NCBI GenBank assembly: GCA_018063105.1
Contig: JAGOQX010000004.1
Span: 1-58,870, forward strand
Length of the DNA: 58,870 bases
Source: Patescibacteria group bacterium
GTDB taxonomy: Bacteria; Patescibacteriota; Patescibacteriia; 2-12-FULL-60-25
Direction: 5' to 3'
Shown piece by piece: positions 1-58,870 of the stretch (the stretch's first letter is position 1; each line of letters starts with the position of its first letter). The notes under the pieces were generated by a model that was not told the DNA's origin, did no database searches, and saw only the letters and a program-made list of their open reading frames with translations. The translations under genes and the position numbers were made by a program.

Positions 1-953
1 GGTATAGTATATACGAGTGGAAGAGAAACGGGGAGGTGCCCAGGCAAAAGCTGCTGAAGCGACGCAGAATCCAGACGAGAAAGACGCGCCACGCTCGCCT
101 CAAGAGGAATGCGGATCGGGACACCGCTTCCAACGGATCGCCAAGCCGTCAGCAAGCCCGCGCCAAGCACGAGAGCGATTTCCGGATGCGATACACATTC
201 ATCCCCCATCACCTGCATCGCACGAGACAATGACTCGCGCCAAGCTCCGAGAGCGTCTGATTCTGATTCACAGGAATTTGAAAGACGTTCAACACAATAC
301 AATCCTTCACCCGTATTTTTTGCTGCCAAAATCTCTTTCACAAGTCGCGCGCCATAATCACGATCCGCATCCATTGGTTCTAACGCCAAACCAGGACGAC
401 CGTGCGCTGTTTTTGCGCGAGTGATCGCATCCTCATGTGTGACGTTTCGTTTTTCTAATGCCTCAGCAATATCCTGTTGTGATACTAAACCAAACGGCAA
501 CACAACACTTCGACTTTTTAATGTTGCAGGTAGACGACTCGCATCATCAACAACCATGATCGCGACAGCACCTGCCGCCGGTTCTTCAATGACTTTCAAC
601 AGGGCGTTCGTGCCAGACTCATTGAGACGATCTGCATTTGGAATATATAAAACGAGACGTGATGCAGAAAGTGGACGCATCGCTAACCGCTCACGAGCCG
701 CACGAACTTGTTCGATAGAAATTTGATTCTTCCCCTCTTCAGGCTCAAGCAACACCAGATCAGGATGATGTTTCCAATGTGATGATGAAATTTCTTCGCC
801 AAGCAATACGGAAACGAACCGCTCAGCAATTAGATGTTTCCCAAGATGCGGTTCACCACAAAAAATAAAAGCCGCTGGCGGATGATCGCACGCAGATTCA
901 AGGACACGCAGATTCGCAGCGTGACCGATGAGGTCGCTTCCAAGGGATGGCAT
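1..953 (-). CDS. holB: DNA polymerase III delta-prime subunit (HolB-like), 3' end beyond the window
   Basis: Reading the minus strand from the ATG at 953 gives an uninterrupted frame of about 317 codons that runs off the left edge without a stop. It starts MPSLGSDLIGHA and shows the clamp-loader AAA+ layout: a degenerate Walker A (GEPHLGKH, residues about 31-38), a region ending LNESGTNALLKVIEEP, and a sensor-1/arginine-finger segment LKSRSVVLPF. The family loads the sliding clamp onto DNA together with DnaX and delta. The imperfect P-loop and the lack of a four-cysteine zinc module favour delta-prime over DnaX. No SD precedes the start. The gene lies downstream of the terminator at 979-1021 and so has its own promoter or is read alone. 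Confidence 0.85.
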   Translation of the reverse strand, partial: MPSLGSDLIGHAANLRVLESACDHPPAAFIFCGEPHLGKHLIAERFVSVLLGEEISSSHWKHHPDLVLLEPEEGKNQISIEQVRAARERLAMRPLSASRLVLYIPNADRLNESGTNALLKVIEEPAAGAVAIMVVDDASRLPATLKSRSVVLPFGLVSQQDIAEALEKRNVTHEDAITRAKTAHGRPGLALEPMDADRDYGARLVKEILAAKNTGEGLYCVERLSNSCESESDALGAWRESLSRAMQVMGDECVSHPEIALVLGAGLLTAWRSVGSGVPIRIPLEASVARLSRLDSASLQQLLPGHLPVSLPLVYTI

Positions 954-978
954 GGAAAGATGGTATAAGCTCAGATGA

Positions 979-1021
979 GAAAAAAGAAGCCCCCCGACCA
1001 CGCTTGCGCGCGATCGAGGGG
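979..1021 (-). terminator. Rho-independent terminator, minus strand
   Basis: The arms at 1008-1021 and 990-1003 form a 14-bp GC-rich stem (a few G-U pairs) around a 4-base loop, followed on the minus strand by CUUCUUUUUU. It ends transcription of the GC-rich gene at 1040-1759 before holB. Confidence 0.9.
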
Positions 1022-1039
1022 TGAGGAGACGACCGATTG

Positions 1040-1759
1040 CTACATCATCTGAACCCAGCCGACCTGGCAGTTCATGCCCTTCTCGGTGAGATTGTCCACC
1101 AGGGTGTACGGCATCGAGTCGCCGTTCGCACCCTTCACGGACACCGAATCGTTGTCGGGGTTCACACACCCGACGGTGACCTTGCCCCCCTTCCAGTCGT
1201 AGCACTGGAAGCGGAACGACGCGTCGACCCAGACCGGCGGGGTCGTGACCGTGTACACGCCGTTCCCATTCACGACCGCGTTGCCGAGGTCGAGCCAGGT
1301 CGGAAGATCGGCAACCGGCTCTGGCGCGTTGTGCTGCGACGGCCACGGGAGGAACTGAGCCTCCGTATCGTCGCGCAGATCACCCTTCGCGACCGGCGAA
1401 CCCATGCAGGTGCGCAGGTCCACGTACTGACCCGCAGGATTCCCCACGAACGTGATCGTGAGGGTCGTCGTCGCGTTCGAGGGCTGCGTGCCCGTCCCCG
1501 GATCCGACGAGGTCGTCGTCGGACCGGAGCCGCCCGCGGCCGGCTGGGTCGTGGTGGTGGTGGGCGCCGAACCGCCCTGGTGGTGCCCGCCGACCGAGGT
1601 CGTCGCGCCGCCACCCGCACCGCCGTTCGGCGTCGTCGTGGTGGCCGAAGCCGCCGCGGTCGTCGTGTCCGGCGTGGTCGCCGCCTCGTTGACGCCGCAG
1701 GCGACGGAGAAGAGCATGACGATCGAAGAGACGAAACGAAAAACGTTCGAGCTGTTCAT
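1040..1759 (-). CDS. Exported Thr/Gly-rich protein, possible lipoprotein, GC-rich
   Basis: I do not recognise a family. The start is placed at the ATG at 1759 because GGAGGG sits just upstream; a TTG 12 bases earlier would put the SD inside the gene. Residues 1-21 look like a signal peptide ending FSVAC, close to a lipobox, so lipid anchoring is possible. A low-complexity Thr/Gly/Ser/Pro linker (about residues 27-95) precedes a globular C-terminal half with several Cys (RTCMGS, FQCYDW, VGCVNP, MNCQVG). This suggests a disulfide-bonded extracellular domain on a flexible stalk. GC content and codon use are far higher than in holB or the 3485-8168 operon, which suggests separate origin. It is terminated by the hairpin at 979-1021 and shares strand and style with the next gene upstream. 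Confidence 0.7.
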   Translation of the reverse strand: MNSSNVFRFVSSIVMLFSVACGVNEAATTPDTTTAAASATTTTPNGGAGGGATTSVGGHHQGGSAPTTTTTQPAAGGSGPTTTSSDPGTGTQPSNATTTLTITFVGNPAGQYVDLRTCMGSPVAKGDLRDDTEAQFLPWPSQHNAPEPVADLPTWLDLGNAVVNGNGVYTVTTPPVWVDASFRFQCYDWKGGKVTVGCVNPDNDSVSVKGANGDSMPYTLVDNLTEKGMNCQVGWVQMM

Positions 1760-1931
1760 GAGACCCTCCAAAGGAGCATGGACACGATCGCATGCATTGC
1801 GTCGTGTCAGTTGATGTTTATCCCGTCCCAGTTTGACCTGAGGCGGTTTCAGAAATCATTCAATGGCTTGGATGACTTGTGAAATGTGCCTGCTTGAATG
1901 TGAAATTCAAGCAGGCGAGAAACGAACGAAA

Positions 1932-3167
1932 CTAGAAGTTGATCTGACCGCCGACACTGCAGCCGGCCGTCACGTGGACGACTGCCGGCTCGTGGCGAAG
2001 ATCACCAGGCCCAGCGAACCAGTTGGCCGGCCCCACCCCGAAACCCGGGTGGCAGCTGAACCGGAGATGCTCGAACACCGTTGCGGTGTAGTCGAACTCT
2101 CCACCGAACGAGTAGCCCACGCCCTGCTGCTTGAGGACACCCTCGTAGCCAGCGGCGTGGCTCGACCAGAACTGGTACGAGCGGACCAGGAGCCCGAACG
2201 ACTGATTGTGGTTGTCGGTGAAGTGCCACCGCACACCAGCCGCCTCGGTCACCACGGTAGCCGGCCCGGTCGCGACGTTCAGATACGGACCGGCACCACC
2301 CTGCAGCTGCACGGCGAACGGCGAAGTCGGCGTGAACCGGAACCGGAGATCGAGCTCTCCGATCAGCGTCGCACCCCAACCCGCGGGACCGCGGTAGAGC
2401 GCCTGGACGTTGGCACCGGGGGTCACCTGGAACGTGTTCCCCTTCTGCGCCGGCTGACCCGGCGTGTTCATGATGACCGTACCGCCCGCAGCCTTGAGCC
2501 TTGCCAGCTCGTCGAGCAGCGACGTGTACAGCCGGATGAACGCGTCGATCCGACCGGAGTCGTTCGGATCGCCGATGAAGAGGTAGAGCTTGTCCACCCG
2601 CTTCTTCAGGTCGTCGAAGTCCTTCTTCGGGATCGCGTTTCCGCTGTCATCGATCAGCTTCTGCACCCCGGCCGGGAGCTCGAAGAGCCCATTCCGAGGA
2701 ACGCAGACCCGAGTGACCGGCTTGGTCACATCGGGCACGGCGACGAACAGCGGATTCTCGCACGTGCAATCGTGGCCGACCTTCTTCGGCAGCGAAGCGT
2801 CGACTCCCGTGCAATGGTAGTCGATCGGCTTCGCCGGCTTGGCAGGCACCGGCTTGAGCTGAGCAACCGCACCGAGGCAGTCCTTCAGCTGCTCCGCGCT
2901 CTTCTTCGAGGTGTCGAGATCCGCCGTGCAGACAAGGAGCTTGGCCGCACAATCCTTGTCCTCGGCGCACTCCTTTGGCGACATGCTCCCCGCATCCGCA
3001 ACCGGAGCCGGAGGCGCAACAGGCGCCGCAGAGACCATGGGCCGAACCGCAGGTGCCGGAGGGGCAAAAACGCTCCACCCCTGAGGCAGCTGCTGCGAGT
3101 AGCTCACAGACGACCACGCGACCACGAGGGCCGCCAGAGCGAACGCAAACACTCGAAACCGATTCAT
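1932..3167 (-). CDS. Exported protein with a C-terminal outer-membrane-barrel-like region, GC-rich
   Basis: The start is placed at the ATG at 3167, preceded by GGAGG at good spacing. It yields a classical signal peptide (MNRFRVFAFALAALVV...) with likely cleavage after SYS. Residues about 50-150 carry many Cys in pairs (CAEDKDCAAK, CTADLD, DCTCEN), and a helical segment lies around residues 175-225. The last ~165 residues alternate hydrophobic and polar residues in about seven or eight strands, and the protein ends GGQINF. A terminal Phe after amphipathic strands is the usual outer-membrane barrel signature. That is unexpected if the host is a monoderm patescibacterium. High GC and a strong SD set it apart from the neighbouring low-GC genes. 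It could instead be a beta-rich surface adhesin. Confidence 0.65.
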   Translation of the reverse strand: MNRFRVFAFALAALVVAWSSVSYSQQLPQGWSVFAPPAPAVRPMVSAAPVAPPAPVADAGSMSPKECAEDKDCAAKLLVCTADLDTSKKSAEQLKDCLGAVAQLKPVPAKPAKPIDYHCTGVDASLPKKVGHDCTCENPLFVAVPDVTKPVTRVCVPRNGLFELPAGVQKLIDDSGNAIPKKDFDDLKKRVDKLYLFIGDPNDSGRIDAFIRLYTSLLDELARLKAAGGTVIMNTPGQPAQKGNTFQVTPGANVQALYRGPAGWGATLIGELDLRFRFTPTSPFAVQLQGGAGPYLNVATGPATVVTEAAGVRWHFTDNHNQSFGLLVRSYQFWSSHAAGYEGVLKQQGVGYSFGGEFDYTATVFEHLRFSCHPGFGVGPANWFAGPGDLRHEPAVVHVTAGCSVGGQINF

Positions 3168-3372
3168 AGCGTCCTCCGCAACGGTCACGTGACCGCTTGG
3201 TTCAGAGTTCTTTTTTTTGAAAGGCCGAATTTTCCAGGTTTTTCAGACCCTGGAGCCGTCCCGCACGAGGGCTCGGGAGAGGAGGAATACTCCCAAACCT
3301 CTGCTCGGAACGGCTTCAATGTCCGATTCTTGACTCAATAAAGCCAAGAAATTGCTAGATAAGGAACAGGTA

Positions 3373-3401
3373 TAAGTACCACGTTTAACCTGTTTTGTCA
3401 A
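3373..3401 (-). promoter_or_regulatory. Candidate sigma-70 promoter for the 1932-3167 gene
   Basis: The minus strand carries TTGACA (3401-3396), then 17 bases and a weak TACTTA. A better -10 (TATACC, 3374-3369) is present but with 21-base spacing. It lies about 200 bases upstream of the start codon, leaving a long leader for which I see no other explanation. Confidence 0.35.
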
Positions 3402-3430
3402 GCAATACGGCTCTGTACCCAACCTAATCA

Positions 3431-3466
3431 GAAAAATGAGGTGGGAGCAAGAGCCATCCCCACCTC
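3431..3466 (-). terminator. Terminator of the 3485-8168 operon
   Basis: GAGGTGGG (3438-3445) pairs with CCCACCTC (3459-3466). On the minus strand the hairpin is followed by AUUUUUC. It lies 19 bases past the stop of the Wzz-like gene. Confidence 0.85.
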
Positions 3467-3484
3467 ATCTCTATCATCTGCTCG

Positions 3485-4096
3485 TTAGAAACTCCCCCGT
3501 CTTTTTTGGCCCAATATCCAGGCAATACCTAACAAAAATCCAGCAGCTGCACCAAATGCCCCGTTCATCACAAAGTCTGGTTTTGCAAAAAATCTGGATG
3601 GAAGCGGGTCATCAATAATCTGAACGCGAACCGAATATCCAAAATAGTTCGGAGCGATTGTTGCCAGCTCCTGCGCAACTCTCACGGCAAGCTCCTGCGC
3701 CTGCGCACGATCTGTGTGATAAGCGATCACAGACATCACTCCAGTATCCGGGCTAACCTGTGCTTCAATCGTTTTCTTCCAAAGCGCACGTTTTGAAATT
3801 TCATCTGTTGGAAAATACGCTGCATCCACCTGCGCCTTTGCCATCACTGCATTAAAAAAACTGGACGTGTAGATAATCTCAACTAAATTTTGCGCAATGC
3901 GTTCCGTTGATTTGATCGCTGTGTATGGATCGACTCCTGCAGCATTTGTCTGAGTGATTAAAATACGTTCCGTGGACGAGTAACGTAATGGCTGTGCGAT
4001 GGAGAATCCAAGAACAAGTGCTGCTCCTGCAAGAACGCAAAACAGCAACGCACCCCAAGATCGTTGAAACACATGAACGTAATTAATCTGAGACAT
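3485..4096 (-). CDS. Wzz/GumC-type chain-length determinant-like membrane protein
   Basis: The protein has 203 residues from the ATG at 4096 (a TTG four codons upstream is less likely). It has a transmembrane (TM) helix at about residues 15-36, an extracytoplasmic domain (about 37-165) and a second TM at about 174-192 before a short basic tail (GQKRRGSF). This two-helix topology, with a periplasmic domain containing RILITQTN and a Pro-containing segment before TM2 (IIDDPLPSRFFAKPDF), is typical of Wzz/GumC proteins. Those proteins set polysaccharide chain length beside a Wzy polymerase. No tyrosine-kinase domain is attached. It is the last gene of the envelope operon, 16 bases after the PDZ gene, with a terminator following. 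No glycosyltransferase is nearby, so the partner polymer is unknown. Confidence 0.65.
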   Translation of the reverse strand: MSQINYVHVFQRSWGALLFCVLAGAALVLGFSIAQPLRYSSTERILITQTNAAGVDPYTAIKSTERIAQNLVEIIYTSSFFNAVMAKAQVDAAYFPTDEISKRALWKKTIEAQVSPDTGVMSVIAYHTDRAQAQELAVRVAQELATIAPNYFGYSVRVQIIDDPLPSRFFAKPDFVMNGAFGAAAGFLLGIAWILGQKRRGSF

Positions 4097-4112
4097 ACAA
4101 AAGATCAAAAAA

Positions 4113-5282
4113 TTATTTCAACACCTCACTCGTCACCGCTGACCCTAAGCTAACCGGCATATCTGTATCCACACCGTTCCGAAGCACACGTAACGTGATC
4201 GTTGTCCCCGGACGATACTCCGAAAGAATCTCTCCAAGATCAGCTGTCCCATCTAGAATATCACGTTCGACACGCAAAATCACGTCACCCGCTTTCAATG
4301 TTGCTTTTGCGGCTGGTGAATCACGAAGTACTGCCGTCTTCCCTCCTTTTTTATCATCGTGCAACCATGCACCGGCCGCAGGCAACTCTCCACGAGAACC
4401 ATCAACGCGCATCGTCGCAAGATCAAATGATCGCACGCCTAATGTCGCATGACGAATTTCTCCATTTGAGAGTAATGACGAAAATGAAGCTGCAATCCCT
4501 GATGCTGGAACAATACGCATCGGTTCACCGACCTTGCTATCCACAATCCCAATCAGCGATCCGTTCGGATCCCATGCTGCACCACCAATATCACCTTGAG
4601 CCGTCAGTTCGTTCAACGTAATGCGACGTGTTGCATTTTCACTACTCACCACATCTTGCGCTGTCACACGTGCTCGGAGATCCACAACAGAGGATGGTCG
4701 CAACGCATCCGGACGCGTCTCTAACCAAACCTCTGCACCAATCGCAAGTTCTCCAACATGCGTAAATGCAGATGATGGCAAGCCAGATGCCTCAATCTTG
4801 AAAAATACCGTCTGATTCAACCGATCAAGAATCATGCGCTGTGGAGCGTAGCTTTGACCATCATGCCACACGGAAAGATCTGCCATGCGCAACCCCTCGA
4901 CCGCTGAAGCGTGCGTCACAAACCATCCATCTGATGTTAACGAAACAGCCTCACCCAGTACCCGATCTTCCGTCAGGATGCGCTCTTCAATGGTCCCTGC
5001 TTTTGGCTTTCGATACACCACGCCCAACGAAGATGAACGTCGAGACACAGCAAACGGTGGAACGAGCGATGAAGCTGTTTTTCGTTCAAGTGGCAATATC
5101 GAAAACGTTGGAATACCTGGAGTCGATGACGTCGTCAGGACCGGCTGCGTCGTTGAAGCAACGGTCTGCACGTCTACACGCTGACGACCACTGATAGCCC
5201 CTGCAACAGCGCCGGCCGTGGCACCACAAACAACCGCAAGCACCACAACGGACACATAACTCACAACATCAAACTGTTTCAT
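4113..5282 (-). CDS. Membrane-anchored HtrA-like pseudoprotease with PDZ domain
   Basis: The chosen ATG (5282) overlaps the upstream stop as ATGA; an ATG two codons earlier is possible. An N-terminal TM (about residues 7-31) and a Ser/Thr-rich linker lead to a trypsin-like double barrel (about 95-280) and a C-terminal PDZ domain (about 285-385: LGVRSF, AGDVILRVERD). In active HtrA/Deg proteases the triad lies in TNxHV, DLAVLK and GNSGG. Here the matching segments read VTHASAV, NQTVFFKI and GDIGGAAW, so His, Asp and Ser all appear replaced. The protein is therefore probably a non-catalytic peptide- or protein-binding scaffold on the outer face of the membrane. It lies in an operon with other anchored proteins. 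Confidence 0.75.
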   Translation of the reverse strand: MKQFDVVSYVSVVVLAVVCGATAGAVAGAISGRQRVDVQTVASTTQPVLTTSSTPGIPTFSILPLERKTASSLVPPFAVSRRSSSLGVVYRKPKAGTIEERILTEDRVLGEAVSLTSDGWFVTHASAVEGLRMADLSVWHDGQSYAPQRMILDRLNQTVFFKIEASGLPSSAFTHVGELAIGAEVWLETRPDALRPSSVVDLRARVTAQDVVSSENATRRITLNELTAQGDIGGAAWDPNGSLIGIVDSKVGEPMRIVPASGIAASFSSLLSNGEIRHATLGVRSFDLATMRVDGSRGELPAAGAWLHDDKKGGKTAVLRDSPAAKATLKAGDVILRVERDILDGTADLGEILSEYRPGTTITLRVLRNGVDTDMPVSLGSAVTSEVLK

Positions 5283-6040
5283 AACCATTTTGCTGAAGCG
5301 ATACCTCCAATGAATAAAATAATCGCGATAACTGCTTCGGACCATGCTAATCGAGAACTCGGAACAGGATCATACACATATCGACGAACACGTAACACCG
5401 CGCAGATGACTAATGCAGCAATACATCCCTGCATGTTCATGCTCAGTGGAAGCAACGTTCCGATCCAGCCCACCTCTATACCAACCAATCCTCCAATTCC
5501 CATCCATACCCGCTGCTGTTCTGTTGTGGCTCCCGGATGACCCGTTGTCCGAAACAATAACGCCCCAAGTATACCGAGAATCCCAACGTACCACAACTGA
5601 CTCGCATGCAAAAAAATCAATAAGCCAGAGGCTGCATACGACGCGTACCAAATCCCCAGAGGCACATATGCAATGTTGACATGGGACAATCCATTCACCG
5701 GATAGGCAGACGGATGCCGTGCCCACAAAAACAATAACTCCAAAGAAATCGCTGAAGCAAACCCAGCGATCAATGCAATTGTCCAAATAGATAACCGACT
5801 CTCCGCAAGCAACAACCCGAACCCAAGCGCCAATATCAATAAAAACGTTGGCGTCATTTTTTCAATCACATCAACAGCACGAACATGCTTCCAAGCGATC
5901 AGAAGAGACGCTGCGGGGACAAGAAACACGCCAACAATGACGAGCCATGGATAAAAACGCGGATAAGCGGTTTGGGACAAAAAAAGAAACACCTGTGCAA
6001 TGCCTACGAGATACGGAAGGAGTCGCAACAACAAAAACAT
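5279..6040 (-). CDS. Polytopic membrane protein of unknown function
   Basis: It has 253 residues with about eight hydrophobic helices and short loops. No family was recognised. It begins MFLLLRLLPYLVGIAQVF and its stop overlaps the next start as ATGA, so it is translationally coupled to the PDZ protein. Such coupling suggests that the two act together in the membrane. No SD lies upstream. The hydrophobic profile and the absence of conserved charged motifs give no hint of substrate. Confidence 0.7.
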   Translation of the reverse strand: MFLLLRLLPYLVGIAQVFLFLSQTAYPRFYPWLVIVGVFLVPAASLLIAWKHVRAVDVIEKMTPTFLLILALGFGLLLAESRLSIWTIALIAGFASAISLELLFLWARHPSAYPVNGLSHVNIAYVPLGIWYASYAASGLLIFLHASQLWYVGILGILGALLFRTTGHPGATTEQQRVWMGIGGLVGIEVGWIGTLLPLSMNMQGCIAALVICAVLRVRRYVYDPVPSSRLAWSEAVIAIILFIGGIASAKWL

Positions 6041-6088
6041 GCATCAATAGTTTGACCTGTGCGTGAACCAAACGCAAATCTGACCACT

Positions 6089-6745
6089 TTATGGTGAAGC
6101 GATAAGCTCAATCACACCATCCGAAAGTTGAATATTCCGGATTTTTGCCGCTCCAAATGAGCCAGACCACGTCCCCACATCTCTCGAAAAAACACTACTT
6201 GCCATACGGTACGCAAACGAAGGAGATAACGGGATATCCCCAATCTGAACAAACGATGGATCAAATCGAATTCCATCAGCCGTCGTTGTTGGCACAAAAC
6301 GTGCAAGGAGATCAATGTGCTGCCAGGAGGATTGAAATTGACCAAAAAGCTCCACATCGGTCGGACGAACTACAATCTGTGCATATGACTGACGCCAACC
6401 ACCACTTCGCAGCGTCGCATCAATGGCATTCATCACAACGCCAGTTAATTCTTTTTCCGTCACACGAACTCGAAACTCTTTCGGCACACTCCCCTTCGAC
6501 ACTGCCCGCGACGGAATCACTTGATTAAAAAAACGGGATCCGAGCATCACTCGAAATGCATCCATCGTGATCGGCTGTGCGGAAATTAATCGTGTTGGAG
6601 TTGGCCCATGATAGGCGGCACTGAAAAGCGGAACATGAACAACGCCCGTTTTTGCAACAAATAACAGCACACCGCTACACAGTAGAAGGATCGTGAGAAT
6701 CAATGCAAGCGCACATCCAATCGTATTTTTTCCAATCACCATCAT
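6089..6745 (-). CDS. Single-pass anchored protein, resembling YpmS/LmeA-type lipid-binding folds
   Basis: The protein has 218 residues with one N-terminal TM (about 9-31) and an extracytoplasmic beta-rich domain. The order FRVRVTEKELTGVVMNAI, then a strand VRPTDVELFGQF, then FDPSFVQIGDIPLSP, recalls YpmS/DUF2140 and LmeA/DUF2993 proteins. In those, a Thr-Glu-x-Glu helix start is followed by paired strands and a G-x-x-P-L/I-P segment. This is a weak fold-level resemblance only. The start overlaps the upstream stop (ATGA), so it is coupled to the 131-residue gene, and a 48-base gap separates it from the polytopic protein. Confidence 0.6.
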   Translation of the reverse strand: MMVIGKNTIGCALALILTILLLCSGVLLFVAKTGVVHVPLFSAAYHGPTPTRLISAQPITMDAFRVMLGSRFFNQVIPSRAVSKGSVPKEFRVRVTEKELTGVVMNAIDATLRSGGWRQSYAQIVVRPTDVELFGQFQSSWQHIDLLARFVPTTTADGIRFDPSFVQIGDIPLSPSFAYRMASSVFSRDVGTWSGSFGAAKIRNIQLSDGVIELIASP

Positions 6746-7137
6746 AATCGCTGTCGTATCTCCTGAATAAGTGACGCTAGTTTTTGATCGGCCCCAGGCT
6801 CGTGTTGCAAACGTGCATGTAATGCAACAGCAAGCTGAAGTTGCATATCCCGATCAGCAGCCACAACCCGCAATGCTAGGACAGAATCAAGAGCCTGCTG
6901 AACATCTGCATCCACAGATGCGGGACCCACCTGTTCTACAGCTTGAAGAACAGCAGCGCGCCAAGATTGATGAGTAGAAGACGGATCAAGAACCACTGCA
7001 GAAGCTAAAGTTGTTTGACGGTGGAATAGGTACGGTCCTACCAACAATAGTACAACAACAAACAGAAGAACCGACGCGGTCAACCCAACAACGATACGTA
7101 ATGAATCACGATGCGCTGCTACATTCAGCTTGGACAT
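6742..7137 (-). CDS. Small single-pass membrane protein, unknown
   Basis: It has 131 residues. A TM helix spans about residues 14-36, followed by an alanine- and glutamine-rich helical soluble region. No family was recognised. The start lies 13 bases inside the 3' end of the AI-2E gene and the stop overlaps the next start, so it is tightly coupled on both sides. The helical repeat-like tail (AVLQAVEQVG, QQALDSVLAL, LAVALHARL) could be a helix-bundle interaction surface. Confidence 0.6.
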   Translation of the reverse strand: MSKLNVAAHRDSLRIVVGLTASVLLFVVVLLLVGPYLFHRQTTLASAVVLDPSSTHQSWRAAVLQAVEQVGPASVDADVQQALDSVLALRVVAADRDMQLQLAVALHARLQHEPGADQKLASLIQEIRQRL

Positions 7138-8168
7138 GTTGGTTTTTTTGAATACCGATATAACTCCGTCAACACAGCTGAGAGCGCCGTTGCAACTGGA
7201 ATAGCTAGCAATGCACCGACCATGCCAAACAACTTTGCTCCAACAAGCAAGGCAACGATCGAAATCAACGGATTTAATCCAACCGCTTTTTGCATCACCT
7301 TCGGCACAATAACATGACCTTCAAGCTGCTGAATAATCACAATCACGATCAATGCAAGCAGTGCCTTCATTGGCGACTGAGTAAATCCTAAAATAACAGC
7401 AGGGATCGCACCGAGGATTGGACCAAGATACGGAATAAACTCCGTGAACCCACCAAACAATGCCAAGACAAGTGCTGAATCAATTCCTACAATACTTAAT
7501 CCAAAATAATAACAGGCACCAATAATCAAACAGAGCGACATTTGACCGATCAACCATGCACCCATCTGTTCCTCTACGCGTTTCAGAATCGCGACAGAAA
7601 GCTGTTGATATTTTTCCGGAATAAAATTCCGCAAGATGTTACGCGCATCCTCTTCCTGAACAACCATGTAATACGCCATCACCAAAACCACGATCAATCC
7701 AACAAGACCACCGAACACATCTGTTAACGTAGAAAAAATTCCGGCTGCTGCTCGTGAGACCTGCCCTTCAAGTGAACGAACACCCTCTTGCAAATTATCC
7801 GTTAGACCATATGCATTTGAAAAATCTCTCAAAGACTGAACACCACTTGAAAGCACCTCCCAAGACTTACCGACGCTACCCATCACTTTTGCGCTTTGTT
7901 CAATCAATGGAGGAAGAAGCAAGCCAAAGGTCACAATACCCAGACCGAATAACAGAAGATACAACGAGAGAACGGTCACACCCTTTGGAATGCGTTTTGT
8001 CGCCAAATATCGCGCAGGCGGATGAACAAGTGCGGCCAAGAACAATGCCGCGAACAACAGCGCCAAAATATCGCGAATCAGATAGGCGAACCCGAGGGCG
8101 AGCAAGATGAGGAGAACTTTGAGAATCGACCAAGTTTCAATGCGGATATTTCGTTCGCTGATTGCCAT
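7125..8168 (-). CDS. AI-2E family transporter (YhhT/PerM-like)
   Basis: I place the start at the ATG at 8168 (MAISERNIRIETW); an upstream GTG would only add an unlikely ten residues. The protein has 347 residues with seven or eight TM helices. It carries the AI-2E family pattern: helices 1-2 (LALGFAYLIRDIL), a central soluble stretch with LEGQV, then GGFTEFIPYLGPILGAIPAVILGF and LEGHVIVPKVMQKAVGLNPL near the C-terminus. Members export small molecules or ions; the substrate cannot be read here. It heads the six-gene envelope operon. TATCCT lies just before the start codon, suggesting a nearly leaderless message. Confidence 0.9.
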   Translation of the reverse strand: MAISERNIRIETWSILKVLLILLALGFAYLIRDILALLFAALFLAALVHPPARYLATKRIPKGVTVLSLYLLLFGLGIVTFGLLLPPLIEQSAKVMGSVGKSWEVLSSGVQSLRDFSNAYGLTDNLQEGVRSLEGQVSRAAAGIFSTLTDVFGGLVGLIVVLVMAYYMVVQEEDARNILRNFIPEKYQQLSVAILKRVEEQMGAWLIGQMSLCLIIGACYYFGLSIVGIDSALVLALFGGFTEFIPYLGPILGAIPAVILGFTQSPMKALLALIVIVIIQQLEGHVIVPKVMQKAVGLNPLISIVALLVGAKLFGMVGALLAIPVATALSAVLTELYRYSKKPTCPS

Positions 8169-8203
8169 AGGCCTATAGGATATCACATCAACCACCACTT
8201 GAA

Positions 8204-8232
8204 TTGTCGATTGTCTTCAGATCAGCTACGAT
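8204..8232 (+). promoter_or_regulatory. Candidate promoter for smpB-ssrA
   Basis: TTGTCG (8204-8209), 17 bases, TACGAT (8227-8232). Transcription would begin near 8239-8240, on or next to the smpB ATG, implying a leaderless mRNA. Confidence 0.5.
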
Positions 8233-8239
8233 CAGGGGC

Positions 8240-8710
8240 ATGAAGCCGGTTGCCAAAAAACTATTTGCCGAGAACCGTAAGGCTCGACATGAGTACGAAG
8301 TCCTCGAAACCCATGAGGCTGGGTTAGTGCTAACTGGGCAGGAAGTACGGTCTATCCGAGAAGGTGGGGCAAAGCTGGATGGAGCCCATGTTGCCATCAG
8401 CCGAGGTGAAATGTGGCTGATTGGGGCGAATATCCGGCCATATAGCAATGCAGCCAAGCTCGAAGGCTATGATCCGGCCCGCAGCCGCAAGCTTCTGGTG
8501 CATCGAAGTGAAATGGAGGAGCTATTTGGCAAAACTCAGCAAAAAGGCTTGACATTGACCCCCTTCTCGTTGTATCCTTCGGGCCGACAGATCAAGCTCT
8601 CGTTTGCGCTTTGTAAAGGCCGAAAAGCCCATGATAAACGCGAACAATTAAAGAACCGCGATCTGGATCGCGACATTCACCGCCACATGCGTGGGGAAGA
8701 TGTCGATTAA
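8240..8710 (+). CDS. smpB: SsrA-binding protein SmpB
   Basis: The protein has 156 residues from the ATG at 8240. The OB-fold core is clear: NRKARHEYEVLETHEAGLVL, then TGQEVRSIREGGAKL, then MWLIGANIRPYSNA, then RKLLVHRSE, with a basic C-terminal tail KGRKAHDKREQLKNRDLDRD. SmpB binds the tRNA-like part of tmRNA and delivers it to stalled ribosomes. Its partner ssrA begins at the base after the smpB stop codon, so the two were probably transcribed together and separated by processing. A TTG at 8204 was not chosen because it lies in the -35 box. Confidence 0.96.
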   Translation: MKPVAKKLFAENRKARHEYEVLETHEAGLVLTGQEVRSIREGGAKLDGAHVAISRGEMWLIGANIRPYSNAAKLEGYDPARSRKLLVHRSEMEELFGKTQQKGLTLTPFSLYPSGRQIKLSFALCKGRKAHDKREQLKNRDLDRDIHRHMRGEDVD

Positions 8711-9113
8711 GGGGATGCCTAGTTTCGACGGACGTGGATCTTTTAACCTGCAGATTGAGCTGGGACCCCTCATAAAACGATCCCAATACACGACAACTGC
8801 CAACGTCATGTCCAAGGTAGAGGCCGCGATTGCTTCGGCATTCCGCGTCTCCTCACCTGCAATGGTTCTCGCTTAAACCTAAGCCGAGACCACGCTCCCC
8901 TACGATGCTGCCCGACAGCGCGGGACCGAGCGTCATATTTCGGGCTTGAGTACAGATCCTCGCATCCTATCTGTACTGACCTGGCGGATGCGGTAGACGC
9001 ACGTATTTCGTTCGCTCTCTAGCGCGCGCTCTCCATCCCATAAGCGAACTATATCTGTAGATGGTTACCTGGTTACGGCCCGGACGGGGGTGCAACTCCC
9101 CCCATCTCCACCA
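8711..9113 (+). ncRNA. ssrA: tmRNA (transfer-messenger RNA)
   Basis: The 5' end GGGGATG pairs with CATCTCC at 9103-9109 to form the 7-bp acceptor stem, followed by A and an encoded CCA (9111-9113). The conserved TTCGACGG follows the 5' stem. A T-arm (GGGGG, loop TGCAACT, CCCCC) precedes the acceptor. The loop has G where a U is nearly universal (UUCAA). The length, about 403 nt, is usual. The RNA rescues stalled ribosomes with SmpB and tags the product for proteolysis. The first base directly abuts the smpB stop. Confidence 0.95.
8799..8876 (+). other. tmRNA tag-peptide reading frame
   Basis: The frame from a GCC resume codon (8799) to TAA (8874-8876) encodes 25 residues, starting ANVMSK and ending PAMVLA. 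The resume codon is inferred from the usual Ala start and from the reading frame of the C-terminal Leu-Ala. The ending VLA differs from the common ALAA. Proteases of this cell (ClpC with ClpP, for example) would need to accept it. Confidence 0.7.
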
Positions 9114-9147
9114 CGTAAAAATCAATCTCCAAAACGATTTTTACGTG
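9112..9147 (+). terminator. Hairpin in the tmRNA trailer
   Basis: CACGTAAAAATC (9112-9123) and GATTTTTACGTG (9136-9147) are a perfect 12-bp inverted repeat beginning inside the CCA end. No T-run follows beyond the stem's own T5, so it may be a processing or stability element as well as a terminator. Confidence 0.6.
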
Positions 9148-9259
9148 CCCCGCGTATAGCGGCGTGGCCGCACGCGGCTTCTACGCCGTGGCGCAAAAGC
9201 ACTATTCACCTGGTGCGCTTTACGGGGCTCCCCGTTCGATTGATTCACGTGGCACAGCC
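9137..9259 (+). repeat. Structured trailer repeat, copy 1
   Basis: From TTTTTACGTGCCCCG to CACGTGGCACAGCC this stretch matches the reverse complement of 52964-53050, except for an extra 35-40-base GC-rich insert in this copy. Shared blocks include TGGCGCAA, ATTCAC, GGTGCGCTTTACGGGGC and TTCACGTGGCACAGCC. GCCCCG can pair with CGGGGC to close a hairpin. It fills the space between tmRNA and infC, and no gene was seen there. Confidence 0.7.
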
Positions 9260-9288
9260 ATGTAATGTAAAAAAACTCTTTCACTCTA

Positions 9289-9843
9289 ATGCGCATTCAT
9301 TATAAACGACGATTTACACAAAAACCTGTTGGCGCGGTATACCGTTTGAATCAACAAATTACCGTTCCAAAAGTTCGTGTGATCGATGATGAAGGCAAGT
9401 TTGTCGGCCTCCTCGACACCGAGGAAGCGATCAAACTCGCAGAAGCACGAGAACTGGACCTGGTAGAGGTCTCTCCAAAAGAAGATCCACCGGTGTGCAA
9501 GATTCTCGACTACGGCGCATTCAAATACCAAAAGGATAAAGAGATGCGAGCGCAAAAAGCGCACGCCAAGAAAGTCGAAGTCAAAGGCATTCGCCTGTCC
9601 GTCAAAATGGGTGAACACGATATCAACGTCAGAAAAGATCAGGCCATCGGGTTCCTTGAGGGCGGCGACAAACTCAAAATCGAAATCATCATGCGAGGCC
9701 GAGAAAAGGCCCACGGTGAAATTGCCACAGAGCGCATCAATGACTTCATCAAAAACATTGAAAAAACCTATCAACTCTTTATTGAACAACCCGTAACTCG
9801 ACAGGGCGGCGTCGTGTCAGCCATCGTCGGTCGCAAATCCTAA
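9289..9843 (+). CDS. infC: Translation initiation factor IF-3
   Basis: The protein has 184 residues with both IF-3 domains. The N-domain (GAVYRLNQQITVPKVRVIDD, GLLDTEEAIKLA) joins through a Lys-rich linker (YQKDKEMRAQKAHAKK) to a C-domain with KGIRLSVKMGEHDINVRKDQ and KIEIIMRGREKAH. IF-3 binds the 30S subunit, blocks premature 50S joining and proofreads initiation. The ATG at 9289 has no SD; ATT codons just downstream are alternative starts, as some infC genes use. It heads the canonical infC-rpmI-rplT operon. Confidence 0.96.
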   Translation: MRIHYKRRFTQKPVGAVYRLNQQITVPKVRVIDDEGKFVGLLDTEEAIKLAEARELDLVEVSPKEDPPVCKILDYGAFKYQKDKEMRAQKAHAKKVEVKGIRLSVKMGEHDINVRKDQAIGFLEGGDKLKIEIIMRGREKAHGEIATERINDFIKNIEKTYQLFIEQPVTRQGGVVSAIVGRKS

Positions 9844-9845
9844 CT

Positions 9846-10031
9846 ATGAAAACACACAAAGCAACAGCAAAGCGCGTGAGAATCACAAAGACCGGAAAGC
9901 TGATCAAGCGACACGGCGGACAAGACCACTTTAACAGCCGCGACGCCGGAAAGATCACCCGCAAGAAGCGCCGCGATCAAGATGTTTCCGCCGTCTACGT
10001 CCGAAGCATCAAAACGTTGATTGCTTCCTAA
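9846..10031 (+). CDS. rpmI: Ribosomal protein bL35
   Basis: The protein has 61 residues, very basic, with the L35 pattern MKTHKATAKRVRITKTGKL and RHGGQDHFNSRDAGKITRKKR. It lies two bases after infC and before rplT, in the usual order. It is a component of the large ribosomal subunit. Confidence 0.96.
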   Translation: MKTHKATAKRVRITKTGKLIKRHGGQDHFNSRDAGKITRKKRRDQDVSAVYVRSIKTLIAS

Positions 10032-10056
10032 TTCCCCACATCATCATTAACTGAAT

Positions 10057-10392
10057 ATGCCAAGAGTCAAACGTGGTACACACCACATCAAACGCCGAAA
10101 GAACATCCTCGCCCGAACAAAGGGCATGATGTGGGGACGCAAATCCAAGCTCACCCTCGCAAAGACCGCCGCCCTCAAAGCCGGCGTCAACGCCTACCGT
10201 GATCGCAAGTTGAAGAAGCGCGACAACCGCGCCGTCCAACAGGTCCGCATCGGGGCAGCTGCAAAGGAACTCGGAACCAGCTACAGCAAAGTTATCGGTG
10301 GTCTTCACAAGAAGCAGATCGGTTTGGACCGCAAAGTCCTCTCCATCATCGCCGACAAATACCCAGAAGTTTTCAAAAAGATTATCGCCTAA
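10057..10392 (+). CDS. rplT: Ribosomal protein bL20
   Basis: The protein has 111 residues. The long basic N-terminal helix (MPRVKRGTHHIKRRKNILAR) and the globular core (RVGAAAKELG-like RIGAAAKELGTSYSKVIGGL, LDRKVLSIIADKYPEVFKKI) are typical of L20. The protein is needed for early 50S assembly and in several bacteria represses its own operon. No obvious L20-binding mimic was identified here. The operon ends at the hairpin 10406-10441. Confidence 0.96.
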   Translation: MPRVKRGTHHIKRRKNILARTKGMMWGRKSKLTLAKTAALKAGVNAYRDRKLKKRDNRAVQQVRIGAAAKELGTSYSKVIGGLHKKQIGLDRKVLSIIADKYPEVFKKIIA

Positions 10393-10405
10393 CAGCGAGA
10401 AACAA

Positions 10406-10441
10406 AAAGACGCTCCAAAAAAAATTGGAGCGTCTTTTTTT
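10406..10441 (+). terminator. Terminator of infC-rpmI-rplT
   Basis: AAAGACGCTCCAA (10406-10418) pairs with TTGGAGCGTCTTT (10425-10437), with a run of seven T overlapping the stem end. It is symmetric but clearly oriented forward. Confidence 0.95.
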
Positions 10442-10443
10442 AT

Positions 10444-10453
10444 GTGGTATACT
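10444..10453 (+). promoter_or_regulatory. Extended -10 promoter GTGGTATACT
   Basis: TATACT at 10448-10453 with TG one base upstream lies 18 bases before the ATG at 10472, leaving a leader of about 12 bases. The same ten bases occur at 30251-30260. Confidence 0.6.
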
Positions 10454-10471
10454 TTTGCCAATACATTATAT

Positions 10472-11986
10472 ATGTCCAAATTCGATCTTCCTTCAAACGC
10501 CGCGAGAGAGCTCTCCACGTCAGAACAAAAACCAACAACACCAAAACGGAAACGACCGGACACCGCTGACCACATGCCGCGTGTTATTGTCCGCAAGGAA
10601 CCAGGCGTTGAAGAAAATGAACAACGGATTCGAGAACAGATTGCGCAAATCGGAAAATCTGAACGCATTAAGCAAGCTGAATCGATCATCAAAAAAGCAA
10701 AAAAGTTTTTTGAAAAATATGAGGGAATTGAAGGCAGTGCGGACCAAGAAGCTCTTCTCGGAGAACTCCAAAATGCACGTGAAGCCTTAGAAGAAGAGCG
10801 CACTGAAAAACTCACCGAAGAAGGAAGTCGCAACAAAGATCTTCTCAATAAAAACGCAGATCTTCATGCTGAACTCGTAGAGCTAATCGAGGTCGCTTCA
10901 AAAGACTCCTCTATCAGCTCATCTGCGTACCATGAGGTCAAAGGAAAGAAGGAGGAAAAGGAACGAGCAACAGGGAGAGTTGAAAACAAAAAAACGCTAG
11001 AAGTCTATCAACAACAAAAACAACAGGAATATACAAAGGCGAAATGGCAGACGTCTACACTGGCAGAGCTAGTTCACAAGGCATACGGGGTTGACCCTGC
11101 TGAAATCTCAACATTGAGCTACTGGCAACGCACGAAGATCAGCGCAAAAGATCTTTTGAATGGAAATTTGATCAGCAAATGGCGCGATGCATTACAAAAA
11201 GAAGATGCACTTGAAAGCGAGGTCAAATCATTTCCAAAAGAACGCATCGGATTCACATTCCCGACTGAAGAAAAAGTTAAAGAAACGCAGACCGCACGCG
11301 CACCGAAGCAAAAACGTGATGTCGAGTTAGGAGAAGTTATCGGCCAACAATACCCAGAACAGACCGGAGAGATCGAACTTCCTGGAGCAAAAGAAACGGC
11401 AAAGAGAATGCAGGATGCGGAAGATCTTGAACGAGCTGAATTCGAAGCTGAAAAGAAGAGCATTGCAAAAGCACGAAAAGAAGCAATTCAAGAAGCGTAC
11501 GAAGAAAAGATCAAACCACCAGCAGCCATTTTTGAGGCTGGCGAAAAGGCACGAAAAATTAATGAAGCCCGCTTCGAACAAGCGCGGCCGATGAGCATTG
11601 AAAAAGCGGCTGAACTTCTTCCGTATGCTTCACGTGTATGGGAGTTTGCTAACGAACAGATCAAGCAACACGAGAAAGATAAGAACGCAAAACGCGCACT
11701 CGCTCAGCTCGACATGGCTGACCCAACAGATAAACAAAACAATAGTGCAACAAAATATGTTTTCGCACTCGCTCGCCTTGCAGAAGCGCAGGAATCAGGC
11801 GATGCGAATCAGATTGCGATGACACAATCCATGCTTGATCAGCTGAATGATGCACTAGGCATTGATAGACGAAATAGTCTCATTGCAGCGGCACTTGCTG
11901 GAAAGTCAACATCATTTGAATCTAAGAGGAAGGCTGATGCAAAAGGATATGCAACAGCTGCGCGTGATCGAAAGGCTCGGTTCTAA
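10472..11986 (+). CDS. Long coiled-coil protein, cytoplasmic, unknown
   Basis: The protein has 504 residues from the ATG at 10472, which follows the promoter at 10444; the frame stays open upstream into rplT but that part is not coding. It is dominated by Glu/Lys/Ala helices: a coiled coil at about residues 45-190 (ERIKQAESIIKKAKKFFEKY, LEEERTEKLTEE), a middle globular patch (VHKAYGVDPAEISTLSYWQR) and further helices to the basic end KGYATAARDRKARF. There is no signal peptide or TM. No enzyme motif was seen. It could be structural or a scaffold. It stands alone between two terminators. Confidence 0.75.
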   Translation: MSKFDLPSNAARELSTSEQKPTTPKRKRPDTADHMPRVIVRKEPGVEENEQRIREQIAQIGKSERIKQAESIIKKAKKFFEKYEGIEGSADQEALLGELQNAREALEEERTEKLTEEGSRNKDLLNKNADLHAELVELIEVASKDSSISSSAYHEVKGKKEEKERATGRVENKKTLEVYQQQKQQEYTKAKWQTSTLAELVHKAYGVDPAEISTLSYWQRTKISAKDLLNGNLISKWRDALQKEDALESEVKSFPKERIGFTFPTEEKVKETQTARAPKQKRDVELGEVIGQQYPEQTGEIELPGAKETAKRMQDAEDLERAEFEAEKKSIAKARKEAIQEAYEEKIKPPAAIFEAGEKARKINEARFEQARPMSIEKAAELLPYASRVWEFANEQIKQHEKDKNAKRALAQLDMADPTDKQNNSATKYVFALARLAEAQESGDANQIAMTQSMLDQLNDALGIDRRNSLIAAALAGKSTSFESKRKADAKGYATAARDRKARF

Positions 11987-11995
11987 AAAGAACAT

Positions 11996-12029
11996 AAAAA
12001 ACACTCGGTACATGACCGAGTGTTTTTTA
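11996..12029. terminator. Bidirectional terminator between convergent genes
   Basis: ACACTCGGT (12001-12009) and ACCGAGTGT (12015-12023) are flanked by A6 on one side and T6 on the other. The hairpin serves the coiled-coil gene (plus) and thrS (minus). Confidence 0.93.
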
Positions 12030-12040
12030 TTTCTGTAATT

Positions 12041-13777
12041 TTACGTTCGCTCAATAATCCTCTTCAGCATCTCCCCACTCAACTCTTCAAATGACATCAT
12101 GCGTTGATCCTTCTCCCCTCTCCATCGAACGGTCAGCGGCTCGCCACTCGCTTCTTTGTCACCAACGACAAGCATGACTGGCGCCTTCAAACGTTCTGCA
12201 TTGCGAATCTTCTTTCCAACTGTCTCTGCCGTTTCATCAATCTCAATGCGCATGCCAGCAGCCTGAAGTTTCTCGGAAAGCTGACGCGCAAATTCGATGT
12301 GACGATCTGCAACAGGCAAGATCATCGCCTGGACCGGCGTCAGCCACAATGGGAATACACCGGCCGTGTGCTCAATCAAGATCGCCATGAATCGCTCGAG
12401 CGAACCCATGATCGCAGCGTGAATCATCACAATGCGCTCCTTGTCACCTTGTTCATTGATACAGGATAGATTGAATCGTTCCGGCATGCTCATATCAAGC
12501 TGAATCGTTGCAACCTGCCACTCGCGCCCAATGGCATCCTTTGCCATGAAGTCGAGTTTTGGTCCGTAGAACGCGGCTTCACCTGGACCGTCGTATGCGT
12601 CAGCATTCTTCTCCGTCGCAATCTCCCGCAACATGTTTTCGGCAAACACCCAGTTTGCGTCTTCACCAAGATATTTCTCCGGATGTTCTGGGTCGCGCAT
12701 GGACAAGCGAACTTTTAGCGTGAACCCAAACGCGCCGTAGAACTCATGGACAAAATCCCAAATCTTCAAAAATTCTTCTTTGACCTGAGACATTCGGCAA
12801 AACACATGCGCATCATCCTGCGTAAAACCACGGACACGAGACAGACCAGCGAGCTCGCCGGATTGTTCATCGCGGTAGCACATCGTTGTGTTTGCGTAAC
12901 GCTGTGGCAACTCACGATAGCTCCATTGCTTTCGAGCATAGATCTGCGTGTGATGCGGACAGTTCATTGGCTTCAATGCAAACTCATGCCCTTCACGCGA
13001 AATAATTTTGAACAGATCATCCTGATACTTCTCCCAATGCCCACTCGTCACGTATAAATCTTTTTTCGTGATGTGCGGAATTTCTACCCGCTCATATCCT
13101 TTTGCGCTGCGAAGACTCCAGACGAACTGATCAAGCAATGATCGGACGAGCGTTCCCTTTGGAGTCCAAAGCGGAAGACCGGCACCAACTAAATCAGAAA
13201 ATGTAAACAGGTCTAACGCAGGACCAAGAACCTTGTGATCACGCTTCTTCGCCTCTTCCAGCATCGTGAGATATGCGTCCAATTCTGCTTTCGTCTCAAA
13301 TGCGACGCCGTAAATGCGTGTCAGCTGGGCCTTGGCCTCATCACCGCGCCAATAGGCACCAGCAACTTTTGAAAGTTTAAATGATTGCGGATCAATCGTG
13401 TTCATTCCTTCGGTATGACCACCGCGACACAGGTCTGAAAATTTCCCCGAACGATAAAACGTCAGCGTCTGACCCTTTCCAGAAAATTCATCAATCAATT
13501 CAAGCTTATATGGATTTGACGCATACGCTTTCTTCGCATCATCTGTAGTCACCTCTTCACGATCAAATGATGTCCAGGTCGGCAAGATTTCGCGCATCTT
13601 GGCTTCGATCTTTGGAAGATCGTCCTCAGAGATCGGCTGACTAAATTCGAAATCATAATAAAACCCGTCATCGATTGCTGGACCGATGGTTCGTTTCGCA
13701 TCCGGCCACAGCTCCAACACGGCTGCTGCCAAGAGATGTGCCAACGAGTGGCGACGCTGCTGAAGAAGTTCTGACAT
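12041..13777 (-). CDS. thrS: Threonyl-tRNA synthetase lacking the TGS domain
   Basis: The protein has 578 residues, about 60 fewer than usual, because it begins directly at the editing domain (H10 and H14 of HSLAHLLA; DLCRGGH near residue 117, so the editing site is intact). The class II catalytic core follows (PLWTPKG, MNCPHHTQIY with the zinc Cys/His, TMCYRDEQSGE, RVRGFTQDDAHVF, IQLDMSMPERF, HAAIMGSLERFM), then the anticodon-binding domain (LPVADRHIEFA to MSFEELS). It charges tRNA-Thr. A T-box-like leader upstream suggests control by uncharged tRNA-Thr. Confidence 0.95.
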   Translation of the reverse strand: MSELLQQRRHSLAHLLAAAVLELWPDAKRTIGPAIDDGFYYDFEFSQPISEDDLPKIEAKMREILPTWTSFDREEVTTDDAKKAYASNPYKLELIDEFSGKGQTLTFYRSGKFSDLCRGGHTEGMNTIDPQSFKLSKVAGAYWRGDEAKAQLTRIYGVAFETKAELDAYLTMLEEAKKRDHKVLGPALDLFTFSDLVGAGLPLWTPKGTLVRSLLDQFVWSLRSAKGYERVEIPHITKKDLYVTSGHWEKYQDDLFKIISREGHEFALKPMNCPHHTQIYARKQWSYRELPQRYANTTMCYRDEQSGELAGLSRVRGFTQDDAHVFCRMSQVKEEFLKIWDFVHEFYGAFGFTLKVRLSMRDPEHPEKYLGEDANWVFAENMLREIATEKNADAYDGPGEAAFYGPKLDFMAKDAIGREWQVATIQLDMSMPERFNLSCINEQGDKERIVMIHAAIMGSLERFMAILIEHTAGVFPLWLTPVQAMILPVADRHIEFARQLSEKLQAAGMRIEIDETAETVGKKIRNAERLKAPVMLVVGDKEASGEPLTVRWRGEKDQRMMSFEELSGEMLKRIIERT

Positions 13778-13796
13778 AGAGGGAGAATTGATGAAT

Positions 13797-13942
13797 AAAA
13801 AATACCCGACGGTCCACCGAGCCTACCTCGGTCTCCATCGGGACGATCAGCCTAGGCTGACCGTGGTTCCACCCGCTTTCCCCGGCGTGTGCCGAGGCGC
13901 TTTTTCTTTGATTCTGCGTGGACCCTGGTTGGTAGCCAGTTC
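13797..13942 (-). promoter_or_regulatory. T-box-like leader of thrS with terminator
   Basis: The minus strand reads, in order: a small hairpin CTGG-CTACCAA-CCAG (13939-13925) whose loop contains the Thr codon ACC; a second hairpin CCTCGGC/GCCGGGG; the T-box-like sequence GCGGGTGGAACCACGG (13876-13861); a hairpin GGTCAGCC/GGCTGATC; and a terminator stem running into UAUUUUUU at 13797. The T-box segment ACGGTC can also pair with GACCGT in the 3' arm of the terminator, giving an alternative structure. The known class senses uncharged tRNA and controls termination. Stem I would be far shorter than usual. ACG in the flanking internal loop is another possible specifier. Confidence 0.65.
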
Positions 13943-13948
13943 GAGAAT

Positions 13949-13977
13949 ACAATACGCAACGCGACGATAAACGTCAA
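13949..13977 (-). promoter_or_regulatory. Promoter of thrS leader
   Basis: TTGACG (13977-13972), 17 bases, TATTGT (13954-13949) on the minus strand, immediately after the stop of the gene at 13984-15147. Confidence 0.65.
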
Positions 13978-13983
13978 CTCAGC

Positions 13984-15147
13984 CTATTCCACCACCACAT
14001 CTAACCGATCTTTTGTTGAAGGAATTTTATGAATCCAGGACGGTCGAATTTTAATGTCTACCGATTCAACACCATCCGTACCCATCAACTTTGTCTTTGC
14101 TTCTTCATCCGTTAAACCATAGATTGCCTCTTTTGAAAGTTGAGGACTCGTCACCGTTAAGCGAGAGGAGGCCTGCGCAGCAAGCGTGATGCGAGCCTTC
14201 TCTGCATTCAAATCAACGCTTTCAACGGTATACACGACGCGAGATGGATCATAGTCAAGAAGTTCACGACCTTCCGGAATTTTATCCTTGAGCTTCTGCC
14301 GAATGATCGCCTCCATATCCTTTGTTGGATAGTAGACCGCTGTGACATCTAATTTTGCTGAGGCGAGGAATTGATCTGCGGATTGACCAGGAGTCACATT
14401 ATTCTTTGAGTCTAGAACTTTCTGAACGTAGACAACGCTCCAATCACTTCCAACGCCAGCCTTCGCATCAAGCGCTTTCTTCGCCTGTTGGAATACGGTG
14501 TCTTGCAATGCCTGCTGCGACTGAGTCACTTCTCCAGCACTGACAATTTTTGCCGTTTGGGAACCACCCGTAAATCCGCTCACCGTTTCAGCGTAGATCC
14601 ATTTCTGTAAATCAATCCACAACCCAGGAATAGACAGCTTCGTACCCACTGGAAGTGCATAGCTCGCGCCGGCCGCGTCAGAGTGAGCCGTCACCAGAGC
14701 CGTTTCTTTGACACCGAGCGTCACGGTTTTATCAATACGGTAGAGTCGACCATCTGAGGTTAATAATCGCGTTTTTTGAACCAGAGTCTGAGGACGTGAA
14801 TAGTTATTGATAATCTTTACCGTTCCCTGAACAACCGAACCGACCGACGTTGCCGCCTGCGCGTTCACAGAAAATTCCTGAATTTTTTCAAACACATCAT
14901 GCACGACGCGTCCTTGAAGCTGTCCCTGCTGAGGATTTTTTGAAACCTCAATAAATGTATCAACATTCGCCGTATTTCGTTTCACCTTGATCGTCACGCG
15001 CGCGTGGACAGAAGAGACCCACAAGGCACCGATCACAACAACGATCGTCAATGCAAGAAAAGAGAATGCAATGTTTCGGTAGACCGCAGAAGAAGGCGGT
15101 GGCGAAAAATGACTACGACCGGTTGGACGCGAAGAACGGATGACCAT
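13984..15147 (-). CDS. Membrane-anchored extracytoplasmic protein, baseplate-J-like repeats suspected
   Basis: The protein has 387 residues with one TM (about 24-46) after a basic, Pro/Ser-rich cytoplasmic start. The exterior part has beta-rich stretches: VVQGTVKIINNYSRPQTLVQ, then KTRLLTSDGRLYRIDKTVTL and LPVGTKLSIPGLW. A helical segment and two further alpha/beta units follow. The GTVKIINNYS-type stretch resembles domains called baseplate J-like in patescibacterial annotations; this is recollection of family style, not a search result. A TATACT box 13 bases before the ATG points to its own promoter and a very short leader. Confidence 0.6.
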   Translation of the reverse strand: MVIRSSRPTGRSHFSPPPSSAVYRNIAFSFLALTIVVVIGALWVSSVHARVTIKVKRNTANVDTFIEVSKNPQQGQLQGRVVHDVFEKIQEFSVNAQAATSVGSVVQGTVKIINNYSRPQTLVQKTRLLTSDGRLYRIDKTVTLGVKETALVTAHSDAAGASYALPVGTKLSIPGLWIDLQKWIYAETVSGFTGGSQTAKIVSAGEVTQSQQALQDTVFQQAKKALDAKAGVGSDWSVVYVQKVLDSKNNVTPGQSADQFLASAKLDVTAVYYPTKDMEAIIRQKLKDKIPEGRELLDYDPSRVVYTVESVDLNAEKARITLAAQASSRLTVTSPQLSKEAIYGLTDEEAKTKLMGTDGVESVDIKIRPSWIHKIPSTKDRLDVVVE

Positions 15148-15172
15148 AAATCTTGGTCAAAGTATACCATAT

Positions 15173-18100
15173 CTACATCAATCGCACAGTTCCCTTGCCT
15201 AATAATTCCTCAATCGATCTTACAACGTCCTCATGAAAGGTTATTTTGGAAGAAGTTTTGATTCGTCGCTGGCTTTCAATATCATCAATCAAGAAGAAAA
15301 CCGGATGCGGACCAGCATGCTCATCAAAGATCTTTCGAAGTCGAAGAAGTGCTGTTTCCGGAAGGTTTGCACGAAGATACACGTTGATGGTTAGCGGCGT
15401 CACACCGGGCCCAGTCATGGTTTCAGCAGGCTCGACAACGGGCGCCTCTACCTCGCTGCCACGATTCACAACAATTTCATCAATATTTTCAGGCGTAATC
15501 TCAAATGCAGCTTCTGCCAACAACTTCATTTCTCCGTCTTTTTCCTGCGGACGTCCAGACACAATCAAAGCTGTGTCCACCTCCCAGCACGCAACGGTGT
15601 CTTTCAATACACGTGGAAAGACCACGACTTCAACGGATCCAGATAAATCTTCAAACTTGATAAATGCCATCGGCTCATTATTCTTGGTCAAAATCTTTTT
15701 CGAGATCGTCACAATCCCACCAACGCGAACGGTTTTTTCTTTTTTATGCAGAAGCAGTTCATTCACCGGCACAAGAATGGATTTCAACCGACCATGATAT
15801 TCCAAAAACGGATGCTCACTCACGTACAACCCGAGCAACTCTTTTTCCCAAGACAACATCTCACGCTTCTTTGCCGGCGGAGCTGGACGCAACTGAATCG
15901 TTGGCTTCGCAGAAGCCATGGCAAATAAATTAAACTGACCGGACGATGAATCGCGTTCATGCGTTCGGTGGAATTCGATCAGCGCCTCCATGTTAAACAA
16001 TAGACGATTACGATCACCGAAGCGATCGAGGGCGCCAGAGCGAATCAAACACTCGAGGGACTTTCGATTAATCGACTTTCCTGGAACACGGGTAATAAAT
16101 TCTGCCAGATCCAAATACGGCCCATTGACTTTTCGCTCTTGAATGATCGTCTCAACCACATCTTCTCCCAGGCCCTTGATAGCCAACAATCCAAATCGAA
16201 TTGTCGGAATCTTCGCCTCAGCTCCAGGCTCAACAACGCCGACGACGGTTTCTTTGACAACGGAAAATTTCCCAAATGACTCATTCACATCTGGCGGCAA
16301 TACCAGCATCCCCATGCGCTTACACTCTTCAACTTCAATCGTAATACGATCTAAATTCGTGCAATCCGAATTCAACAGCGCTGCCATAAAACAGGCTGGC
16401 CAATGCGCTTTCAAATACGCTGTTTGATACGCAATCATCGCGTAACAAGCCGCATGTGACTTATTAAAACCATACGCGGCAAATTCTTCAAACTGTTGAA
16501 AAATTTCTTCTGCTACTTTTTTCTCGACACCATTCTTGATAGAACCGCTCACAAACTTTTCCTTCATCTCTGCCATCAACTTTGCAATCTTCTTTCCCAT
16601 GGCCTTGCGCAACGTATCAGCCTGACCACCGGTAAAACCGGCCATATCTTTGGACACTTGCATCACCTGCTCTTGATAGACCGGAATACCATACGTATTT
16701 CCTAAGGCATTCTTTAGCAATGGGTGCATGTACACAATCTTTTCCCGACCATGCTTTCTCGCAATGAATGATTCAATAAATTGCATCGGACCCGGACGAT
16801 ACAGCGCGACCATTGCGATAATATCTTCAATATACGACGGCTTCAGTTCACGAATATACTTTTTCATTCCGTCCGATTCCAACTGAAAGACACCCGTCGT
16901 TTCCCCGCGACCCAACAGCTCAAACGTCTGCTCATCATGAAGTGGAATTGCATCGATATCAATATCCTCTTCGTGAACTGCTTTGACGATATCAATACAG
17001 TCACGGATGATGGTTAAATTCGAGAGACCCAAGAAATCCATTTTCAATAGTCCCGAGACCTCTGTTGAATGGAGGGAGTATTGAATAACCTGATCAACAT
17101 CACCACCTTGCGCTTTTTGGAGTGGCGCATATTCAACGAGTGGCCGAGGCGCGATCACGATGCCACATGCGTGCTGCGATGCGTGACGAGCTGTACCTTC
17201 AAGACGAATAGCTAAATCAATCAACAACTTAATCCGAGGCTCACCCTCGTACATTGCACGCAGCTCTGGATTTTCTTTTGCAGAAATTTCAAGTGGAATA
17301 TGTTTTCCCTGAACTGGTGGTGGAATAGCTTTTGCCACACGATCAACCTCCTGAAAGGTCCAGCCCAACACACGACTCACATCGCGCACTGCGGCACGAG
17401 CAGCCATCGTTCCAAACGTGATGATCCCAGCGACACGATCGTGACCGTATTTATTTGATACATACTCAATCACGTCTTTTCGTTTGACGTCATCGAAATC
17501 CATATCAATATCCGGCATTGAGATACGATCGGGATTCAAGAACCGTTCGAAGAGCAATCCGTACTGCAACGGATCAAGGTTTGTGATACGCAACGAATAT
17601 GCGACGATGGAACCTGCCGCAGAACCACGACCAGGCCCAACGATCACACCGTTATCTTTCGCCCACTTCACATAGTCATGCACAATTAAAAAGTACGCAG
17701 CGAAACCCATGCGCTCAATCGTCGACAATTCAAAATCAAGACGCTCGTTTGCCTCAGGTGTTGGACCGTTCGGATATCGAACCTGCATTCCAGCCTCACA
17801 TAATTCACGAAGATAGCTGTTTTCTGTTTTTCCTTCTGGGACTTCAAACACCGGCAACTTGTTAATCCCTAATTCCAATACAACGTTACATCGATCAGCA
17901 ATCCGTCGCGTGTTCGCGATCGCTTCTGGTGTCTCGGCAAACGCTTCAACCATCACCTCTGGAGCAACCATCGAGTGGTCCATCGATGAAATCGAATATC
18001 GATTATTATCAGACAACATTTTTCCATCATGAATACACTGCAATGCGTCCTGCGCTTCCGTATCTTCCGTCGTAACGTAATGAACATCCTTGGTCGCAAC

Positions 18101-18733
18101 AAGTGGTGCACCGGTTTGCTTTGAAAGCAAGATCAACTGCAAATTAATATCGTTCTGACTTGCGGATTCCGGATGATGAACGAGCTCTAAGAAAAAATTA
18201 TCTGCGCCAAAAATATCCTGATATTCTTTTACCAGTTCAACCGCCTTCTCCATGTCATGCGCCTGACAGGTTTTTGGAATCTCACCTTTGCTGCAACCAG
18301 ATAATGCAATCAACCCTTTTCCATATTGGCGCAAGACATCCTTGTCCATACGCGCCTTGTAGTAAAACCCTTCGAGGTATGACATCGACACTAACTTCAA
18401 CAAATTCTGATACCCCTCATTCGTTTCTGCGAGCAACGTGAGATGCGTAAAGCGATCATCAATTCGAGCTCGTTTATCAGTCAATTTATTCGCCGCAATA
18501 TAAGCCTCTACACCAATAATCGGCTTGATCCCCGCCTTCTTCGCAGCCTCATAAAATTCGATCGCACCATACAAGGCGCCATGATCGGTCAACGCGAGCG
18601 CGTCATACCCAAGTGTCTTCGCGCGATCAACAAGGTCTGTGACGTCGCCCATGGCATCCAACAAGGAATACATGGAATGGACGTGCAAATGGACGAACGG
18701 AGACTTCGGAAGAGCTTCAGGCGTATCTGGCAT
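15173..18733 (-). CDS. dnaE: DNA polymerase III alpha subunit DnaE
   Basis: The protein has 1186 residues from the ATG at 18733 (a TTG two codons upstream is less likely). The N-terminal PHP domain keeps what look like all nine metal ligands: HLHVHS, LTDHG, GVEAYIA, THLTLL, SGCSKG and KDVHYV. Intrinsic exonuclease proofreading is therefore possible. The catalytic core follows, with PDIDMDFDD near residue 405, VGPGRGSAAGS and MDFLGLSNL. A helix-hairpin-helix region (FITRVPGKSINRKSLECL) and an OB domain (VRVGGIVTISKK, FEDLSGSVEVVVFP) follow. This is the replicative polymerase. It stands between single-TM proteins with no replication neighbours; holB lies far left. Confidence 0.97.
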   Translation of the reverse strand: MPDTPEALPKSPFVHLHVHSMYSLLDAMGDVTDLVDRAKTLGYDALALTDHGALYGAIEFYEAAKKAGIKPIIGVEAYIAANKLTDKRARIDDRFTHLTLLAETNEGYQNLLKLVSMSYLEGFYYKARMDKDVLRQYGKGLIALSGCSKGEIPKTCQAHDMEKAVELVKEYQDIFGADNFFLELVHHPESASQNDINLQLILLSKQTGAPLVATKDVHYVTTEDTEAQDALQCIHDGKMLSDNNRYSISSMDHSMVAPEVMVEAFAETPEAIANTRRIADRCNVVLELGINKLPVFEVPEGKTENSYLRELCEAGMQVRYPNGPTPEANERLDFELSTIERMGFAAYFLIVHDYVKWAKDNGVIVGPGRGSAAGSIVAYSLRITNLDPLQYGLLFERFLNPDRISMPDIDMDFDDVKRKDVIEYVSNKYGHDRVAGIITFGTMAARAAVRDVSRVLGWTFQEVDRVAKAIPPPVQGKHIPLEISAKENPELRAMYEGEPRIKLLIDLAIRLEGTARHASQHACGIVIAPRPLVEYAPLQKAQGGDVDQVIQYSLHSTEVSGLLKMDFLGLSNLTIIRDCIDIVKAVHEEDIDIDAIPLHDEQTFELLGRGETTGVFQLESDGMKKYIRELKPSYIEDIIAMVALYRPGPMQFIESFIARKHGREKIVYMHPLLKNALGNTYGIPVYQEQVMQVSKDMAGFTGGQADTLRKAMGKKIAKLMAEMKEKFVSGSIKNGVEKKVAEEIFQQFEEFAAYGFNKSHAACYAMIAYQTAYLKAHWPACFMAALLNSDCTNLDRITIEVEECKRMGMLVLPPDVNESFGKFSVVKETVVGVVEPGAEAKIPTIRFGLLAIKGLGEDVVETIIQERKVNGPYLDLAEFITRVPGKSINRKSLECLIRSGALDRFGDRNRLLFNMEALIEFHRTHERDSSSGQFNLFAMASAKPTIQLRPAPPAKKREMLSWEKELLGLYVSEHPFLEYHGRLKSILVPVNELLLHKKEKTVRVGGIVTISKKILTKNNEPMAFIKFEDLSGSVEVVVFPRVLKDTVACWEVDTALIVSGRPQEKDGEMKLLAEAAFEITPENIDEIVVNRGSEVEAPVVEPAETMTGPGVTPLTINVYLRANLPETALLRLRKIFDEHAGPHPVFFLIDDIESQRRIKTSSKITFHEDVVRSIEELLGKGTVRLM

Positions 18734-18833
18734 ATTCAATAGATTCCCGCTGACAGGACAAGCCCTGCGGGGTTATTTTTATGGGCGGACTGTAGCAGGC
18801 GGAAATCAAGTCAGCAATGCGCGGACCGGACTA

Positions 18834-19157
18834 TTATTCAAAATCCGACAACAGTCGTTTTCCCTTTTTCTTTGGCACTTCTTTTTCCTCTTCTCGGGAC
18901 TTGAAAAACGACATCGCCGTCTTTCCGATTTCTGCGAATGTTCCAAAATACGACAACGTTGATTCAACGCGTTCTCTAATCGCCATCGCGGCAGTTTCAA
19001 CTCTTGCAATCTTTTCACGCGTCTCCCCTACAACCTTATTTCCTTGCCGGAGTAGCGTTGCTAATTCGTATAACGCCCAACAGAGGAAGACAGCTACCCA
19101 GATAATGACGATGGTAGCAACGAGATAAAAAAGATCATTTGTGGATGAGAGGTTCAT
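18834..19157 (-). CDS. Small single-TM protein with cytoplasmic helical tail
   Basis: The protein has 107 residues with a TM at about 10-32 (LVATIVIIWVAVFLCWAL), an amphipathic coiled segment (about 38-75) and a Lys/Glu-rich end (EEEKEVPKKKGKRLL). No domain was recognised; the layout resembles DUF948-type proteins but without a matching motif. It sits 17 bases downstream of pheT on the same strand and may be read through from pheST. Confidence 0.6.
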   Translation of the reverse strand: MNLSSTNDLFYLVATIVIIWVAVFLCWALYELATLLRQGNKVVGETREKIARVETAAMAIRERVESTLSYFGTFAEIGKTAMSFFKSREEEKEVPKKKGKRLLSDFE

Positions 19158-19174
19158 GCCCTCATGATATCACA

Positions 19175-21631
19175 TTACCGAATCTCTGCGCCAAATTTCT
19201 GTTTCAATGTTGATTGAATTTTCTCCATCAATCCATCCACGACTCCGCTTTCCAATGTCCGATCTGATGCGCTAAATGTGAAGTGCATTGCGACAGACTT
19301 TTTGTTTTCTGGAAGATTTTTCCCAACATACGTATCAAACCATTCAACATTTGTAATAAGCGAATCAACCGTTCGAATCACTTTCGCGAGTTCCTCATAT
19401 TCTGTCTCTTGATCAACCATCACAGCTAAATCACGCTTTGCTTCCGGAAAGGCAGGAATCGAAACGAACTGACGAGCATGCGATGCGTCTGGAATGATTT
19501 TTTCAAATGGAATATCAACGAGCCCGACTGGCCCATCCAATTTGAATTGCGCTGCGATCTTTGGTGAAACTTCACCAATTGTCGCGATCAATTCTTCTCC
19601 ACGAAACGCTTGCGCTGATCGACCCGGGTGCCAAAACGCATCATCAGATAAGCGCTTCCATTCAACACCAGAAATTCCCATCTCAGATAAGAGATGTTCA
19701 ACATAGCCTTTTGCGTGTCGCCATGGATTTTTCATTCCCATGAATAACGCACCAACCTCGAGTTGCTCATCTGGAAGATCAGACCAATCCGCTGCTTTTG
19801 GATAGTAGACATTTGAAACTTCGAACAAACGCTGTTCTGGAAAACGCTCGCGGTTTTCCGAAGCGGTCTGCAACAATCCAGGCAATAATGTTGTGCGCAT
19901 CACTTCAAAATCTGTGCTGAGAGGATTTTGAACATGCAACATTCCGTTCGGGTCATACCCCGCCTTCATTACTAATTCTTTAGAGATAAATGAGTACGTA
20001 TACAGCTCCGTCATACCTGCACCTTTTGAAATATCACGCACTTGCTTCTCCCAATACAATTCAGGCTCCATCGGACGAGATGCGACATCGCACGGAACGA
20101 CTCCTGGAATATTCGCGTATCCTTTGACACGTGCAATCTCTTCAACCAAATCTCGCCCATCTTCGATGTCATGATCGCGCCACCATGGAACGATGACGGA
20201 GATTTTTTTCGCGGTTGCAGTCACAGTGAAACCAAGTCGCTTCAAAATAGCGACCATCTCTGTACGGGCAACTGGAACGCCGATAAGTGCGTTCACTTCT
20301 TCGACGCCGATCGAATATTTTAATGGAACGTATTTCGCTGCTGCGACGTCAGTCACGTTGGACGCGATGTGACCACCAGCTAATTCTTTCACAAGCTCAA
20401 CAACGCGAGCGAGAGCCTCTGGCAATGCTTGCGTTGATAACCCTTTTTCAAATCGCAACTGCGCATCACTTTGCAAATTAATCTTACGAGCACCACGACG
20501 AATGCAGACCGGCTCAAAATTCGCACACTCGATGATGACGGACGTTGTCGATGCAGAAACACCCGTTTCTTCACCGCCCATCACACCAGCAATCGCGACC
20601 GGTTTCTTTTTATCGGCAATCACCAAGATCGAATCTTCGAGCTTGTATTCTTTTCCATCCAACGCTTTAATCATCTCCCCATCATGCGCGAACCGAACGT
20701 TGATTCCGCCTTCAAGTTTCGCCGCATCAAACATATGCGTTGGCTGAGCAAGTTCAAGCATCACGTAGTTTGAAATATCGACAAGATTATTGATCGGGCG
20801 AAGACCGGCGGACAGGAGGCGACGCTTCATCCACCATGGAGACGGCTCAACGCTCACGCCATCCATCTTGATCGCCATATATCGCGGGCATTGTTTTTTT
20901 GCCGTTACGCTGACAGACAACCCCCTCTTAATCTCCCCCTTCGTAAGGGTGAGAGATCTATCGGCATGACTCCCCTCCTTACGAAGGAGGGGCTGGGGGA
21001 GGTGCACCGGTTTCCAAATCATCTTCTTATCCAAAATCGCCGACGCTTCACGCGCCATTCCAACCATTCCCATCGCATCAACGCGATTGGATGTCACTTC
21101 GATATCCATGACTGAATCAGAAGAAAGGTCGAGAAAGTCGGACAATGAGAGTCCAGGGCGCATGCCATGCGCCCCTACGAGGGACAGGTCCAAAATCTCG
21201 CGTTCACCATGTGGAAACGCATCTGCCAGACCGATTTCACTTGCACCACAGATCATCCCGTCGCTTTTGACTCCACGAATTTCCGCCGGACCCAACGTAA
21301 TCAACTCACCTTCTCCGTGCCACTTCACTCGCGCACCAATCAGCGCAACCGCAACCCATTGATCAACTTCGAGATTTGATCCACCACACACAATCGTCGA
21401 TGGTTGCTTTTCTCCGATATCAACTAACGCGATACGCAACTTATCCGCATTCGGATGCGGGTTCACTTCCAGCACATGACCAACGACAACTTTGTCGAGG
21501 TCTGCACCTTGCGGATAGATCTTTTCAACACCAGGACCAGAAAGCGAAACACGTTTCGCAAACTCATCCGGCGTCACGCCTTTGAGATCAACATATTCTT
21601 TCAACCAATTGTAGGAGACGAGGGAATTCAT
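19175..21631 (-). CDS. pheT: Phenylalanyl-tRNA synthetase beta subunit with two in-frame palindromic-repeat insertions
   Basis: The protein has 818 residues. It has the N-terminal tRNA-binding (EMAP-like) domain (residues about 40-150: VVGHVLEVNPHPNADKLRIA), then B3/B4 with INNLVDISNYVMLELAQPTH, B5, the core fold (RRGARKINLQSDAQLRFEKG, DLVEEIARVKGYANIPG) and a C-terminal FDX-ACB domain (FPEAKRDLAVMVDQ, DTYVGKNLPENKKSVAMHF). It forms the alpha2-beta2 enzyme with PheS, whose gene ends 3 bases upstream. Two oddities are segments encoded by palindromic repeats: LPQPLLRKEG to TKGEIKRG (20920-21005) and VGAHGMRPG (21155-21173). The frame is kept through both. Confidence 0.95.
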   Translation of the reverse strand: MNSLVSYNWLKEYVDLKGVTPDEFAKRVSLSGPGVEKIYPQGADLDKVVVGHVLEVNPHPNADKLRIALVDIGEKQPSTIVCGGSNLEVDQWVAVALIGARVKWHGEGELITLGPAEIRGVKSDGMICGASEIGLADAFPHGEREILDLSLVGAHGMRPGLSLSDFLDLSSDSVMDIEVTSNRVDAMGMVGMAREASAILDKKMIWKPVHLPQPLLRKEGSHADRSLTLTKGEIKRGLSVSVTAKKQCPRYMAIKMDGVSVEPSPWWMKRRLLSAGLRPINNLVDISNYVMLELAQPTHMFDAAKLEGGINVRFAHDGEMIKALDGKEYKLEDSILVIADKKKPVAIAGVMGGEETGVSASTTSVIIECANFEPVCIRRGARKINLQSDAQLRFEKGLSTQALPEALARVVELVKELAGGHIASNVTDVAAAKYVPLKYSIGVEEVNALIGVPVARTEMVAILKRLGFTVTATAKKISVIVPWWRDHDIEDGRDLVEEIARVKGYANIPGVVPCDVASRPMEPELYWEKQVRDISKGAGMTELYTYSFISKELVMKAGYDPNGMLHVQNPLSTDFEVMRTTLLPGLLQTASENRERFPEQRLFEVSNVYYPKAADWSDLPDEQLEVGALFMGMKNPWRHAKGYVEHLLSEMGISGVEWKRLSDDAFWHPGRSAQAFRGEELIATIGEVSPKIAAQFKLDGPVGLVDIPFEKIIPDASHARQFVSIPAFPEAKRDLAVMVDQETEYEELAKVIRTVDSLITNVEWFDTYVGKNLPENKKSVAMHFTFSASDRTLESGVVDGLMEKIQSTLKQKFGAEIR
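20920..21005. repeat. Palindromic repeat inserted in pheT
   Basis: It contains two hairpins, CCCTT-cgt-AAGGG and CCCCTCCTT-acg-AAGGAGGGG (20972-20992), bracketed by pyrimidine-rich CCCCCTCTTAATCTCCCCC and GGCTGGGGGAGG. It reads as LPQPLLRKEG on the coding strand. The layout is that of small interspersed palindromic elements; only one copy lies in this window. Confidence 0.65.
21155..21173. repeat. GGGCGCATG palindrome in pheT
   Basis: GGGCGCATG-C-CATGCGCCC is a perfect 9-bp inverted repeat around one base, followed by CCTACGAGGGACAGGTCC. It encodes GAHGMRP in a part of PheT expected to be a loop after the tRNA-binding domain. Confidence 0.6.
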
Positions 21632-21634
21632 AGG

Positions 21635-22693
21635 TTAAAACTGTTTCAAGAATCTCAGATCGTTTTTATACAGGATACGAATATCATCCAACTTTGTTCC
21701 TTCTTTCATCATGTATGTTCGTTCAACACCCCAACCGAATGCGAAGCCGGAATAGACTTTTGGATCAACGCCGCCAGCCTTCAAGACGTTTGGATGAACC
21801 ATTCCTGCGCCACCGAGTTCGAGCCATCCGCGTTTACAGACACGGCATTTTTGACCGTCAGCATTCAAGCCACTTCCGCCGCATGCACCACAGGAAATAT
21901 CGATTTCAAATGATGGTTCGGTAAACCGGAAATGATATGGGCGAAGGCGCGTCTTTCGATCCGGACCGAAAAATTGTTTTGCGAAATAATCCAAGGTCCC
22001 ACGAAGGTGAGAAATGGAAACGCCCTTATCGACAAACAATCCTTCGAACTGATGAAACATTGGCACATGCGTGACATCAATCTGTCGGCGGTAACATTTT
22101 GCAATATTGATAATGCGAACTGGAAATTCTCCCCGCTCCAACTCTCGCACTTGCGCATTCGATGTGTGCGGCGTCATCACCATCTTTCCCTTACTCGAAA
22201 TCGGCGCATCCATAAAAAACGTTTCCCACTCATCGCGCGCTGGGTGATCTTTTGGCATGTTCAAACCTTCAAACGCGTAGTGATCCCAATCGATTTCCGG
22301 ATAGCGTGTTCGCACAAAACCGATCTTGCTAAAAATCTCGGTGATCTCATTGATCGCTTTTGTCATGATGTGCAAATGCCCTTCTGGCGGTCGAATCCCA
22401 GGCTCTGTCACATCTTCTCGTTCTGTGAGCGCAAGTTTTCCCAGACGATCGCCCTCAATCTGTCCGCGCTTTGCATGGATCATCAATTCGATCTGATTTT
22501 TGATGTCATTTGCCAACGCTCCGATCTTTGGTCGCTCTTCAGCTGAAACAGATCCGAGCTGTTTTAAGATCGACGTCAGTTCCCCCTTTCGTCCTAAGAC
22601 ACGAACCTCAAGTTCATCCAACTCAGATAATTGGCTCATCTTCGCCATCGCTTGTTCAGCTTCCAGGCGCAACGCGTTTAATTGGTCTTGCAT
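21635..22693 (-). CDS. pheS: Phenylalanyl-tRNA synthetase alpha subunit
   Basis: The protein has 352 residues from the ATG at 22693; an upstream GTG would add 13 unconvincing residues. It has an N-terminal coiled coil, then the class II core: HIMTKAINEITEIFSKIGF, then MTPHTSNAQVREL, KCYRRQIDVTHVPMFHQFEG, and motif 3 GFAFGWGVERTYMM. A four-cysteine insertion near residues 267-290 (SCGACGGSG ... KCRVCKRGW) looks like a zinc ribbon between FRFTEPSFEIDI and LELGGAGMVHP. That makes the protein slightly longer than the E. coli one. It is cotranscribed with pheT. Confidence 0.96.
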   Translation of the reverse strand: MQDQLNALRLEAEQAMAKMSQLSELDELEVRVLGRKGELTSILKQLGSVSAEERPKIGALANDIKNQIELMIHAKRGQIEGDRLGKLALTEREDVTEPGIRPPEGHLHIMTKAINEITEIFSKIGFVRTRYPEIDWDHYAFEGLNMPKDHPARDEWETFFMDAPISSKGKMVMTPHTSNAQVRELERGEFPVRIINIAKCYRRQIDVTHVPMFHQFEGLFVDKGVSISHLRGTLDYFAKQFFGPDRKTRLRPYHFRFTEPSFEIDISCGACGGSGLNADGQKCRVCKRGWLELGGAGMVHPNVLKAGGVDPKVYSGFAFGWGVERTYMMKEGTKLDDIRILYKNDLRFLKQF

Positions 22694-22728
22694 ATCGGGA
22701 GCAACTGTAACAAACAGTGGCGAAACTG

Positions 22729-23853
22729 TCACTTTTGAAACAGTCTGGAGATATCATGAATACTGACCAACAAAATAAGTCCGATCAGGAGAAGAAATGC
22801 GATTCCATGAATCTTGTTTTCCAGTTTTCGATTCATCGGCTTTCGACGAATCTTTTCGATAATCAAGAACAACGCACGCCCACCATCAAGAGCCGGGATC
22901 GGAAGAAAATTAATGACCGCAAGATTCACAGACAACATTCCCAAGAATTGAAGAAATGGTGCGATCCCCTGCTTCACCACCTGACCGCTCATCACCACAA
23001 TGCCAATTGGACCCGATACATCCTGTGCAACCTTCTGCTGTACAACAAGGTCCGTGATGATTCCGCCAAATGCTTTGGTAATCAATACCGTAAGGTTTGC
23101 CGTTGTTGTAATACCCAACCAAAACGCCTTTGGTAATGGAAATGAAACATGCGCCACATCAGCTAATGCAATCCCAAGTCCCAGTCGATTGATATCACCG
23201 ATCATTGCCGGCGTCACAGAGACCTCTCGTTTAGATGTCTCATCCGCCAGCGTCAACTTCATTGGCTGTTCGCCTTGCAATCGAATCTGTTCTCGGAATG
23301 CGGCTGCATCTTTCGGCGCAACACCATTTGCATCAACAATTCGATCACCGATATGCATTCCCGAGCGCTCAGCCGGTGAACCCGGCACCACTTCCATCAC
23401 CTGAATAACGGCTTGCGAAGAAACAACACCCGGCGGTACATCTTCAAGCGCCACGTTTGTCCCCATTGCGTATACGGCCGTAAACAGAAGAACCGCAAGT
23501 ACCCAATTCATGATAACACCCGCAGCAACGATCAATAGACGCTGCCAAATTGGTTTTGCATTCAATGAATCTGCATCCGTTGTTCCGTAATCCTGCTCGC
23601 CTTTGATGCGCACAAACCCACCAAGCGGCAACCAGTTGAATGACCAGATCGTGTTCTTATATGCTTTATCATCAGCTCCACTCACATGTTTCCACTTCCC
23701 CTTCTCATCACGAACAAACCCAAAAATCCGTGGCGGAAATCCAATCCCAAATTCATCTGCTTTAACCTTAAATAATCGCGCAACCAGAAAATGACCCAAC
23801 TCGTGAATCAACACCAATACAGAAAGCGCAATAACAAAAATAAGTATGGACAT
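22729..23853 (-). CDS. rseP: RseP-like site-2 metalloprotease (M50) with PDZ
   Basis: The protein has 374 residues. TM1 carries the zinc motif HELGHFLVAR (His18, Glu19, His22). A short PDZ domain (VVPGSPAERSGMHIGDRIVDANG) lies at about 155-225. The second metal ligand lies in FLPIPALDGGRALF near the C-terminus. The usual order of TM segments (1, then 2 at LLIVAAGVIMNWVLAVLLF, then 3-4) is kept. Such proteases cut membrane-spanning anti-sigma factors or signal-peptide remnants. No sigma/anti-sigma pair is adjacent. The stop lies 35 bases before pheS. Confidence 0.93.
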   Translation of the reverse strand: MSILIFVIALSVLVLIHELGHFLVARLFKVKADEFGIGFPPRIFGFVRDEKGKWKHVSGADDKAYKNTIWSFNWLPLGGFVRIKGEQDYGTTDADSLNAKPIWQRLLIVAAGVIMNWVLAVLLFTAVYAMGTNVALEDVPPGVVSSQAVIQVMEVVPGSPAERSGMHIGDRIVDANGVAPKDAAAFREQIRLQGEQPMKLTLADETSKREVSVTPAMIGDINRLGLGIALADVAHVSFPLPKAFWLGITTTANLTVLITKAFGGIITDLVVQQKVAQDVSGPIGIVVMSGQVVKQGIAPFLQFLGMLSVNLAVINFLPIPALDGGRALFLIIEKIRRKPMNRKLENKIHGIAFLLLIGLILLVSIHDISRLFQK

Positions 23854-23862
23854 GGGAGTAGT

Positions 23863-25278
23863 CTACGCGCTTTGTATCAATTCTTTCAACTCATTCACAT
23901 GCTCTTGCAATACTTCTTCGCTTCGGGCCTCAACATTTAGTCGTAATAATGGCTCGGTATTGGATGAGCGCACATTAAACCACCAATCCTGCGAAGGCAT
24001 GCCCGTTGTTCGATATTCCAATCGCAATCCATCGATCATCGAAACTTTTGTTGCATCCGCAAGATATTTCGTCTTAATCCGTTCCAAGACCGCATCCTTG
24101 TCTTTCACTTCAAAATTTAATTCACCGGAATGAACGTATCGCTGCAACGGTTTCCACAACATGGATAACGGCTGTGTTTTTGATGCCATACGCCGAAGCA
24201 TCAACAGCATCGCTAAATCACCGGACTCACAATTCCACAATTCTTGAAAATAAAAATGCATGGAAACCTCACCGGCAAATACCGCATCTGTTTTTCGCAT
24301 CAACCGCTTGATGTTTGCATGACCGACCTTACACATCTCTGATCGCCCACCCGCATCAGCAATCGCTTCTGAAACCATCCATGACGAACGAACATCGTAA
24401 TGGACCAAGCCGCCTGGATGCTCTCGCAAGATCTCCTGAGCTAAAAATGCGGTGATCAAATCTCCAGAGATCTGTGTCCCTGTTTCATCCACAAACCCAA
24501 CGCGATCAGCATCTCCATCAAATGCAACACCCATCACACAATTATCCTTCACAACGATCTCTTTCAATCGGGTGAGCGTTTCTGCCTTGATCGGATTTGC
24601 TTCATGATTTGGAAATCTCCCATCTGGATCAAAATACAACGGCACGACATCAAGCCAAGACAGATGACTTAATAGCCGGGGAAGAACGGCCCCTGCCATG
24701 CCGTTTCCTGCATCAATCGCGATGCGCATCTTCGGCATGTTATCTGGTAATCCAGCGAGTTCAATAATGTGCGCAACGTATCGATCCAATGATGTTGAAT
24801 CATCTGTCACGCTTCCCATATGCTCTGCCTTTCGTTCTTTGCTTGCAAGAAATGCATCACGTAATTGTTCCATCCCCGCACCCTCACCAACCGGCGCGCA
24901 ATCACCGTGAGCAATTTTGAAACCATTATATTTCCCCGGGTTATGCGATGCCGTCACCATCACTCCAAGATCAAACGCGCCATGTGCTAGTCCGAGGAGT
25001 ACGTTAAACATTGGCGTAGAACACAGACCAATTCGAACAACATGAACACCGCTAAACAATAATCCATCGATCAACGCGGACTCAAGAGAAAACGATGTCG
25101 TGCGCATATCACGACCAACAAGCACTTTTTTTGGACCAAACTCTACGGCAATAGCTTTTCCTAATCTCCGTGCAAACGCTGAATCAATCGTTTCCGGCGA
25201 AAGAGCCCGAATATCATACGCTTTGAAGGCCGCTCCCAGGGTTGCATCAGAACTCATAAGACTGGACGAAACATGCAT
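23863..25278 (-). CDS. Phosphomannomutase/phosphoglucomutase
   Basis: The protein has 471 residues, an alpha-D-phosphohexomutase. The active-site phosphoserine loop VMVTASHNPGKYNGFK, metal loop AFDGDADRVGFV, sugar-binding loop AGEVSMHFYF and phosphate-binding loop NVRSSNTEPLLRLN are all present and in order. It converts hexose-6-phosphate to hexose-1-phosphate for nucleotide-sugar and envelope glycan synthesis; mannose or glucose preference cannot be decided. The start may be 25278 or an ATG seven codons later. It is divergent from lemA with about 80 bases between. Confidence 0.93.
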   Translation of the reverse strand: MHVSSSLMSSDATLGAAFKAYDIRALSPETIDSAFARRLGKAIAVEFGPKKVLVGRDMRTTSFSLESALIDGLLFSGVHVVRIGLCSTPMFNVLLGLAHGAFDLGVMVTASHNPGKYNGFKIAHGDCAPVGEGAGMEQLRDAFLASKERKAEHMGSVTDDSTSLDRYVAHIIELAGLPDNMPKMRIAIDAGNGMAGAVLPRLLSHLSWLDVVPLYFDPDGRFPNHEANPIKAETLTRLKEIVVKDNCVMGVAFDGDADRVGFVDETGTQISGDLITAFLAQEILREHPGGLVHYDVRSSWMVSEAIADAGGRSEMCKVGHANIKRLMRKTDAVFAGEVSMHFYFQELWNCESGDLAMLLMLRRMASKTQPLSMLWKPLQRYVHSGELNFEVKDKDAVLERIKTKYLADATKVSMIDGLRLEYRTTGMPSQDWWFNVRSSNTEPLLRLNVEARSEEVLQEHVNELKELIQSA

Positions 25279-25321
25279 TATTTCTTATACTTACAGCGTA
25301 ACACTCCATCATTCATTTACC

Positions 25322-25349
25322 AAGAATCCCTCTCAAAACGGATTCTTCA
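25322..25349. other. Inverted repeat upstream of lemA
   Basis: AAGAATCC and GGATTCTT flank a 10-base loop, just 10 bases before the lemA ATG. It could be a leader hairpin or operator; no known site was recognised. Confidence 0.35.
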
Positions 25350-25357
25350 ACAATCCT

Positions 25358-25903
25358 ATGGGTATGTGGCTCCTCCTTGCCGTCGGTCTCGTCGTTGTTT
25401 GGGTCATTTTCACATATAATGGCTTGATTGCGCTAAAAATTCGCACAGACGAAGCCTGGTCAGACATTGATGTTCAGTTAAAACGCCGCTATGATCTGAT
25501 CCCGAATCTCGTGGAAACGGTCAAAGGCTACGCTGCGCACGAATCTGGCACATTTCAAAAAGTCATTGAAGCTCGAAATACGGCCATGGGCGCATCGTCC
25601 GTAGCAGACAAGGCCCAGGCTGAAAACGCACTAAGCCAAACGCTTAAAAGCATTTTCGCATTACAAGAAGCGTATCCGGAATTAAAAGCAAACGAAAACT
25701 TCTTACGCTTACAAGGCGACCTTACAGACACGGAAGATAAATTGCAGGCCTCACGCCGATTCTACAACGGCAACGTTCGCGACTTCAACACGAAACTTCA
25801 GGTTTTCCCAACAAACATCATTGGAAACATGCTTGGCTTTATCAAGCGCGCGTTCTTCGAAATTGCCGAAGCTGAAAAAGCGACCCCACAAGTGAAATTC
25901 TAA
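25358..25903 (+). CDS. lemA: LemA family protein
   Basis: The protein has 181 residues from the ATG at 25358 (the frame extends upstream but opposite the phosphomutase gene). One N-terminal TM (MGMWLLLAVGLVVVWVIFTY) precedes the long helical LemA domain: DEAWSDIDVQLKRRYDLIPN, LVETVKGYAAHE, then RFYNGNVRDFNTKL and FPTNIIGNMLGF. The function is poorly known. It is very often paired with the HtpX protease, as here, where the genes overlap by one base (TAATG). Confidence 0.95.
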   Translation: MGMWLLLAVGLVVVWVIFTYNGLIALKIRTDEAWSDIDVQLKRRYDLIPNLVETVKGYAAHESGTFQKVIEARNTAMGASSVADKAQAENALSQTLKSIFALQEAYPELKANENFLRLQGDLTDTEDKLQASRRFYNGNVRDFNTKLQVFPTNIIGNMLGFIKRAFFEIAEAEKATPQVKF

Positions 25904-26775
25904 TGCCTACAACATACAACGCCATTGACAGCAATCGCCGACGAACATGGATCCTCATTTCCATCTTCGTTGGTTTTGTTGTTGCTGTCGGGTACGTGTA
26001 TGGCTATTACATTTCAGGTGATGGTCCATACGCGCTCATCGTCGCACTCGTCGTCTCACTGGTCATGACGGTATTTTCCTGGTTTGCTGGAGACAAGGTT
26101 GCACTCGCAACAACCGGCGCACAGGAACTTACAGATCGAGAAACGTTTCCAACGCTGTGGAATGTGATCGAAAATCTTTCGATTACTGCAGGAATTCCAA
26201 AACCGCGCATCTATATCATCCAAGATGAATCGCCTAACGCATTCGCTACCGGTCGCGATCCTGAACATGCCTCCGTTGCCGTTACAACAGGCTTACTAAC
26301 GCTCATGGATCGATCGGAACTGGAAGGCGTTCTTGCGCATGAACTGTCCCACATCAAAAATCTAGATATTCGACTTTTCATGCTTGTAGCCGTTCTTGCT
26401 GGAACCGTCGTGATCCTCGGAGACTATGCGTTTCACTTCGGCGGACGTCGTCGAAGCCGTGATGAAGGCAACGGAGGCGGAATCATCGCAATCCTTGGCA
26501 TCATCTTCATCATTCTCTCTCCGCTCATCGCCCAGCTCATCAAACTCGCGATCTCACGTCGCAGAGAATACCTAGCCGATGCATCCGGCGCTCTCCTCAC
26601 CCGCTATCCAGAAGGATTGGCGAATGCCCTCCAAAAAATCAAAGACGCACATCTTCCGCTGCAACGGTCCTCAGCTGCAACCAATCATCTGTGGATCTCG
26701 GCACCGAACCTCTCCAACTTTCTCTCAACACATCCGCCTATTGATGATCGGATCACCAGACTCCGAGCCATGTAA
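25903..26775 (+). CDS. htpX: HtpX-type M48 membrane metalloprotease
   Basis: The protein has 290 residues. Two N-terminal TMs, then a catalytic helix HELSHIKNLD (zinc His-Glu-x-x-His near residues 147-151), another hydrophobic pair (VAVLAGTVVILGDYAF, IIAILGIIFIILSP), and the third-ligand region SRRREYLADASGALLT. This is the M48B arrangement. HtpX degrades misfolded membrane proteins with its active site facing the cytoplasm. The start overlaps the lemA stop. Confidence 0.95.
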   Translation: MPTTYNAIDSNRRRTWILISIFVGFVVAVGYVYGYYISGDGPYALIVALVVSLVMTVFSWFAGDKVALATTGAQELTDRETFPTLWNVIENLSITAGIPKPRIYIIQDESPNAFATGRDPEHASVAVTTGLLTLMDRSELEGVLAHELSHIKNLDIRLFMLVAVLAGTVVILGDYAFHFGGRRRSRDEGNGGGIIAILGIIFIILSPLIAQLIKLAISRRREYLADASGALLTRYPEGLANALQKIKDAHLPLQRSSAATNHLWISAPNLSNFLSTHPPIDDRITRLRAM

Positions 26776-26799
26776 TCCGGCTTTCCTCTTCCCACCATC

Positions 26800-29268
26800 A
26801 TGCTCACTCCAGACCTCCTCGATCGATTTACCACGCACCTCAAAGAAGCGCTTCAAAAAGCGCTCAGTTTTACGATTCAAAGTGGGCGTGAACTTGTTGA
26901 CCCAGGCGATCTTATTGTTGGCTTGCTCCATGAAAAAGGAGCTATTGGCGGAGAGCTGCTCCAAAAAAGTGGGATCACGTTGCCAAAAGCAGAGGCCGCG
27001 TTTCGAGGGGTTCCGCGGATCATTTCAACCATTGCCACACCTGATTTATCCGCTCCGGTAAAACGCATCATTGAAAAGTGCGTTCTTATCGCGCATCTCC
27101 ATGAACATAAATACGTTGGAACAGAGCATCTCCTTTCTGCGATTCTGGAGATCGGATCTACTGATATTCAACACCTCCTCGAAACGTCTGGCGTAGACAC
27201 TGACACGCTTCGGAATCAGATTGTTCAGATGTTGAAATCCACATCACATTTTCCAGAACTCGCGCTTCAACAAGACGGTGAAGAGAGTCATGAACGGCCA
27301 CGAGAGCACATGAATCCAACCGCGTCACCTCGACCAGCACAACGCGTATCAGCCCTTGAAACGTTCACGCACGAACTAACTCATCCGCAAACTGCTGATG
27401 CGCTTGACCCCGTGATCGGACGCGAACGTGAATTGGATCGCGCGATTGAGATTTTGTGTAGACGAACAAAAAACAATCCGATCCTCCTCGGTGAACCTGG
27501 TGTTGGAAAAACAGCGATCGTTGAAGGACTTGCAAAACGATTAGCGAGTGGAGACATCCCGGATGCGCTTCACGGAAAACGACTCCTCTCATTGGACCTC
27601 GCCCTGACCGTTGCCGGAACCATGTATCGTGGTGAATTTGAAGCGCGCATCAAACAAATTATTGATGAAATCAAAAACGATCAGGATGTGATTTTATTTA
27701 TCGACGAAATTCACACCATCGTTGGCGCTGGCTCAACAACCGGCTCATTGGATGCCGCAAACATGTTAAAGCCAGCGCTTGCCCGCGGTGAAATTCGATG
27801 CATTGGCGCAACAACCTGGTCAGAGTTTAAAAAACATATTGAACCGGATGCAGCACTCGAACGTCGGTTTCAACCCATCAGCGTTTCAGAACCGTCCATC
27901 GAAGAGACGCTCGAAATTCTCCAGGGCGTTGAAACACAATATGCAAACTATCATCACGTGCGCTATGCCCCGGAAACGGTTGCAAGCTGCGTGCATCTTG
28001 CTGAGCGATATCTCACTGATCGCTTTTTTCCAGACAAGGCGGTAGACCTGCTAGATGAAGCCGCCGCCTGCGTTAACGCACGACGACGCTCCACAGAGCG
28101 CATGGAACGACTCTCTGCATTGGAATTGGCGATTCATGCTGCACACGAAACAAAAGAACAGGCCGTTATTGAAGGCAAATTGGATGCTGCGGAACACTCA
28201 GCAAAAAATGCAGAGAAGCTTGAAGATGACTACACAAAGTTAAAAACAGCCTACGAAAAAGCACGCGCCAAAGACGTGCCCGTTGTAACGCCGCAAGATG
28301 TCGCCGAGGTCGTTGCTCGCATTGCCAACATCGATATTCGATCTGTTCTTGCTACAGAACGCGAACGACTCTCAACGTTGGCAGACACGCTCCGCACACA
28401 CATCTTCGGTCAGCATGACGCGGTCAACGCCGTCTCTGACCTGATCTATCGATCACGACTTGGGCTTGGTGATCCAAAACGTCCACGAACGGCCGTGCTT
28501 TTTGTGGGTCCATCGGGAACTGGAAAAACAGAAACAGCACGACTCATTGCTCGCGAACTATTTGGTCGAGAGGATGCGCTCATCAAGCTCGACATGTCTG
28601 AGTTTTCTGAAGGACATACCGTTTCAAAACTCGTTGGCTCCCCTGCCGGGTACGTTGGATATCGCGACAGCACAAAGTTGATTGATGCACTGCGAAAACG
28701 TCCACACTCCGTGGTACTCTTTGATGAATTTGAAAAGGCGCATGGAGACGTTCAAAACTTATTACTTCAAATATTAGAAGACGGCGTCATTTCGGATGGA
28801 ACCGGACGACCGGTTAGCTTCCGTCATGCGTACATCGTACTCACATCAAACATTGGAAGCGACAAGCTCGGAACAACCTCGCTCGGATTTGGACATGAAC
28901 GACGCAACGCAGATCACACCATTGCCGACGAACTGCGCCAACGATTCCGTCCAGAATTCCTCAATCGACTGGATCGCATTATCACCTTCAAGCCTTTGGA
29001 GCAGGATTCATTGAAGCAGATTTTAGATCGTGAAATGAGACAGGTCATTGAACGCATCGAATCTGTTCAACGGGTTGCATGCAAATCCAGCAACGATGTT
29101 CTTGAATGGCTTCTTCAACAACCACTTCCAGCCGAAGAAGGTGCACGCGCGGCACGCAGGCTGATCGAACGGGAAATCACCTCGCCGATTGGAAGACTTC
29201 TTTCTGAAAAACCACAAAAGAAACAATTGAGTCTCAAAGTAACGTCAACTGGACTCAAAATTTCGTAA
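26800..29268 (+). CDS. clpC: ClpC-type AAA+ unfoldase
   Basis: The protein has 822 residues. A Clp-N double repeat (about 1-145) precedes AAA-1 with GEPGVGKT near residue 230 and the Walker B DEIHTIVGAG. A short coiled middle domain follows (about 410-490), as in ClpC rather than ClpB. AAA-2 has GPSGTGKT near 570 and LFDEFEKAH, and there is a D2-small domain. The tripeptide LGF near residue 694 fits the loop that docks on ClpP. With ClpP (not in the window) it would unfold and degrade proteins, possibly including tmRNA-tagged ones. It lies 24 bases after htpX. Confidence 0.93.
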   Translation: MLTPDLLDRFTTHLKEALQKALSFTIQSGRELVDPGDLIVGLLHEKGAIGGELLQKSGITLPKAEAAFRGVPRIISTIATPDLSAPVKRIIEKCVLIAHLHEHKYVGTEHLLSAILEIGSTDIQHLLETSGVDTDTLRNQIVQMLKSTSHFPELALQQDGEESHERPREHMNPTASPRPAQRVSALETFTHELTHPQTADALDPVIGRERELDRAIEILCRRTKNNPILLGEPGVGKTAIVEGLAKRLASGDIPDALHGKRLLSLDLALTVAGTMYRGEFEARIKQIIDEIKNDQDVILFIDEIHTIVGAGSTTGSLDAANMLKPALARGEIRCIGATTWSEFKKHIEPDAALERRFQPISVSEPSIEETLEILQGVETQYANYHHVRYAPETVASCVHLAERYLTDRFFPDKAVDLLDEAAACVNARRRSTERMERLSALELAIHAAHETKEQAVIEGKLDAAEHSAKNAEKLEDDYTKLKTAYEKARAKDVPVVTPQDVAEVVARIANIDIRSVLATERERLSTLADTLRTHIFGQHDAVNAVSDLIYRSRLGLGDPKRPRTAVLFVGPSGTGKTETARLIARELFGREDALIKLDMSEFSEGHTVSKLVGSPAGYVGYRDSTKLIDALRKRPHSVVLFDEFEKAHGDVQNLLLQILEDGVISDGTGRPVSFRHAYIVLTSNIGSDKLGTTSLGFGHERRNADHTIADELRQRFRPEFLNRLDRIITFKPLEQDSLKQILDREMRQVIERIESVQRVACKSSNDVLEWLLQQPLPAEEGARAARRLIEREITSPIGRLLSEKPQKKQLSLKVTSTGLKIS

Positions 29269-29279
29269 TAGAAGCATCT

Positions 29280-30248
29280 ATGGCAAATCCGTCCCTTCGC
29301 TCCCCCGCAAAACCAACAAAAAAAATTGCCGGACTTCAACGCCTCGGTCTTACCGTCCTCCAACAAAACCGCCGGCTTGCAGATGCGCTCTCTTTGCAAT
29401 CTGACAAATATTTTGATCAGCGCACCACTCAACAAGACCCATCAACCATGGGCGATACTGAGCTATCTGATGACAGCATCTCATCATCCGGCGATGCACC
29501 ACGACGATCCGTTCTTGATCTTGGGACAAAGAGCTACGCAAAACCAGAAGGAGAAGAACCATCAACAATGGGCGGAGGACTCCAAGAAGGAACATCTTCT
29601 GACATTGCTCGTACTCGTGCGCTTCAAGAAGCGATGATGTTACGGCAATCTCAATTTGTAGCGGCCGAAACCGGGACACGTCAACAAACCGCGCAAGCTC
29701 AAACAGGAGCTACGCAGCCAGAACAAACAGAAGAGAATGAGGATACCGAAGATGAAGATGAACGAGCACAACAGCTCATGCAGGATAAAGCGCAACAGCT
29801 TCGTCAACAGGCAGAAAAAAAGGCCAGAGACAAAACAGCGAAAGAACGCGCACAACAAATTCAAGAGAAGATGAAGCAGCGGATGAATAAGGCCACAAAA
29901 ACCGCTTCACGACTCACGCTTGAAGGAGCGGAAGTGGCCACATCTGAAGTCATTGTCCCTCTGCTCATTTTGATCGCTCAGCTAAATGTTCAAATGATCA
30001 TGAAGTATTTTTTCAAACCCATGCTTCTTGATGGGAGATTTGGAAATAGCGTCGATAACGCGATGAAAGGGGCGCCATGGATCGATCAATCATTAGTCGA
30101 AGACATCATCACCGTCAATATTGATATCATCCTCACATGTGCCGGCATCTGCTGTAATCCGTGCTGCTTACCATTTGTGGTGTTAGCAATAATTTCAACA
30201 GTGATCACAAACCCTGGATCAGCGCTCAAAGCAGTCATTCAGCAATAA
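29280..30248 (+). CDS. Acidic/Gln-rich protein with C-terminal membrane segments, unknown
   Basis: The protein has 322 residues. The N-terminal half is polar and disordered, with two copies of a PSTMG motif (near residues 54 and 94). A charged coiled coil follows (about 150-215: QLMQDKAQQLRQQAEKKARD). The last ~110 residues hold two or three hydrophobic segments (VIVPLLILIAQLNVQMIMKYFF and ILTCAGICCNPCCLPFVVLAIIS, the latter with four Cys). It has no signal peptide and no recognised family. It starts 11 bases after clpC and leads into the surface-protein block, so it may be a membrane component of that apparatus. Confidence 0.65.
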   Translation: MANPSLRSPAKPTKKIAGLQRLGLTVLQQNRRLADALSLQSDKYFDQRTTQQDPSTMGDTELSDDSISSSGDAPRRSVLDLGTKSYAKPEGEEPSTMGGGLQEGTSSDIARTRALQEAMMLRQSQFVAAETGTRQQTAQAQTGATQPEQTEENEDTEDEDERAQQLMQDKAQQLRQQAEKKARDKTAKERAQQIQEKMKQRMNKATKTASRLTLEGAEVATSEVIVPLLILIAQLNVQMIMKYFFKPMLLDGRFGNSVDNAMKGAPWIDQSLVEDIITVNIDIILTCAGICCNPCCLPFVVLAIISTVITNPGSALKAVIQQ

Positions 30249-30250
30249 AA

Positions 30251-30260
30251 GTGGTATACT
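30251..30260 (+). promoter_or_regulatory. Extended -10 promoter GTGGTATACT
   Basis: TATACT (30255-30260) lies only 8 bases before the ATG at 30269, so the message would be essentially leaderless. It is identical to 10444-10453. Confidence 0.6.
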
Positions 30261-30268
30261 GTACGTAT

Positions 30269-31492
30269 ATGTCAGAACGTACAAAAAAGATTTTATTTGC
30301 TGTATTTTTCATCCTCTTTTCCCTCGCAATGGGATACGCATTGTACTGGATGCTCTTTCGCTCTCAAGCAACGCTACCTGGGCAACAACCATCTGAGCAA
30401 GAACTCACTGGAAATCTTCCAACAGCTGCAAGCGGCACCATAGGTATTACGCCAGACGTACAGCCAACAAATCTTCCTTCAGCCGGAGAGGTCCCAACCG
30501 CCCCAGGCGCAGAAACGCAGACCGGCACACGACTACTTCGTGACGGAATTTCTCAAGCCCTCACACCATCACCAGATGGAAACGGTGCACGATTCTACAA
30601 TCCAGAAGATGGACGCTTTTATCGAGTATCCGCAGACGGAACGATCACATTGCTGGGTGAAAAACAATTTTTCAATGTCGACAAAGTAGACTGGGGCAAA
30701 CAAACAGATCAAGCCATCTTAAACTTTCCAGATGGAACGAACGTGTTCTATGACTTTGCTGAACAACGCCAGGTTATTCTCCCAAAACACTGGGAAGATT
30801 TTAATTTCTCATCAAACGATCAACAGGTTGCTGCAAAAAGCATCGGCGTAGATGAAGCAAACCGGTTTCTTATTGTGAGTAAACCAGACGGGTCAGAAGC
30901 AAAAGCAATCGAGCCACTCGGCGACAACAGCGGACTTGCACATGTTGCATGGGCCCCCGGCGGACAGATCATCGCCTACTCCCAAACCGGCCAACCACAA
31001 GGAAACAACTATGAGGAAATCCTGATGATCGGACAAAATCATGAAAACTTTCGATCACTCATAGCACCTGGTCAAGACTTTTTACCAAGCTGGTCACCAA
31101 CAGGAAAACAGATGCTCTTTAGCGTTTGGAACCAAGATTCAGGCAACAGACCAAACCTTTGGATCAGCTCTGGTGAACCATCCACAATGGGTGCGGGCCG
31201 AAAAAACCTCCATATCCAAACATGGGCGGATAAATGTGTGTGGGCTGATGATTCCAATCTGTATTGCGGCGTCCCACAAGGACTACCAATCAATGCAGGC
31301 ATTCAACGCTCTGATTTCGCGACATATCCAGACGACGTCTATCACATCAATCTCTTGAACGGCACGTTCCAAAAAATCAATACGCCGGATCAAACACACC
31401 CAATCCGACAGCCCGTCTTAAATCGTGATCATAGTAAATTCATCTTCGCTGATACAGAAACGGGAAAAATTTATAGTTACGATATCCAATAA
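30269..31492 (+). CDS. Membrane-anchored beta-propeller protein (TolB/WD40-like)
   Basis: The protein has 407 residues from the ATG at 30269. One TM (about 8-27) is followed by a Pro/Thr-rich stalk (about 35-80) and an extracytoplasmic domain built from repeated blades: LAHVAWAPGGQIIAYSQTG, LPSWSPTGKQMLFSVW, HIQTWADKCVWADDSNLYCG, NRDHSKFIFADTETGKIYSY. The W-x-P-x-G-x-x-[IL]-x-[YF] pattern is that of TolB-type propellers, which usually bind proteins or ligands. Two Cys in the TWADKC blade may form a disulfide. It stands first in a run with the DsbA-like and module proteins. Confidence 0.75.
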   Translation: MSERTKKILFAVFFILFSLAMGYALYWMLFRSQATLPGQQPSEQELTGNLPTAASGTIGITPDVQPTNLPSAGEVPTAPGAETQTGTRLLRDGISQALTPSPDGNGARFYNPEDGRFYRVSADGTITLLGEKQFFNVDKVDWGKQTDQAILNFPDGTNVFYDFAEQRQVILPKHWEDFNFSSNDQQVAAKSIGVDEANRFLIVSKPDGSEAKAIEPLGDNSGLAHVAWAPGGQIIAYSQTGQPQGNNYEEILMIGQNHENFRSLIAPGQDFLPSWSPTGKQMLFSVWNQDSGNRPNLWISSGEPSTMGAGRKNLHIQTWADKCVWADDSNLYCGVPQGLPINAGIQRSDFATYPDDVYHINLLNGTFQKINTPDQTHPIRQPVLNRDHSKFIFADTETGKIYSYDIQ

Positions 31493-31497
31493 TTCGT

Positions 31498-32190
31498 ATG
31501 CATCGGAAACAGATCATCCTCATCGCGCTCCTCGTCATCATCATGCTCAGTATTAGCGGTTGGATGATTTTTCGCGGTGTCCATCTTGCCCAGAATTCGT
31601 TTCTAACCGGTAAACCACCAGAAAACATGCTAGAAGCACTTGTTCCACAAACGATCGATCCTGCAAAGATGCATCCACCTGCCGTTCGTCCCGCTGATCC
31701 AGTTCGATATGGCAACGTCACCTCATCAGCAACGGTCATTGTCTTTGGGGATTTTGAATGTGCATCCTGTGCCGAACTGGTTACAACGCTCAACACAATT
31801 ATCCCAACCTATAACGGAAAAGTGCGTCTCGTATGGCGCGATCTTCCAATCACCGAACAACACTCAAATGCAATGAACGCGGCGGTCCTTGCACGATGCG
31901 CACATACACAAGGACAGTTCTGGCAAGCGCATGATGCATTGTTTCAAACAACAAAACTCAATTCATTTACTCTACAAACGATCATTAATCGCCTCAACCT
32001 GAATAAAGCAGCCTTTTCTGCATGTCAAAGTGATCCAAAGATACGACAAGCGATCGAACTCGATGTGAAAACCGCTGCAGCTGACGGAATTCAAACTACA
32101 CCTTTTATCTTTATCGGAACAAAAGCCATCAACGGATCCATCACAGCAGATCAACTCAAAAAGGAAATTGATTTGTTTCTAAAATCATGA
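31498..32190 (+). CDS. DsbA-like membrane-anchored thiol oxidoreductase
   Basis: The protein has 230 residues with an N-terminal TM (about 5-25) and a thioredoxin fold of the DsbA/BdbD type. The active site is CASC (Cys88-Cys91, in VFGDFECASCAELV). The helical insertion carries FWQAHDALFQ, and the cis-Pro loop is GIQTTPFIFIG. It would form or shuffle disulfides in exported proteins. The three following module proteins are unusually Cys-rich outside the membrane and are obvious clients. Its stop overlaps the start of the next gene by four bases, so the enzyme and a likely substrate are translationally coupled. Confidence 0.9.
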   Translation: MHRKQIILIALLVIIMLSISGWMIFRGVHLAQNSFLTGKPPENMLEALVPQTIDPAKMHPPAVRPADPVRYGNVTSSATVIVFGDFECASCAELVTTLNTIIPTYNGKVRLVWRDLPITEQHSNAMNAAVLARCAHTQGQFWQAHDALFQTTKLNSFTLQTIINRLNLNKAAFSACQSDPKIRQAIELDVKTAAADGIQTTPFIFIGTKAINGSITADQLKKEIDLFLKS

Positions 32191-33947
32191 ACCGTTCCCG
32201 ACTTCAGCATCTCTTTCTTCTCCCCGTCTGCATTGTCGGCAGTCTCTGTATCGCGATCCCAACAAGTTTCGCCGCAAGTTGCTGCAAATGTAAAACCGCT
32301 TCAGATGCTTCAAACAATATCTGCATGACCATCGCGAAAGATGGATTTGATGCAGCAACTCAATGCAAAGACCTGGCAACATTGTATCCAACGAATGAAG
32401 CATTAAAATCGCTCTCATGCGAATCAATGGAGTGTGGGAATCTCAAATTGATTCCAGATGGTGGAACGTGTTCAAGCAGCGTGCTTCCAGAGGTGTACGG
32501 CGCAACTACAGCAACGCCAACCGAAACAAAACCTAGCATCGCCCCGCAGCTCGAAATTTCAATACCTGGACTTTCATTCCCATCGCAACTTCCAACAGAT
32601 GGAGGCATGATTCAAGTTCCGTTTCTCGCAATGTACATCGGAGCCCTCTATAAATATCTCGTCGGCATCTGCGTCATTGCTGCAGCACTCATGGTCGTCT
32701 ACGGTGGGTTTAAATACATTCTCGGCGCATCATTTGCGACAATCTCAACAGGGAAACAGACGATTCAAGACGCACTCATCGGACTCGTGCTCATTTTTGG
32801 TTCATATACGCTCCTCGCCTCGCTTAATCCAGCGACAGTCTCACCGCAAACGTTAAGCATTCAAGCAATCGCACAAACGGCCTTTACCGTTCCTGCAGAA
32901 GAACGAAAACGAGTCATTGAATCTGCAACAACGCCATCCAATCCTGAACCAATTACTCAGGAAACTGCCGTTGCTCAATCTGGTGGCGCAGGTGGTGCAG
33001 CCAGTCTAGTCTCAGCGATTGGTGAGAAAGCTATGAAAGCTCCGGGAACAGTGGTTCAAGATGCAAATGGAAACTATGTTGCGCAAGGAAGATGTCCGAA
33101 TGACATGATCGCGATTCCTCATTCGGATGCATACAAACCCATGGCTGATCCAACATCAATGCACCAGCCCGTAAATGTTCCTTCATTTTGCATTGACACA
33201 TACGAAGCCCCAAATCAACTTGGTAAAAAACCCATGCTCGGCCTCGTTGTCAAGGAAGCGGATTGGTATTGCCAGTCCATTGGAAAAAGGCTATGTAGTC
33301 GCGATGAGTGGGAACGCGCATGCCTGGGACCAGATGGAAAAAATATCTATGGTTATGGACCAAAATATGAGCCAGGGGTTTGGGTAAGCGCGGAAAAAAC
33401 ACTGAGCGCCGATCTGAAGAAAACAGATAACAAGCCAGCACGCTGCAACTACGATACACCAACGCCAGGTAAGCTCAAAGGCTTCATCCAGGTTTTTGGC
33501 GTAATGTATCCGGTTAATAAACCAGAACAAAGCATACTTGTTGCAAAAGATATTTTTGTAAAAGACCCGAAAAGAGAAGGAAAAAATTTATATGATGAAA
33601 TGCAAGAAGAGCTCCAAGGTATTAACGGAACAGAGCCAAGCGGTTCACGCCCATTATGCATCACGGCAGAAGGCGTTCATGACATGATCGGAAACATTGC
33701 AGAAACTGTAGCGGCGCAAAACAGAACAACAGTAGATCAACGAACAGCCACACCATCAACAGCTATTATTAGCTCTAGCCCATACCGTGTGATGAATTTT
33801 TATTGGTCTCCTATTTCGCATCTTGCAGACACAAAAGCAATTCCACGGTGCACATTTACAGGCGGAGGAGTCCACCCACTTGGATACAGAACCCACGAGG
33901 TCGGGTTCCGCTGCTGCTTAAATCTGGATTCAACTGCAGGAAATTAA
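32187..33947 (+). CDS. Two-helix pilin-like module fused to a formylglycine-enzyme/C-lectin-fold domain
   Basis: The protein has 586 residues. A signal peptide (1-30) is followed by a Cys-rich segment (SCCKCK to GGTCSSS, 31-95). The shared membrane module spans about 119-230 (QLEISIPGL, then PFLAMYIGALYKYLVG, VVYGGFKYILGA, GKQTIQDALIGLVLIFGSYT). After a linker, residues about 300-583 match the FGE-sulfatase/C-lectin fold: FCIDTYEAPN, EADWYCQSIGKRLCSRDEWE, GVHDMIGNIAETV, and the final YRTHEVGFRCC. The RGGSW and paired active-site Cys of true formylglycine enzymes are not evident, so this is more likely a binding domain than a catalyst. Start ATG overlaps the DsbA-like stop. Confidence 0.8.
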   Translation: MNRSRLQHLFLLPVCIVGSLCIAIPTSFAASCCKCKTASDASNNICMTIAKDGFDAATQCKDLATLYPTNEALKSLSCESMECGNLKLIPDGGTCSSSVLPEVYGATTATPTETKPSIAPQLEISIPGLSFPSQLPTDGGMIQVPFLAMYIGALYKYLVGICVIAAALMVVYGGFKYILGASFATISTGKQTIQDALIGLVLIFGSYTLLASLNPATVSPQTLSIQAIAQTAFTVPAEERKRVIESATTPSNPEPITQETAVAQSGGAGGAASLVSAIGEKAMKAPGTVVQDANGNYVAQGRCPNDMIAIPHSDAYKPMADPTSMHQPVNVPSFCIDTYEAPNQLGKKPMLGLVVKEADWYCQSIGKRLCSRDEWERACLGPDGKNIYGYGPKYEPGVWVSAEKTLSADLKKTDNKPARCNYDTPTPGKLKGFIQVFGVMYPVNKPEQSILVAKDIFVKDPKREGKNLYDEMQEELQGINGTEPSGSRPLCITAEGVHDMIGNIAETVAAQNRTTVDQRTATPSTAIISSSPYRVMNFYWSPISHLADTKAIPRCTFTGGGVHPLGYRTHEVGFRCCLNLDSTAGN

Positions 33948-33965
33948 TAGCCAGAGAAAATCACC

Positions 33966-35438
33966 TCACGATGTAGGGGGCTTATATTTTGGCTTACACC
34001 CTTTCATCGAACCGTGCGGAGGGTCAGGAGGAAACGCACACTTGAAACAATCAGATGGGTACACGCCTTTATAATCAAAGTGCCACATCTCGCTACACAA
34101 GCGTTTCCATCCGGCTTCCGCCATAATCTGCTGCAAGATGGTGGCATTCTCAAGCCCTAAAGAAACCGCCTCGTCTACCTGATTCGTACCAGAATTTTTA
34201 TCACAAATTGTCCCAAATGCTGTTAGCTGCTTCTCTTTTCCATCTACCATTTTCTTTAACATAATATCAGCGGCAATTCCCAATCCATGATTTGAAGATC
34301 CGGGCAGCCCCATCCCTCCGGACTTTGGCGGATTATCCCCAGCTGCAATACTTTCCGCCGTCCGTCGACAAAAATTTTTTACTTGATACTCCATCGGCCG
34401 CCCAACTTCTGTGACATATAAAAAATACCCTTTTCCTTGTGCAATTTTTCCAGCCTTAAGCAATGCATCATGCGCCTCCTGAGTTACGGTTATAGCCGGA
34501 GGATCCAACATGAGCTTTAACCCATACTGCTCAATTTGCTGTTTTTTATCTTTTGGAAGATCTTTAAATGTGATCAACGACTTCTCCGCTTCAATGAGTC
34601 CTGCCGGTTTCGGATCCATATGAGGCTGTGGCAAACAATACTTGTTGTAACAGTCCTGTACCGATGCACATAACGCCTTAACCTCTGTATAACCGTTTGG
34701 TCCACATCCTTGGTTCTTATTCAGGGAAAAATCAATACCCGCCAGACCACCAGACTGTTGTTGCGGAGATGATGACGATCCACCCGAACCACCGACACCC
34801 GCACCGACTCCCGATTCACCTGCACCCCCAACTCCCGCGCCAGCACCAACGTTATTCCCCGTTGAGTCTGTCGAAGCTTCTGCTGCCGCACGAGCATATT
34901 GGCTTGGAGGCTGATCACCGTGTTGGATCGCTGAATAATATTCCAGATCCACCGTTTGAACTGTAAGGGGTTTTAGTGTGCCCAACGACGGATTCATCAC
35001 TTTTAACAAAGTAGAACTTGCAAAAACCAATATCAATCCAAGCACTGCGTCTTTGATACGCTCTTTCCCATCCTGAATACCCGCACCGGTCGCAGCGATA
35101 ATATATTTAAATCCACCGTACACAATCATCACGGCGGCGGTGATAACAACAATACCTAGGAGAAAATTATATACTCCATTTATATAGGCCCCTAAAAAGC
35201 CAATTTGGATGCTGTCTTTTTGAACACTCACCTGCCCCGAAGAAAGATTTACACCCGGTATAGCGACTTCTAATTGAGGCGTTACAAAATCAGAAACCTT
35301 CGCAGCATCTGCAGCAAACGCAACGTGTACTGGTACGATGGAAAAAATTCCAATACCAAGACCTATCAGTGCGACGCAGCATAAGACACGTACAACAATA
35401 GGCTGTTTTAATTCAGGCATTCTCATGAACGTTTTCAT
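33966..35438 (-). CDS. Two-helix pilin-like module fused to an M15 DD-carboxypeptidase
   Basis: The protein has 490 residues. A signal anchor (about 14-42) precedes the shared module (about 53-165: QLEVAIPGV, FLGAYINGVYNFLLGI, MIVYGGFKYIIAAT, DAVLGLILVFASSTLL). A Gly/Ser-rich linker (196-229) leads to a Cys-bearing segment and a peptidase M15 domain. The VanY-type zinc ligands are visible: SSNHGLGIAAD (His384, Asp391) and EMWHFDY (His453, with Glu450). Members trim the terminal D-Ala from peptidoglycan stems. The C-terminal tail is Cys-rich (DCFKCAF). The gene converges on the FGE-fold gene with 18 bases between, and diverges from the transglycosylase gene. Confidence 0.88.
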   Translation of the reverse strand: MKTFMRMPELKQPIVVRVLCCVALIGLGIGIFSIVPVHVAFAADAAKVSDFVTPQLEVAIPGVNLSSGQVSVQKDSIQIGFLGAYINGVYNFLLGIVVITAAVMIVYGGFKYIIAATGAGIQDGKERIKDAVLGLILVFASSTLLKVMNPSLGTLKPLTVQTVDLEYYSAIQHGDQPPSQYARAAAEASTDSTGNNVGAGAGVGGAGESGVGAGVGGSGGSSSSPQQQSGGLAGIDFSLNKNQGCGPNGYTEVKALCASVQDCYNKYCLPQPHMDPKPAGLIEAEKSLITFKDLPKDKKQQIEQYGLKLMLDPPAITVTQEAHDALLKAGKIAQGKGYFLYVTEVGRPMEYQVKNFCRRTAESIAAGDNPPKSGGMGLPGSSNHGLGIAADIMLKKMVDGKEKQLTAFGTICDKNSGTNQVDEAVSLGLENATILQQIMAEAGWKRLCSEMWHFDYKGVYPSDCFKCAFPPDPPHGSMKGCKPKYKPPTS

Positions 35439-35499
35439 TGTACCATTCGCGCATTTCCATATCCATCTTATCCATTTTGCGCTATCATAGACTTAATTC

Positions 35500-36957
35500 A
35501 TGACCTCATTCTTTCATCGAATACGAATGACTTGTAGGATCGTCTCACTGATGAGTTTTATTGCTCTGTTACTCATCCCGTTCTACATCACCCAAGCTGC
35601 AGAGCCGACCACAACCAATAAACCTTCCTATGTGCCGGTTGTTCCTAGTCTTGAAGTTGCCATTCCCGGAGTCTCATTTAAAGGAAGCGAGGTCGGAATT
35701 TCGAATGATCCTGGAGGGCAAAAAGCTCAGATGCCGTTTCTGGGACAATATATTGGGGGCGTGTACAACTATCTTATCGGGATTGGCGTCATTACCGCTT
35801 CCGTCATGCTGATCTACGGCGGATTCTTGTACATCATCGGAGCAACATTCACACAGATCAGCAAAGGCAAAAGCGTAATTCAAGATGCACTCATCGGACT
35901 CGTCCTTCTTTTTGCATCATGGACAATTTTACACACGCTCAATCCAAACACGCTCAAATTCGCATCAATCAGCATCGACGTGATTGATGAAGACCCATTT
36001 TCACTTGGACAATATTCATTTTCTCCACCGGTTGGCGCAGCACCAATTCCAGCGATGACAACCCCGAGCGCACCAGCACCATCCGGAACAGAAACGACAC
36101 CGGTCAAACCTCCCGCTGGCACAGGAGGAACACCCGCACCTGCAACGCCTGAAAACACCCCTCAACCGATCAAAGTCAATACAGATTCTGCTTCAATCGC
36201 AAAAGATGTGATCGAAGGTGCAAAACTTGCCGGCGTGAATCCATGCACCATTCTTGCCATTTGTAATCAAGAAACGCGCCTCCGGTCTGTGTGGAATGGG
36301 ATTCAAGGAGGAACGCCGAAAGAGAAGGCGGGCTATTTTGGACCATGCGGCGTAGGTCTGTCCTTTATTCAAAAAGATTGTGCTGCCGGGAAAAAATGCA
36401 ATCTATTTACCGATCAGATACGAGCACAATTTCCAGACTTCCCTCCAATCCTCCCAAGCTCTGCAAGTCCAGAAGAGAAGTTAGCCGACAAAAATGCCAG
36501 ACGTGAATGGTTACTGCAAAATATTAAAGGAAGTGCGTTTGTCGCATCGCTCTTCTTCAAAAATGGATATGACGGCGGAATCGGCAACGAAGTCTTACGA
36601 CTCGCTTCATATTCTGCGGGCCCAGAATCAATACGAAAAGCTTTGCGATCGAACGGAGCTTGCACCCCAGAGCCTAATTTGACCGTCGCGCGAGCATCAT
36701 CTGATGCCGGTTCAGCATTAGCAAAATCGTGCATCCCAAAATATACCGCCATCGCAAAAGCAATTAGAGGTCACGTGACCTGTGAAGACGAAAATTATGC
36801 TTGCGTTGACGTGAAACCAAACAAACGATCTGAATACGAAGGTCACTGCCCTTCAGACGTCAATAAACTGTGTTTCGCCATGGACACGGACACGTACGCT
36901 CGAAACGTGTTGGAATTCTATCCACAGATGCAGAAGACCTACGGGTGTGATAAATAG
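35500..36957 (+). CDS. Two-helix pilin-like module fused to a lytic-transglycosylase-like domain
   Basis: The protein has 485 residues. A signal peptide (about 12-33) precedes the shared module (about 49-163: SLEVAIPGV, PFLGQYIGGVYNYLIGIG, LIYGGFLYIIGATF, IQDALIGLVLLFASWT). A Pro/Thr linker (174-228) is followed by a lysozyme-like domain with ILAICNQETRLRS (putative catalytic Glu258), GYFGPCGVGLSFIQ and LASYSAGPESIRKAL, matching soluble-lytic-transglycosylase logic. At least twelve Cys lie outside the membrane. It would cleave glycan strands of peptidoglycan, its own or another cell's. Its stop precedes radA by 5 bases. TATCAT 11 bases before the ATG suggests a short leader. Confidence 0.85.
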   Translation: MTSFFHRIRMTCRIVSLMSFIALLLIPFYITQAAEPTTTNKPSYVPVVPSLEVAIPGVSFKGSEVGISNDPGGQKAQMPFLGQYIGGVYNYLIGIGVITASVMLIYGGFLYIIGATFTQISKGKSVIQDALIGLVLLFASWTILHTLNPNTLKFASISIDVIDEDPFSLGQYSFSPPVGAAPIPAMTTPSAPAPSGTETTPVKPPAGTGGTPAPATPENTPQPIKVNTDSASIAKDVIEGAKLAGVNPCTILAICNQETRLRSVWNGIQGGTPKEKAGYFGPCGVGLSFIQKDCAAGKKCNLFTDQIRAQFPDFPPILPSSASPEEKLADKNARREWLLQNIKGSAFVASLFFKNGYDGGIGNEVLRLASYSAGPESIRKALRSNGACTPEPNLTVARASSDAGSALAKSCIPKYTAIAKAIRGHVTCEDENYACVDVKPNKRSEYEGHCPSDVNKLCFAMDTDTYARNVLEFYPQMQKTYGCDK

Positions 36958-36962
36958 AGGTC

Positions 36963-38324
36963 ATGGCAAAAAGCGATCTCGTCTATTCCTGTTCAAAATG
37001 TGATGCACAAACACCGAAGTGGTCCGGTCGCTGTTTAGAATGTGGAGGCTGGGGAACGTTGCAAGAAGGAGCAGCATCACAAAAGCCATCCACAGCACGC
37101 ACGACAACTGCAACAAGTGGACAATTGCAATCGTTCAGTGGACACAGCGCAACGGCGGCGCCCATGCGAACGACGCATCTTGCAAGTCTTGATTTTATTC
37201 TTGGCGGTGGCCTTGTTTCCGGCTCCGTCACACTCATTGCAGGAGAACCGGGTATTGGAAAATCAACGCTCCTTGCGCAAACAGCGCTCGGGATCGCACT
37301 CCAAAAAGGCAACATCATGTATGTGACGGGCGAAGAATCACCATCACAAATTTATCGTCGACTATCACGCCTTGAGACAACGATTCCAGACTCGCTCACC
37401 TATCTCGATGAAACAGACGCTGAAACGATTGCCGCAACCATTGCAACAGAAAAACCGACATTGTGTATCGTGGACTCCATTCAATCACTACGAACAACAA
37501 ACACGAATGGTGAAGCTGGAAGTACGGGGCAGGTAAAGGCGTGTGCAGCAATCATCACTGAGGCTGCAAAAACACACAACATCCCCGTCATTCTGGTTGG
37601 ACAGGTGACTAAAGATGGAGATGTTGCCGGACCCCGCGTTCTCGAGCACGTTGTGGACACCGTGTTATTTTTAGAAGGAGATCACGAACATCGCTATCGC
37701 GTGCTGCGCTGTTTGAAACATCGATTCGGACCAACGGATGAAACCGTACTGCTCTCCATGACAGAGCACGGCCTAGAACCCGTGATGGACCCCTCAAGCG
37801 AGCTGTTGCGCGATCGATCGCGTGGCGTTTCTGGTTCAGCAATCACCTGCTTAATTGATGGACATCGGGCGATCCTTCTCGAAATTCAATCACTTGTTTC
37901 CCCGGCCGGATACGGAACACCCGTCCGACGAGCCACGGGCGTCGATACAGCTCGACTAGGGATGCTCCTTGCCGTCCTCGCCCGACGTGGCAGCATTCAA
38001 GCAACGGACAAGGATGTGTACGCAAACGCGGTTGGTGGAATTGATGCGCGTGACCAAAGCGTTGACCTTGCCCTTGCAGCCGCAATCGCGAGCGCAGTCA
38101 AAGACAAACCACTTGACCCTCGACTCGGAATGTTTGGTGAAATCGGATTAGGTGGCGAACTTCGACCGGTCAGCTTTCCAGAACTCCGATTAAAAGAATT
38201 TGCCAGAATGGGATTCACAACCATGATCGTTCCAAACGGCCAAGGCAAAAAAATCCAAGGACTCGAAATCAAAGAAGCAGCAACACTCAGAGAAGCTCTT
38301 GGAGCGATTGGATTGTTTTCATAA
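36963..38324 (+). CDS. radA: DNA repair protein RadA
   Basis: The protein has 453 residues. It has the N-terminal C4 zinc finger (CSKCDAQTPKWSGRCLECGG), RecA-like ATPase core (GEPGIGKST near residue 94, VDSIQSL Walker B) and C-terminal Lon-like domain (GIDARDQSVDLALAAAIASA, GEIGLGGELRPV). The signature KNRFG reads KHRFG here (near residue 252), an Asn to His change with Lys and Arg kept. RadA promotes branch migration in recombination. The stop abuts the convergent recG stop without a gap. Confidence 0.95.
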   Translation: MAKSDLVYSCSKCDAQTPKWSGRCLECGGWGTLQEGAASQKPSTARTTTATSGQLQSFSGHSATAAPMRTTHLASLDFILGGGLVSGSVTLIAGEPGIGKSTLLAQTALGIALQKGNIMYVTGEESPSQIYRRLSRLETTIPDSLTYLDETDAETIAATIATEKPTLCIVDSIQSLRTTNTNGEAGSTGQVKACAAIITEAAKTHNIPVILVGQVTKDGDVAGPRVLEHVVDTVLFLEGDHEHRYRVLRCLKHRFGPTDETVLLSMTEHGLEPVMDPSSELLRDRSRGVSGSAITCLIDGHRAILLEIQSLVSPAGYGTPVRRATGVDTARLGMLLAVLARRGSIQATDKDVYANAVGGIDARDQSVDLALAAAIASAVKDKPLDPRLGMFGEIGLGGELRPVSFPELRLKEFARMGFTTMIVPNGQGKKIQGLEIKEAATLREALGAIGLFS

Positions 38325-40403
38325 TCACTCTCGATGCGTCGTCTCCTGTAAATATTCAACTTGAGCTTTGAGCGTAGGATATTTTTCCAACATCACATCT
38401 TCCTCCAACATCTCCTTTGCAACCTCCTTCGCGTCTTTCATTAATTGAAAATCATCGATTCTCGCCATTTCAAACATCGCCTGTCCGCTTTGCTGTGTCC
38501 CGAGAATATTCCCCTGTCCTCGTAATTTTAAATCTTCTTCTGCAACCAAAAATCCATCCGTTGTTCGTTCCAAAATGCGAAGACGTTCTAACGAAAAGGC
38601 ATCATCAGACGGCATGAGCAAGCAATATGACTGATGTGTTGAACGACCGACACGGCCTCGGAGCTGATGAAGTTGTGCGAGACCAAATCGTTCAGCGCCT
38701 TCGATTGCAATCACGGTCGCCTCAGGAACATCAACGCCAACTTCAACAACCGTTGTCGCAACAAGCACATCGAGCTCGCCACTCGCAAATGCTTGCATCT
38801 GCGCGTCTTTGTCCTTCACTGGCATTTTTCCATGCAACATTCCGATCCGACGACCGATCAATGGACCCGTTTGCAATCTCCGCATTTCAGCTTCAACACT
38901 TTTCACTCCAAGCGTGTCAGATGGATCAATTAATGGACAGACGATAAAGACTCGATGACCCTGGGTGAGCTGATCCTGAATCAGTGCGTACATCGTATCG
39001 CGACCAGATGCACCGACGTAGACATGTGTTTGAATGGGCAGACGGCCCTGCGGTTTTGTTTTAATGATTGAGACATCCAGATCTCCAAGCATAGTCAATG
39101 ACAATGAACGTGGAATCGGCGTCGCACTCATAGAGAGGAGGTGCGGAACTTTTCCATCCTGACGCGGAGCAACCACCAGCGTCTCACGTTGAGCTACACC
39201 AAATCGATGTTGCTCATCTACAACAGCTAACACAACGTCTGGCGGCGACTGACCTTTTTCTAAGAGTGCATGCGTCCCAACGGCGATCACACGACCACGA
39301 GACAATCGCTCTCGCGCCGACTCTGCATTCAATTTTGTTTCTTCTCCACCTTCAATAATTAATCGCGAAGACGATGTCATGAGCAAGACGGGAATCTGAT
39401 ATGGAACAAGCAAACGGCGGAACGTTTCCAGATGCTGCTTTGCCAATAAATCCGTTGGCGCCATGAAGACGGCGGATCCACCACTTCGATACACAAGCGC
39501 AGCAAGCATTGCGGCAACAACTGTTTTTCCGCTTCCAACATCACCCTGTAGCAATCGCCGCATTGGACGATCAGATTGAATATCTTTCACCGCGCTCCAC
39601 ACGGCCTTCTTTTGATCTGCTGTTAATTCAAATGGAAGACCGGATACGAAGCGTTGCGCAAATAATTCATCAAACGTGAATATCGGCGCACCTGCTCGAT
39701 CCGCTTCTTTTCGTGCCGTCCGAAGAGCGAGTTGATAGACCAGTAATTCTTGAAACGCCAAACGACGCCTCCCCTGCCCCGTCTGCTCAATCGTCTCTGG
39801 CCGATGGACGTACTGATATGCCTGCGGAAGAGAGACGAGATTCACTCGTTTCAAAAGTGACGAATCTAAATATTCATTCGGCAAGACCGTCTCTTCAACC
39901 GTTTGCCGCATGATTTTTCGTAACGTCTTTTGCGTGATTGAACCATGCAACGGATACACCGGGGCAACAGTTCCAGCGGCAAGCGTCTCATCAGAAACGG
40001 GTTCCCACAACGGACTTGTAAATCCACGACCAAGACGGGGACGCATGGTCACGGTTCCAGAAATAAAAATCTCATCACCAACGTTCAACTGCTTCACAAG
40101 CCATGGTTGATTAAACCATGTCACCGGAATTTGTCCGGACTCATCCTCAACTATTCCCTTAATCATCACAAACCGACGACGAAATGTTGGCAGCTGTTTC
40201 AACGCAACAACCTTTGCCTTAATCGTCACCGGCTGACCTGTTGGAATTTTTGCGATCGGAACAAGATTCGAATAATCATCATATCGCCGAGGAAACATCG
40301 ACAACAACTTCCCCACCGTTTCAATCTCCAGCGTCTTCAACACCCGTCGCTGTTGAGGCGATTCAAGGTGAATAAAGGAGATAGGGTCGTCCCATTGAAG
40401 CAT
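38325..40403 (-). CDS. recG: ATP-dependent DNA helicase RecG
   Basis: The protein has 692 residues from the ATG at 40403 (MLQWDDPISF); an upstream start would run into the terminator. A wedge/OB domain (VVALKQLPTFRRRFVMIKG, TWFNQPWL) is followed by superfamily 2 helicase motifs: GDVGSGKTVVAAML, VDEQHRFGVAQRE (DEQH box), LLSMSATPIPRSL, TTVVEVGVDVPEA and QLRGRVGRS. RecG remodels stalled forks and Holliday junctions. The length is usual. It is convergent with radA, so two branch-migration enzymes sit tail to tail. Confidence 0.96.
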   Translation of the reverse strand: MLQWDDPISFIHLESPQQRRVLKTLEIETVGKLLSMFPRRYDDYSNLVPIAKIPTGQPVTIKAKVVALKQLPTFRRRFVMIKGIVEDESGQIPVTWFNQPWLVKQLNVGDEIFISGTVTMRPRLGRGFTSPLWEPVSDETLAAGTVAPVYPLHGSITQKTLRKIMRQTVEETVLPNEYLDSSLLKRVNLVSLPQAYQYVHRPETIEQTGQGRRRLAFQELLVYQLALRTARKEADRAGAPIFTFDELFAQRFVSGLPFELTADQKKAVWSAVKDIQSDRPMRRLLQGDVGSGKTVVAAMLAALVYRSGGSAVFMAPTDLLAKQHLETFRRLLVPYQIPVLLMTSSSRLIIEGGEETKLNAESARERLSRGRVIAVGTHALLEKGQSPPDVVLAVVDEQHRFGVAQRETLVVAPRQDGKVPHLLSMSATPIPRSLSLTMLGDLDVSIIKTKPQGRLPIQTHVYVGASGRDTMYALIQDQLTQGHRVFIVCPLIDPSDTLGVKSVEAEMRRLQTGPLIGRRIGMLHGKMPVKDKDAQMQAFASGELDVLVATTVVEVGVDVPEATVIAIEGAERFGLAQLHQLRGRVGRSTHQSYCLLMPSDDAFSLERLRILERTTDGFLVAEEDLKLRGQGNILGTQQSGQAMFEMARIDDFQLMKDAKEVAKEMLEEDVMLEKYPTLKAQVEYLQETTHRE

Positions 40404-40445
40404 GAGGGCATGGTACGAAAATCGAACATAAAAAGCAAAACCACA

Positions 40446-40494
40446 CAAAAAGATATCCCCTTGAGCTCACCGCGTATGCAGTGTTCTCAAGGGG
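40446..40494 (-). terminator. Terminator of the PRPP-synthetase-like gene
   Basis: CCCCTTGAG (40457-40465) pairs with CTCAAGGGG (40486-40494), with an inner stem CACTGC/GCGGTG. On the minus strand it is followed by AUAUCUUUUUG. Confidence 0.85.
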
Positions 40495-40559
40495 AAGTTC
40501 CTGTCACGAGCCCGACAGGAGGGGGCGAGATAAAGGTAACCGACTAGGCAAACGGGAAA

Positions 40560-41564
40560 TCACTCACCATCCATAAGGCCTCGCTCAGTGATCGTGAGAT
40601 CCTCACAAACATCAGCGGCGAGCTTTTCCGCGAGGCTCACAACCTTGAATGGACCCATCCCGTCCACAGCGTATGCAGCTTCCGGACAGGAATCAGTGAT
40701 CATGATGAATTCAACGAGATCCTTCGCAGCCATAACTCGCTCCACAGCTCCGGGCTCGAAGTCCGGATGCGTACTGTAGATGCCGACCTTCGCTGCGCCA
40801 GCTCTAAACATCGCTTCGACGGCTGCAAGCATCGTCTTCGCCGTACGGAGAATGTCATCCACGAGAATGACGAACTTACCTCGCACATCCGCCTCTTCAC
40901 CTGGGCACAGCGTGACAAGTCGATCTTCCCCTTCCGTCCCGATGCGCACCTTGTCGCATGCGACCATGTGAAATTTGATCCCGTCTTTAGCATTCCCATT
41001 AAATCGACGAGTAAAGCTTTTGCGAGCACCTCTGTCGGGGAATCCGATCACGACCTGTTCATGCAACCCGTTCTCTCGGATCCAATCCTTGAGCAACGTC
41101 GTACCGGTTCGCGGAATGATCGTCATCGTCTTCGGAAACATCTCGAGGACGGGAAGAGCATGAATATCGTAGAAAAAGACTCGGCATGCTGCACCGCTAT
41201 TGCTCGCCAGATCATCCGCAAAGCCAACGGCACACGGCACGTCGCCCTCTTCATCCCTGCGCTCGCTCGTAGCTTCACTGTGAAATGGCACCAAGAGCTG
41301 CATCCGACCCGGACCAAGTCGCCTCAAAGCGTTCAGGACGCGCATCTGCGGCTTGTAATCGAGCTGATTCTTAAACCCCATCAGATAGGAAACACTTGAT
41401 GCACGAATGTCATCAGGGTCTTCGAGAATCTTCACATTCGGCTCCCCATTGGGGAACGTTTTCCATTGAAGTTTCCCCAGCCGAATCTCACCCGGACGCG
41501 CCGCGACGATCCTTTCGGCCAGACGGCCCATACTCGGACCCGCAAGCAGAATTCGTTGTCGCAT
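40560..41564 (-). CDS. Ribose-phosphate pyrophosphokinase-like protein
   Basis: The protein has 334 residues, built of two phosphoribosyltransferase-type halves. Recognisable parts are NGEPNVKILEDPDDIRASSV in the N-terminal half, the loop CDKVRIGTEG (a K-x-R element like the Prs flexible loop), and the PRPP-binding motif FVILVDDILRTAKTMLAAVE. It resembles PRPP synthetase but diverges in the N-terminal catalytic region, so an atypical Prs or related transferase is possible. SD GGAG precedes the ATG. Codon use is more GC-rich than recG or the 41735 gene. It lies just past the tRNA-Arg gene, separated by a hairpin. Confidence 0.7.
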   Translation of the reverse strand: MRQRILLAGPSMGRLAERIVAARPGEIRLGKLQWKTFPNGEPNVKILEDPDDIRASSVSYLMGFKNQLDYKPQMRVLNALRRLGPGRMQLLVPFHSEATSERRDEEGDVPCAVGFADDLASNSGAACRVFFYDIHALPVLEMFPKTMTIIPRTGTTLLKDWIRENGLHEQVVIGFPDRGARKSFTRRFNGNAKDGIKFHMVACDKVRIGTEGEDRLVTLCPGEEADVRGKFVILVDDILRTAKTMLAAVEAMFRAGAAKVGIYSTHPDFEPGAVERVMAAKDLVEFIMITDSCPEAAYAVDGMGPFKVVSLAEKLAADVCEDLTITERGLMDGE

Positions 41565-41621
41565 GTTTTCATTCTCCAGGTTGTCGATGAACGCTCAAAC
41601 CAGCCCGCGCATCTTAAACAC

Positions 41622-41648
41622 AAAACCCTGTCTTGTGAACAGGGTTTT
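41622..41648 (-). terminator. Hairpin after tRNA-Arg
   Basis: AAAACCCTGT and ACAGGGTTTT form a perfect 10-bp stem around 7 bases, starting four bases past the encoded CCA. It is flanked by ACGTAAAA as in the other RNA trailers. Confidence 0.8.
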
Positions 41649-41651
41649 ACG

Positions 41652-41728
41652 TGGTGCGACCGAGTCGATTCGAACGACTGACCTCCTCCTTCGCAGGGAG
41701 GCGCTCTATCCAGCTGAGCTACGGCCGC
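41652..41728 (-). tRNA. tRNA-Arg, anticodon GCG
   Basis: The cloverleaf has 77 nt: acceptor GCGGCCG/CGGTCGC (one G-U), D arm GCTC-AGCTGGATA-GAGC, anticodon arm CCTCC-CTGCGAA-GGAGG, variable loop AGGTC, T arm AGTCG-TTCGAAT-CGACT, discriminator A and encoded CCA. The anticodon GCG (41694-41692) reads CGC and CGU. Most bacteria use ACG edited to ICG here. Confidence 0.95.
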
Positions 41729-41734
41729 TTAAAA

Positions 41735-42244
41735 CTAGATCTTCAACAGCCGCGCGACTGTATCAGAGAAATGCTCTTCTTGCAAGTTCAGGTCCTCATC
41801 TATGTACTTTTTCAGGTGATTTCGCAAGGCAATAGGATCCTGGTCGTCCAGATGGATCCGCATCCGAACCCCCGTTAAGCCCTTTGGCTGGATATATAAC
41901 AATTTGGTTTCTGGAGGCTGAAACAAGATCGCGAAATCGCTTAATTCATCGAACTGATAGAACGTCCCGTCATATACCACCCCATTTGATCCAATTTGAA
42001 TCAAAACATTCCGAGGAGTCTCCTTATTTCCACCCAAAATCAAGATAATACTCGTCAGCAATACGATAAAAGCGAAGAGGTAATTTGCGGTGTAAACAGC
42101 GTACACGACGAGCAAGACCGCGATAGCCATCATCCACACGTACCATTTCGGCCCACGCTCAACAGGTTCAAACGACGGCGCCTCCCACACAAACAGATCT
42201 TGTGCGCTCGCCATCTGCTCTAAAAGCTCTTTTGAATAGGCCAT
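41735..42244 (-). CDS. Conserved-looking two-TM protein
   Basis: The protein has 169 residues from the ATG at 42244, chosen because TATACT lies 8 bases upstream and nothing convincing precedes it. Two adjacent TMs (about 36-75: WYVWMMAIAVLLVVYAVY, FAFIVLLTSIILILG) are followed by a soluble domain with ETPRNVLIQIGSNGVVYDG and strands ending in KYIDEDLNLQEEHFSDTV. This resembles small PH-like membrane proteins common in patescibacteria; no exact family was recognised. It sits 6 bases upstream of the tRNA-Arg gene on the same strand, so the tRNA may be cotranscribed. Confidence 0.65.
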   Translation of the reverse strand: MAYSKELLEQMASAQDLFVWEAPSFEPVERGPKWYVWMMAIAVLLVVYAVYTANYLFAFIVLLTSIILILGGNKETPRNVLIQIGSNGVVYDGTFYQFDELSDFAILFQPPETKLLYIQPKGLTGVRMRIHLDDQDPIALRNHLKKYIDEDLNLQEEHFSDTVARLLKI

Positions 42245-42445
42245 ATTACCTGAAGTATAACACGGGAACCGAGGGGTTGACGAAATCGCCATTTTCTGGC
42301 ATATTCCCTCGTTATTTCGTAATCCAACCGTGGGGATCTCTCTCGTATTCCTCCGTCGATCCAAATTCATGATTGCAACATCGTGGCTTCAGATCGAATT
42401 TTGACAACAGAATAACAGACAACAACCAATCGACAGGAGAATACC

Positions 42446-43042
42446 ATGTCCAATTTGGCACGTGCAGACAAGTGTATCAACGTCACGTGGCGGTCGGAAA
42501 ACAACGGCTCCCACAATCAAACGCTCCACACGAAAGAAACGATCCCGAGGGCACTCGAGCTCCTCCTCGAGGTGTCGATCGCCTGGGGTGGAAATCTTGA
42601 GGTCGACTCCCCCACGTCACTCCGCTCCATGAGTCGGGTCCTCGCGACCACCGACTACTACACGATGAGCGGAGACGAAAACGAGATCGGTGTCCTGACG
42701 AATGCAGCGAGCCTCGTTCAACGCAGCAATAGGGATCCATACGTCGCGCTCAAACTGTTCGAACAGACCATGACCGACCTCGGAATCGAACTCGATCGGG
42801 CCACGCTCATGCGCATCGGCGCATCTCAACGAAGCCCCACGCTTCGTCGGGTACTCATCATCATGCTCGTCTGTGGCATCAGAGATCCACTCGATCTCGA
42901 TGCCGGGATCACGTTCGTGCAAAAAAGCGTTCGATCTCTTATGTATAGCACCGAACACCTCTTCCCCCTCATGGAGCTCGCGCTCGAGATGCCCGAGATG
43001 TCACTGCGCGAGATCATCGGGCAGACGGGACACAGCACATGA
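42446..43042 (+). CDS. Helical protein of unknown function, GC-rich trio gene 1
   Basis: The protein has 198 residues. The ATG at 42446 is preceded by AGGAG. It is mostly helical, with no TM or signal and no recognised family; features include YVALKLFEQTMTDLGIELD and EMSLREIIGQTGHST. Composition is GC-rich and codon use unlike that of the surrounding genes. The stop overlaps the next start (ATGA), so it is coupled to the cold-shock-like protein. Confidence 0.65.
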   Translation: MSNLARADKCINVTWRSENNGSHNQTLHTKETIPRALELLLEVSIAWGGNLEVDSPTSLRSMSRVLATTDYYTMSGDENEIGVLTNAASLVQRSNRDPYVALKLFEQTMTDLGIELDRATLMRIGASQRSPTLRRVLIIMLVCGIRDPLDLDAGITFVQKSVRSLMYSTEHLFPLMELALEMPEMSLREIIGQTGHST

Positions 43043-43392
43043 GCACAAACAGGACGGCTGAGGCAACTCAAACCGACATCCGCCTCGGAACCGTCATTCG
43101 TTTCGATGCGGATCGAGGATTCGGCTTCGTAAGCGGAGATGATGGAAGAACGTACTACATCGGAGTCGGTGCAAGACGCCGTATCCTCCATTACGGGGTG
43201 AACGGTCGGCGCACGCTCAAGCACGGCCCGCAGACGACGTTCGGACCGCCGACAAACGAACGAATCAATCCGTTCCCAGGAGACCGACTCATGTTCCGGG
43301 TCGTCCCACCACGGGATCTCGGAAAGTATCCGAGTGCCTACCCCTGGGGCTTTGTCCCCGATCAAGAACTGACCGAAGGAGGTCAACCGTGA
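43039..43392 (+). CDS. Cold-shock-domain-like protein, GC-rich trio gene 2
   Basis: The protein has 117 residues. Residues about 16-42 (LGTVIRFDADRGFGFVSGDD) match the start of a cold-shock domain: G-x-V followed by an RNP1-like RGFGFV. The rest departs from a simple CspA, with an insertion of basic residues (GARRRILHYGVNGRRTLKHG) and a Pro-rich end. Nucleic-acid binding is likely but the target is unknown. It is coupled to both neighbours by 4-base overlaps (ATGA, GTGA). Confidence 0.7.
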   Translation: MSTNRTAEATQTDIRLGTVIRFDADRGFGFVSGDDGRTYYIGVGARRRILHYGVNGRRTLKHGPQTTFGPPTNERINPFPGDRLMFRVVPPRDLGKYPSAYPWGFVPDQELTEGGQP

Positions 43393-43763
43393 ACGAAAGC
43401 GACGAAATTCTCGCGTTCCTCGCACTTCTGCAAGCCGTGAAGGCAGGCCACGTTCTGCTGACGGAGAAGCAGCTCCGCGAAGGAGTGGTGACGTATCAGC
43501 ACCGAGGGTACAGCTTCGGCATCGAGGTCTCCGTCCACGGACGGAACGACGAGTTCGAGATCATGGCCCAGGTCAAGCTGGAACCGCCGGACGCAATCGG
43601 AACCATCGCCACCTCGCTCTGCGTCCTGAGACATCGCTTCAAGCAGATGCCCGTAAGCTACCCACACTTCTGGAACTACGCCTGGTTCGACCAAGACGAA
43701 GTTCACGCCGAGTGCCGAATGCAGACGACGCATCGCGAGTGCTCCGAGGCCATCGAAGCCTAA
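43389..43763 (+). CDS. Unknown small protein, GC-rich trio gene 3
   Basis: The protein has 124 residues beginning at a GTG that overlaps the previous stop (GTGA), with GGAGG nine bases upstream inside gene 2. Alpha/beta pattern, no TM, no family recognised; notable stretches are YSFGIEVSVHGRNDEFEIMA and YPHFWNYAWFDQDEVHAE. It closes the coupled trio, followed by a terminator. Confidence 0.65.
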   Translation: MNESDEILAFLALLQAVKAGHVLLTEKQLREGVVTYQHRGYSFGIEVSVHGRNDEFEIMAQVKLEPPDAIGTIATSLCVLRHRFKQMPVSYPHFWNYAWFDQDEVHAECRMQTTHRECSEAIEA

Positions 43764-43776
43764 GCACGCAATCCAT

Positions 43777-43813
43777 GAGCCCGCCGACCACCCTTGGTCG
43801 AGCGGGCTCTTTT
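43777..43813 (+). terminator. Terminator of the GC-rich trio
   Basis: GAGCCCGC (43777-43784) pairs with GCGGGCTC (43802-43809) with inner GACCA/GGTC, followed by TTTTC. Confidence 0.88.
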
Positions 43814-43845
43814 CATATCCGTGATATACTTTTATCAATAATTTT

Positions 43846-45252
43846 ATGGATACACCCTCAACAATTCCACCGATCGCACCAGCTCCGCAAACACCAGCCG
43901 TGCCACCAGTGACCACAGCGAATAAGCTGGCACCTTTTCTCATCGTTCTCCTCATCGTCGTCTGCGTTGGTGCTGTTGGATGGTATGAATACAGTCGATA
44001 TAGCGCATCCAAACAACAGCAAACGGCTCAACCAACAGGGACTCAAATTCCAACGATATCACCAACCACGACCATGGCCACACCAACGCTTTCACCTGAA
44101 GAATTACAACGACCAAAATCAATGACAGAAAGTGGCTATAATCAAGCCTTTACCGCAGCCGTTGCGCCAGAACTTCTCGCAGAAAAATACACAGGTGCAG
44201 ATGGCGTGTATGTGAAATATGTAGATGGCGAAATACAACTTCGTATTCCGGGCACGATTCCAAATCTTGATTTTACACCAAATCAAAAAGCAACGATCGC
44301 CCTCTCATCAATCACAAATGCAACCGGTGCGAATGTTCTTGATGCAAAAAGCTCATTTGAAACAGACACGTTTTTCACCAACGTTGATCTCACCAAAACA
44401 ATTGACCCTGTCTTTTCCTACAAGGGCTTCCGTCGTATTCACCTGATTGAGGGTGCATCATTCGATGAAATGACCAAGATTGAAGGAACGATTTCCGTAC
44501 AGCTCCCTATTGGTCTTGCAACAACAACGATCGCGACAACAGAAAAAAATCAACCGAAGAAAGGGATCGGAACGACAACAATCACTTCATGGGAAGCTAC
44601 TGATTCTTCGGAAACATCTGAAACAAAAGTCAGTCTAAAATACGAAGGCATCCAAGGTCAGCTTCTAGCAATCAAAGGTTTTGATGCAGCAGGTCAAAAT
44701 CTCTCAATTTTTTCAACATCAATCCAAACTGTGGATGCAGCAGGAACGCAGATCTATGAACTAACCTTTGACGGCGCACCGGCAACACTCACGATTTTTG
44801 AAACTGAGCGTCTCTTCACAAAACACATTCCATTCGTCATCACTCTCACCCCACAACAACAAACAACTATGTCAGAACCAACCAACGCCACACTTGACGA
44901 AGCAACAAAGAATGCGCTCATTGATGCAGAAATCAAACGCGAAGCCATCTTCGCTACCAACGACGCCAAAAAGATCCGCGCCTATATCCAAACAACGGCT
45001 GACGCAACAGGACAAGCCGATGTTATGGCAGACGTTATAAAAATGAGCGACGAAGAAATTATTCAACTCGCAAAAACAGTGAACGCCATGTTCAATCTTG
45101 GAACCCCTGAACAGGTTCGGGCCGCACTCCTCTCAGATAAAACAACCTGGACCCAAATTTCACCGGATTCCGTGAAATACACCTATCACGTCAGCAAAGA
45201 TGAATCGAATAGCTCGACACTGATGAAAGGAACGGACGGAAAGTGGTACTAA
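43846..45252 (+). CDS. Membrane-anchored extracytoplasmic protein, unknown
   Basis: The protein has 468 residues. A Pro/Thr-rich cytoplasmic start (1-26) precedes a TM (about 28-48: LAPFLIVLLIVVCVGAVGW), a Gln/Thr/Pro stalk, and a large beta-rich exterior domain (about 95-330) with few Cys. A helical C-terminal part follows (LDEATKNALIDAEIKREAIF to EQVRAALLSDKTTW). No catalytic motif was recognised. TATACT 15 bases before the ATG (43823-43830 region, GTGATATACT) looks like its promoter. The stop overlaps the convergent zinc-protein gene. Confidence 0.65.
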   Translation: MDTPSTIPPIAPAPQTPAVPPVTTANKLAPFLIVLLIVVCVGAVGWYEYSRYSASKQQQTAQPTGTQIPTISPTTTMATPTLSPEELQRPKSMTESGYNQAFTAAVAPELLAEKYTGADGVYVKYVDGEIQLRIPGTIPNLDFTPNQKATIALSSITNATGANVLDAKSSFETDTFFTNVDLTKTIDPVFSYKGFRRIHLIEGASFDEMTKIEGTISVQLPIGLATTTIATTEKNQPKKGIGTTTITSWEATDSSETSETKVSLKYEGIQGQLLAIKGFDAAGQNLSIFSTSIQTVDAAGTQIYELTFDGAPATLTIFETERLFTKHIPFVITLTPQQQTTMSEPTNATLDEATKNALIDAEIKREAIFATNDAKKIRAYIQTTADATGQADVMADVIKMSDEEIIQLAKTVNAMFNLGTPEQVRAALLSDKTTWTQISPDSVKYTYHVSKDESNSSTLMKGTDGKWY

Positions 45253-45590
45253 TCTTTCCCCACCCAATAGACTTTCTTCTCCTCTCCCTTTAAAAAATCT
45301 TCATGCAAGCTGGGCGATGCGCCAGCAACAGAACCAAGCCGAATGAATTCTTCGGCTTGTTTTGTATCTTCAACAGGAATAAACGTTGTGCGCATCGAAT
45401 CCTCGCTATCGGCCCAATCAACCTCTTCGTAAAAATCCTTGAGATACAGTTGACCGCACTGTGTACATTGTACGAGTCGTTGGCTCATATGAGAGTCTTC
45501 CGAGTATGTCACGACCGTCTTGAAGGCATTGGTCAGATCAGTCTCGGTGAGCACTGCCGTATTCCAGAGATGGCATTGGGTGGGTTTCAT
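45249..45590 (-). CDS. Small putative zinc-binding protein
   Basis: The protein has 113 residues from the ATG at 45590 (MKPTQCHLWN). A CxxC (VQCTQCGQLYLKDFYEEVDW) plus an N-terminal CHLW could bind a metal ion. The remaining sequence is acidic (EDSMRTTFIPVED). No family was recognised; the layout recalls small cytosolic zinc-ribbon proteins of unknown role. It ends inside the stop region of the gene opposite and follows the bestrophin-like gene after a 2-base gap. Confidence 0.55.
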   Translation of the reverse strand: MKPTQCHLWNTAVLTETDLTNAFKTVVTYSEDSHMSQRLVQCTQCGQLYLKDFYEEVDWADSEDSMRTTFIPVEDTKQAEEFIRLGSVAGASPSLHEDFLKGEEKKVYWVGKD

Positions 45591-45592
45591 AT

Positions 45593-46408
45593 TCAAGAAA
45601 CTACATCTTTGTCCAACTCCTGGCAATACAATTCAATCCTTTTCTGACTGTCCAAAATTGGTTTCAAAGATACTTCTTCAACTAAACTATCCTTCTCATT
45701 ATATCCAAATGGATTATCTAAATCCTTAATAAAGAAGATCATATAAATGAGAATAAAGCTAACAAATGAAACGAAGAACACGCTTTCATAAAAAGGATGT
45801 ATTTTAATAAAAATAAAGCCAAGAACAAGAATGCACGTAATAATTTCTGTCACCGCATATCCAGTTCCTAAAAATGGCGTTTCTCTGATCGTATGAATCC
45901 GATTAACCATTTTTCGTATCGCATTCTGCTCCTGCTTGAGACGCACGATAAAATTAGCCTGCGTCTGGTTTTCTAGTGCAAGAAAATCCTCATTGAATGA
46001 ACGCAGCTTCTGCATTAGTGCACTTGTTTTTTCTTTTTTATAAAACCAGTCTATGAGTGCAGCATTAAATTGCGCCAATCGATGGACATACTTTTTTGCC
46101 TCTATACTTTTCGTATTCTGAAAAATAATCAGCCCTTCATCAGCCATTGATTCTAGACTTGCCGATAAATCGCCCGGCAATTTTTCGCTCTCCTTATAAT
46201 CAACCAGCGTGCCAGAAATCAAAAATCCGATTAAGAAGATGTTCGCAGAAATAATCGCGGTAAATAAAGAATTTAAACTTAAAAATTCATACCCATAATA
46301 ATGCGTTCCAAATTTTATGGCGATAATAGTTGCAACAAAAGGAACCGTCTTTAACGCCAAACGCCAACGCGTGTGAATCAACGATCTTGTAAAAATACCC
46401 TGTATCAT
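45593..46408 (-). CDS. Bestrophin/DUF4239-like membrane protein
   Basis: The protein has 271 residues with two N-terminal TMs (about 21-68), a long helical soluble segment (about 75-175) and two further TMs (about 180-230), ending with IKDLDNPFGYNEKDSLVEEV. The Asp-x-Asp-Asn-Pro-Phe-Gly after the last TM is typical of bestrophin-like and DUF4239 proteins, which form or resemble anion channels. The start overlaps the DedA stop (ATGA). Low GC, like its neighbours. Confidence 0.6.
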   Translation of the reverse strand: MIQGIFTRSLIHTRWRLALKTVPFVATIIAIKFGTHYYGYEFLSLNSLFTAIISANIFLIGFLISGTLVDYKESEKLPGDLSASLESMADEGLIIFQNTKSIEAKKYVHRLAQFNAALIDWFYKKEKTSALMQKLRSFNEDFLALENQTQANFIVRLKQEQNAIRKMVNRIHTIRETPFLGTGYAVTEIITCILVLGFIFIKIHPFYESVFFVSFVSFILIYMIFFIKDLDNPFGYNEKDSLVEEVSLKPILDSQKRIELYCQELDKDVVS

Positions 46409-47058
46409 ATGGATGGATTTTTTTTCTGTTGCAATCTCGCTTTCACAAACTCAATGACAATGGGAAGAACGGAAAGAACGATGATCGCAATAATAACTAA
46501 TGAAAAGTTGTCCTTTACGCTAGGGATATTCCCAAAAAAATATCCCAAAAGCGTGAAACCAAACACCCAAACAAATCCCCCGACAGCATTATAATACACA
46601 AATTTTGTATAATTCATCTTCCCTATCCCAGCTACAAACGGCGCAAAGGTTCTCACGATAGGCACAAAACGCGCCAAAAAAATCGTCTTACCTCCATACC
46701 TATCGTAAAACTTCTGAGTCCTATCTATGTGCTGCTGATTGATCGGAATTTTCGGACTATGAATCAATGTTTGTCCAAAATAATACCCGATCCAATAATT
46801 CACCGTATCGCCAAGAAAAGCGGCGAGCCAGAGCATTACAAGTAATCCAATGATATGAAACGAGCCAAGTGCAGAAAAGGCTCCGCTCATAAACAGAAGT
46901 GAATCACCGGGTAGAAACGGGGTAACGACTAAACCAGTTTCAGCAAAAATAACAATAAATAACACCAGATACGAAACCGCTCCGTATCGGACAATCATTT
47001 CTGCCAAAGAAGTATCTATGTGAAAAATGAAATTAAAAATTTCGGGAAAAATATCCAT
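46405..47058 (-). CDS. DedA family membrane protein
   Basis: The protein has 217 residues with about six hydrophobic segments. DedA motifs are clear: FAETGLVVTPFLPGDSLLF, FLGDTVNYWIGYYFG, FLARFVPIVRTFAPFVAG and the Gly-rich GGFVWVFGFTLLGYFFG. Members move undecaprenyl phosphate or other lipids across the membrane and support envelope integrity. The start overlaps the stop of the 47058 gene, so three to four small membrane genes form an operon. Confidence 0.92.
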   Translation of the reverse strand: MDIFPEIFNFIFHIDTSLAEMIVRYGAVSYLVLFIVIFAETGLVVTPFLPGDSLLFMSGAFSALGSFHIIGLLVMLWLAAFLGDTVNYWIGYYFGQTLIHSPKIPINQQHIDRTQKFYDRYGGKTIFLARFVPIVRTFAPFVAGIGKMNYTKFVYYNAVGGFVWVFGFTLLGYFFGNIPSVKDNFSLVIIAIIVLSVLPIVIEFVKARLQQKKNPSI

Positions 47059-47276
47059 TATAATTTTTCAATCTCTTTAAAATCCTTATCCGGTAGGTAT
47101 AGGATGATAAGACCAAAAACAATACCACCCAATGCAGACCATATATGACCGCCACCAAAAATCCATTTATCCAATTCGTCTAATACATACCAGATACCAC
47201 GCCAAACCAAAACGATTCCAATAATGATCGAGATATTTGTCGCGAGATATCGCAACGTAAGTTTATGTTTTTTCAT
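47058..47276 (-). CDS. Small two-TM protein
   Basis: The protein has 72 residues from the ATG at 47276 (a GTG six codons upstream is possible). Two TMs with a Gly-rich turn (GGGHIWSALGGIVFGLIILYL) and a charged end. No family was recognised. It is coupled to the DedA gene by a one-base overlap. Confidence 0.55.
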   Translation of the reverse strand: MKKHKLTLRYLATNISIIIGIVLVWRGIWYVLDELDKWIFGGGHIWSALGGIVFGLIILYLPDKDFKEIEKL

Positions 47277-47343
47277 ATATTGCCGATTGAGCACGGCACC
47301 AAAAATACATCATCATACAAATTTAAACAAATCCCTCACCCCT

Positions 47344-47844
47344 TTATGAGCCTGCCTTAAGTTTCTTTATCTCCTCTTTAAGTTCAAACATCTTCAATTC
47401 CCTCCCCACCATGAGGTGGTTTATTTTCTCTAATTCTTCTATCTTCTGCTTTAACTGCTCTTCAGAAAATGATAATTTCCTATCCGATGCCTCACGACTT
47501 TGTATTTCTTTTACAAGTTCATCATTTTTAGCTTCAAGTTTTTTTGATAATGCAGTTACCTCCTCCAAAGGAAGGAACAGATTTTTATAAAGGTCACGAC
47601 TTCCCACATAGATCATGATACTACCGATAGAAATCAAAATTGGCATAATAAAATATAGCCACTCTCCACTAACCACACCAATAGCTCCAAAATATTCTAC
47701 AAAAGCATGAAGTGTAATCGCGATAAATACACCCAGAGTAATTTCAACATATCCTATTATTATGCTTTTGCTCTTTTTAACAAGGACAAGCAAAAAATAT
47801 ACAGATATAATCGAAAAAAATATTGAAATAAGGTTTATATTCAT
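47344..47844 (-). CDS. Membrane protein with C-terminal coiled coil
   Basis: The protein has 166 residues with three TMs (about 4-22, 30-52, 62-82) and then a charged coiled coil (about 90-160: LSKKLEAKNDELVKEIQSRE). It resembles the input half of a membrane sensor but has no kinase or receiver domain and the ORF ends cleanly. AT-rich. It may have lost, or act without, an output domain. The region upstream (47845-47941) holds a run of eight G and no gene. Confidence 0.55.
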   Translation of the reverse strand: MNINLISIFFSIISVYFLLVLVKKSKSIIIGYVEITLGVFIAITLHAFVEYFGAIGVVSGEWLYFIMPILISIGSIMIYVGSRDLYKNLFLPLEEVTALSKKLEAKNDELVKEIQSREASDRKLSFSEEQLKQKIEELEKINHLMVGRELKMFELKEEIKKLKAGS

Positions 47845-47941
47845 ACAATCTATATATTTATTGTTATTTTACACCTTTTTCTTTCTTACATACAATATCT
47901 CCATACTCCTTCCCTATGGGGGGGGATAACACAAAGATAAC

Positions 47942-48445
47942 ATGATGCAATTATTGAGAACCATCAATTTAGACTCATTATCTCCTGAGACTCTGAAGAA
48001 ACTTACACTTCGACGAACAGCACGAGCCGCTCTGTTTGACAATGAAAAAAATATTGCCCTCCTACACGTTCAAAAAGGTGGATACTATAAACTGCCCGGC
48101 GGCGGAATCGATGAGGGTGAAGATCTCATGACGGGTCTGAAACGAGAATGTAGAGAAGAAACAGGATGCGAGATTAAGGTCGGGCCAGAGATCGGAATGG
48201 TGATTGAATATCGTGGTAAATTCAATATAAAGCAAGAATCATATTGCTATATCGCCCAAGTCGTTGGCGAAAAAGGCGTGCCAGATTTCACGGAGCATGA
48301 ACGATCATCAGAATTCAAACTCATCTGGGTTCCGCTAGATGAAGCCATTCAACTCGTCTCACATGCGAATACTGAAAACTATCAAGGACGATTTATTGTG
48401 CCAAGAGACTTAATTATTCTTCAGCGTACAAAAGAGCTTCTCTGA
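47942..48445 (+). CDS. Nudix hydrolase
   Basis: The protein has 167 residues. The Nudix box is complete: GGGIDEGEDLMTGLKRECRE followed by ETGCEI, fitting G-x5-E-x7-REUxEExGU. Upstream strands RRTARAALFDNEKNIALLHV and KGGYYKLPGGG are typical of MutT-like enzymes that hydrolyse nucleoside diphosphate derivatives. Substrate unknown. The start could be the first or the second ATG at 47942/47945. Confidence 0.9.
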   Translation: MMQLLRTINLDSLSPETLKKLTLRRTARAALFDNEKNIALLHVQKGGYYKLPGGGIDEGEDLMTGLKRECREETGCEIKVGPEIGMVIEYRGKFNIKQESYCYIAQVVGEKGVPDFTEHERSSEFKLIWVPLDEAIQLVSHANTENYQGRFIVPRDLIILQRTKELL

Positions 48446-48472
48446 GAGAACCAACAAAGATATACTATCAAA

Positions 48473-49378
48473 ATGTCAACGACTCATCCTCGTGTTTCTG
48501 CTGCTGCTTTGAAAGATATTTCCGCGCGACTGCACGCGGAGCAGGTTCATCACCGCATTCCCCTTTCTGTTCGATTTCCAAATTTGAAGCCGTTTATTTT
48601 GTTTACACGAACAACGGGAACGAGCATTAAACATGCGCTCAATAGAAAGATTGCAAAAAAGAGATCCTCTGTTTCACTTCCCTACCGCATTCACAAACAC
48701 CAATCCTTGCTGCTCCGAAAACTTGGCACCTCAGACATGCGACTTCAGCGAAACAAGATTAAAAACCTTGCAGCTGCAATTAAAACCATCGACGGGGTCG
48801 TTATTCAACCAGGCGAAATATTCTCGCTGTGGTCATTAGTCGGCAAACCGACAAAGCGGAAAGGATATGTAAATGGCATGCTTCTCTCACGAGGCAAAGT
48901 CATCGAAGGACTAGGTGGAGGCCTCTGCCAACTCGCGAATCTGCTTCACTGGATCTTTTTACACGGACCGGTAGAAATCACGGAACGGTATCATCACTCC
49001 ATGGACGTCTTTCCGGATTCTGGCCGTACCGTTCCATTCGGAAGTGGCGCCACAATTTTATATAATTTTGTAGATCTCAAAGCACGCAACGTCAGCACGT
49101 CCCCTATTCAAATTCGCCTCTGGATGACGGATGATAAACTCTACGGCGATCTTCGCACCACAGATCCAACCCTCGATGGATATCGCGTCACTGAAACGGA
49201 CGCTTGCTTCGTTCTCTGGCACAAAAAATGGTACCGCTACAATCAACTCTGGCGCGTGAGTAAGGAAAAGAACAAAAAGCGGGTCAGCGAACTTGCCCTG
49301 ACGAATTTAGCGCCTGTGTTGTATAAGGTGGATGAAGAGATTTTGAAGGAGAATGGATCCGCGATTGTGAGGTTGTGA
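48473..49378 (+). CDS. VanW family protein
   Basis: The protein has 301 residues. The VanW domain shows KNLAAAIKTIDGVVIQPGEI, FSLWSLVGKPTKRKGY, GGGLCQLANLLHWIFLHGP, YHHSMDVFPDSGRTVPFGSG and the NFVDLKARN segment. VanW proteins occur near glycopeptide-resistance and wall genes; the biochemical role is unclear. No signal peptide is evident. TATACT 6 bases before the ATG (GATATACTATCAAA) implies a leaderless transcript. Confidence 0.9.
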   Translation: MSTTHPRVSAAALKDISARLHAEQVHHRIPLSVRFPNLKPFILFTRTTGTSIKHALNRKIAKKRSSVSLPYRIHKHQSLLLRKLGTSDMRLQRNKIKNLAAAIKTIDGVVIQPGEIFSLWSLVGKPTKRKGYVNGMLLSRGKVIEGLGGGLCQLANLLHWIFLHGPVEITERYHHSMDVFPDSGRTVPFGSGATILYNFVDLKARNVSTSPIQIRLWMTDDKLYGDLRTTDPTLDGYRVTETDACFVLWHKKWYRYNQLWRVSKEKNKKRVSELALTNLAPVLYKVDEEILKENGSAIVRL

Positions 49379-49455
49379 TTGATCGAGAAGATAATGTGTT
49401 ATCAATCTAAGTCACACCAAAAGCGACATTGGGTTAGCTCCACAGGAAAAATGGA

Positions 49456-49692
49456 TCAAACGAATACGCGTATAATCGCAACAACTGCAATCAAAATCCA
49501 AATGATATTCAAGACCGTGGATTGATAATCTTTTTTATGCAACGAGGCCGTAACAATTCCGAGCGAACCCGTGATATTGAGGAGCTGATACGAAACGCTC
49601 GTTGGTGACAACATTGAAAAACTAACCAAAGCGTACGCTGAGACGATCGCGATCGTGCCATACCAGCCAAAGAGCTCAATCATTGTTTTCAT
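49456..49692 (-). CDS. Small three-TM protein, CBU_0592-like
   Basis: The protein has 78 residues with three hydrophobic helices and the pattern SAYALVSFSMLSPTSVSYQL, LLNITGSLGIVTASLHKKDYQ, TVLNIIW. This matches my recollection of the small CBU_0592-type membrane domain. Function is unknown. It follows the 49707 gene on the same strand, 14 bases downstream. Confidence 0.75.
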   Translation of the reverse strand: MKTMIELFGWYGTIAIVSAYALVSFSMLSPTSVSYQLLNITGSLGIVTASLHKKDYQSTVLNIIWILIAVVAIIRVFV

Positions 49693-49706
49693 GCTACAAA
49701 AGAAAC

Positions 49707-50153
49707 TTAAATACGCTCAATTCTTGGAACGTCCTTACCAATCATAAAGTCATCGATGTACCGATTCAAATCATCTACAAACGATTCAACATTTTCTTCC
49801 ACTCGTGTTCCTTTAAAGAAAGGCTGTAAATTAATCGTCTTACCGTTCATATGGAACGATTCCAATATTTCGTTCACACCTCGTTCTGCCGGCTCCAGAT
49901 ACAATTCTGAATAATCTTGCTTATCAAGTTCATCGCGTTTTTCATATTCGGCTAAACGTGATTCATATTTTTGCACCGCACTACGTAGTTTGTCCATCTG
50001 CGACAGCACCTCGTCTATGCATTCATCAAGTCTTTCCATCTGTAGCATCGTATCGATATCTCCATACTCCTCAAGAACGTCCTCCACGACAACTACCTTG
50101 CTCTCTTGCTTCGTGACCTCCCCCACCTGCGATGCCAGTTTATCAAAATGCAT
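49707..50153 (-). CDS. Acidic coiled-coil protein, unknown
   Basis: The protein has 148 residues from the ATG at 50153 (MHFDKLASQVGEV). Strongly acidic helices (VVEDVLEEYGDIDTMLQMER, then LDECIDEVLSQMDKLRSAVQ) are followed by a compact C-terminal part (FFKGTRVEENVESFVDDLNR). No TM or enzyme motif. An upstream frame extension crosses a region without start signals and is not favoured. Confidence 0.6.
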   Translation of the reverse strand: MHFDKLASQVGEVTKQESKVVVVEDVLEEYGDIDTMLQMERLDECIDEVLSQMDKLRSAVQKYESRLAEYEKRDELDKQDYSELYLEPAERGVNEILESFHMNGKTINLQPFFKGTRVEENVESFVDDLNRYIDDFMIGKDVPRIERI

Positions 50154-50249
50154 AAAATTTTCGATGAAGAATATGCACGAAGGATATCTCCTAGACCAAA
50201 GTCGGGCAATACCGCTAATCAACTAGCAAGACAGTAAAGAACGAAATAC

Positions 50250-50280
50250 AAAACCGCGATAGCCGTTCTATCGCGGTTTT
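50250..50280. terminator. Perfect hairpin with A4/T4 flanks in a divergent intergenic region
   Basis: AAAACCGCGATAG (50250-50262) and CTATCGCGGTTTT (50268-50280) pair over 13 bp. Both neighbouring genes start away from it, so it would end either an unannotated short transcript or read-through. Confidence 0.8.
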
Positions 50281-50312
50281 GTATTGGTAAAAATCTGATC
50301 CAACTGAACGAC

Positions 50313-50350
50313 TTGACAGATGTTTTACTTAGTGTATATACTGACACTAA
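50313..50350 (+). promoter_or_regulatory. pnuC promoter with overlapping dyad operator
   Basis: TTGACA (50313-50318), 18 bases, TATACT (50337-50342). A perfect 7-bp dyad TTAGTGT-N8-ACACTAA (50329-50350) covers the -10 box, so a bound protein would block initiation. The operon's third gene encodes an NrtR-type regulator, the obvious candidate. Confidence 0.75.
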
Positions 50351-50371
50351 CTAATACATCTAATCCGTTAT

Positions 50372-51034
50372 ATGAAGAAACTCCTCTACACTCTCGCTGT
50401 CCTCATCTCAGCTCTCTTACTCATTGCCACCTGGTTTACATGGATCCCATTCAACATGATTGAAATGCTAGGGTTTGTCAGTGGTGGCTGGACCGTCTGG
50501 CTCACGGTCAAAGAGAACGTCTGGAACTGGCCAATTGGAATCGCGAATTCCGCCTTCTTCCTGGTCCTCTTCCTCCGATCCGGCCTCTATGCAGACTCAG
50601 GTCTCCAGGTGTTCTATATCGTCCTCGGACTCCTCGGATGGTACTGGTGGCTGTATGGCGGCAAAGATCGCACGCAACTCAACGTGCAACACGCCAGCGC
50701 AAAAACGCTCATCGCTCTCGCGGCGATCATCATGATCGCAACCTGGCCGTTCGCCATCTACCTTCGCAGCATTCAAGATGCCGCCCCATTCCTAGATGCA
50801 CTCACCACAGTCCTCAGCCTTGTCGCGCAATACCTTCTTACAAAAAAATACATAGAGAATTGGTACATCTGGATGTTTGTCGACGTCATCTACATCGGCC
50901 TCTATATCTACAAGCAATTAAACCTGACCGCAGTCCTTTACTTCATCTTCTTGTGCATGTGCGTCCGAGGATTCATCGAATGGCGTCAAACCCTTCATTC
51001 ATCTACAACACCCGAACACAACGGATATGTTTAA
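50372..51034 (+). CDS. pnuC: PnuC-type nicotinamide riboside transporter
   Basis: The protein has 220 residues with seven or eight TMs. PnuC features: the early helix with FVSGGWTVWLTVKENVWNWP, then IGIANSAFFLVLFLRSGLYA, LLGWYWWLYGG, and TKKYIENWYIWMFVDVIYIG near the end. PnuC moves nicotinamide riboside down its gradient, pulled by phosphorylation through the RNK domain of NadR, the next gene. They overlap by 8 bases. The promoter and dyad lie directly upstream. Confidence 0.94.
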   Translation: MKKLLYTLAVLISALLLIATWFTWIPFNMIEMLGFVSGGWTVWLTVKENVWNWPIGIANSAFFLVLFLRSGLYADSGLQVFYIVLGLLGWYWWLYGGKDRTQLNVQHASAKTLIALAAIIMIATWPFAIYLRSIQDAAPFLDALTTVLSLVAQYLLTKKYIENWYIWMFVDVIYIGLYIYKQLNLTAVLYFIFLCMCVRGFIEWRQTLHSSTTPEHNGYV

Positions 51035-52019
51035 ATTTAAACGCGGACTCGTCATCGGAAAATTCTATCCACCACATCGAGGTCACAAATATTTGATCGA
51101 TACGGCAAAATCTCACTGCGAACAGCTCACTGTCATCCTCTGCTGGAAACCCACCGAAACGATCTCTGGACTTCAACGTACTCATTGGCTTCAAACAATT
51201 CATCCTGATATTCATGTCAAAGTCATAGAAGACAATAAACTCGCTGATGATGATTCGGCCGGATGGGCGGCATTCACGATCAAAGTCCTCGGGTACGTTC
51301 CTGATGCAGTCTTCACCTCAGAAGCATACGGTGATCCATACGCCTCGTTCATGGGGACAACACATATCTTGGTAGACAAACAAAGAACATTCATCCCAAT
51401 CTCTGCAACCATCGTACGAAAAGACCCGCTTGCCTCCGCCCAATTTCTTGAACCGTGCGTTCGAGCATACTTTGCCAGACGCGTCTGCGTGCTTGGCGCA
51501 GAATCCACAGGAACAACCACATTGGCGCGTGATCTTGGCGAACAATACAAGACGGTCTGGATTCCTGAGTACGGAAGGATGTATAGTGAGGGCAAACTCA
51601 AAGCCGGCCCAGAAGCAGAATGGCGCAGCGAAGAGTTTTTGCACATCGCCCGTCAACAAGCTGCCATCGAAGACAAACTCGCTGAATCATCAAACGGCCT
51701 TGTCATCTGCGACACAGACCCGTTTGCCACCAGCATTTGGCACGAACGATACATGGAAAAGCCTCTGCCAGAATTAGATCAGTTTGCCGATGACCGTAGA
51801 TACGATCTCTACATCGTAACCGGCGATGAGATTCCATTCGTCCAAGACGGAACACGTGACGGAGAGCATATTCGCCACAACATGCATCAACGGTTCATCG
51901 AAAAATTAACGCAGCATCATAAACCATTCATCGTCGTAACCGGCAATCGAGAAGAGCGCCTTCAAACAGCCAGCGCTGCCATCAACAAGATTCTCATCAC
52001 GCCCTATGCCAACACCTGA
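51027..52019 (+). CDS. nadR: NadR: NMN adenylyltransferase fused to ribosylnicotinamide kinase
   Basis: The protein has 330 residues. The N-terminal nucleotidyltransferase has GKFYPPHRGH (residues 11-20) and ISATIVRKDP. The C-terminal P-loop kinase has LGAESTGTTTLARDL near 157, and IPEYGRMY and DTDPFATSIW. It phosphorylates nicotinamide riboside to NMN and adenylylates it to NAD. The helix-turn-helix of E. coli NadR is absent; regulation seems to have moved to the NrtR protein encoded next. It overlaps pnuC and nrtR (14 bases). Confidence 0.95.
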   Translation: MFKFKRGLVIGKFYPPHRGHKYLIDTAKSHCEQLTVILCWKPTETISGLQRTHWLQTIHPDIHVKVIEDNKLADDDSAGWAAFTIKVLGYVPDAVFTSEAYGDPYASFMGTTHILVDKQRTFIPISATIVRKDPLASAQFLEPCVRAYFARRVCVLGAESTGTTTLARDLGEQYKTVWIPEYGRMYSEGKLKAGPEAEWRSEEFLHIARQQAAIEDKLAESSNGLVICDTDPFATSIWHERYMEKPLPELDQFADDRRYDLYIVTGDEIPFVQDGTRDGEHIRHNMHQRFIEKLTQHHKPFIVVTGNREERLQTASAAINKILITPYANT

Positions 52020-52650
52020 TCTCAAATTCGCAGTCCTCGCAACCGACATCACCATTTTCACCATTCAAAATGGCGAGTTACGAATCCTCCTCATCCCCGT
52101 ACACATCCCACCCTTCTTTCAGCACATGCAAGGGCTCCCAGGCGGCTTAATCAAACCAGATGAAACAGCGGATGATTCCGCACTCCGACATATTAACGGC
52201 AAAACTGGCTTGCATATTACATCCATCAAACAGCTCTCCACATTCAGCGCCATCAAACGCGATCCTCGAGGAAGAGTTGTATCAGTAGCCTATCTCGCAT
52301 TCGTCCCAGAAGAGCAAGCAAAAAAAGTCACGCTCGTCGAGGGTGCGACATGGGTCAACGCACTACGGCTTCCAAGGCTCGCATATGATCACAATGAAAT
52401 CGCCAAAAAAGCACTCGAAGTTCTCCGCGACGAGCTCTGGTATTCAAACCTCAAACAATCCATCCTCCCAACCAAATTCACCCTAAGCGAAATGCAATCC
52501 GCATTCGACGTCATTCTCCATTCCACATCCGACAAACGAAACTTTCGCAAAAAAGTTGCAAGCCTAGATATTGTGAAAAAAGTCGCGGGAAAAAAGATGG
52601 ATGGGGCACACCGGCCGGCGGAATTGTATACGTTTAAGACAAACCGATAA
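52006..52650 (+). CDS. nrtR: NrtR-type Nudix-fold transcriptional regulator
   Basis: The protein has 214 residues. The N-terminal Nudix fold (LKFAVLATDITIFTIQNGEL, GLPGGLIKPDETADDSALRH) has a broken Nudix box: the REUxEExG positions read RHINGKTG, so hydrolysis is unlikely. The C-terminal part (about 150-214: FTLSEMQSAFDVILH, NFRKKVASLDIVKKV, HRPAELYTFK) is the winged helix of NrtR. These sense ADP-ribose or related NAD metabolites and repress NAD genes. It probably binds the dyad at 50329-50350, so the operon regulates itself. Confidence 0.9.
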   Translation: MPTPDLKFAVLATDITIFTIQNGELRILLIPVHIPPFFQHMQGLPGGLIKPDETADDSALRHINGKTGLHITSIKQLSTFSAIKRDPRGRVVSVAYLAFVPEEQAKKVTLVEGATWVNALRLPRLAYDHNEIAKKALEVLRDELWYSNLKQSILPTKFTLSEMQSAFDVILHSTSDKRNFRKKVASLDIVKKVAGKKMDGAHRPAELYTFKTNR

Positions 52651-52897
52651 AATGTCGCATCTGTTTTTCTAAAAATTTCCTACCAGAACCGCTTTTCAAA
52701 AACTTCTCTCGGCCTAATGCGTTAAGTTTATGCAGATATGCTTCGTAATAGATCAAGATAAAAGGCCGGCGTACATACGTTGAGATATTCTTCCCTGAAT
52801 TATGGTCTAGCAAACGTCGATGAACGTCTTCAGTGTAACCAATATACCAACCACCATCGAGCAGACTTTTTAGGAGATAGACGAAGTACATATCCAT
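52634..52897 (-). CDS. GIY-YIG domain protein
   Basis: The protein has 87 residues from the ATG at 52897 (MDMYFVYLLKS); an ATG two codons later is equally possible. The first GIY strand reads FVYLLKSLLDGGW, then YIGYTEDVHRRLLDHNSGKN with the catalytic Arg region, and RRPFILIYYEAY with the metal-binding Glu. It is a small stand-alone UvrC-type nuclease domain of the YhbQ kind. Its 3' end overlaps nrtR by 17 bases on the other strand. Confidence 0.9.
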   Translation of the reverse strand: MDMYFVYLLKSLLDGGWYIGYTEDVHRRLLDHNSGKNISTYVRRPFILIYYEAYLHKLNALGREKFLKSGSGRKFLEKQMRHFIGLS

Positions 52898-52963
52898 ACC
52901 GCTGCCATAGATCGAGAGGATTGTCAACTTGTTCGTAATTCAAAAAAAATACACTCCTAAAAA

Positions 52964-53050
52964 GGCTGTGCCACGTGAACCCTCGCACACGGAGCCCCGT
53001 AAAGCGCACCAAGTGAATGTTTCTCTTGCGCCACGGGGCACGTAAAAACC
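52964..53050 (-). repeat. Structured trailer repeat, copy 2
   Basis: On the minus strand this runs TTTTTACGTGCCCCG, TGGCGCAA, ATTCAC, GGTGCGCTTTACGGGGC, then TTCACGTGGCACAGCC, the same blocks and order as 9137-9259. GCCCCGT pairs with ACGGGGC and GCGCA with TGCGC, giving a hairpin. As in copy 1 it lies directly 3' of a stable-RNA end on the same strand. Confidence 0.7.
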
Positions 53051-53076
53051 CTCGTTTGTGCGAGGGTTTTTACGTG
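53039..53076 (-). terminator. Hairpin after the tRNA-Ser fragment
   Basis: CACGTAAAAACCCTCG (53039-53054) and its complement at 53061-53076 form a perfect 16-bp stem with a 6-base loop, starting inside the CCA end. It matches the trailer style of tmRNA and tRNA-Arg. Confidence 0.75.
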
Positions 53077-53100
53077 GCGGAGAGGGAGGGATTCGAACCC
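53075..53100 (-). other. tRNA-Ser 3'-end fragment, candidate attachment site
   Basis: The minus strand reads GGG, TTCGAAT, CCCTC, CCTCTCC, G, CCA: T-loop, 3' T-stem, acceptor strand, discriminator G and CCA of a tRNA whose 5' acceptor would be GGAGAGG, as in tRNA-Ser. Upstream of the GGG the pairing fails (TT opposite TC) and no D or anticodon arm exists. A 3'-end fragment joined to a native-looking trailer is what integration into a tRNA gene leaves at one end. Confidence 0.7.
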
Positions 53101-53253
53101 AAGCGGATGGATGACGGAATATCGCTCAACACCGCGAAGAAGTTGGCAACGAGGACAAGATGCAATAAGAACGTGAACACTCGCAAAATAGCAGGAAAAA
53201 TCTCTAATTAAATAAGCATGGGCAACCGGTAGGCAACGGAATGGGAAGGCATG

Positions 53254-53279
53254 CAAAACCCCTCGTGAGAGGGGTTTTG
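53254..53279. terminator. Bidirectional terminator
   Basis: CAAAACCCCTC (53254-53264) and GAGGGGTTTTG (53269-53279) around GTGA. It ends the minus-strand cassette whose last stop is at 53282. Confidence 0.9.
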
Positions 53280-53281
53280 TG

Positions 53282-53929
53282 TTACGTCTTTCTGATCTTC
53301 CTTGATTCGTCTCCGAGACAAACTTGATGCTTCAGATTCCACCAAAGATGCCGAGCGTCAAATAATGCATCAGGATTGGACGAGCTGGCCATCAAACGCC
53401 TCAAATGTGTTTTACCGACCTCTTGTGATCGTTGGTAGGCTTCGCCCGCAGAACGTCCTTTAAGCAGGCCTAGAGGCACCTGATTCGACATTTCCATGAA
53501 TGGTTTTGCCCGATCATCTTCAAGGGGTCTATGCCATTTTTCGTGCTGCTGAACAAACACAAACTTGTCGTCGTAACCGATGAATGTTGAACCGGCGTTC
53601 TGGGCAACCTTCTGCCCAAGCTCTTTCGCGGCGTCACATGAAACGGCGTATGTCACCCTTCCAGCCAATAGTTCATCGTTATCTCCGAGTGTAACCAACG
53701 GTTCATCATCATGACCCGTAACACATTCCTCGTTGCCATGACCTTGTAATACGACCAACTCCGGATCGAGCTTTTCAACCCGTCCTTCAAAGTCTTTACG
53801 ATTCGCTTTTTCTCGATACAGATCAACGCACTGATAATTGGCGGATTTCGCAGCTTCAATTACGGCCTCGCTCCAAGCGGAAATATATCTTGTCGTTGGA
53901 TCATGTTCTGGCCGCGTTATGATCATCAT
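53282..53929 (-). CDS. Caspase-like (HG...C dyad) protein of a three-gene cassette
   Basis: The protein has 215 residues from the ATG at 53929, which overlaps the upstream stop. Residues about 55-125 have the caspase/CHAT-like core: a strand ending in LVVLQGHGNEE (His64-Gly65), then VTYAVSCDAAKELG (Cys98), then GSTFIGYDDKFVF. The His-Gly and Ser-Cys spacing and the following Gly-Tyr strand are those of clan CD proteases. The N-terminal strand/helix (MMIITRPEHDPTTRY) fits the same fold. Clan CD proteases in defence islands often act as death effectors; here that is inference from fold and position beside a restriction system. Confidence 0.7.
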   Translation of the reverse strand: MMIITRPEHDPTTRYISAWSEAVIEAAKSANYQCVDLYREKANRKDFEGRVEKLDPELVVLQGHGNEECVTGHDDEPLVTLGDNDELLAGRVTYAVSCDAAKELGQKVAQNAGSTFIGYDDKFVFVQQHEKWHRPLEDDRAKPFMEMSNQVPLGLLKGRSAGEAYQRSQEVGKTHLRRLMASSSNPDALFDARHLWWNLKHQVCLGDESRKIRKT

Positions 53930-54159
53930 ACTTCCGCTGCCTCTTTCCAAGAACGCAACCACTCCATTTCAATTTCTTCAATCTTTCTACCGATTTCATC
54001 ACCTTGTTCAACGTGTCGAATCATCTCGTCACGCACAAAACTCCCATCCGATCCAATGGAGACGGATGTATCCGGAGAAAGTATCGATAGACGCGCGAGA
54101 ACTAATTTACGGATCTCGTCGTCTAAAGACATTTCCGCGTTTCGTGGTTCATTCGACAT
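53926..54159 (-). CDS. Small acidic helical protein of the cassette
   Basis: The protein has 77 residues from the ATG at 54159. It is helical and acidic: LVLARLSILSPDTSVSIGSD, then GSFVRDEMIRHVEQGDEIGR and EEIEMEWLRSWKEA. The pattern IGSDGSFVRDEMIRHVEQGD resembles a small family I recall near similar protease-like genes, but I cannot name it. The stop overlaps the caspase-like start (ATGA), so the two are coupled; an adaptor or inhibitor role is a guess. Confidence 0.65.
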   Translation of the reverse strand: MSNEPRNAEMSLDDEIRKLVLARLSILSPDTSVSIGSDGSFVRDEMIRHVEQGDEIGRKIEEIEMEWLRSWKEAAEV

Positions 54160-54163
54160 ATCA

Positions 54164-54349
54164 TTAAATAACACCCAGCAATGCCAATTTCTCTAAAATC
54201 TTAATTGAGAGCTGAGCATCATTCTCAACTTCAATATATGCCACTTCCCAAGTGATCGGCCCCTCGGGATCCAATGATAAGACAATTTCTTTCCGAGCGC
54301 CAAGTGGCAAAGTCGAGTAGACTTTGAGAAAACGCGCTTTTAGTTCCAT
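54164..54349 (-). CDS. 61-residue protein of the cassette
   Basis: The protein has 61 residues: MELKARFLKVYSTLPLGARK, then EIVLSLDPEGPITWEVAYIE, then a helix KILEKLALLG. It forms one compact alpha/beta unit with no TM. No family name is known to me. It is first in the three-gene cassette, 4 bases before the 77-residue gene. The regular spacing and coding-like composition argue that it is real despite its size. Confidence 0.65.
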   Translation of the reverse strand: MELKARFLKVYSTLPLGARKEIVLSLDPEGPITWEVAYIEVENDAQLSIKILEKLALLGVI

Positions 54350-54713
54350 AGAGAGAATTTAGCATCATTGCACCCACTTTTCCATGGGTACCAAAATCCC
54401 CAATCCTATCCCGAGGGAATGCGGCTATAGACGCCACAGTTCGGATTGAGGGTGATTCTATGGTTAATTTACCGAAAGAGACCATTTTGGTCAAAGGGAT
54501 CTCCACCGTTTTCGCCACAATGGCAGAGAATGTCCATTCACGTAAAATTGCCGTTTATTAGTGAATAGACCCATTAAAATGGTCTCCATTCACTAAAAGT
54601 TTTTCCATTTTAGCCAAATTTTGGGTTTTTAGGTTTTTAACCTAAGTTTTGGAGTTTTGTGTTAAATAAAATGAGCTGCAGATATAACGGCAACTCATTC
54701 TATCCAGCTTCAG
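54350..54713. other. Gene-free AT-rich stretch upstream of the cassette
   Basis: No gene is supported here. A frame reading MAKTVEIPLTKMVSFGK overlaps the 61-residue gene and is not favoured. The stretch contains GACC-attt-GGTC at 54480-54492, a large inverted repeat at 54559-54595, and AT-rich sequence up to the 48-residue gene. Presumably it carries the cassette promoter. Confidence 0.5.
54559..54595. repeat. Large inverted repeat
   Basis: TAGTGAAT and ATTCACTA (8 bp) enclose AGACC-C-ATT and AAT-GGTCT, giving a nearly continuous 16-bp hairpin with a two-base loop. No T-run follows in either direction. AAAATGGTCTC in its right arm is complementary to GAGACCATTTT at 54478-54488. Confidence 0.6.
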
Positions 54714-54860
54714 CTAACGCTTTTTCTTAGAACGCCCGCCCCGTGCTTGCGAAAGCGCGCTTCCGGCGATTTTCTTCGTTTTCGATGAAGTTTTGCCCGA
54801 AAGCAACGCTTTCGATGCGGTCGTTGCAACTTTTCTACTTGTTTGTTTTTTATTTGGCAT
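54714..54860 (-). CDS. 48-residue basic Ser/Lys/Ala-rich protein
   Basis: The minus strand encodes MPNKKQTSRKVATTASKALL and ends GGRSKKKR, 48 residues in all, below usual size cut-offs. AAAGGAGGTG (54878-54869) at ideal distance is the strongest ribosome binding site in the window, so translation is very likely. The Lys/Ser/Thr-rich sequence with central KTKKIAGSALSQARGG suggests nucleic-acid binding. I recall similar short proteins near hsdR genes but cannot name a family. It lies 24 bases after hsdR on the same strand. Confidence 0.75.
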   Translation of the reverse strand: MPNKKQTSRKVATTASKALLSGKTSSKTKKIAGSALSQARGGRSKKKR

Positions 54861-54883
54861 ATTATTTCACCTCCTTTCAATTG

Positions 54884-57800
54884 CTAGGCGTAAGCTGGTG
54901 CATATTCCCTATAAACCCGCACCGTCTCTTGGTAGATGCAATCGATCAGTCTTTCAGTCTGCTGTTGCTGGACGATGCCTCGTTGGATCAAAAGCAGCCG
55001 GACGTTCTGCCTAATTCTTGCCTTGATAGTTTCATTGTTCGTCCAATCAATCGTAAGGTCACGCCGAATACGCTTCGTGAGATCTTTAACGAACTCTTGA
55101 ATGTTTATACCCGCATTCTTAAGATCTGGATCGGCAGCCAAGGTATCGTAGAATGTGATTTCCTCTCCGGATAAGCCCAGTGCCTGACCCTCTTGGTCAA
55201 GCCTCTTTATTTCATCGGCGATCTCTAGCAGCTTTTTAATGATTTCGGCCGAGCTAATGACATTGTTTTCGTATTTTTCAATCAACTCAGTCAACATCGT
55301 TAGCATCGTCTCATAACGTGCCTTATTCGTACGCATGCGAGTGACAATCTCCTGATCAAGCAGCTTACGAACCGTATCAACAGCTAAGTTTTGGTATTGT
55401 GATTTCTTGATCTCCTCCTTGAATTTCTCGTCAAAGATAGAGACGCTCTTTCTCTCACCTTGTGTTGAGAATAGATCAATAATCTTTTCTGCTCCGATCG
55501 CGCCATGAATCAGTGATCGAATTGCACTTTCCTTTTCCTCAGGAAATACCGTCTTAGGAACAACCGTCTGTTTATTGATACCTTCACGAACTGCCTGGAA
55601 AAATTGAACATCGCTAACAATATCCATCGCCGCCTGATTTGGCATGACGAGTGCATGTAGCTTGGAAAGTTTTCCGACAATCCCGATGTACTCCATCTTC
55701 TTCTCGTCAGACAGAACTCCATCCTTTGAAATAATCTCGTTTATGCAAGCTTGGAGTAATTGGGATAATTCGCTTCCTTTGCTCTTTCTCCAACCCGAAT
55801 AATCAACGCCACCGAGCAAAGCTCGAGCCTGCCCATGCAGTTTATTCATCTCGCTGATAACTTCGTCCAGCGGCAAAAGAACGTCCCGCTGAATATCGGA
55901 GTCGTAGATAGAGAGTGCTGTCTTCAAGTTTTCAGCAATACCGATATAGTCGACAATTAATCCGCCCGGTTTATCTTTGAAGACGCGGTTCACGCGCGCG
56001 ATCGCTTGCATTAGCCCATGATTCTTCAAAGGTTTGTCCAAATACATCGTATGCAGGCATGGCACGTCAAAACCCGTAAGCCACATGTCACAAACGATAG
56101 CTATTTTGAGTGGATCATTCGTTTTTTTGAAGCGCTTTTCGAGAGCCTTCGTATCACGCTCTTTCTGAATTTCATTTGCAAATTCGTCGCTATTTGAAAT
56201 CACCACCGCGCATTCTGGTACACCCTTAATTTTTTGCAGCTCCTTATACATCGCGACCGCAATCCTTCGACTCATGGTAACGACCATCGCTTTGCCTTCG
56301 ATTGGATGGTTATTGAAGTGATATACAATATCCTTGGCAATTTGTTCGATGCGGCTGTCTGCTCCCACGATCTCTTCAAGCACAGCCCATTCCTTTCGAG
56401 CTTTCGCCTTTTCATCAACTACAATCTCGCCCAAAAGATAGTCGAGTTTTATGTCGATAAACTTATCAGCCAAATGCAAAGGCACGAGCCTACTTTCATA
56501 GAGAATATCTACTGTGGCTCCATCTTTTACTGATTGCCCGATCTTGTAGGAGCTCACCACATCGCCAAAGACAGACATCGTATCCTTGTCGTACTGTGAG
56601 ATAGGAGTTCCTGTAACGCCCAAGAAGCTGGCCTGTGGCAACGCTTGGCGAACATTGCCAGCAAGCATGCTGTATTGAGTGCGGTGTGCCTCATCCGCGA
56701 TAACAATCAGGTTCTCACGGTCGGTAAGAACATTTTTTGCATCCGGATCATCCTGAAACTTTTGGATCGTCGTAAAGATGAGCTCGCTACCAAGATGCGT
56801 TAAACGATCACGGAGATCCTTGATGCTCAATGCTCGCTTCGCAAGGGTACTGTAACCAGTTCTACCGAACGTCTTAAAGAGCTGATCGTCGAGATCTTCA
56901 CGATCTGTCAAAAAGACATACGCCGGACTCTTGAGTTCAGGAATTCGTTTTGATTTGTTCACATAGAAGACCATGGACAATGACTTACCAGAGCCCTGTG
57001 TATGCCAAAAAACACCAATCTTTCGATCCTGCTGGTCGCCAATCGCACGAACCGTGCTTTCTACTGTTTTATTCACCCCATAGTATTGATGGTACAAACA
57101 CATCTTTTTGGTATACGTGACCGCTTCGCCATCGCCATCAGCCTCAAACACAAAGAAGTTCTGGAGTACGTCCAAAAAGCGTTGCTTGTTGAATAATCCT
57201 TTCACAAGCACATCTAACTGACTCGCGTCTTTTGGAGCATCGTGTTCCGAATCAATGCCCTTCCAAGTACCGTATCGTTCCCATGAGGAAGAGATCGTCC
57301 CATGTTTCGCATTGACGAGATCGGATAATACAACGACCTGGTTAAACAAAAAGATCTTTGGTATCTCTTTTTTGTAGTATTCAACGTCTCTGAATGCCTC
57401 GCCGATATTCGCCGATTCACGAACAGCACTCTTCAATTCGAAAAGAGAAAGTGGCAGGCCGTTTACAAAAGCCACGCCATCGAGCCTGCAAACGGCATCA
57501 ATTCCTTTAACAGTAAATTGATTGACGAACAAATAATCGTTTCCTCCGGCATTCGTAAAATCAATCAGTTTAACAATTTCGGTTTTTTCTTCGCCGCTCT
57601 CTCGCCATGAATGCTTTTTCCCATCCGTGATCCAGCCATACACCTCCTTATTCCCAAGAATTGAGTCAGCATTGTTATAGTCGAGAATCTCTTTAGTGAC
57701 CGTCTCAGCCTGTTCGGATGGCAACTGCGGATTCAAACGACGAATAGCCCCAAGCAACCTGTCTTTCAATACGACAGTTCGAAAATCGTCGCGCTCAGCA

Positions 57801-57919
57801 CGTGGCTGTCCGGGATTGATATCGGGACCATAGATATATTCGTACCCCTGGTCTTTGAGCCAATCTATAAGAGATTGCTCGGTTAAGTTTTGCTCGTTGA
57901 GTGGGTTCATATGTTTCAT
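54884..57919 (-). CDS. hsdR: Type I restriction enzyme R subunit
   Basis: The protein has 1011 residues. The N-terminal nuclease has the PD-(D/E)xK core around RLDGVAFVNGLPLSLFELKS (Glu161, Lys163). The translocase follows: HTQGSGKS (308-314), LTDREDLDDQL, IADEAHRTQ (410-413), FLGVTGTPIS, TGFDVPCLHTMYLDKPLKNH and QAIARVNRVF. A helical C-terminus probably contacts HsdM. It cleaves foreign DNA after translocation when bound to HsdM/HsdS, which should lie to the right of the window. The start overlaps the upstream stop (ATGA); an ATG three codons later is an alternative. Confidence 0.96.
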   Translation of the reverse strand: MKHMNPLNEQNLTEQSLIDWLKDQGYEYIYGPDINPGQPRAERDDFRTVVLKDRLLGAIRRLNPQLPSEQAETVTKEILDYNNADSILGNKEVYGWITDGKKHSWRESGEEKTEIVKLIDFTNAGGNDYLFVNQFTVKGIDAVCRLDGVAFVNGLPLSLFELKSAVRESANIGEAFRDVEYYKKEIPKIFLFNQVVVLSDLVNAKHGTISSSWERYGTWKGIDSEHDAPKDASQLDVLVKGLFNKQRFLDVLQNFFVFEADGDGEAVTYTKKMCLYHQYYGVNKTVESTVRAIGDQQDRKIGVFWHTQGSGKSLSMVFYVNKSKRIPELKSPAYVFLTDREDLDDQLFKTFGRTGYSTLAKRALSIKDLRDRLTHLGSELIFTTIQKFQDDPDAKNVLTDRENLIVIADEAHRTQYSMLAGNVRQALPQASFLGVTGTPISQYDKDTMSVFGDVVSSYKIGQSVKDGATVDILYESRLVPLHLADKFIDIKLDYLLGEIVVDEKAKARKEWAVLEEIVGADSRIEQIAKDIVYHFNNHPIEGKAMVVTMSRRIAVAMYKELQKIKGVPECAVVISNSDEFANEIQKERDTKALEKRFKKTNDPLKIAIVCDMWLTGFDVPCLHTMYLDKPLKNHGLMQAIARVNRVFKDKPGGLIVDYIGIAENLKTALSIYDSDIQRDVLLPLDEVISEMNKLHGQARALLGGVDYSGWRKSKGSELSQLLQACINEIISKDGVLSDEKKMEYIGIVGKLSKLHALVMPNQAAMDIVSDVQFFQAVREGINKQTVVPKTVFPEEKESAIRSLIHGAIGAEKIIDLFSTQGERKSVSIFDEKFKEEIKKSQYQNLAVDTVRKLLDQEIVTRMRTNKARYETMLTMLTELIEKYENNVISSAEIIKKLLEIADEIKRLDQEGQALGLSGEEITFYDTLAADPDLKNAGINIQEFVKDLTKRIRRDLTIDWTNNETIKARIRQNVRLLLIQRGIVQQQQTERLIDCIYQETVRVYREYAPAYA

Positions 57920-58803
57920 GCTTCGATTGTTGAGATAACAGAAGACTCGATCTCCTTCCCAACAGCTTTGATATCAAATTTGATATCTTTATAATTCTTG
58001 CACTGGAACTCTAGATATTCACATAGTTGATCGAAATCTAAATCGCCTTTTTGAATATCCGAAGGATGAATAGAGATTATTAACTTTTCGCAGATGCATT
58101 TGTACTTGCTCGCATCGATGAATGTATCGATTATGTGCTTAATCACTGTATTGCGCGTGATTAACGAGTTCCTTCCATGTTGTGTATTTATTAAAGGTAT
58201 AGATACCGACTCTCCTTTACTAGCATCCGAAGACAGAAAATCCCACAATCCATTCAAGGCCATCAAGAAATCATCGAAGGTTGAGCTAACTCGATTGTTT
58301 TCATTTTTTGTTGAGTTCACTAATAGATAGAATCTTTTTCCTTTTTGTTCTATCTCAATAGCTTTTCCAATCGGGAAAGGTGGGCTATCAGAACTTAACT
58401 TTTCGGCAAGATCACTCTTTAGGTGTTCTTCCTTAGAATCGAAATAGTCCATTAAGAGCTTGTTTAGTATGCTCTTCGCCTTCTTGACGTTCCCACCTAA
58501 GTACAGATCGAGTTCATTGTTTATCGGTACAACAAGAGCTCCTTTATTCGAGAAAGCGTCTCCTATCTTGAGTTCAACCCAAGAATCTTTATCACGTATT
58601 TTCCCCGTGAAAGAATTTCTCGGGCGGTTTTTACAAATCCCAAACAAGACACTGATTACAATAAAGGAAAGAAAATGATCTCTGATCTTGGTGAAGTCGG
58701 GGAAAAAATATTGCGCAACCTCAACCATAAGCATTAAAAAACCGACCGCTGCAAAAAAATCGGTAATAAAGCTCTTCCAGTTTTTCATCCATCTATTTAT
58801 CAT
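57916..58803 (-). CDS. Two-TM protein with macro-like cytoplasmic domain (DUF6430-like)
   Basis: The protein has 295 residues. Two N-terminal TMs (about 12-32 and 43-58) are followed by a soluble domain beginning WVELKIGDAFSNKGALVVPI, NNELDLYLGG. A central VSIPLINTQHGRNSL and a C-terminal IISIHPSDI strand follow. The order (strand, G-D-x-F, V-V-P-x-N-N, later I-P-L-x-x-T-x-x-G-R) is like macro-domain ADP-ribose binders of the DUF6430 type, though the resemblance is from memory. It lies inside the hsd operon with ATGA overlaps on both sides, so it may be an accessory defence effector or regulator. Confidence 0.6.
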   Translation of the reverse strand: MINRWMKNWKSFITDFFAAVGFLMLMVEVAQYFFPDFTKIRDHFLSFIVISVLFGICKNRPRNSFTGKIRDKDSWVELKIGDAFSNKGALVVPINNELDLYLGGNVKKAKSILNKLLMDYFDSKEEHLKSDLAEKLSSDSPPFPIGKAIEIEQKGKRFYLLVNSTKNENNRVSSTFDDFLMALNGLWDFLSSDASKGESVSIPLINTQHGRNSLITRNTVIKHIIDTFIDASKYKCICEKLIISIHPSDIQKGDLDFDQLCEYLEFQCKNYKDIKFDIKAVGKEIESSVISTIEA

Positions 58804-58870
58804 AATCCGAGGTTCTCATATACCGAGCCTTTATAGTAATAGGCACCTTCTTCTCCTTTTGAACGATATG
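58800..58870 (-). CDS. C-terminal end of a further gene, cut by the window edge
   Basis: The minus strand reads KGEEGAYYYKGSVYENLGL and a TGA at 58802-58800 that overlaps the next ATG. Only about 22 codons are visible. The frame lies in the same coupled operon as hsdR. It is too short to assign; HsdS or HsdM would be expected somewhere on this side. Confidence 0.6.
   Translation of the reverse strand, partial: YRSKGEEGAYYYKGSVYENLGL

What the first reader, a model, noticed from the sequence alone, without database searches (positions are those of the whole stretch)
32187..36957. Three adjacent proteins share one two-helix membrane module but carry different exterior domains
The ~110-residue modules of the three proteins align almost without gaps: LE[IV][AS]IPG[LV], a PFLG/FLG-x-YI-x-[GA]-x-Y-x[YF]L block, a [VI]YGGF[KL]YI block, and a D-A-[LV]-[IL]-G-L-[VI]-L-x-F-[AG]-S block. 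The downstream domains are an FGE/C-lectin fold, an M15 DD-carboxypeptidase and a lytic transglycosylase. Gene order is plus, minus, plus, so they are not a simple tandem duplication. The module resembles VirB2/TrbC-type two-helix pilins. I infer a platform that oligomerises in the membrane and presents interchangeable wall-active or binding heads, perhaps to breach the wall of a host or prey cell. I know of no description of this exact trio.
Basis: partly seen in the sequence, partly recalled or inferred. Interest (0 to 1): 0.9.

Follow-up and report, generated by a model that had tools for sequence, protein, structure and literature searches.

The report
Pilin modules carrying swappable wall-cutting heads
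These three neighbouring proteins belong to a large, previously undescribed set in one class of ultrasmall bacteria, in which a membrane module related to the pilin of a DNA/protein-injection machine carries interchangeable enzymes that mostly cut bacterial cell walls; this may be how these presumed parasites open a wall, their own or a host's.

Summary
Three proteins (32187-33947 +, 33966-35438 -, 35500-36957 +) share a ~120-residue module, 38-48% identical and otherwise unrelated. The module is Pfam PF18895, "T4SS_pilin". It occurs in 252 of 286 sampled genomes of the class (ABY1; the window's family is Uhrbacteria). There it sits almost always inside 300-800-residue proteins, fused to heads. 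In 150 heads Pfam finds lytic transglycosylase, M15/VanY, C39, M23, Amidase_2, NlpC/P60, glucosaminidase, GH18, 3D, GDSL and FGE domains: mostly wall-active enzymes. The locus DsbA-[1-4 module-head genes]-RadA-RecG is syntenic. In other families of the class it runs into the T4SS core operon (VirB6-PrgI-TrsD-VirB4). Stand-alone 127-131-residue relatives lie next to virB4 in other classes. Modules group by genome rather than by head. In one genus, four modules 77-91% identical carry four unrelated heads. So heads are swapped while the module is retained. Best reading: a VirB2-like T4SS module displaying an exchangeable set of disulfide-bonded wall hydrolases and binders, in effect a VirB1-VirB2 fusion. 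Oligomerisation, pilus incorporation and the target wall are inferred, not shown. No fusion of this kind was found in the papers searched.

The parts
32187..33947 (+). Module protein 1 (586 aa): signal peptide, Cys-rich N-domain, module (32529-32900), FGE head (32901-33944)
   Evidence: ORF; module HMM; PF03781 43.6 bits and PF18895 16 bits; the N-domain family is shared by 27 proteins
32529..32900 (+). Pilin-like module of protein 1 (aa 115-238)
   Evidence: AF2 model mean pLDDT 88.5, helices 35-68 and 72-102, short strands 30-33 and 112-115
33966..35438 (-). Module protein 2 (490 aa): signal peptide, module (34920-35300), M15/VanX-VanY-type head (33969-34919)
   Evidence: PF18895 29.4 bits over the cut-off; NF007557 3e-8; profile hit to VanX 1r44 1.1e-7; invariant zinc-site residues
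34920..35300 (-). Pilin-like module of protein 2 (aa 47-173)
35500..36957 (+). Module protein 3 (485 aa): signal peptide, module (35620-36015), probable lytic-transglycosylase head (36016-36954)
   Evidence: PF18895 24.0 bits, over the cut-off in six-frame search; head homologues match SLT; invariant Glu
35620..36015 (+). Pilin-like module of protein 3 (aa 41-172)
31498..32190 (+). DsbA/thioredoxin-4-like secreted oxidoreductase; its stop overlaps the start of module protein 1 by 4 bases
   Evidence: PF13462 2.3e-25; adjacent to module genes in most relatives and also at the second locus
30161..31492 (+). Membrane-anchored PD40/TolB-like beta-propeller, conserved upstream neighbour
   Evidence: PF07676 21.5 bits; synteny; near VirB4 in L229 and L230
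36963..38324 (+). RadA, conserved downstream border of the array
38325..40448 (-). RecG, conserved downstream neighbour; links the locus to the T4SS operon in relatives
   Evidence: PMC12102498

Best explanation
The three proteins belong to an ABY1-class family in which a VirB2-like T4SS pilin module is fused to exported, cysteine-rich heads. Each protein enters the membrane through Sec, with N- and C-termini outside, as a two-helix module. A neighbouring DsbA-like enzyme forms the head disulfides. The module docks on, or co-assembles within, the T4SS (VirB4/TrsD/PrgI/VirB6, encoded elsewhere in this genome) and so places peptidoglycan-cutting or binding heads at the secretion site, where they open the wall for the machine. 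It works like VirB1 and VirB2 joined in one chain. Heads are exchanged between related genomes while the module is kept, as expected if the module must fit a shared partner and the heads must fit a changing wall target, most likely a host's or competitor's. Shown: domain fusion, class-wide distribution, head classes, synteny with the T4SS, head exchange. Inferred: topology, docking or oligomerisation, disulfide formation, wall opening, target.
For: Module = PF18895. It is present in 252/286 class genomes at E<=1e-12, nearly always in 300-800-aa frames among the matches listed. Pfam on 150 heads: SLT 11, VanY 11, M15 11, C39_2 9, M23 9, FGE 5, Amidase_2 4, 3D 3, NlpC/P60 2, GDSL 2, glucosaminidase 1, GH18 1. 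Fixed locus M48-ClpC-PD40-DsbA-[1-4 module-head genes]-RadA-RecG. In L229 and L230 a module gene lies 1.5-2.6 kb from VirB4; in L232, L233 and L234 the block lies 7-9 kb from it. In 9 of 11 well-assembled relatives a module gene lies 3-37 kb from virB4 (Fisher p 4e-4 assuming independence). 127-131-aa stand-alone relatives (E 6e-23 and 9e-22) lie about 1 kb from VirB4 in L217 and L218. Modules group by genome (30 changes against a shuffled mean of 46.5, minimum 43); same genome with different heads 49.0% identity, different genome with same head 40.5%. In G092 and G121 four modules 77-91% identical carry four unrelated heads. Ectodomain Cys median 4.7% against 0.73% in other window proteins. 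Catalytic residues conserved in M15 heads.
Against: No direct evidence of oligomers, pili or enzyme activity. Fold comparison of the module is inconclusive: an archaeal conjugation pilin (8dfu) ranks first at Z 6.8, but it is tied with unrelated hairpins. The profile finds no VirB2 chain in the PDB by sequence. The window genome's virB4 is on another contig, so linkage is shown only in relatives. About two thirds of heads have no Pfam match. PF18895 scores are modest, and protein 1 alone is under the cut-off.
Confidence: 0.6

Rival explanations
1. The module is only a two-helix membrane anchor, once derived from a pilin, that tethers ordinary autolysins to the cell's own membrane for growth and division; linkage to the T4SS is a leftover of genome organisation.
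For: Two hydrophobic helices and a signal peptide suffice for anchoring. Class genomes also hold separate short-pilin arrays that could make the real pilus. M15, SLT and M23 enzymes are common autolysins.
Against: Within-genome likeness of modules with unrelated heads, including 101 identical residues in a row while third codon positions are only 61% identical, points to a constraint beyond anchoring. Synteny with the T4SS core holds across several families. Heads differ between species of one genus, unlike housekeeping autolysins.
Confidence: 0.25
2. The heads are VirB1-type accessory enzymes acting only on the bacterium's own wall, so that its T4SS can be assembled.
For: VirB1 homologues are scarce and often not near virB4 in Patescibacteria (PMC12102498); SLT is the commonest head together with VanY/M15; the locus is linked to virB4.
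Against: A housekeeping opener would not need about a dozen domain classes with turnover between sister species; FGE, GDSL and GH18 heads fit poorly.
Confidence: 0.3
3. A toxin-delivery system of the polymorphic-toxin kind: constant trafficking module, variable C-terminal toxic heads, delivered into or onto rival cells.
For: Constant module, variable heads, head exchange between close relatives.
Against: In the window the module genes lie side by side with only short gaps and no immunity-like gene between them; heads act on walls rather than in the cytoplasm.
Confidence: 0.15

Closest known systems
PF18895 T4SS_pilin / VirB2-like pilin arrays of Patescibacteria (PMC12102498; essential pilin cluster of Southlakia epibionticum, PMC10633639)
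   Same: Homologous two-helix core, signal peptide, several divergent copies per array, T4SS context
   Different: Published members are treated as small pilins; here the module is longer (flanking strands) and typically carries a head of 200-600 aa and often a Cys-rich N-domain
VirB1 and Gram-positive T4SS wall hydrolases (PrgK, TrsG, CD419)
   Same: Lytic transglycosylase and peptidase domains linked to a T4SS
   Different: VirB1 is a soluble separate protein; here each enzyme is fused to a VirB2-like module and many more enzyme classes occur
Polymorphic toxin systems
   Same: Constant N-terminal part, rapidly exchanged C-terminal domains
   Different: No immunity genes seen; heads are wall hydrolases and binders; constant part is pilin-like
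Bartonella Trw VirB2/VirB5 variant arrays
   Same: Multiple variable copies of a T4SS surface subunit
   Different: Variation there is in the pilin itself; here the module is kept alike within a genome and whole enzymatic domains vary

Membership tests
PF18895 T4SS_pilin | Score over the curated cut-off (26.6 bits) | tested here: met
   Protein 2: 29.4 bits, 34.3. Protein 3: 24.0, 27.7. Protein 1: 16-20, under the cut-off, but its module is 38-47% identical to the other two
VirB2-like T4SS pilin | Signal peptide plus two hydrophobic helices, termini outside | tested here: met
   Hydropathy and AF2 model with two helices; orientation itself is inferred
VirB2-like T4SS pilin | Short (about 100-150 aa) processed pilin | tested here: not met
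   Frames of 485-586 aa here, mostly 300-800 aa in the class
VirB2-like T4SS pilin | Encoded with virB4 | tested here: inconclusive
   Met in relatives L229, L230, L232, L233, L234; window genome has virB4 on contig C36, distance unknown
VirB2-like T4SS pilin | Fold of solved conjugative pilins | tested here: inconclusive
   8dfu ranks first at Z 6.8 but is tied with unrelated hairpins
VirB2-like T4SS pilin | Polymerises into a pilus | not testable with these tools
   No assay or multimer prediction was available
M15 D,D-peptidase (head 2) | SxHxxGxAxD and ExWH zinc/catalytic residues | tested here: met
   Ser, His, Gly and Asp of the first motif and Glu and His of the second are invariant in five homologous heads; VanX 1r44 profile hit 1.1e-7
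Lytic transglycosylase SLT (head 3) | Pfam SLT score and catalytic Glu | tested here: inconclusive
   Window head has no hit; homologues 25.5 and 19.1 bits (cut-off 21.3); Glu invariant; head model low confidence
FGE-sulfatase domain (head 1) | Score over the cut-off | tested here: met
   43.6 bits, cut-off 23.3
FGE-sulfatase domain (head 1) | Formylglycine-generating active-site cysteines | not tested
   No comparison with characterised FGE active sites was made
Polymorphic toxin system | Immunity gene beside each toxin | tested here: not met
   The three window genes leave no room for one: gaps to each other and to RadA are 5-61 bases, and DsbA overlaps the first

The most novel reading that the evidence does not exclude
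The modules of one genome co-assemble into a mixed T4SS surface fibre or tip that displays several different wall-cutting heads at once, and epibiotic ABY1 bacteria re-arm it by swapping heads to match the wall of the host they live on.
Probability: 0.25. Interest if true: 0.92.

Novelty: new variant of a known kind. Interest (0 to 1): 0.8.

Why it matters
What the near-universal T4SS of Patescibacteria does is an open question, and published surveys found few VirB1-type wall hydrolases and no settled explanation for the pilin arrays. A class-wide family that joins a VirB2-like module to wall hydrolases in one chain supplies candidates for the missing opener. It links two components that were known only as separate proteins. 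Its heads change between sister species, which makes host specificity of the epibiont lifestyle testable gene by gene.

Tried and rejected
Simple tandem duplication of the trio: rejected, since heads are unrelated and orientation varies. The trio as a conserved unit: rejected, since head sets differ between genomes. Recent gene conversion as the only cause of within-genome module likeness: rejected for G092, G002 and G016, where third codon positions are 44-61% identical; it fits G123, with third positions 98% identical. PDB sequence search with the module: nothing meaningful. Foldseek with the module: no match with E<=0.001. Full-length AF2 of protein 3: head at low confidence (whole-model mean pLDDT 61), not used. 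hhalign of the protein-3 head against SLT heads: catalytic Glu aligned, but probability uninformative with so few sequences. PDB profile searches with the unassigned head clusters: nothing meaningful. M48 peptidase 25903-26775 also rings weakly for PF18895 (13.5 bits); taken as a chance transmembrane match.
Full report
OBSERVATION. The window lies in contig C48 of a 962-kb, 56-contig genome; relatives of its module belong to Candidatus Uhrbacteria and unnamed Patescibacteria. That the class is ABY1 is my reading of those names. Their shared region is significant on its own (BLASTP E 1e-29 to 1e-36 between whole proteins, in an eight-protein database, with alignments confined to the module and the end of the N-terminal region). 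The rest of each protein is unrelated.

WHAT THE MODULE IS. Pfam calls it PF18895, T4SS_pilin. The genome holds at least seven copies: three here, one beside rnpA/dnaA (C25), one in a DsbA pair (C20), and more distant ones in C37 and C43. An AlphaFold model from 50 rows (mean pLDDT 88.5) has two long helices (35-68, 72-102) flanked by short strands (30-33, 112-115). The whole-model comparison puts an archaeal conjugation pilin first (8dfu, Z 6.8), but unrelated hairpins score the same, so the fold alone decides nothing. The link to T4SS pilins rests instead on sequence. Stand-alone ORFs of 127 and 131 residues in other classes match the module at E 6e-23 and 9e-22. They lie about 1 kb from VirB4, in loci that also encode TrsD, PrgI and VirB6 (L217, L218). 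In a sample of the whole phylum, most matches outside the class are short frames of 100-250 residues covering the two-helix core; frames of 300-1500 residues also occur there. Inside the class the full-length module in 300-800-residue frames is the rule: 252 of 286 genomes have it at E<=1e-12.

THE HEADS. I collected about 160 module proteins. Median length is 491 residues, with a median of 261 after the module. Pfam on 150 of these C-terminal regions gives SLT 11, VanY 11, M15 11, C39_2 9, M23 9, FGE 5, Amidase_2 4, C39 3, 3D 3, GDSL 2, NlpC/P60 2, glucosaminidase 1 and GH18 1. Counts overlap (VanY with M15, C39 with C39_2), so about a third have a named domain, and most of those act on peptidoglycan. 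Many others fall into families with conserved Cys/His or Glu residues but no Pfam name. In the window, head 1 is FGE. Head 2 is an M15 peptidase with its zinc-site residues intact. Head 3 is a probable lytic transglycosylase by homology: L119 passes the SLT cut-off, and the Glu is invariant in eight members. Every place found for the protein-3 head family in 41 genomes of the order lies in a frame of 350-591 residues. Ectodomains are rich in cysteine (median 4.7% against 0.73% in other window proteins), and a DsbA-like gene is the immediate neighbour, both here and at the second locus.

THE LOCUS. Across the family the order M48-ClpC-PD40-DsbA-[1 to 4 module-head genes]-RadA-RecG is fixed, while the number, orientation and kind of heads vary. 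The +,-,+ pattern recurs in L048 and L050 and, read in the direction of DsbA, in L049. In other families of the class the same block continues into the T4SS core. L232, L233 and L234 read hyp606-PrgI-TrsD-VirB4 ... RecG-RadA-module(s)-DsbA-PD40 (DsbA not detected in L234). In L229 and L230 a module gene lies 1.5-2.6 kb from VirB4. In 9 of 11 well-assembled relatives a module gene is 3-37 kb from virB4 (Fisher p 4e-4; the genomes are related, so this is a guide only). A published survey notes that T4SS loci in ABY1 commonly include comF, recG and radA (PMC12102498). In the window's genome the T4SS core sits on contig C36.

HEAD EXCHANGE. On a tree of 69 modules (quick method, 125 columns, many open forks) modules group by genome: 30 changes against a shuffled mean of 46.5, minimum 43. 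By head class there are 28 changes against 35.1. Module identity is 49.0% within a genome for different heads and 40.5% between genomes for the same head. In G092 two modules share 101 identical residues in a row while third codon positions are 61% identical, and the N-terminal parts and heads are about 30% alike. That is protein-level constraint, not fresh copying. In G123 fresh copying is seen (third positions 98%). In the genus of G092 and G121 four modules 77-91% identical carry four unrelated heads, among them a GDSL esterase and a weak M15_4 match. The genus of G079 and G164 shows the opposite: both heads are kept (81% and 87% identical). So exchange is frequent but not universal.

MECHANISM. 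Shown: fusion, distribution, head classes, synteny, exchange. From established knowledge: VirB2 pilins insert in the membrane with both termini outside, and VirB1 enzymes open peptidoglycan for the T4SS. Inferred: the module docks on or co-assembles with the T4SS, heads are disulfide-bonded outside the cell, and they open a wall there. Whether the wall is the cell's own or a host's cannot be decided; head turnover between sister species favours an outside target.

NOVELTY. Pilin arrays in Patescibacteria and their need for epibiotic growth are published (PMC12102498, PMC10633639). The survey reports VirB1 as scarce, and the only fusion it mentions is VirB3-VirB4, which it did not find. Five literature searches aimed at wall hydrolases or pilin fusions found no description of VirB2-like modules fused to wall hydrolases. 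The library holds only open-licence papers, so this is not proof of absence. I file it as a new variant of a known kind.

Noticed in passing
L235:12813-16694 (G032 contig C7, minus strand): VirB4 of this relative is a 1293-residue frame interrupted by an intein with a LAGLIDADG domain (PF14890 2e-13, PF14528 3.4e-18).
   Followed up: yes
L157 (G092): ORFs 1734-3485 and 3567-5348: Two modules share 101 identical residues in a row although third codon positions are only 61% identical; cause of this strong protein-level constraint unknown.
   Followed up: partly
L011:7485-9449 and 9455-19609 (own genome, contig C37): Two tandem module proteins of 654 and 3384 residues; the giant one is Cys-rich and repetitive after an N-terminal module, perhaps an adhesin.
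   Followed up: no
L015:8588-10243 (own genome, contig C25): A fourth close module protein with a putative Cys/His hydrolase head lies beside what read as rnpA (10818) and dnaA (11571); identities of the two by eye.
   Followed up: partly
L014:6270-8297 (own genome, contig C20): A second DsbA-module pair, followed by an apparent uvrA; its module family (h6) is a separate clade conserved in relatives.
   Followed up: partly
L079:4794-6689 (G018): Module protein with a DUF459/SGNH esterase at the N-terminal side instead of the C-terminal side.
   Followed up: no
window 29280-30248: Gln/Ala-rich 322-residue protein with a hydrophobic C-terminal part, variable in length (to over 1000 residues in relatives L052 and L059) but conserved in position in many of them; function unknown.
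   Followed up: no
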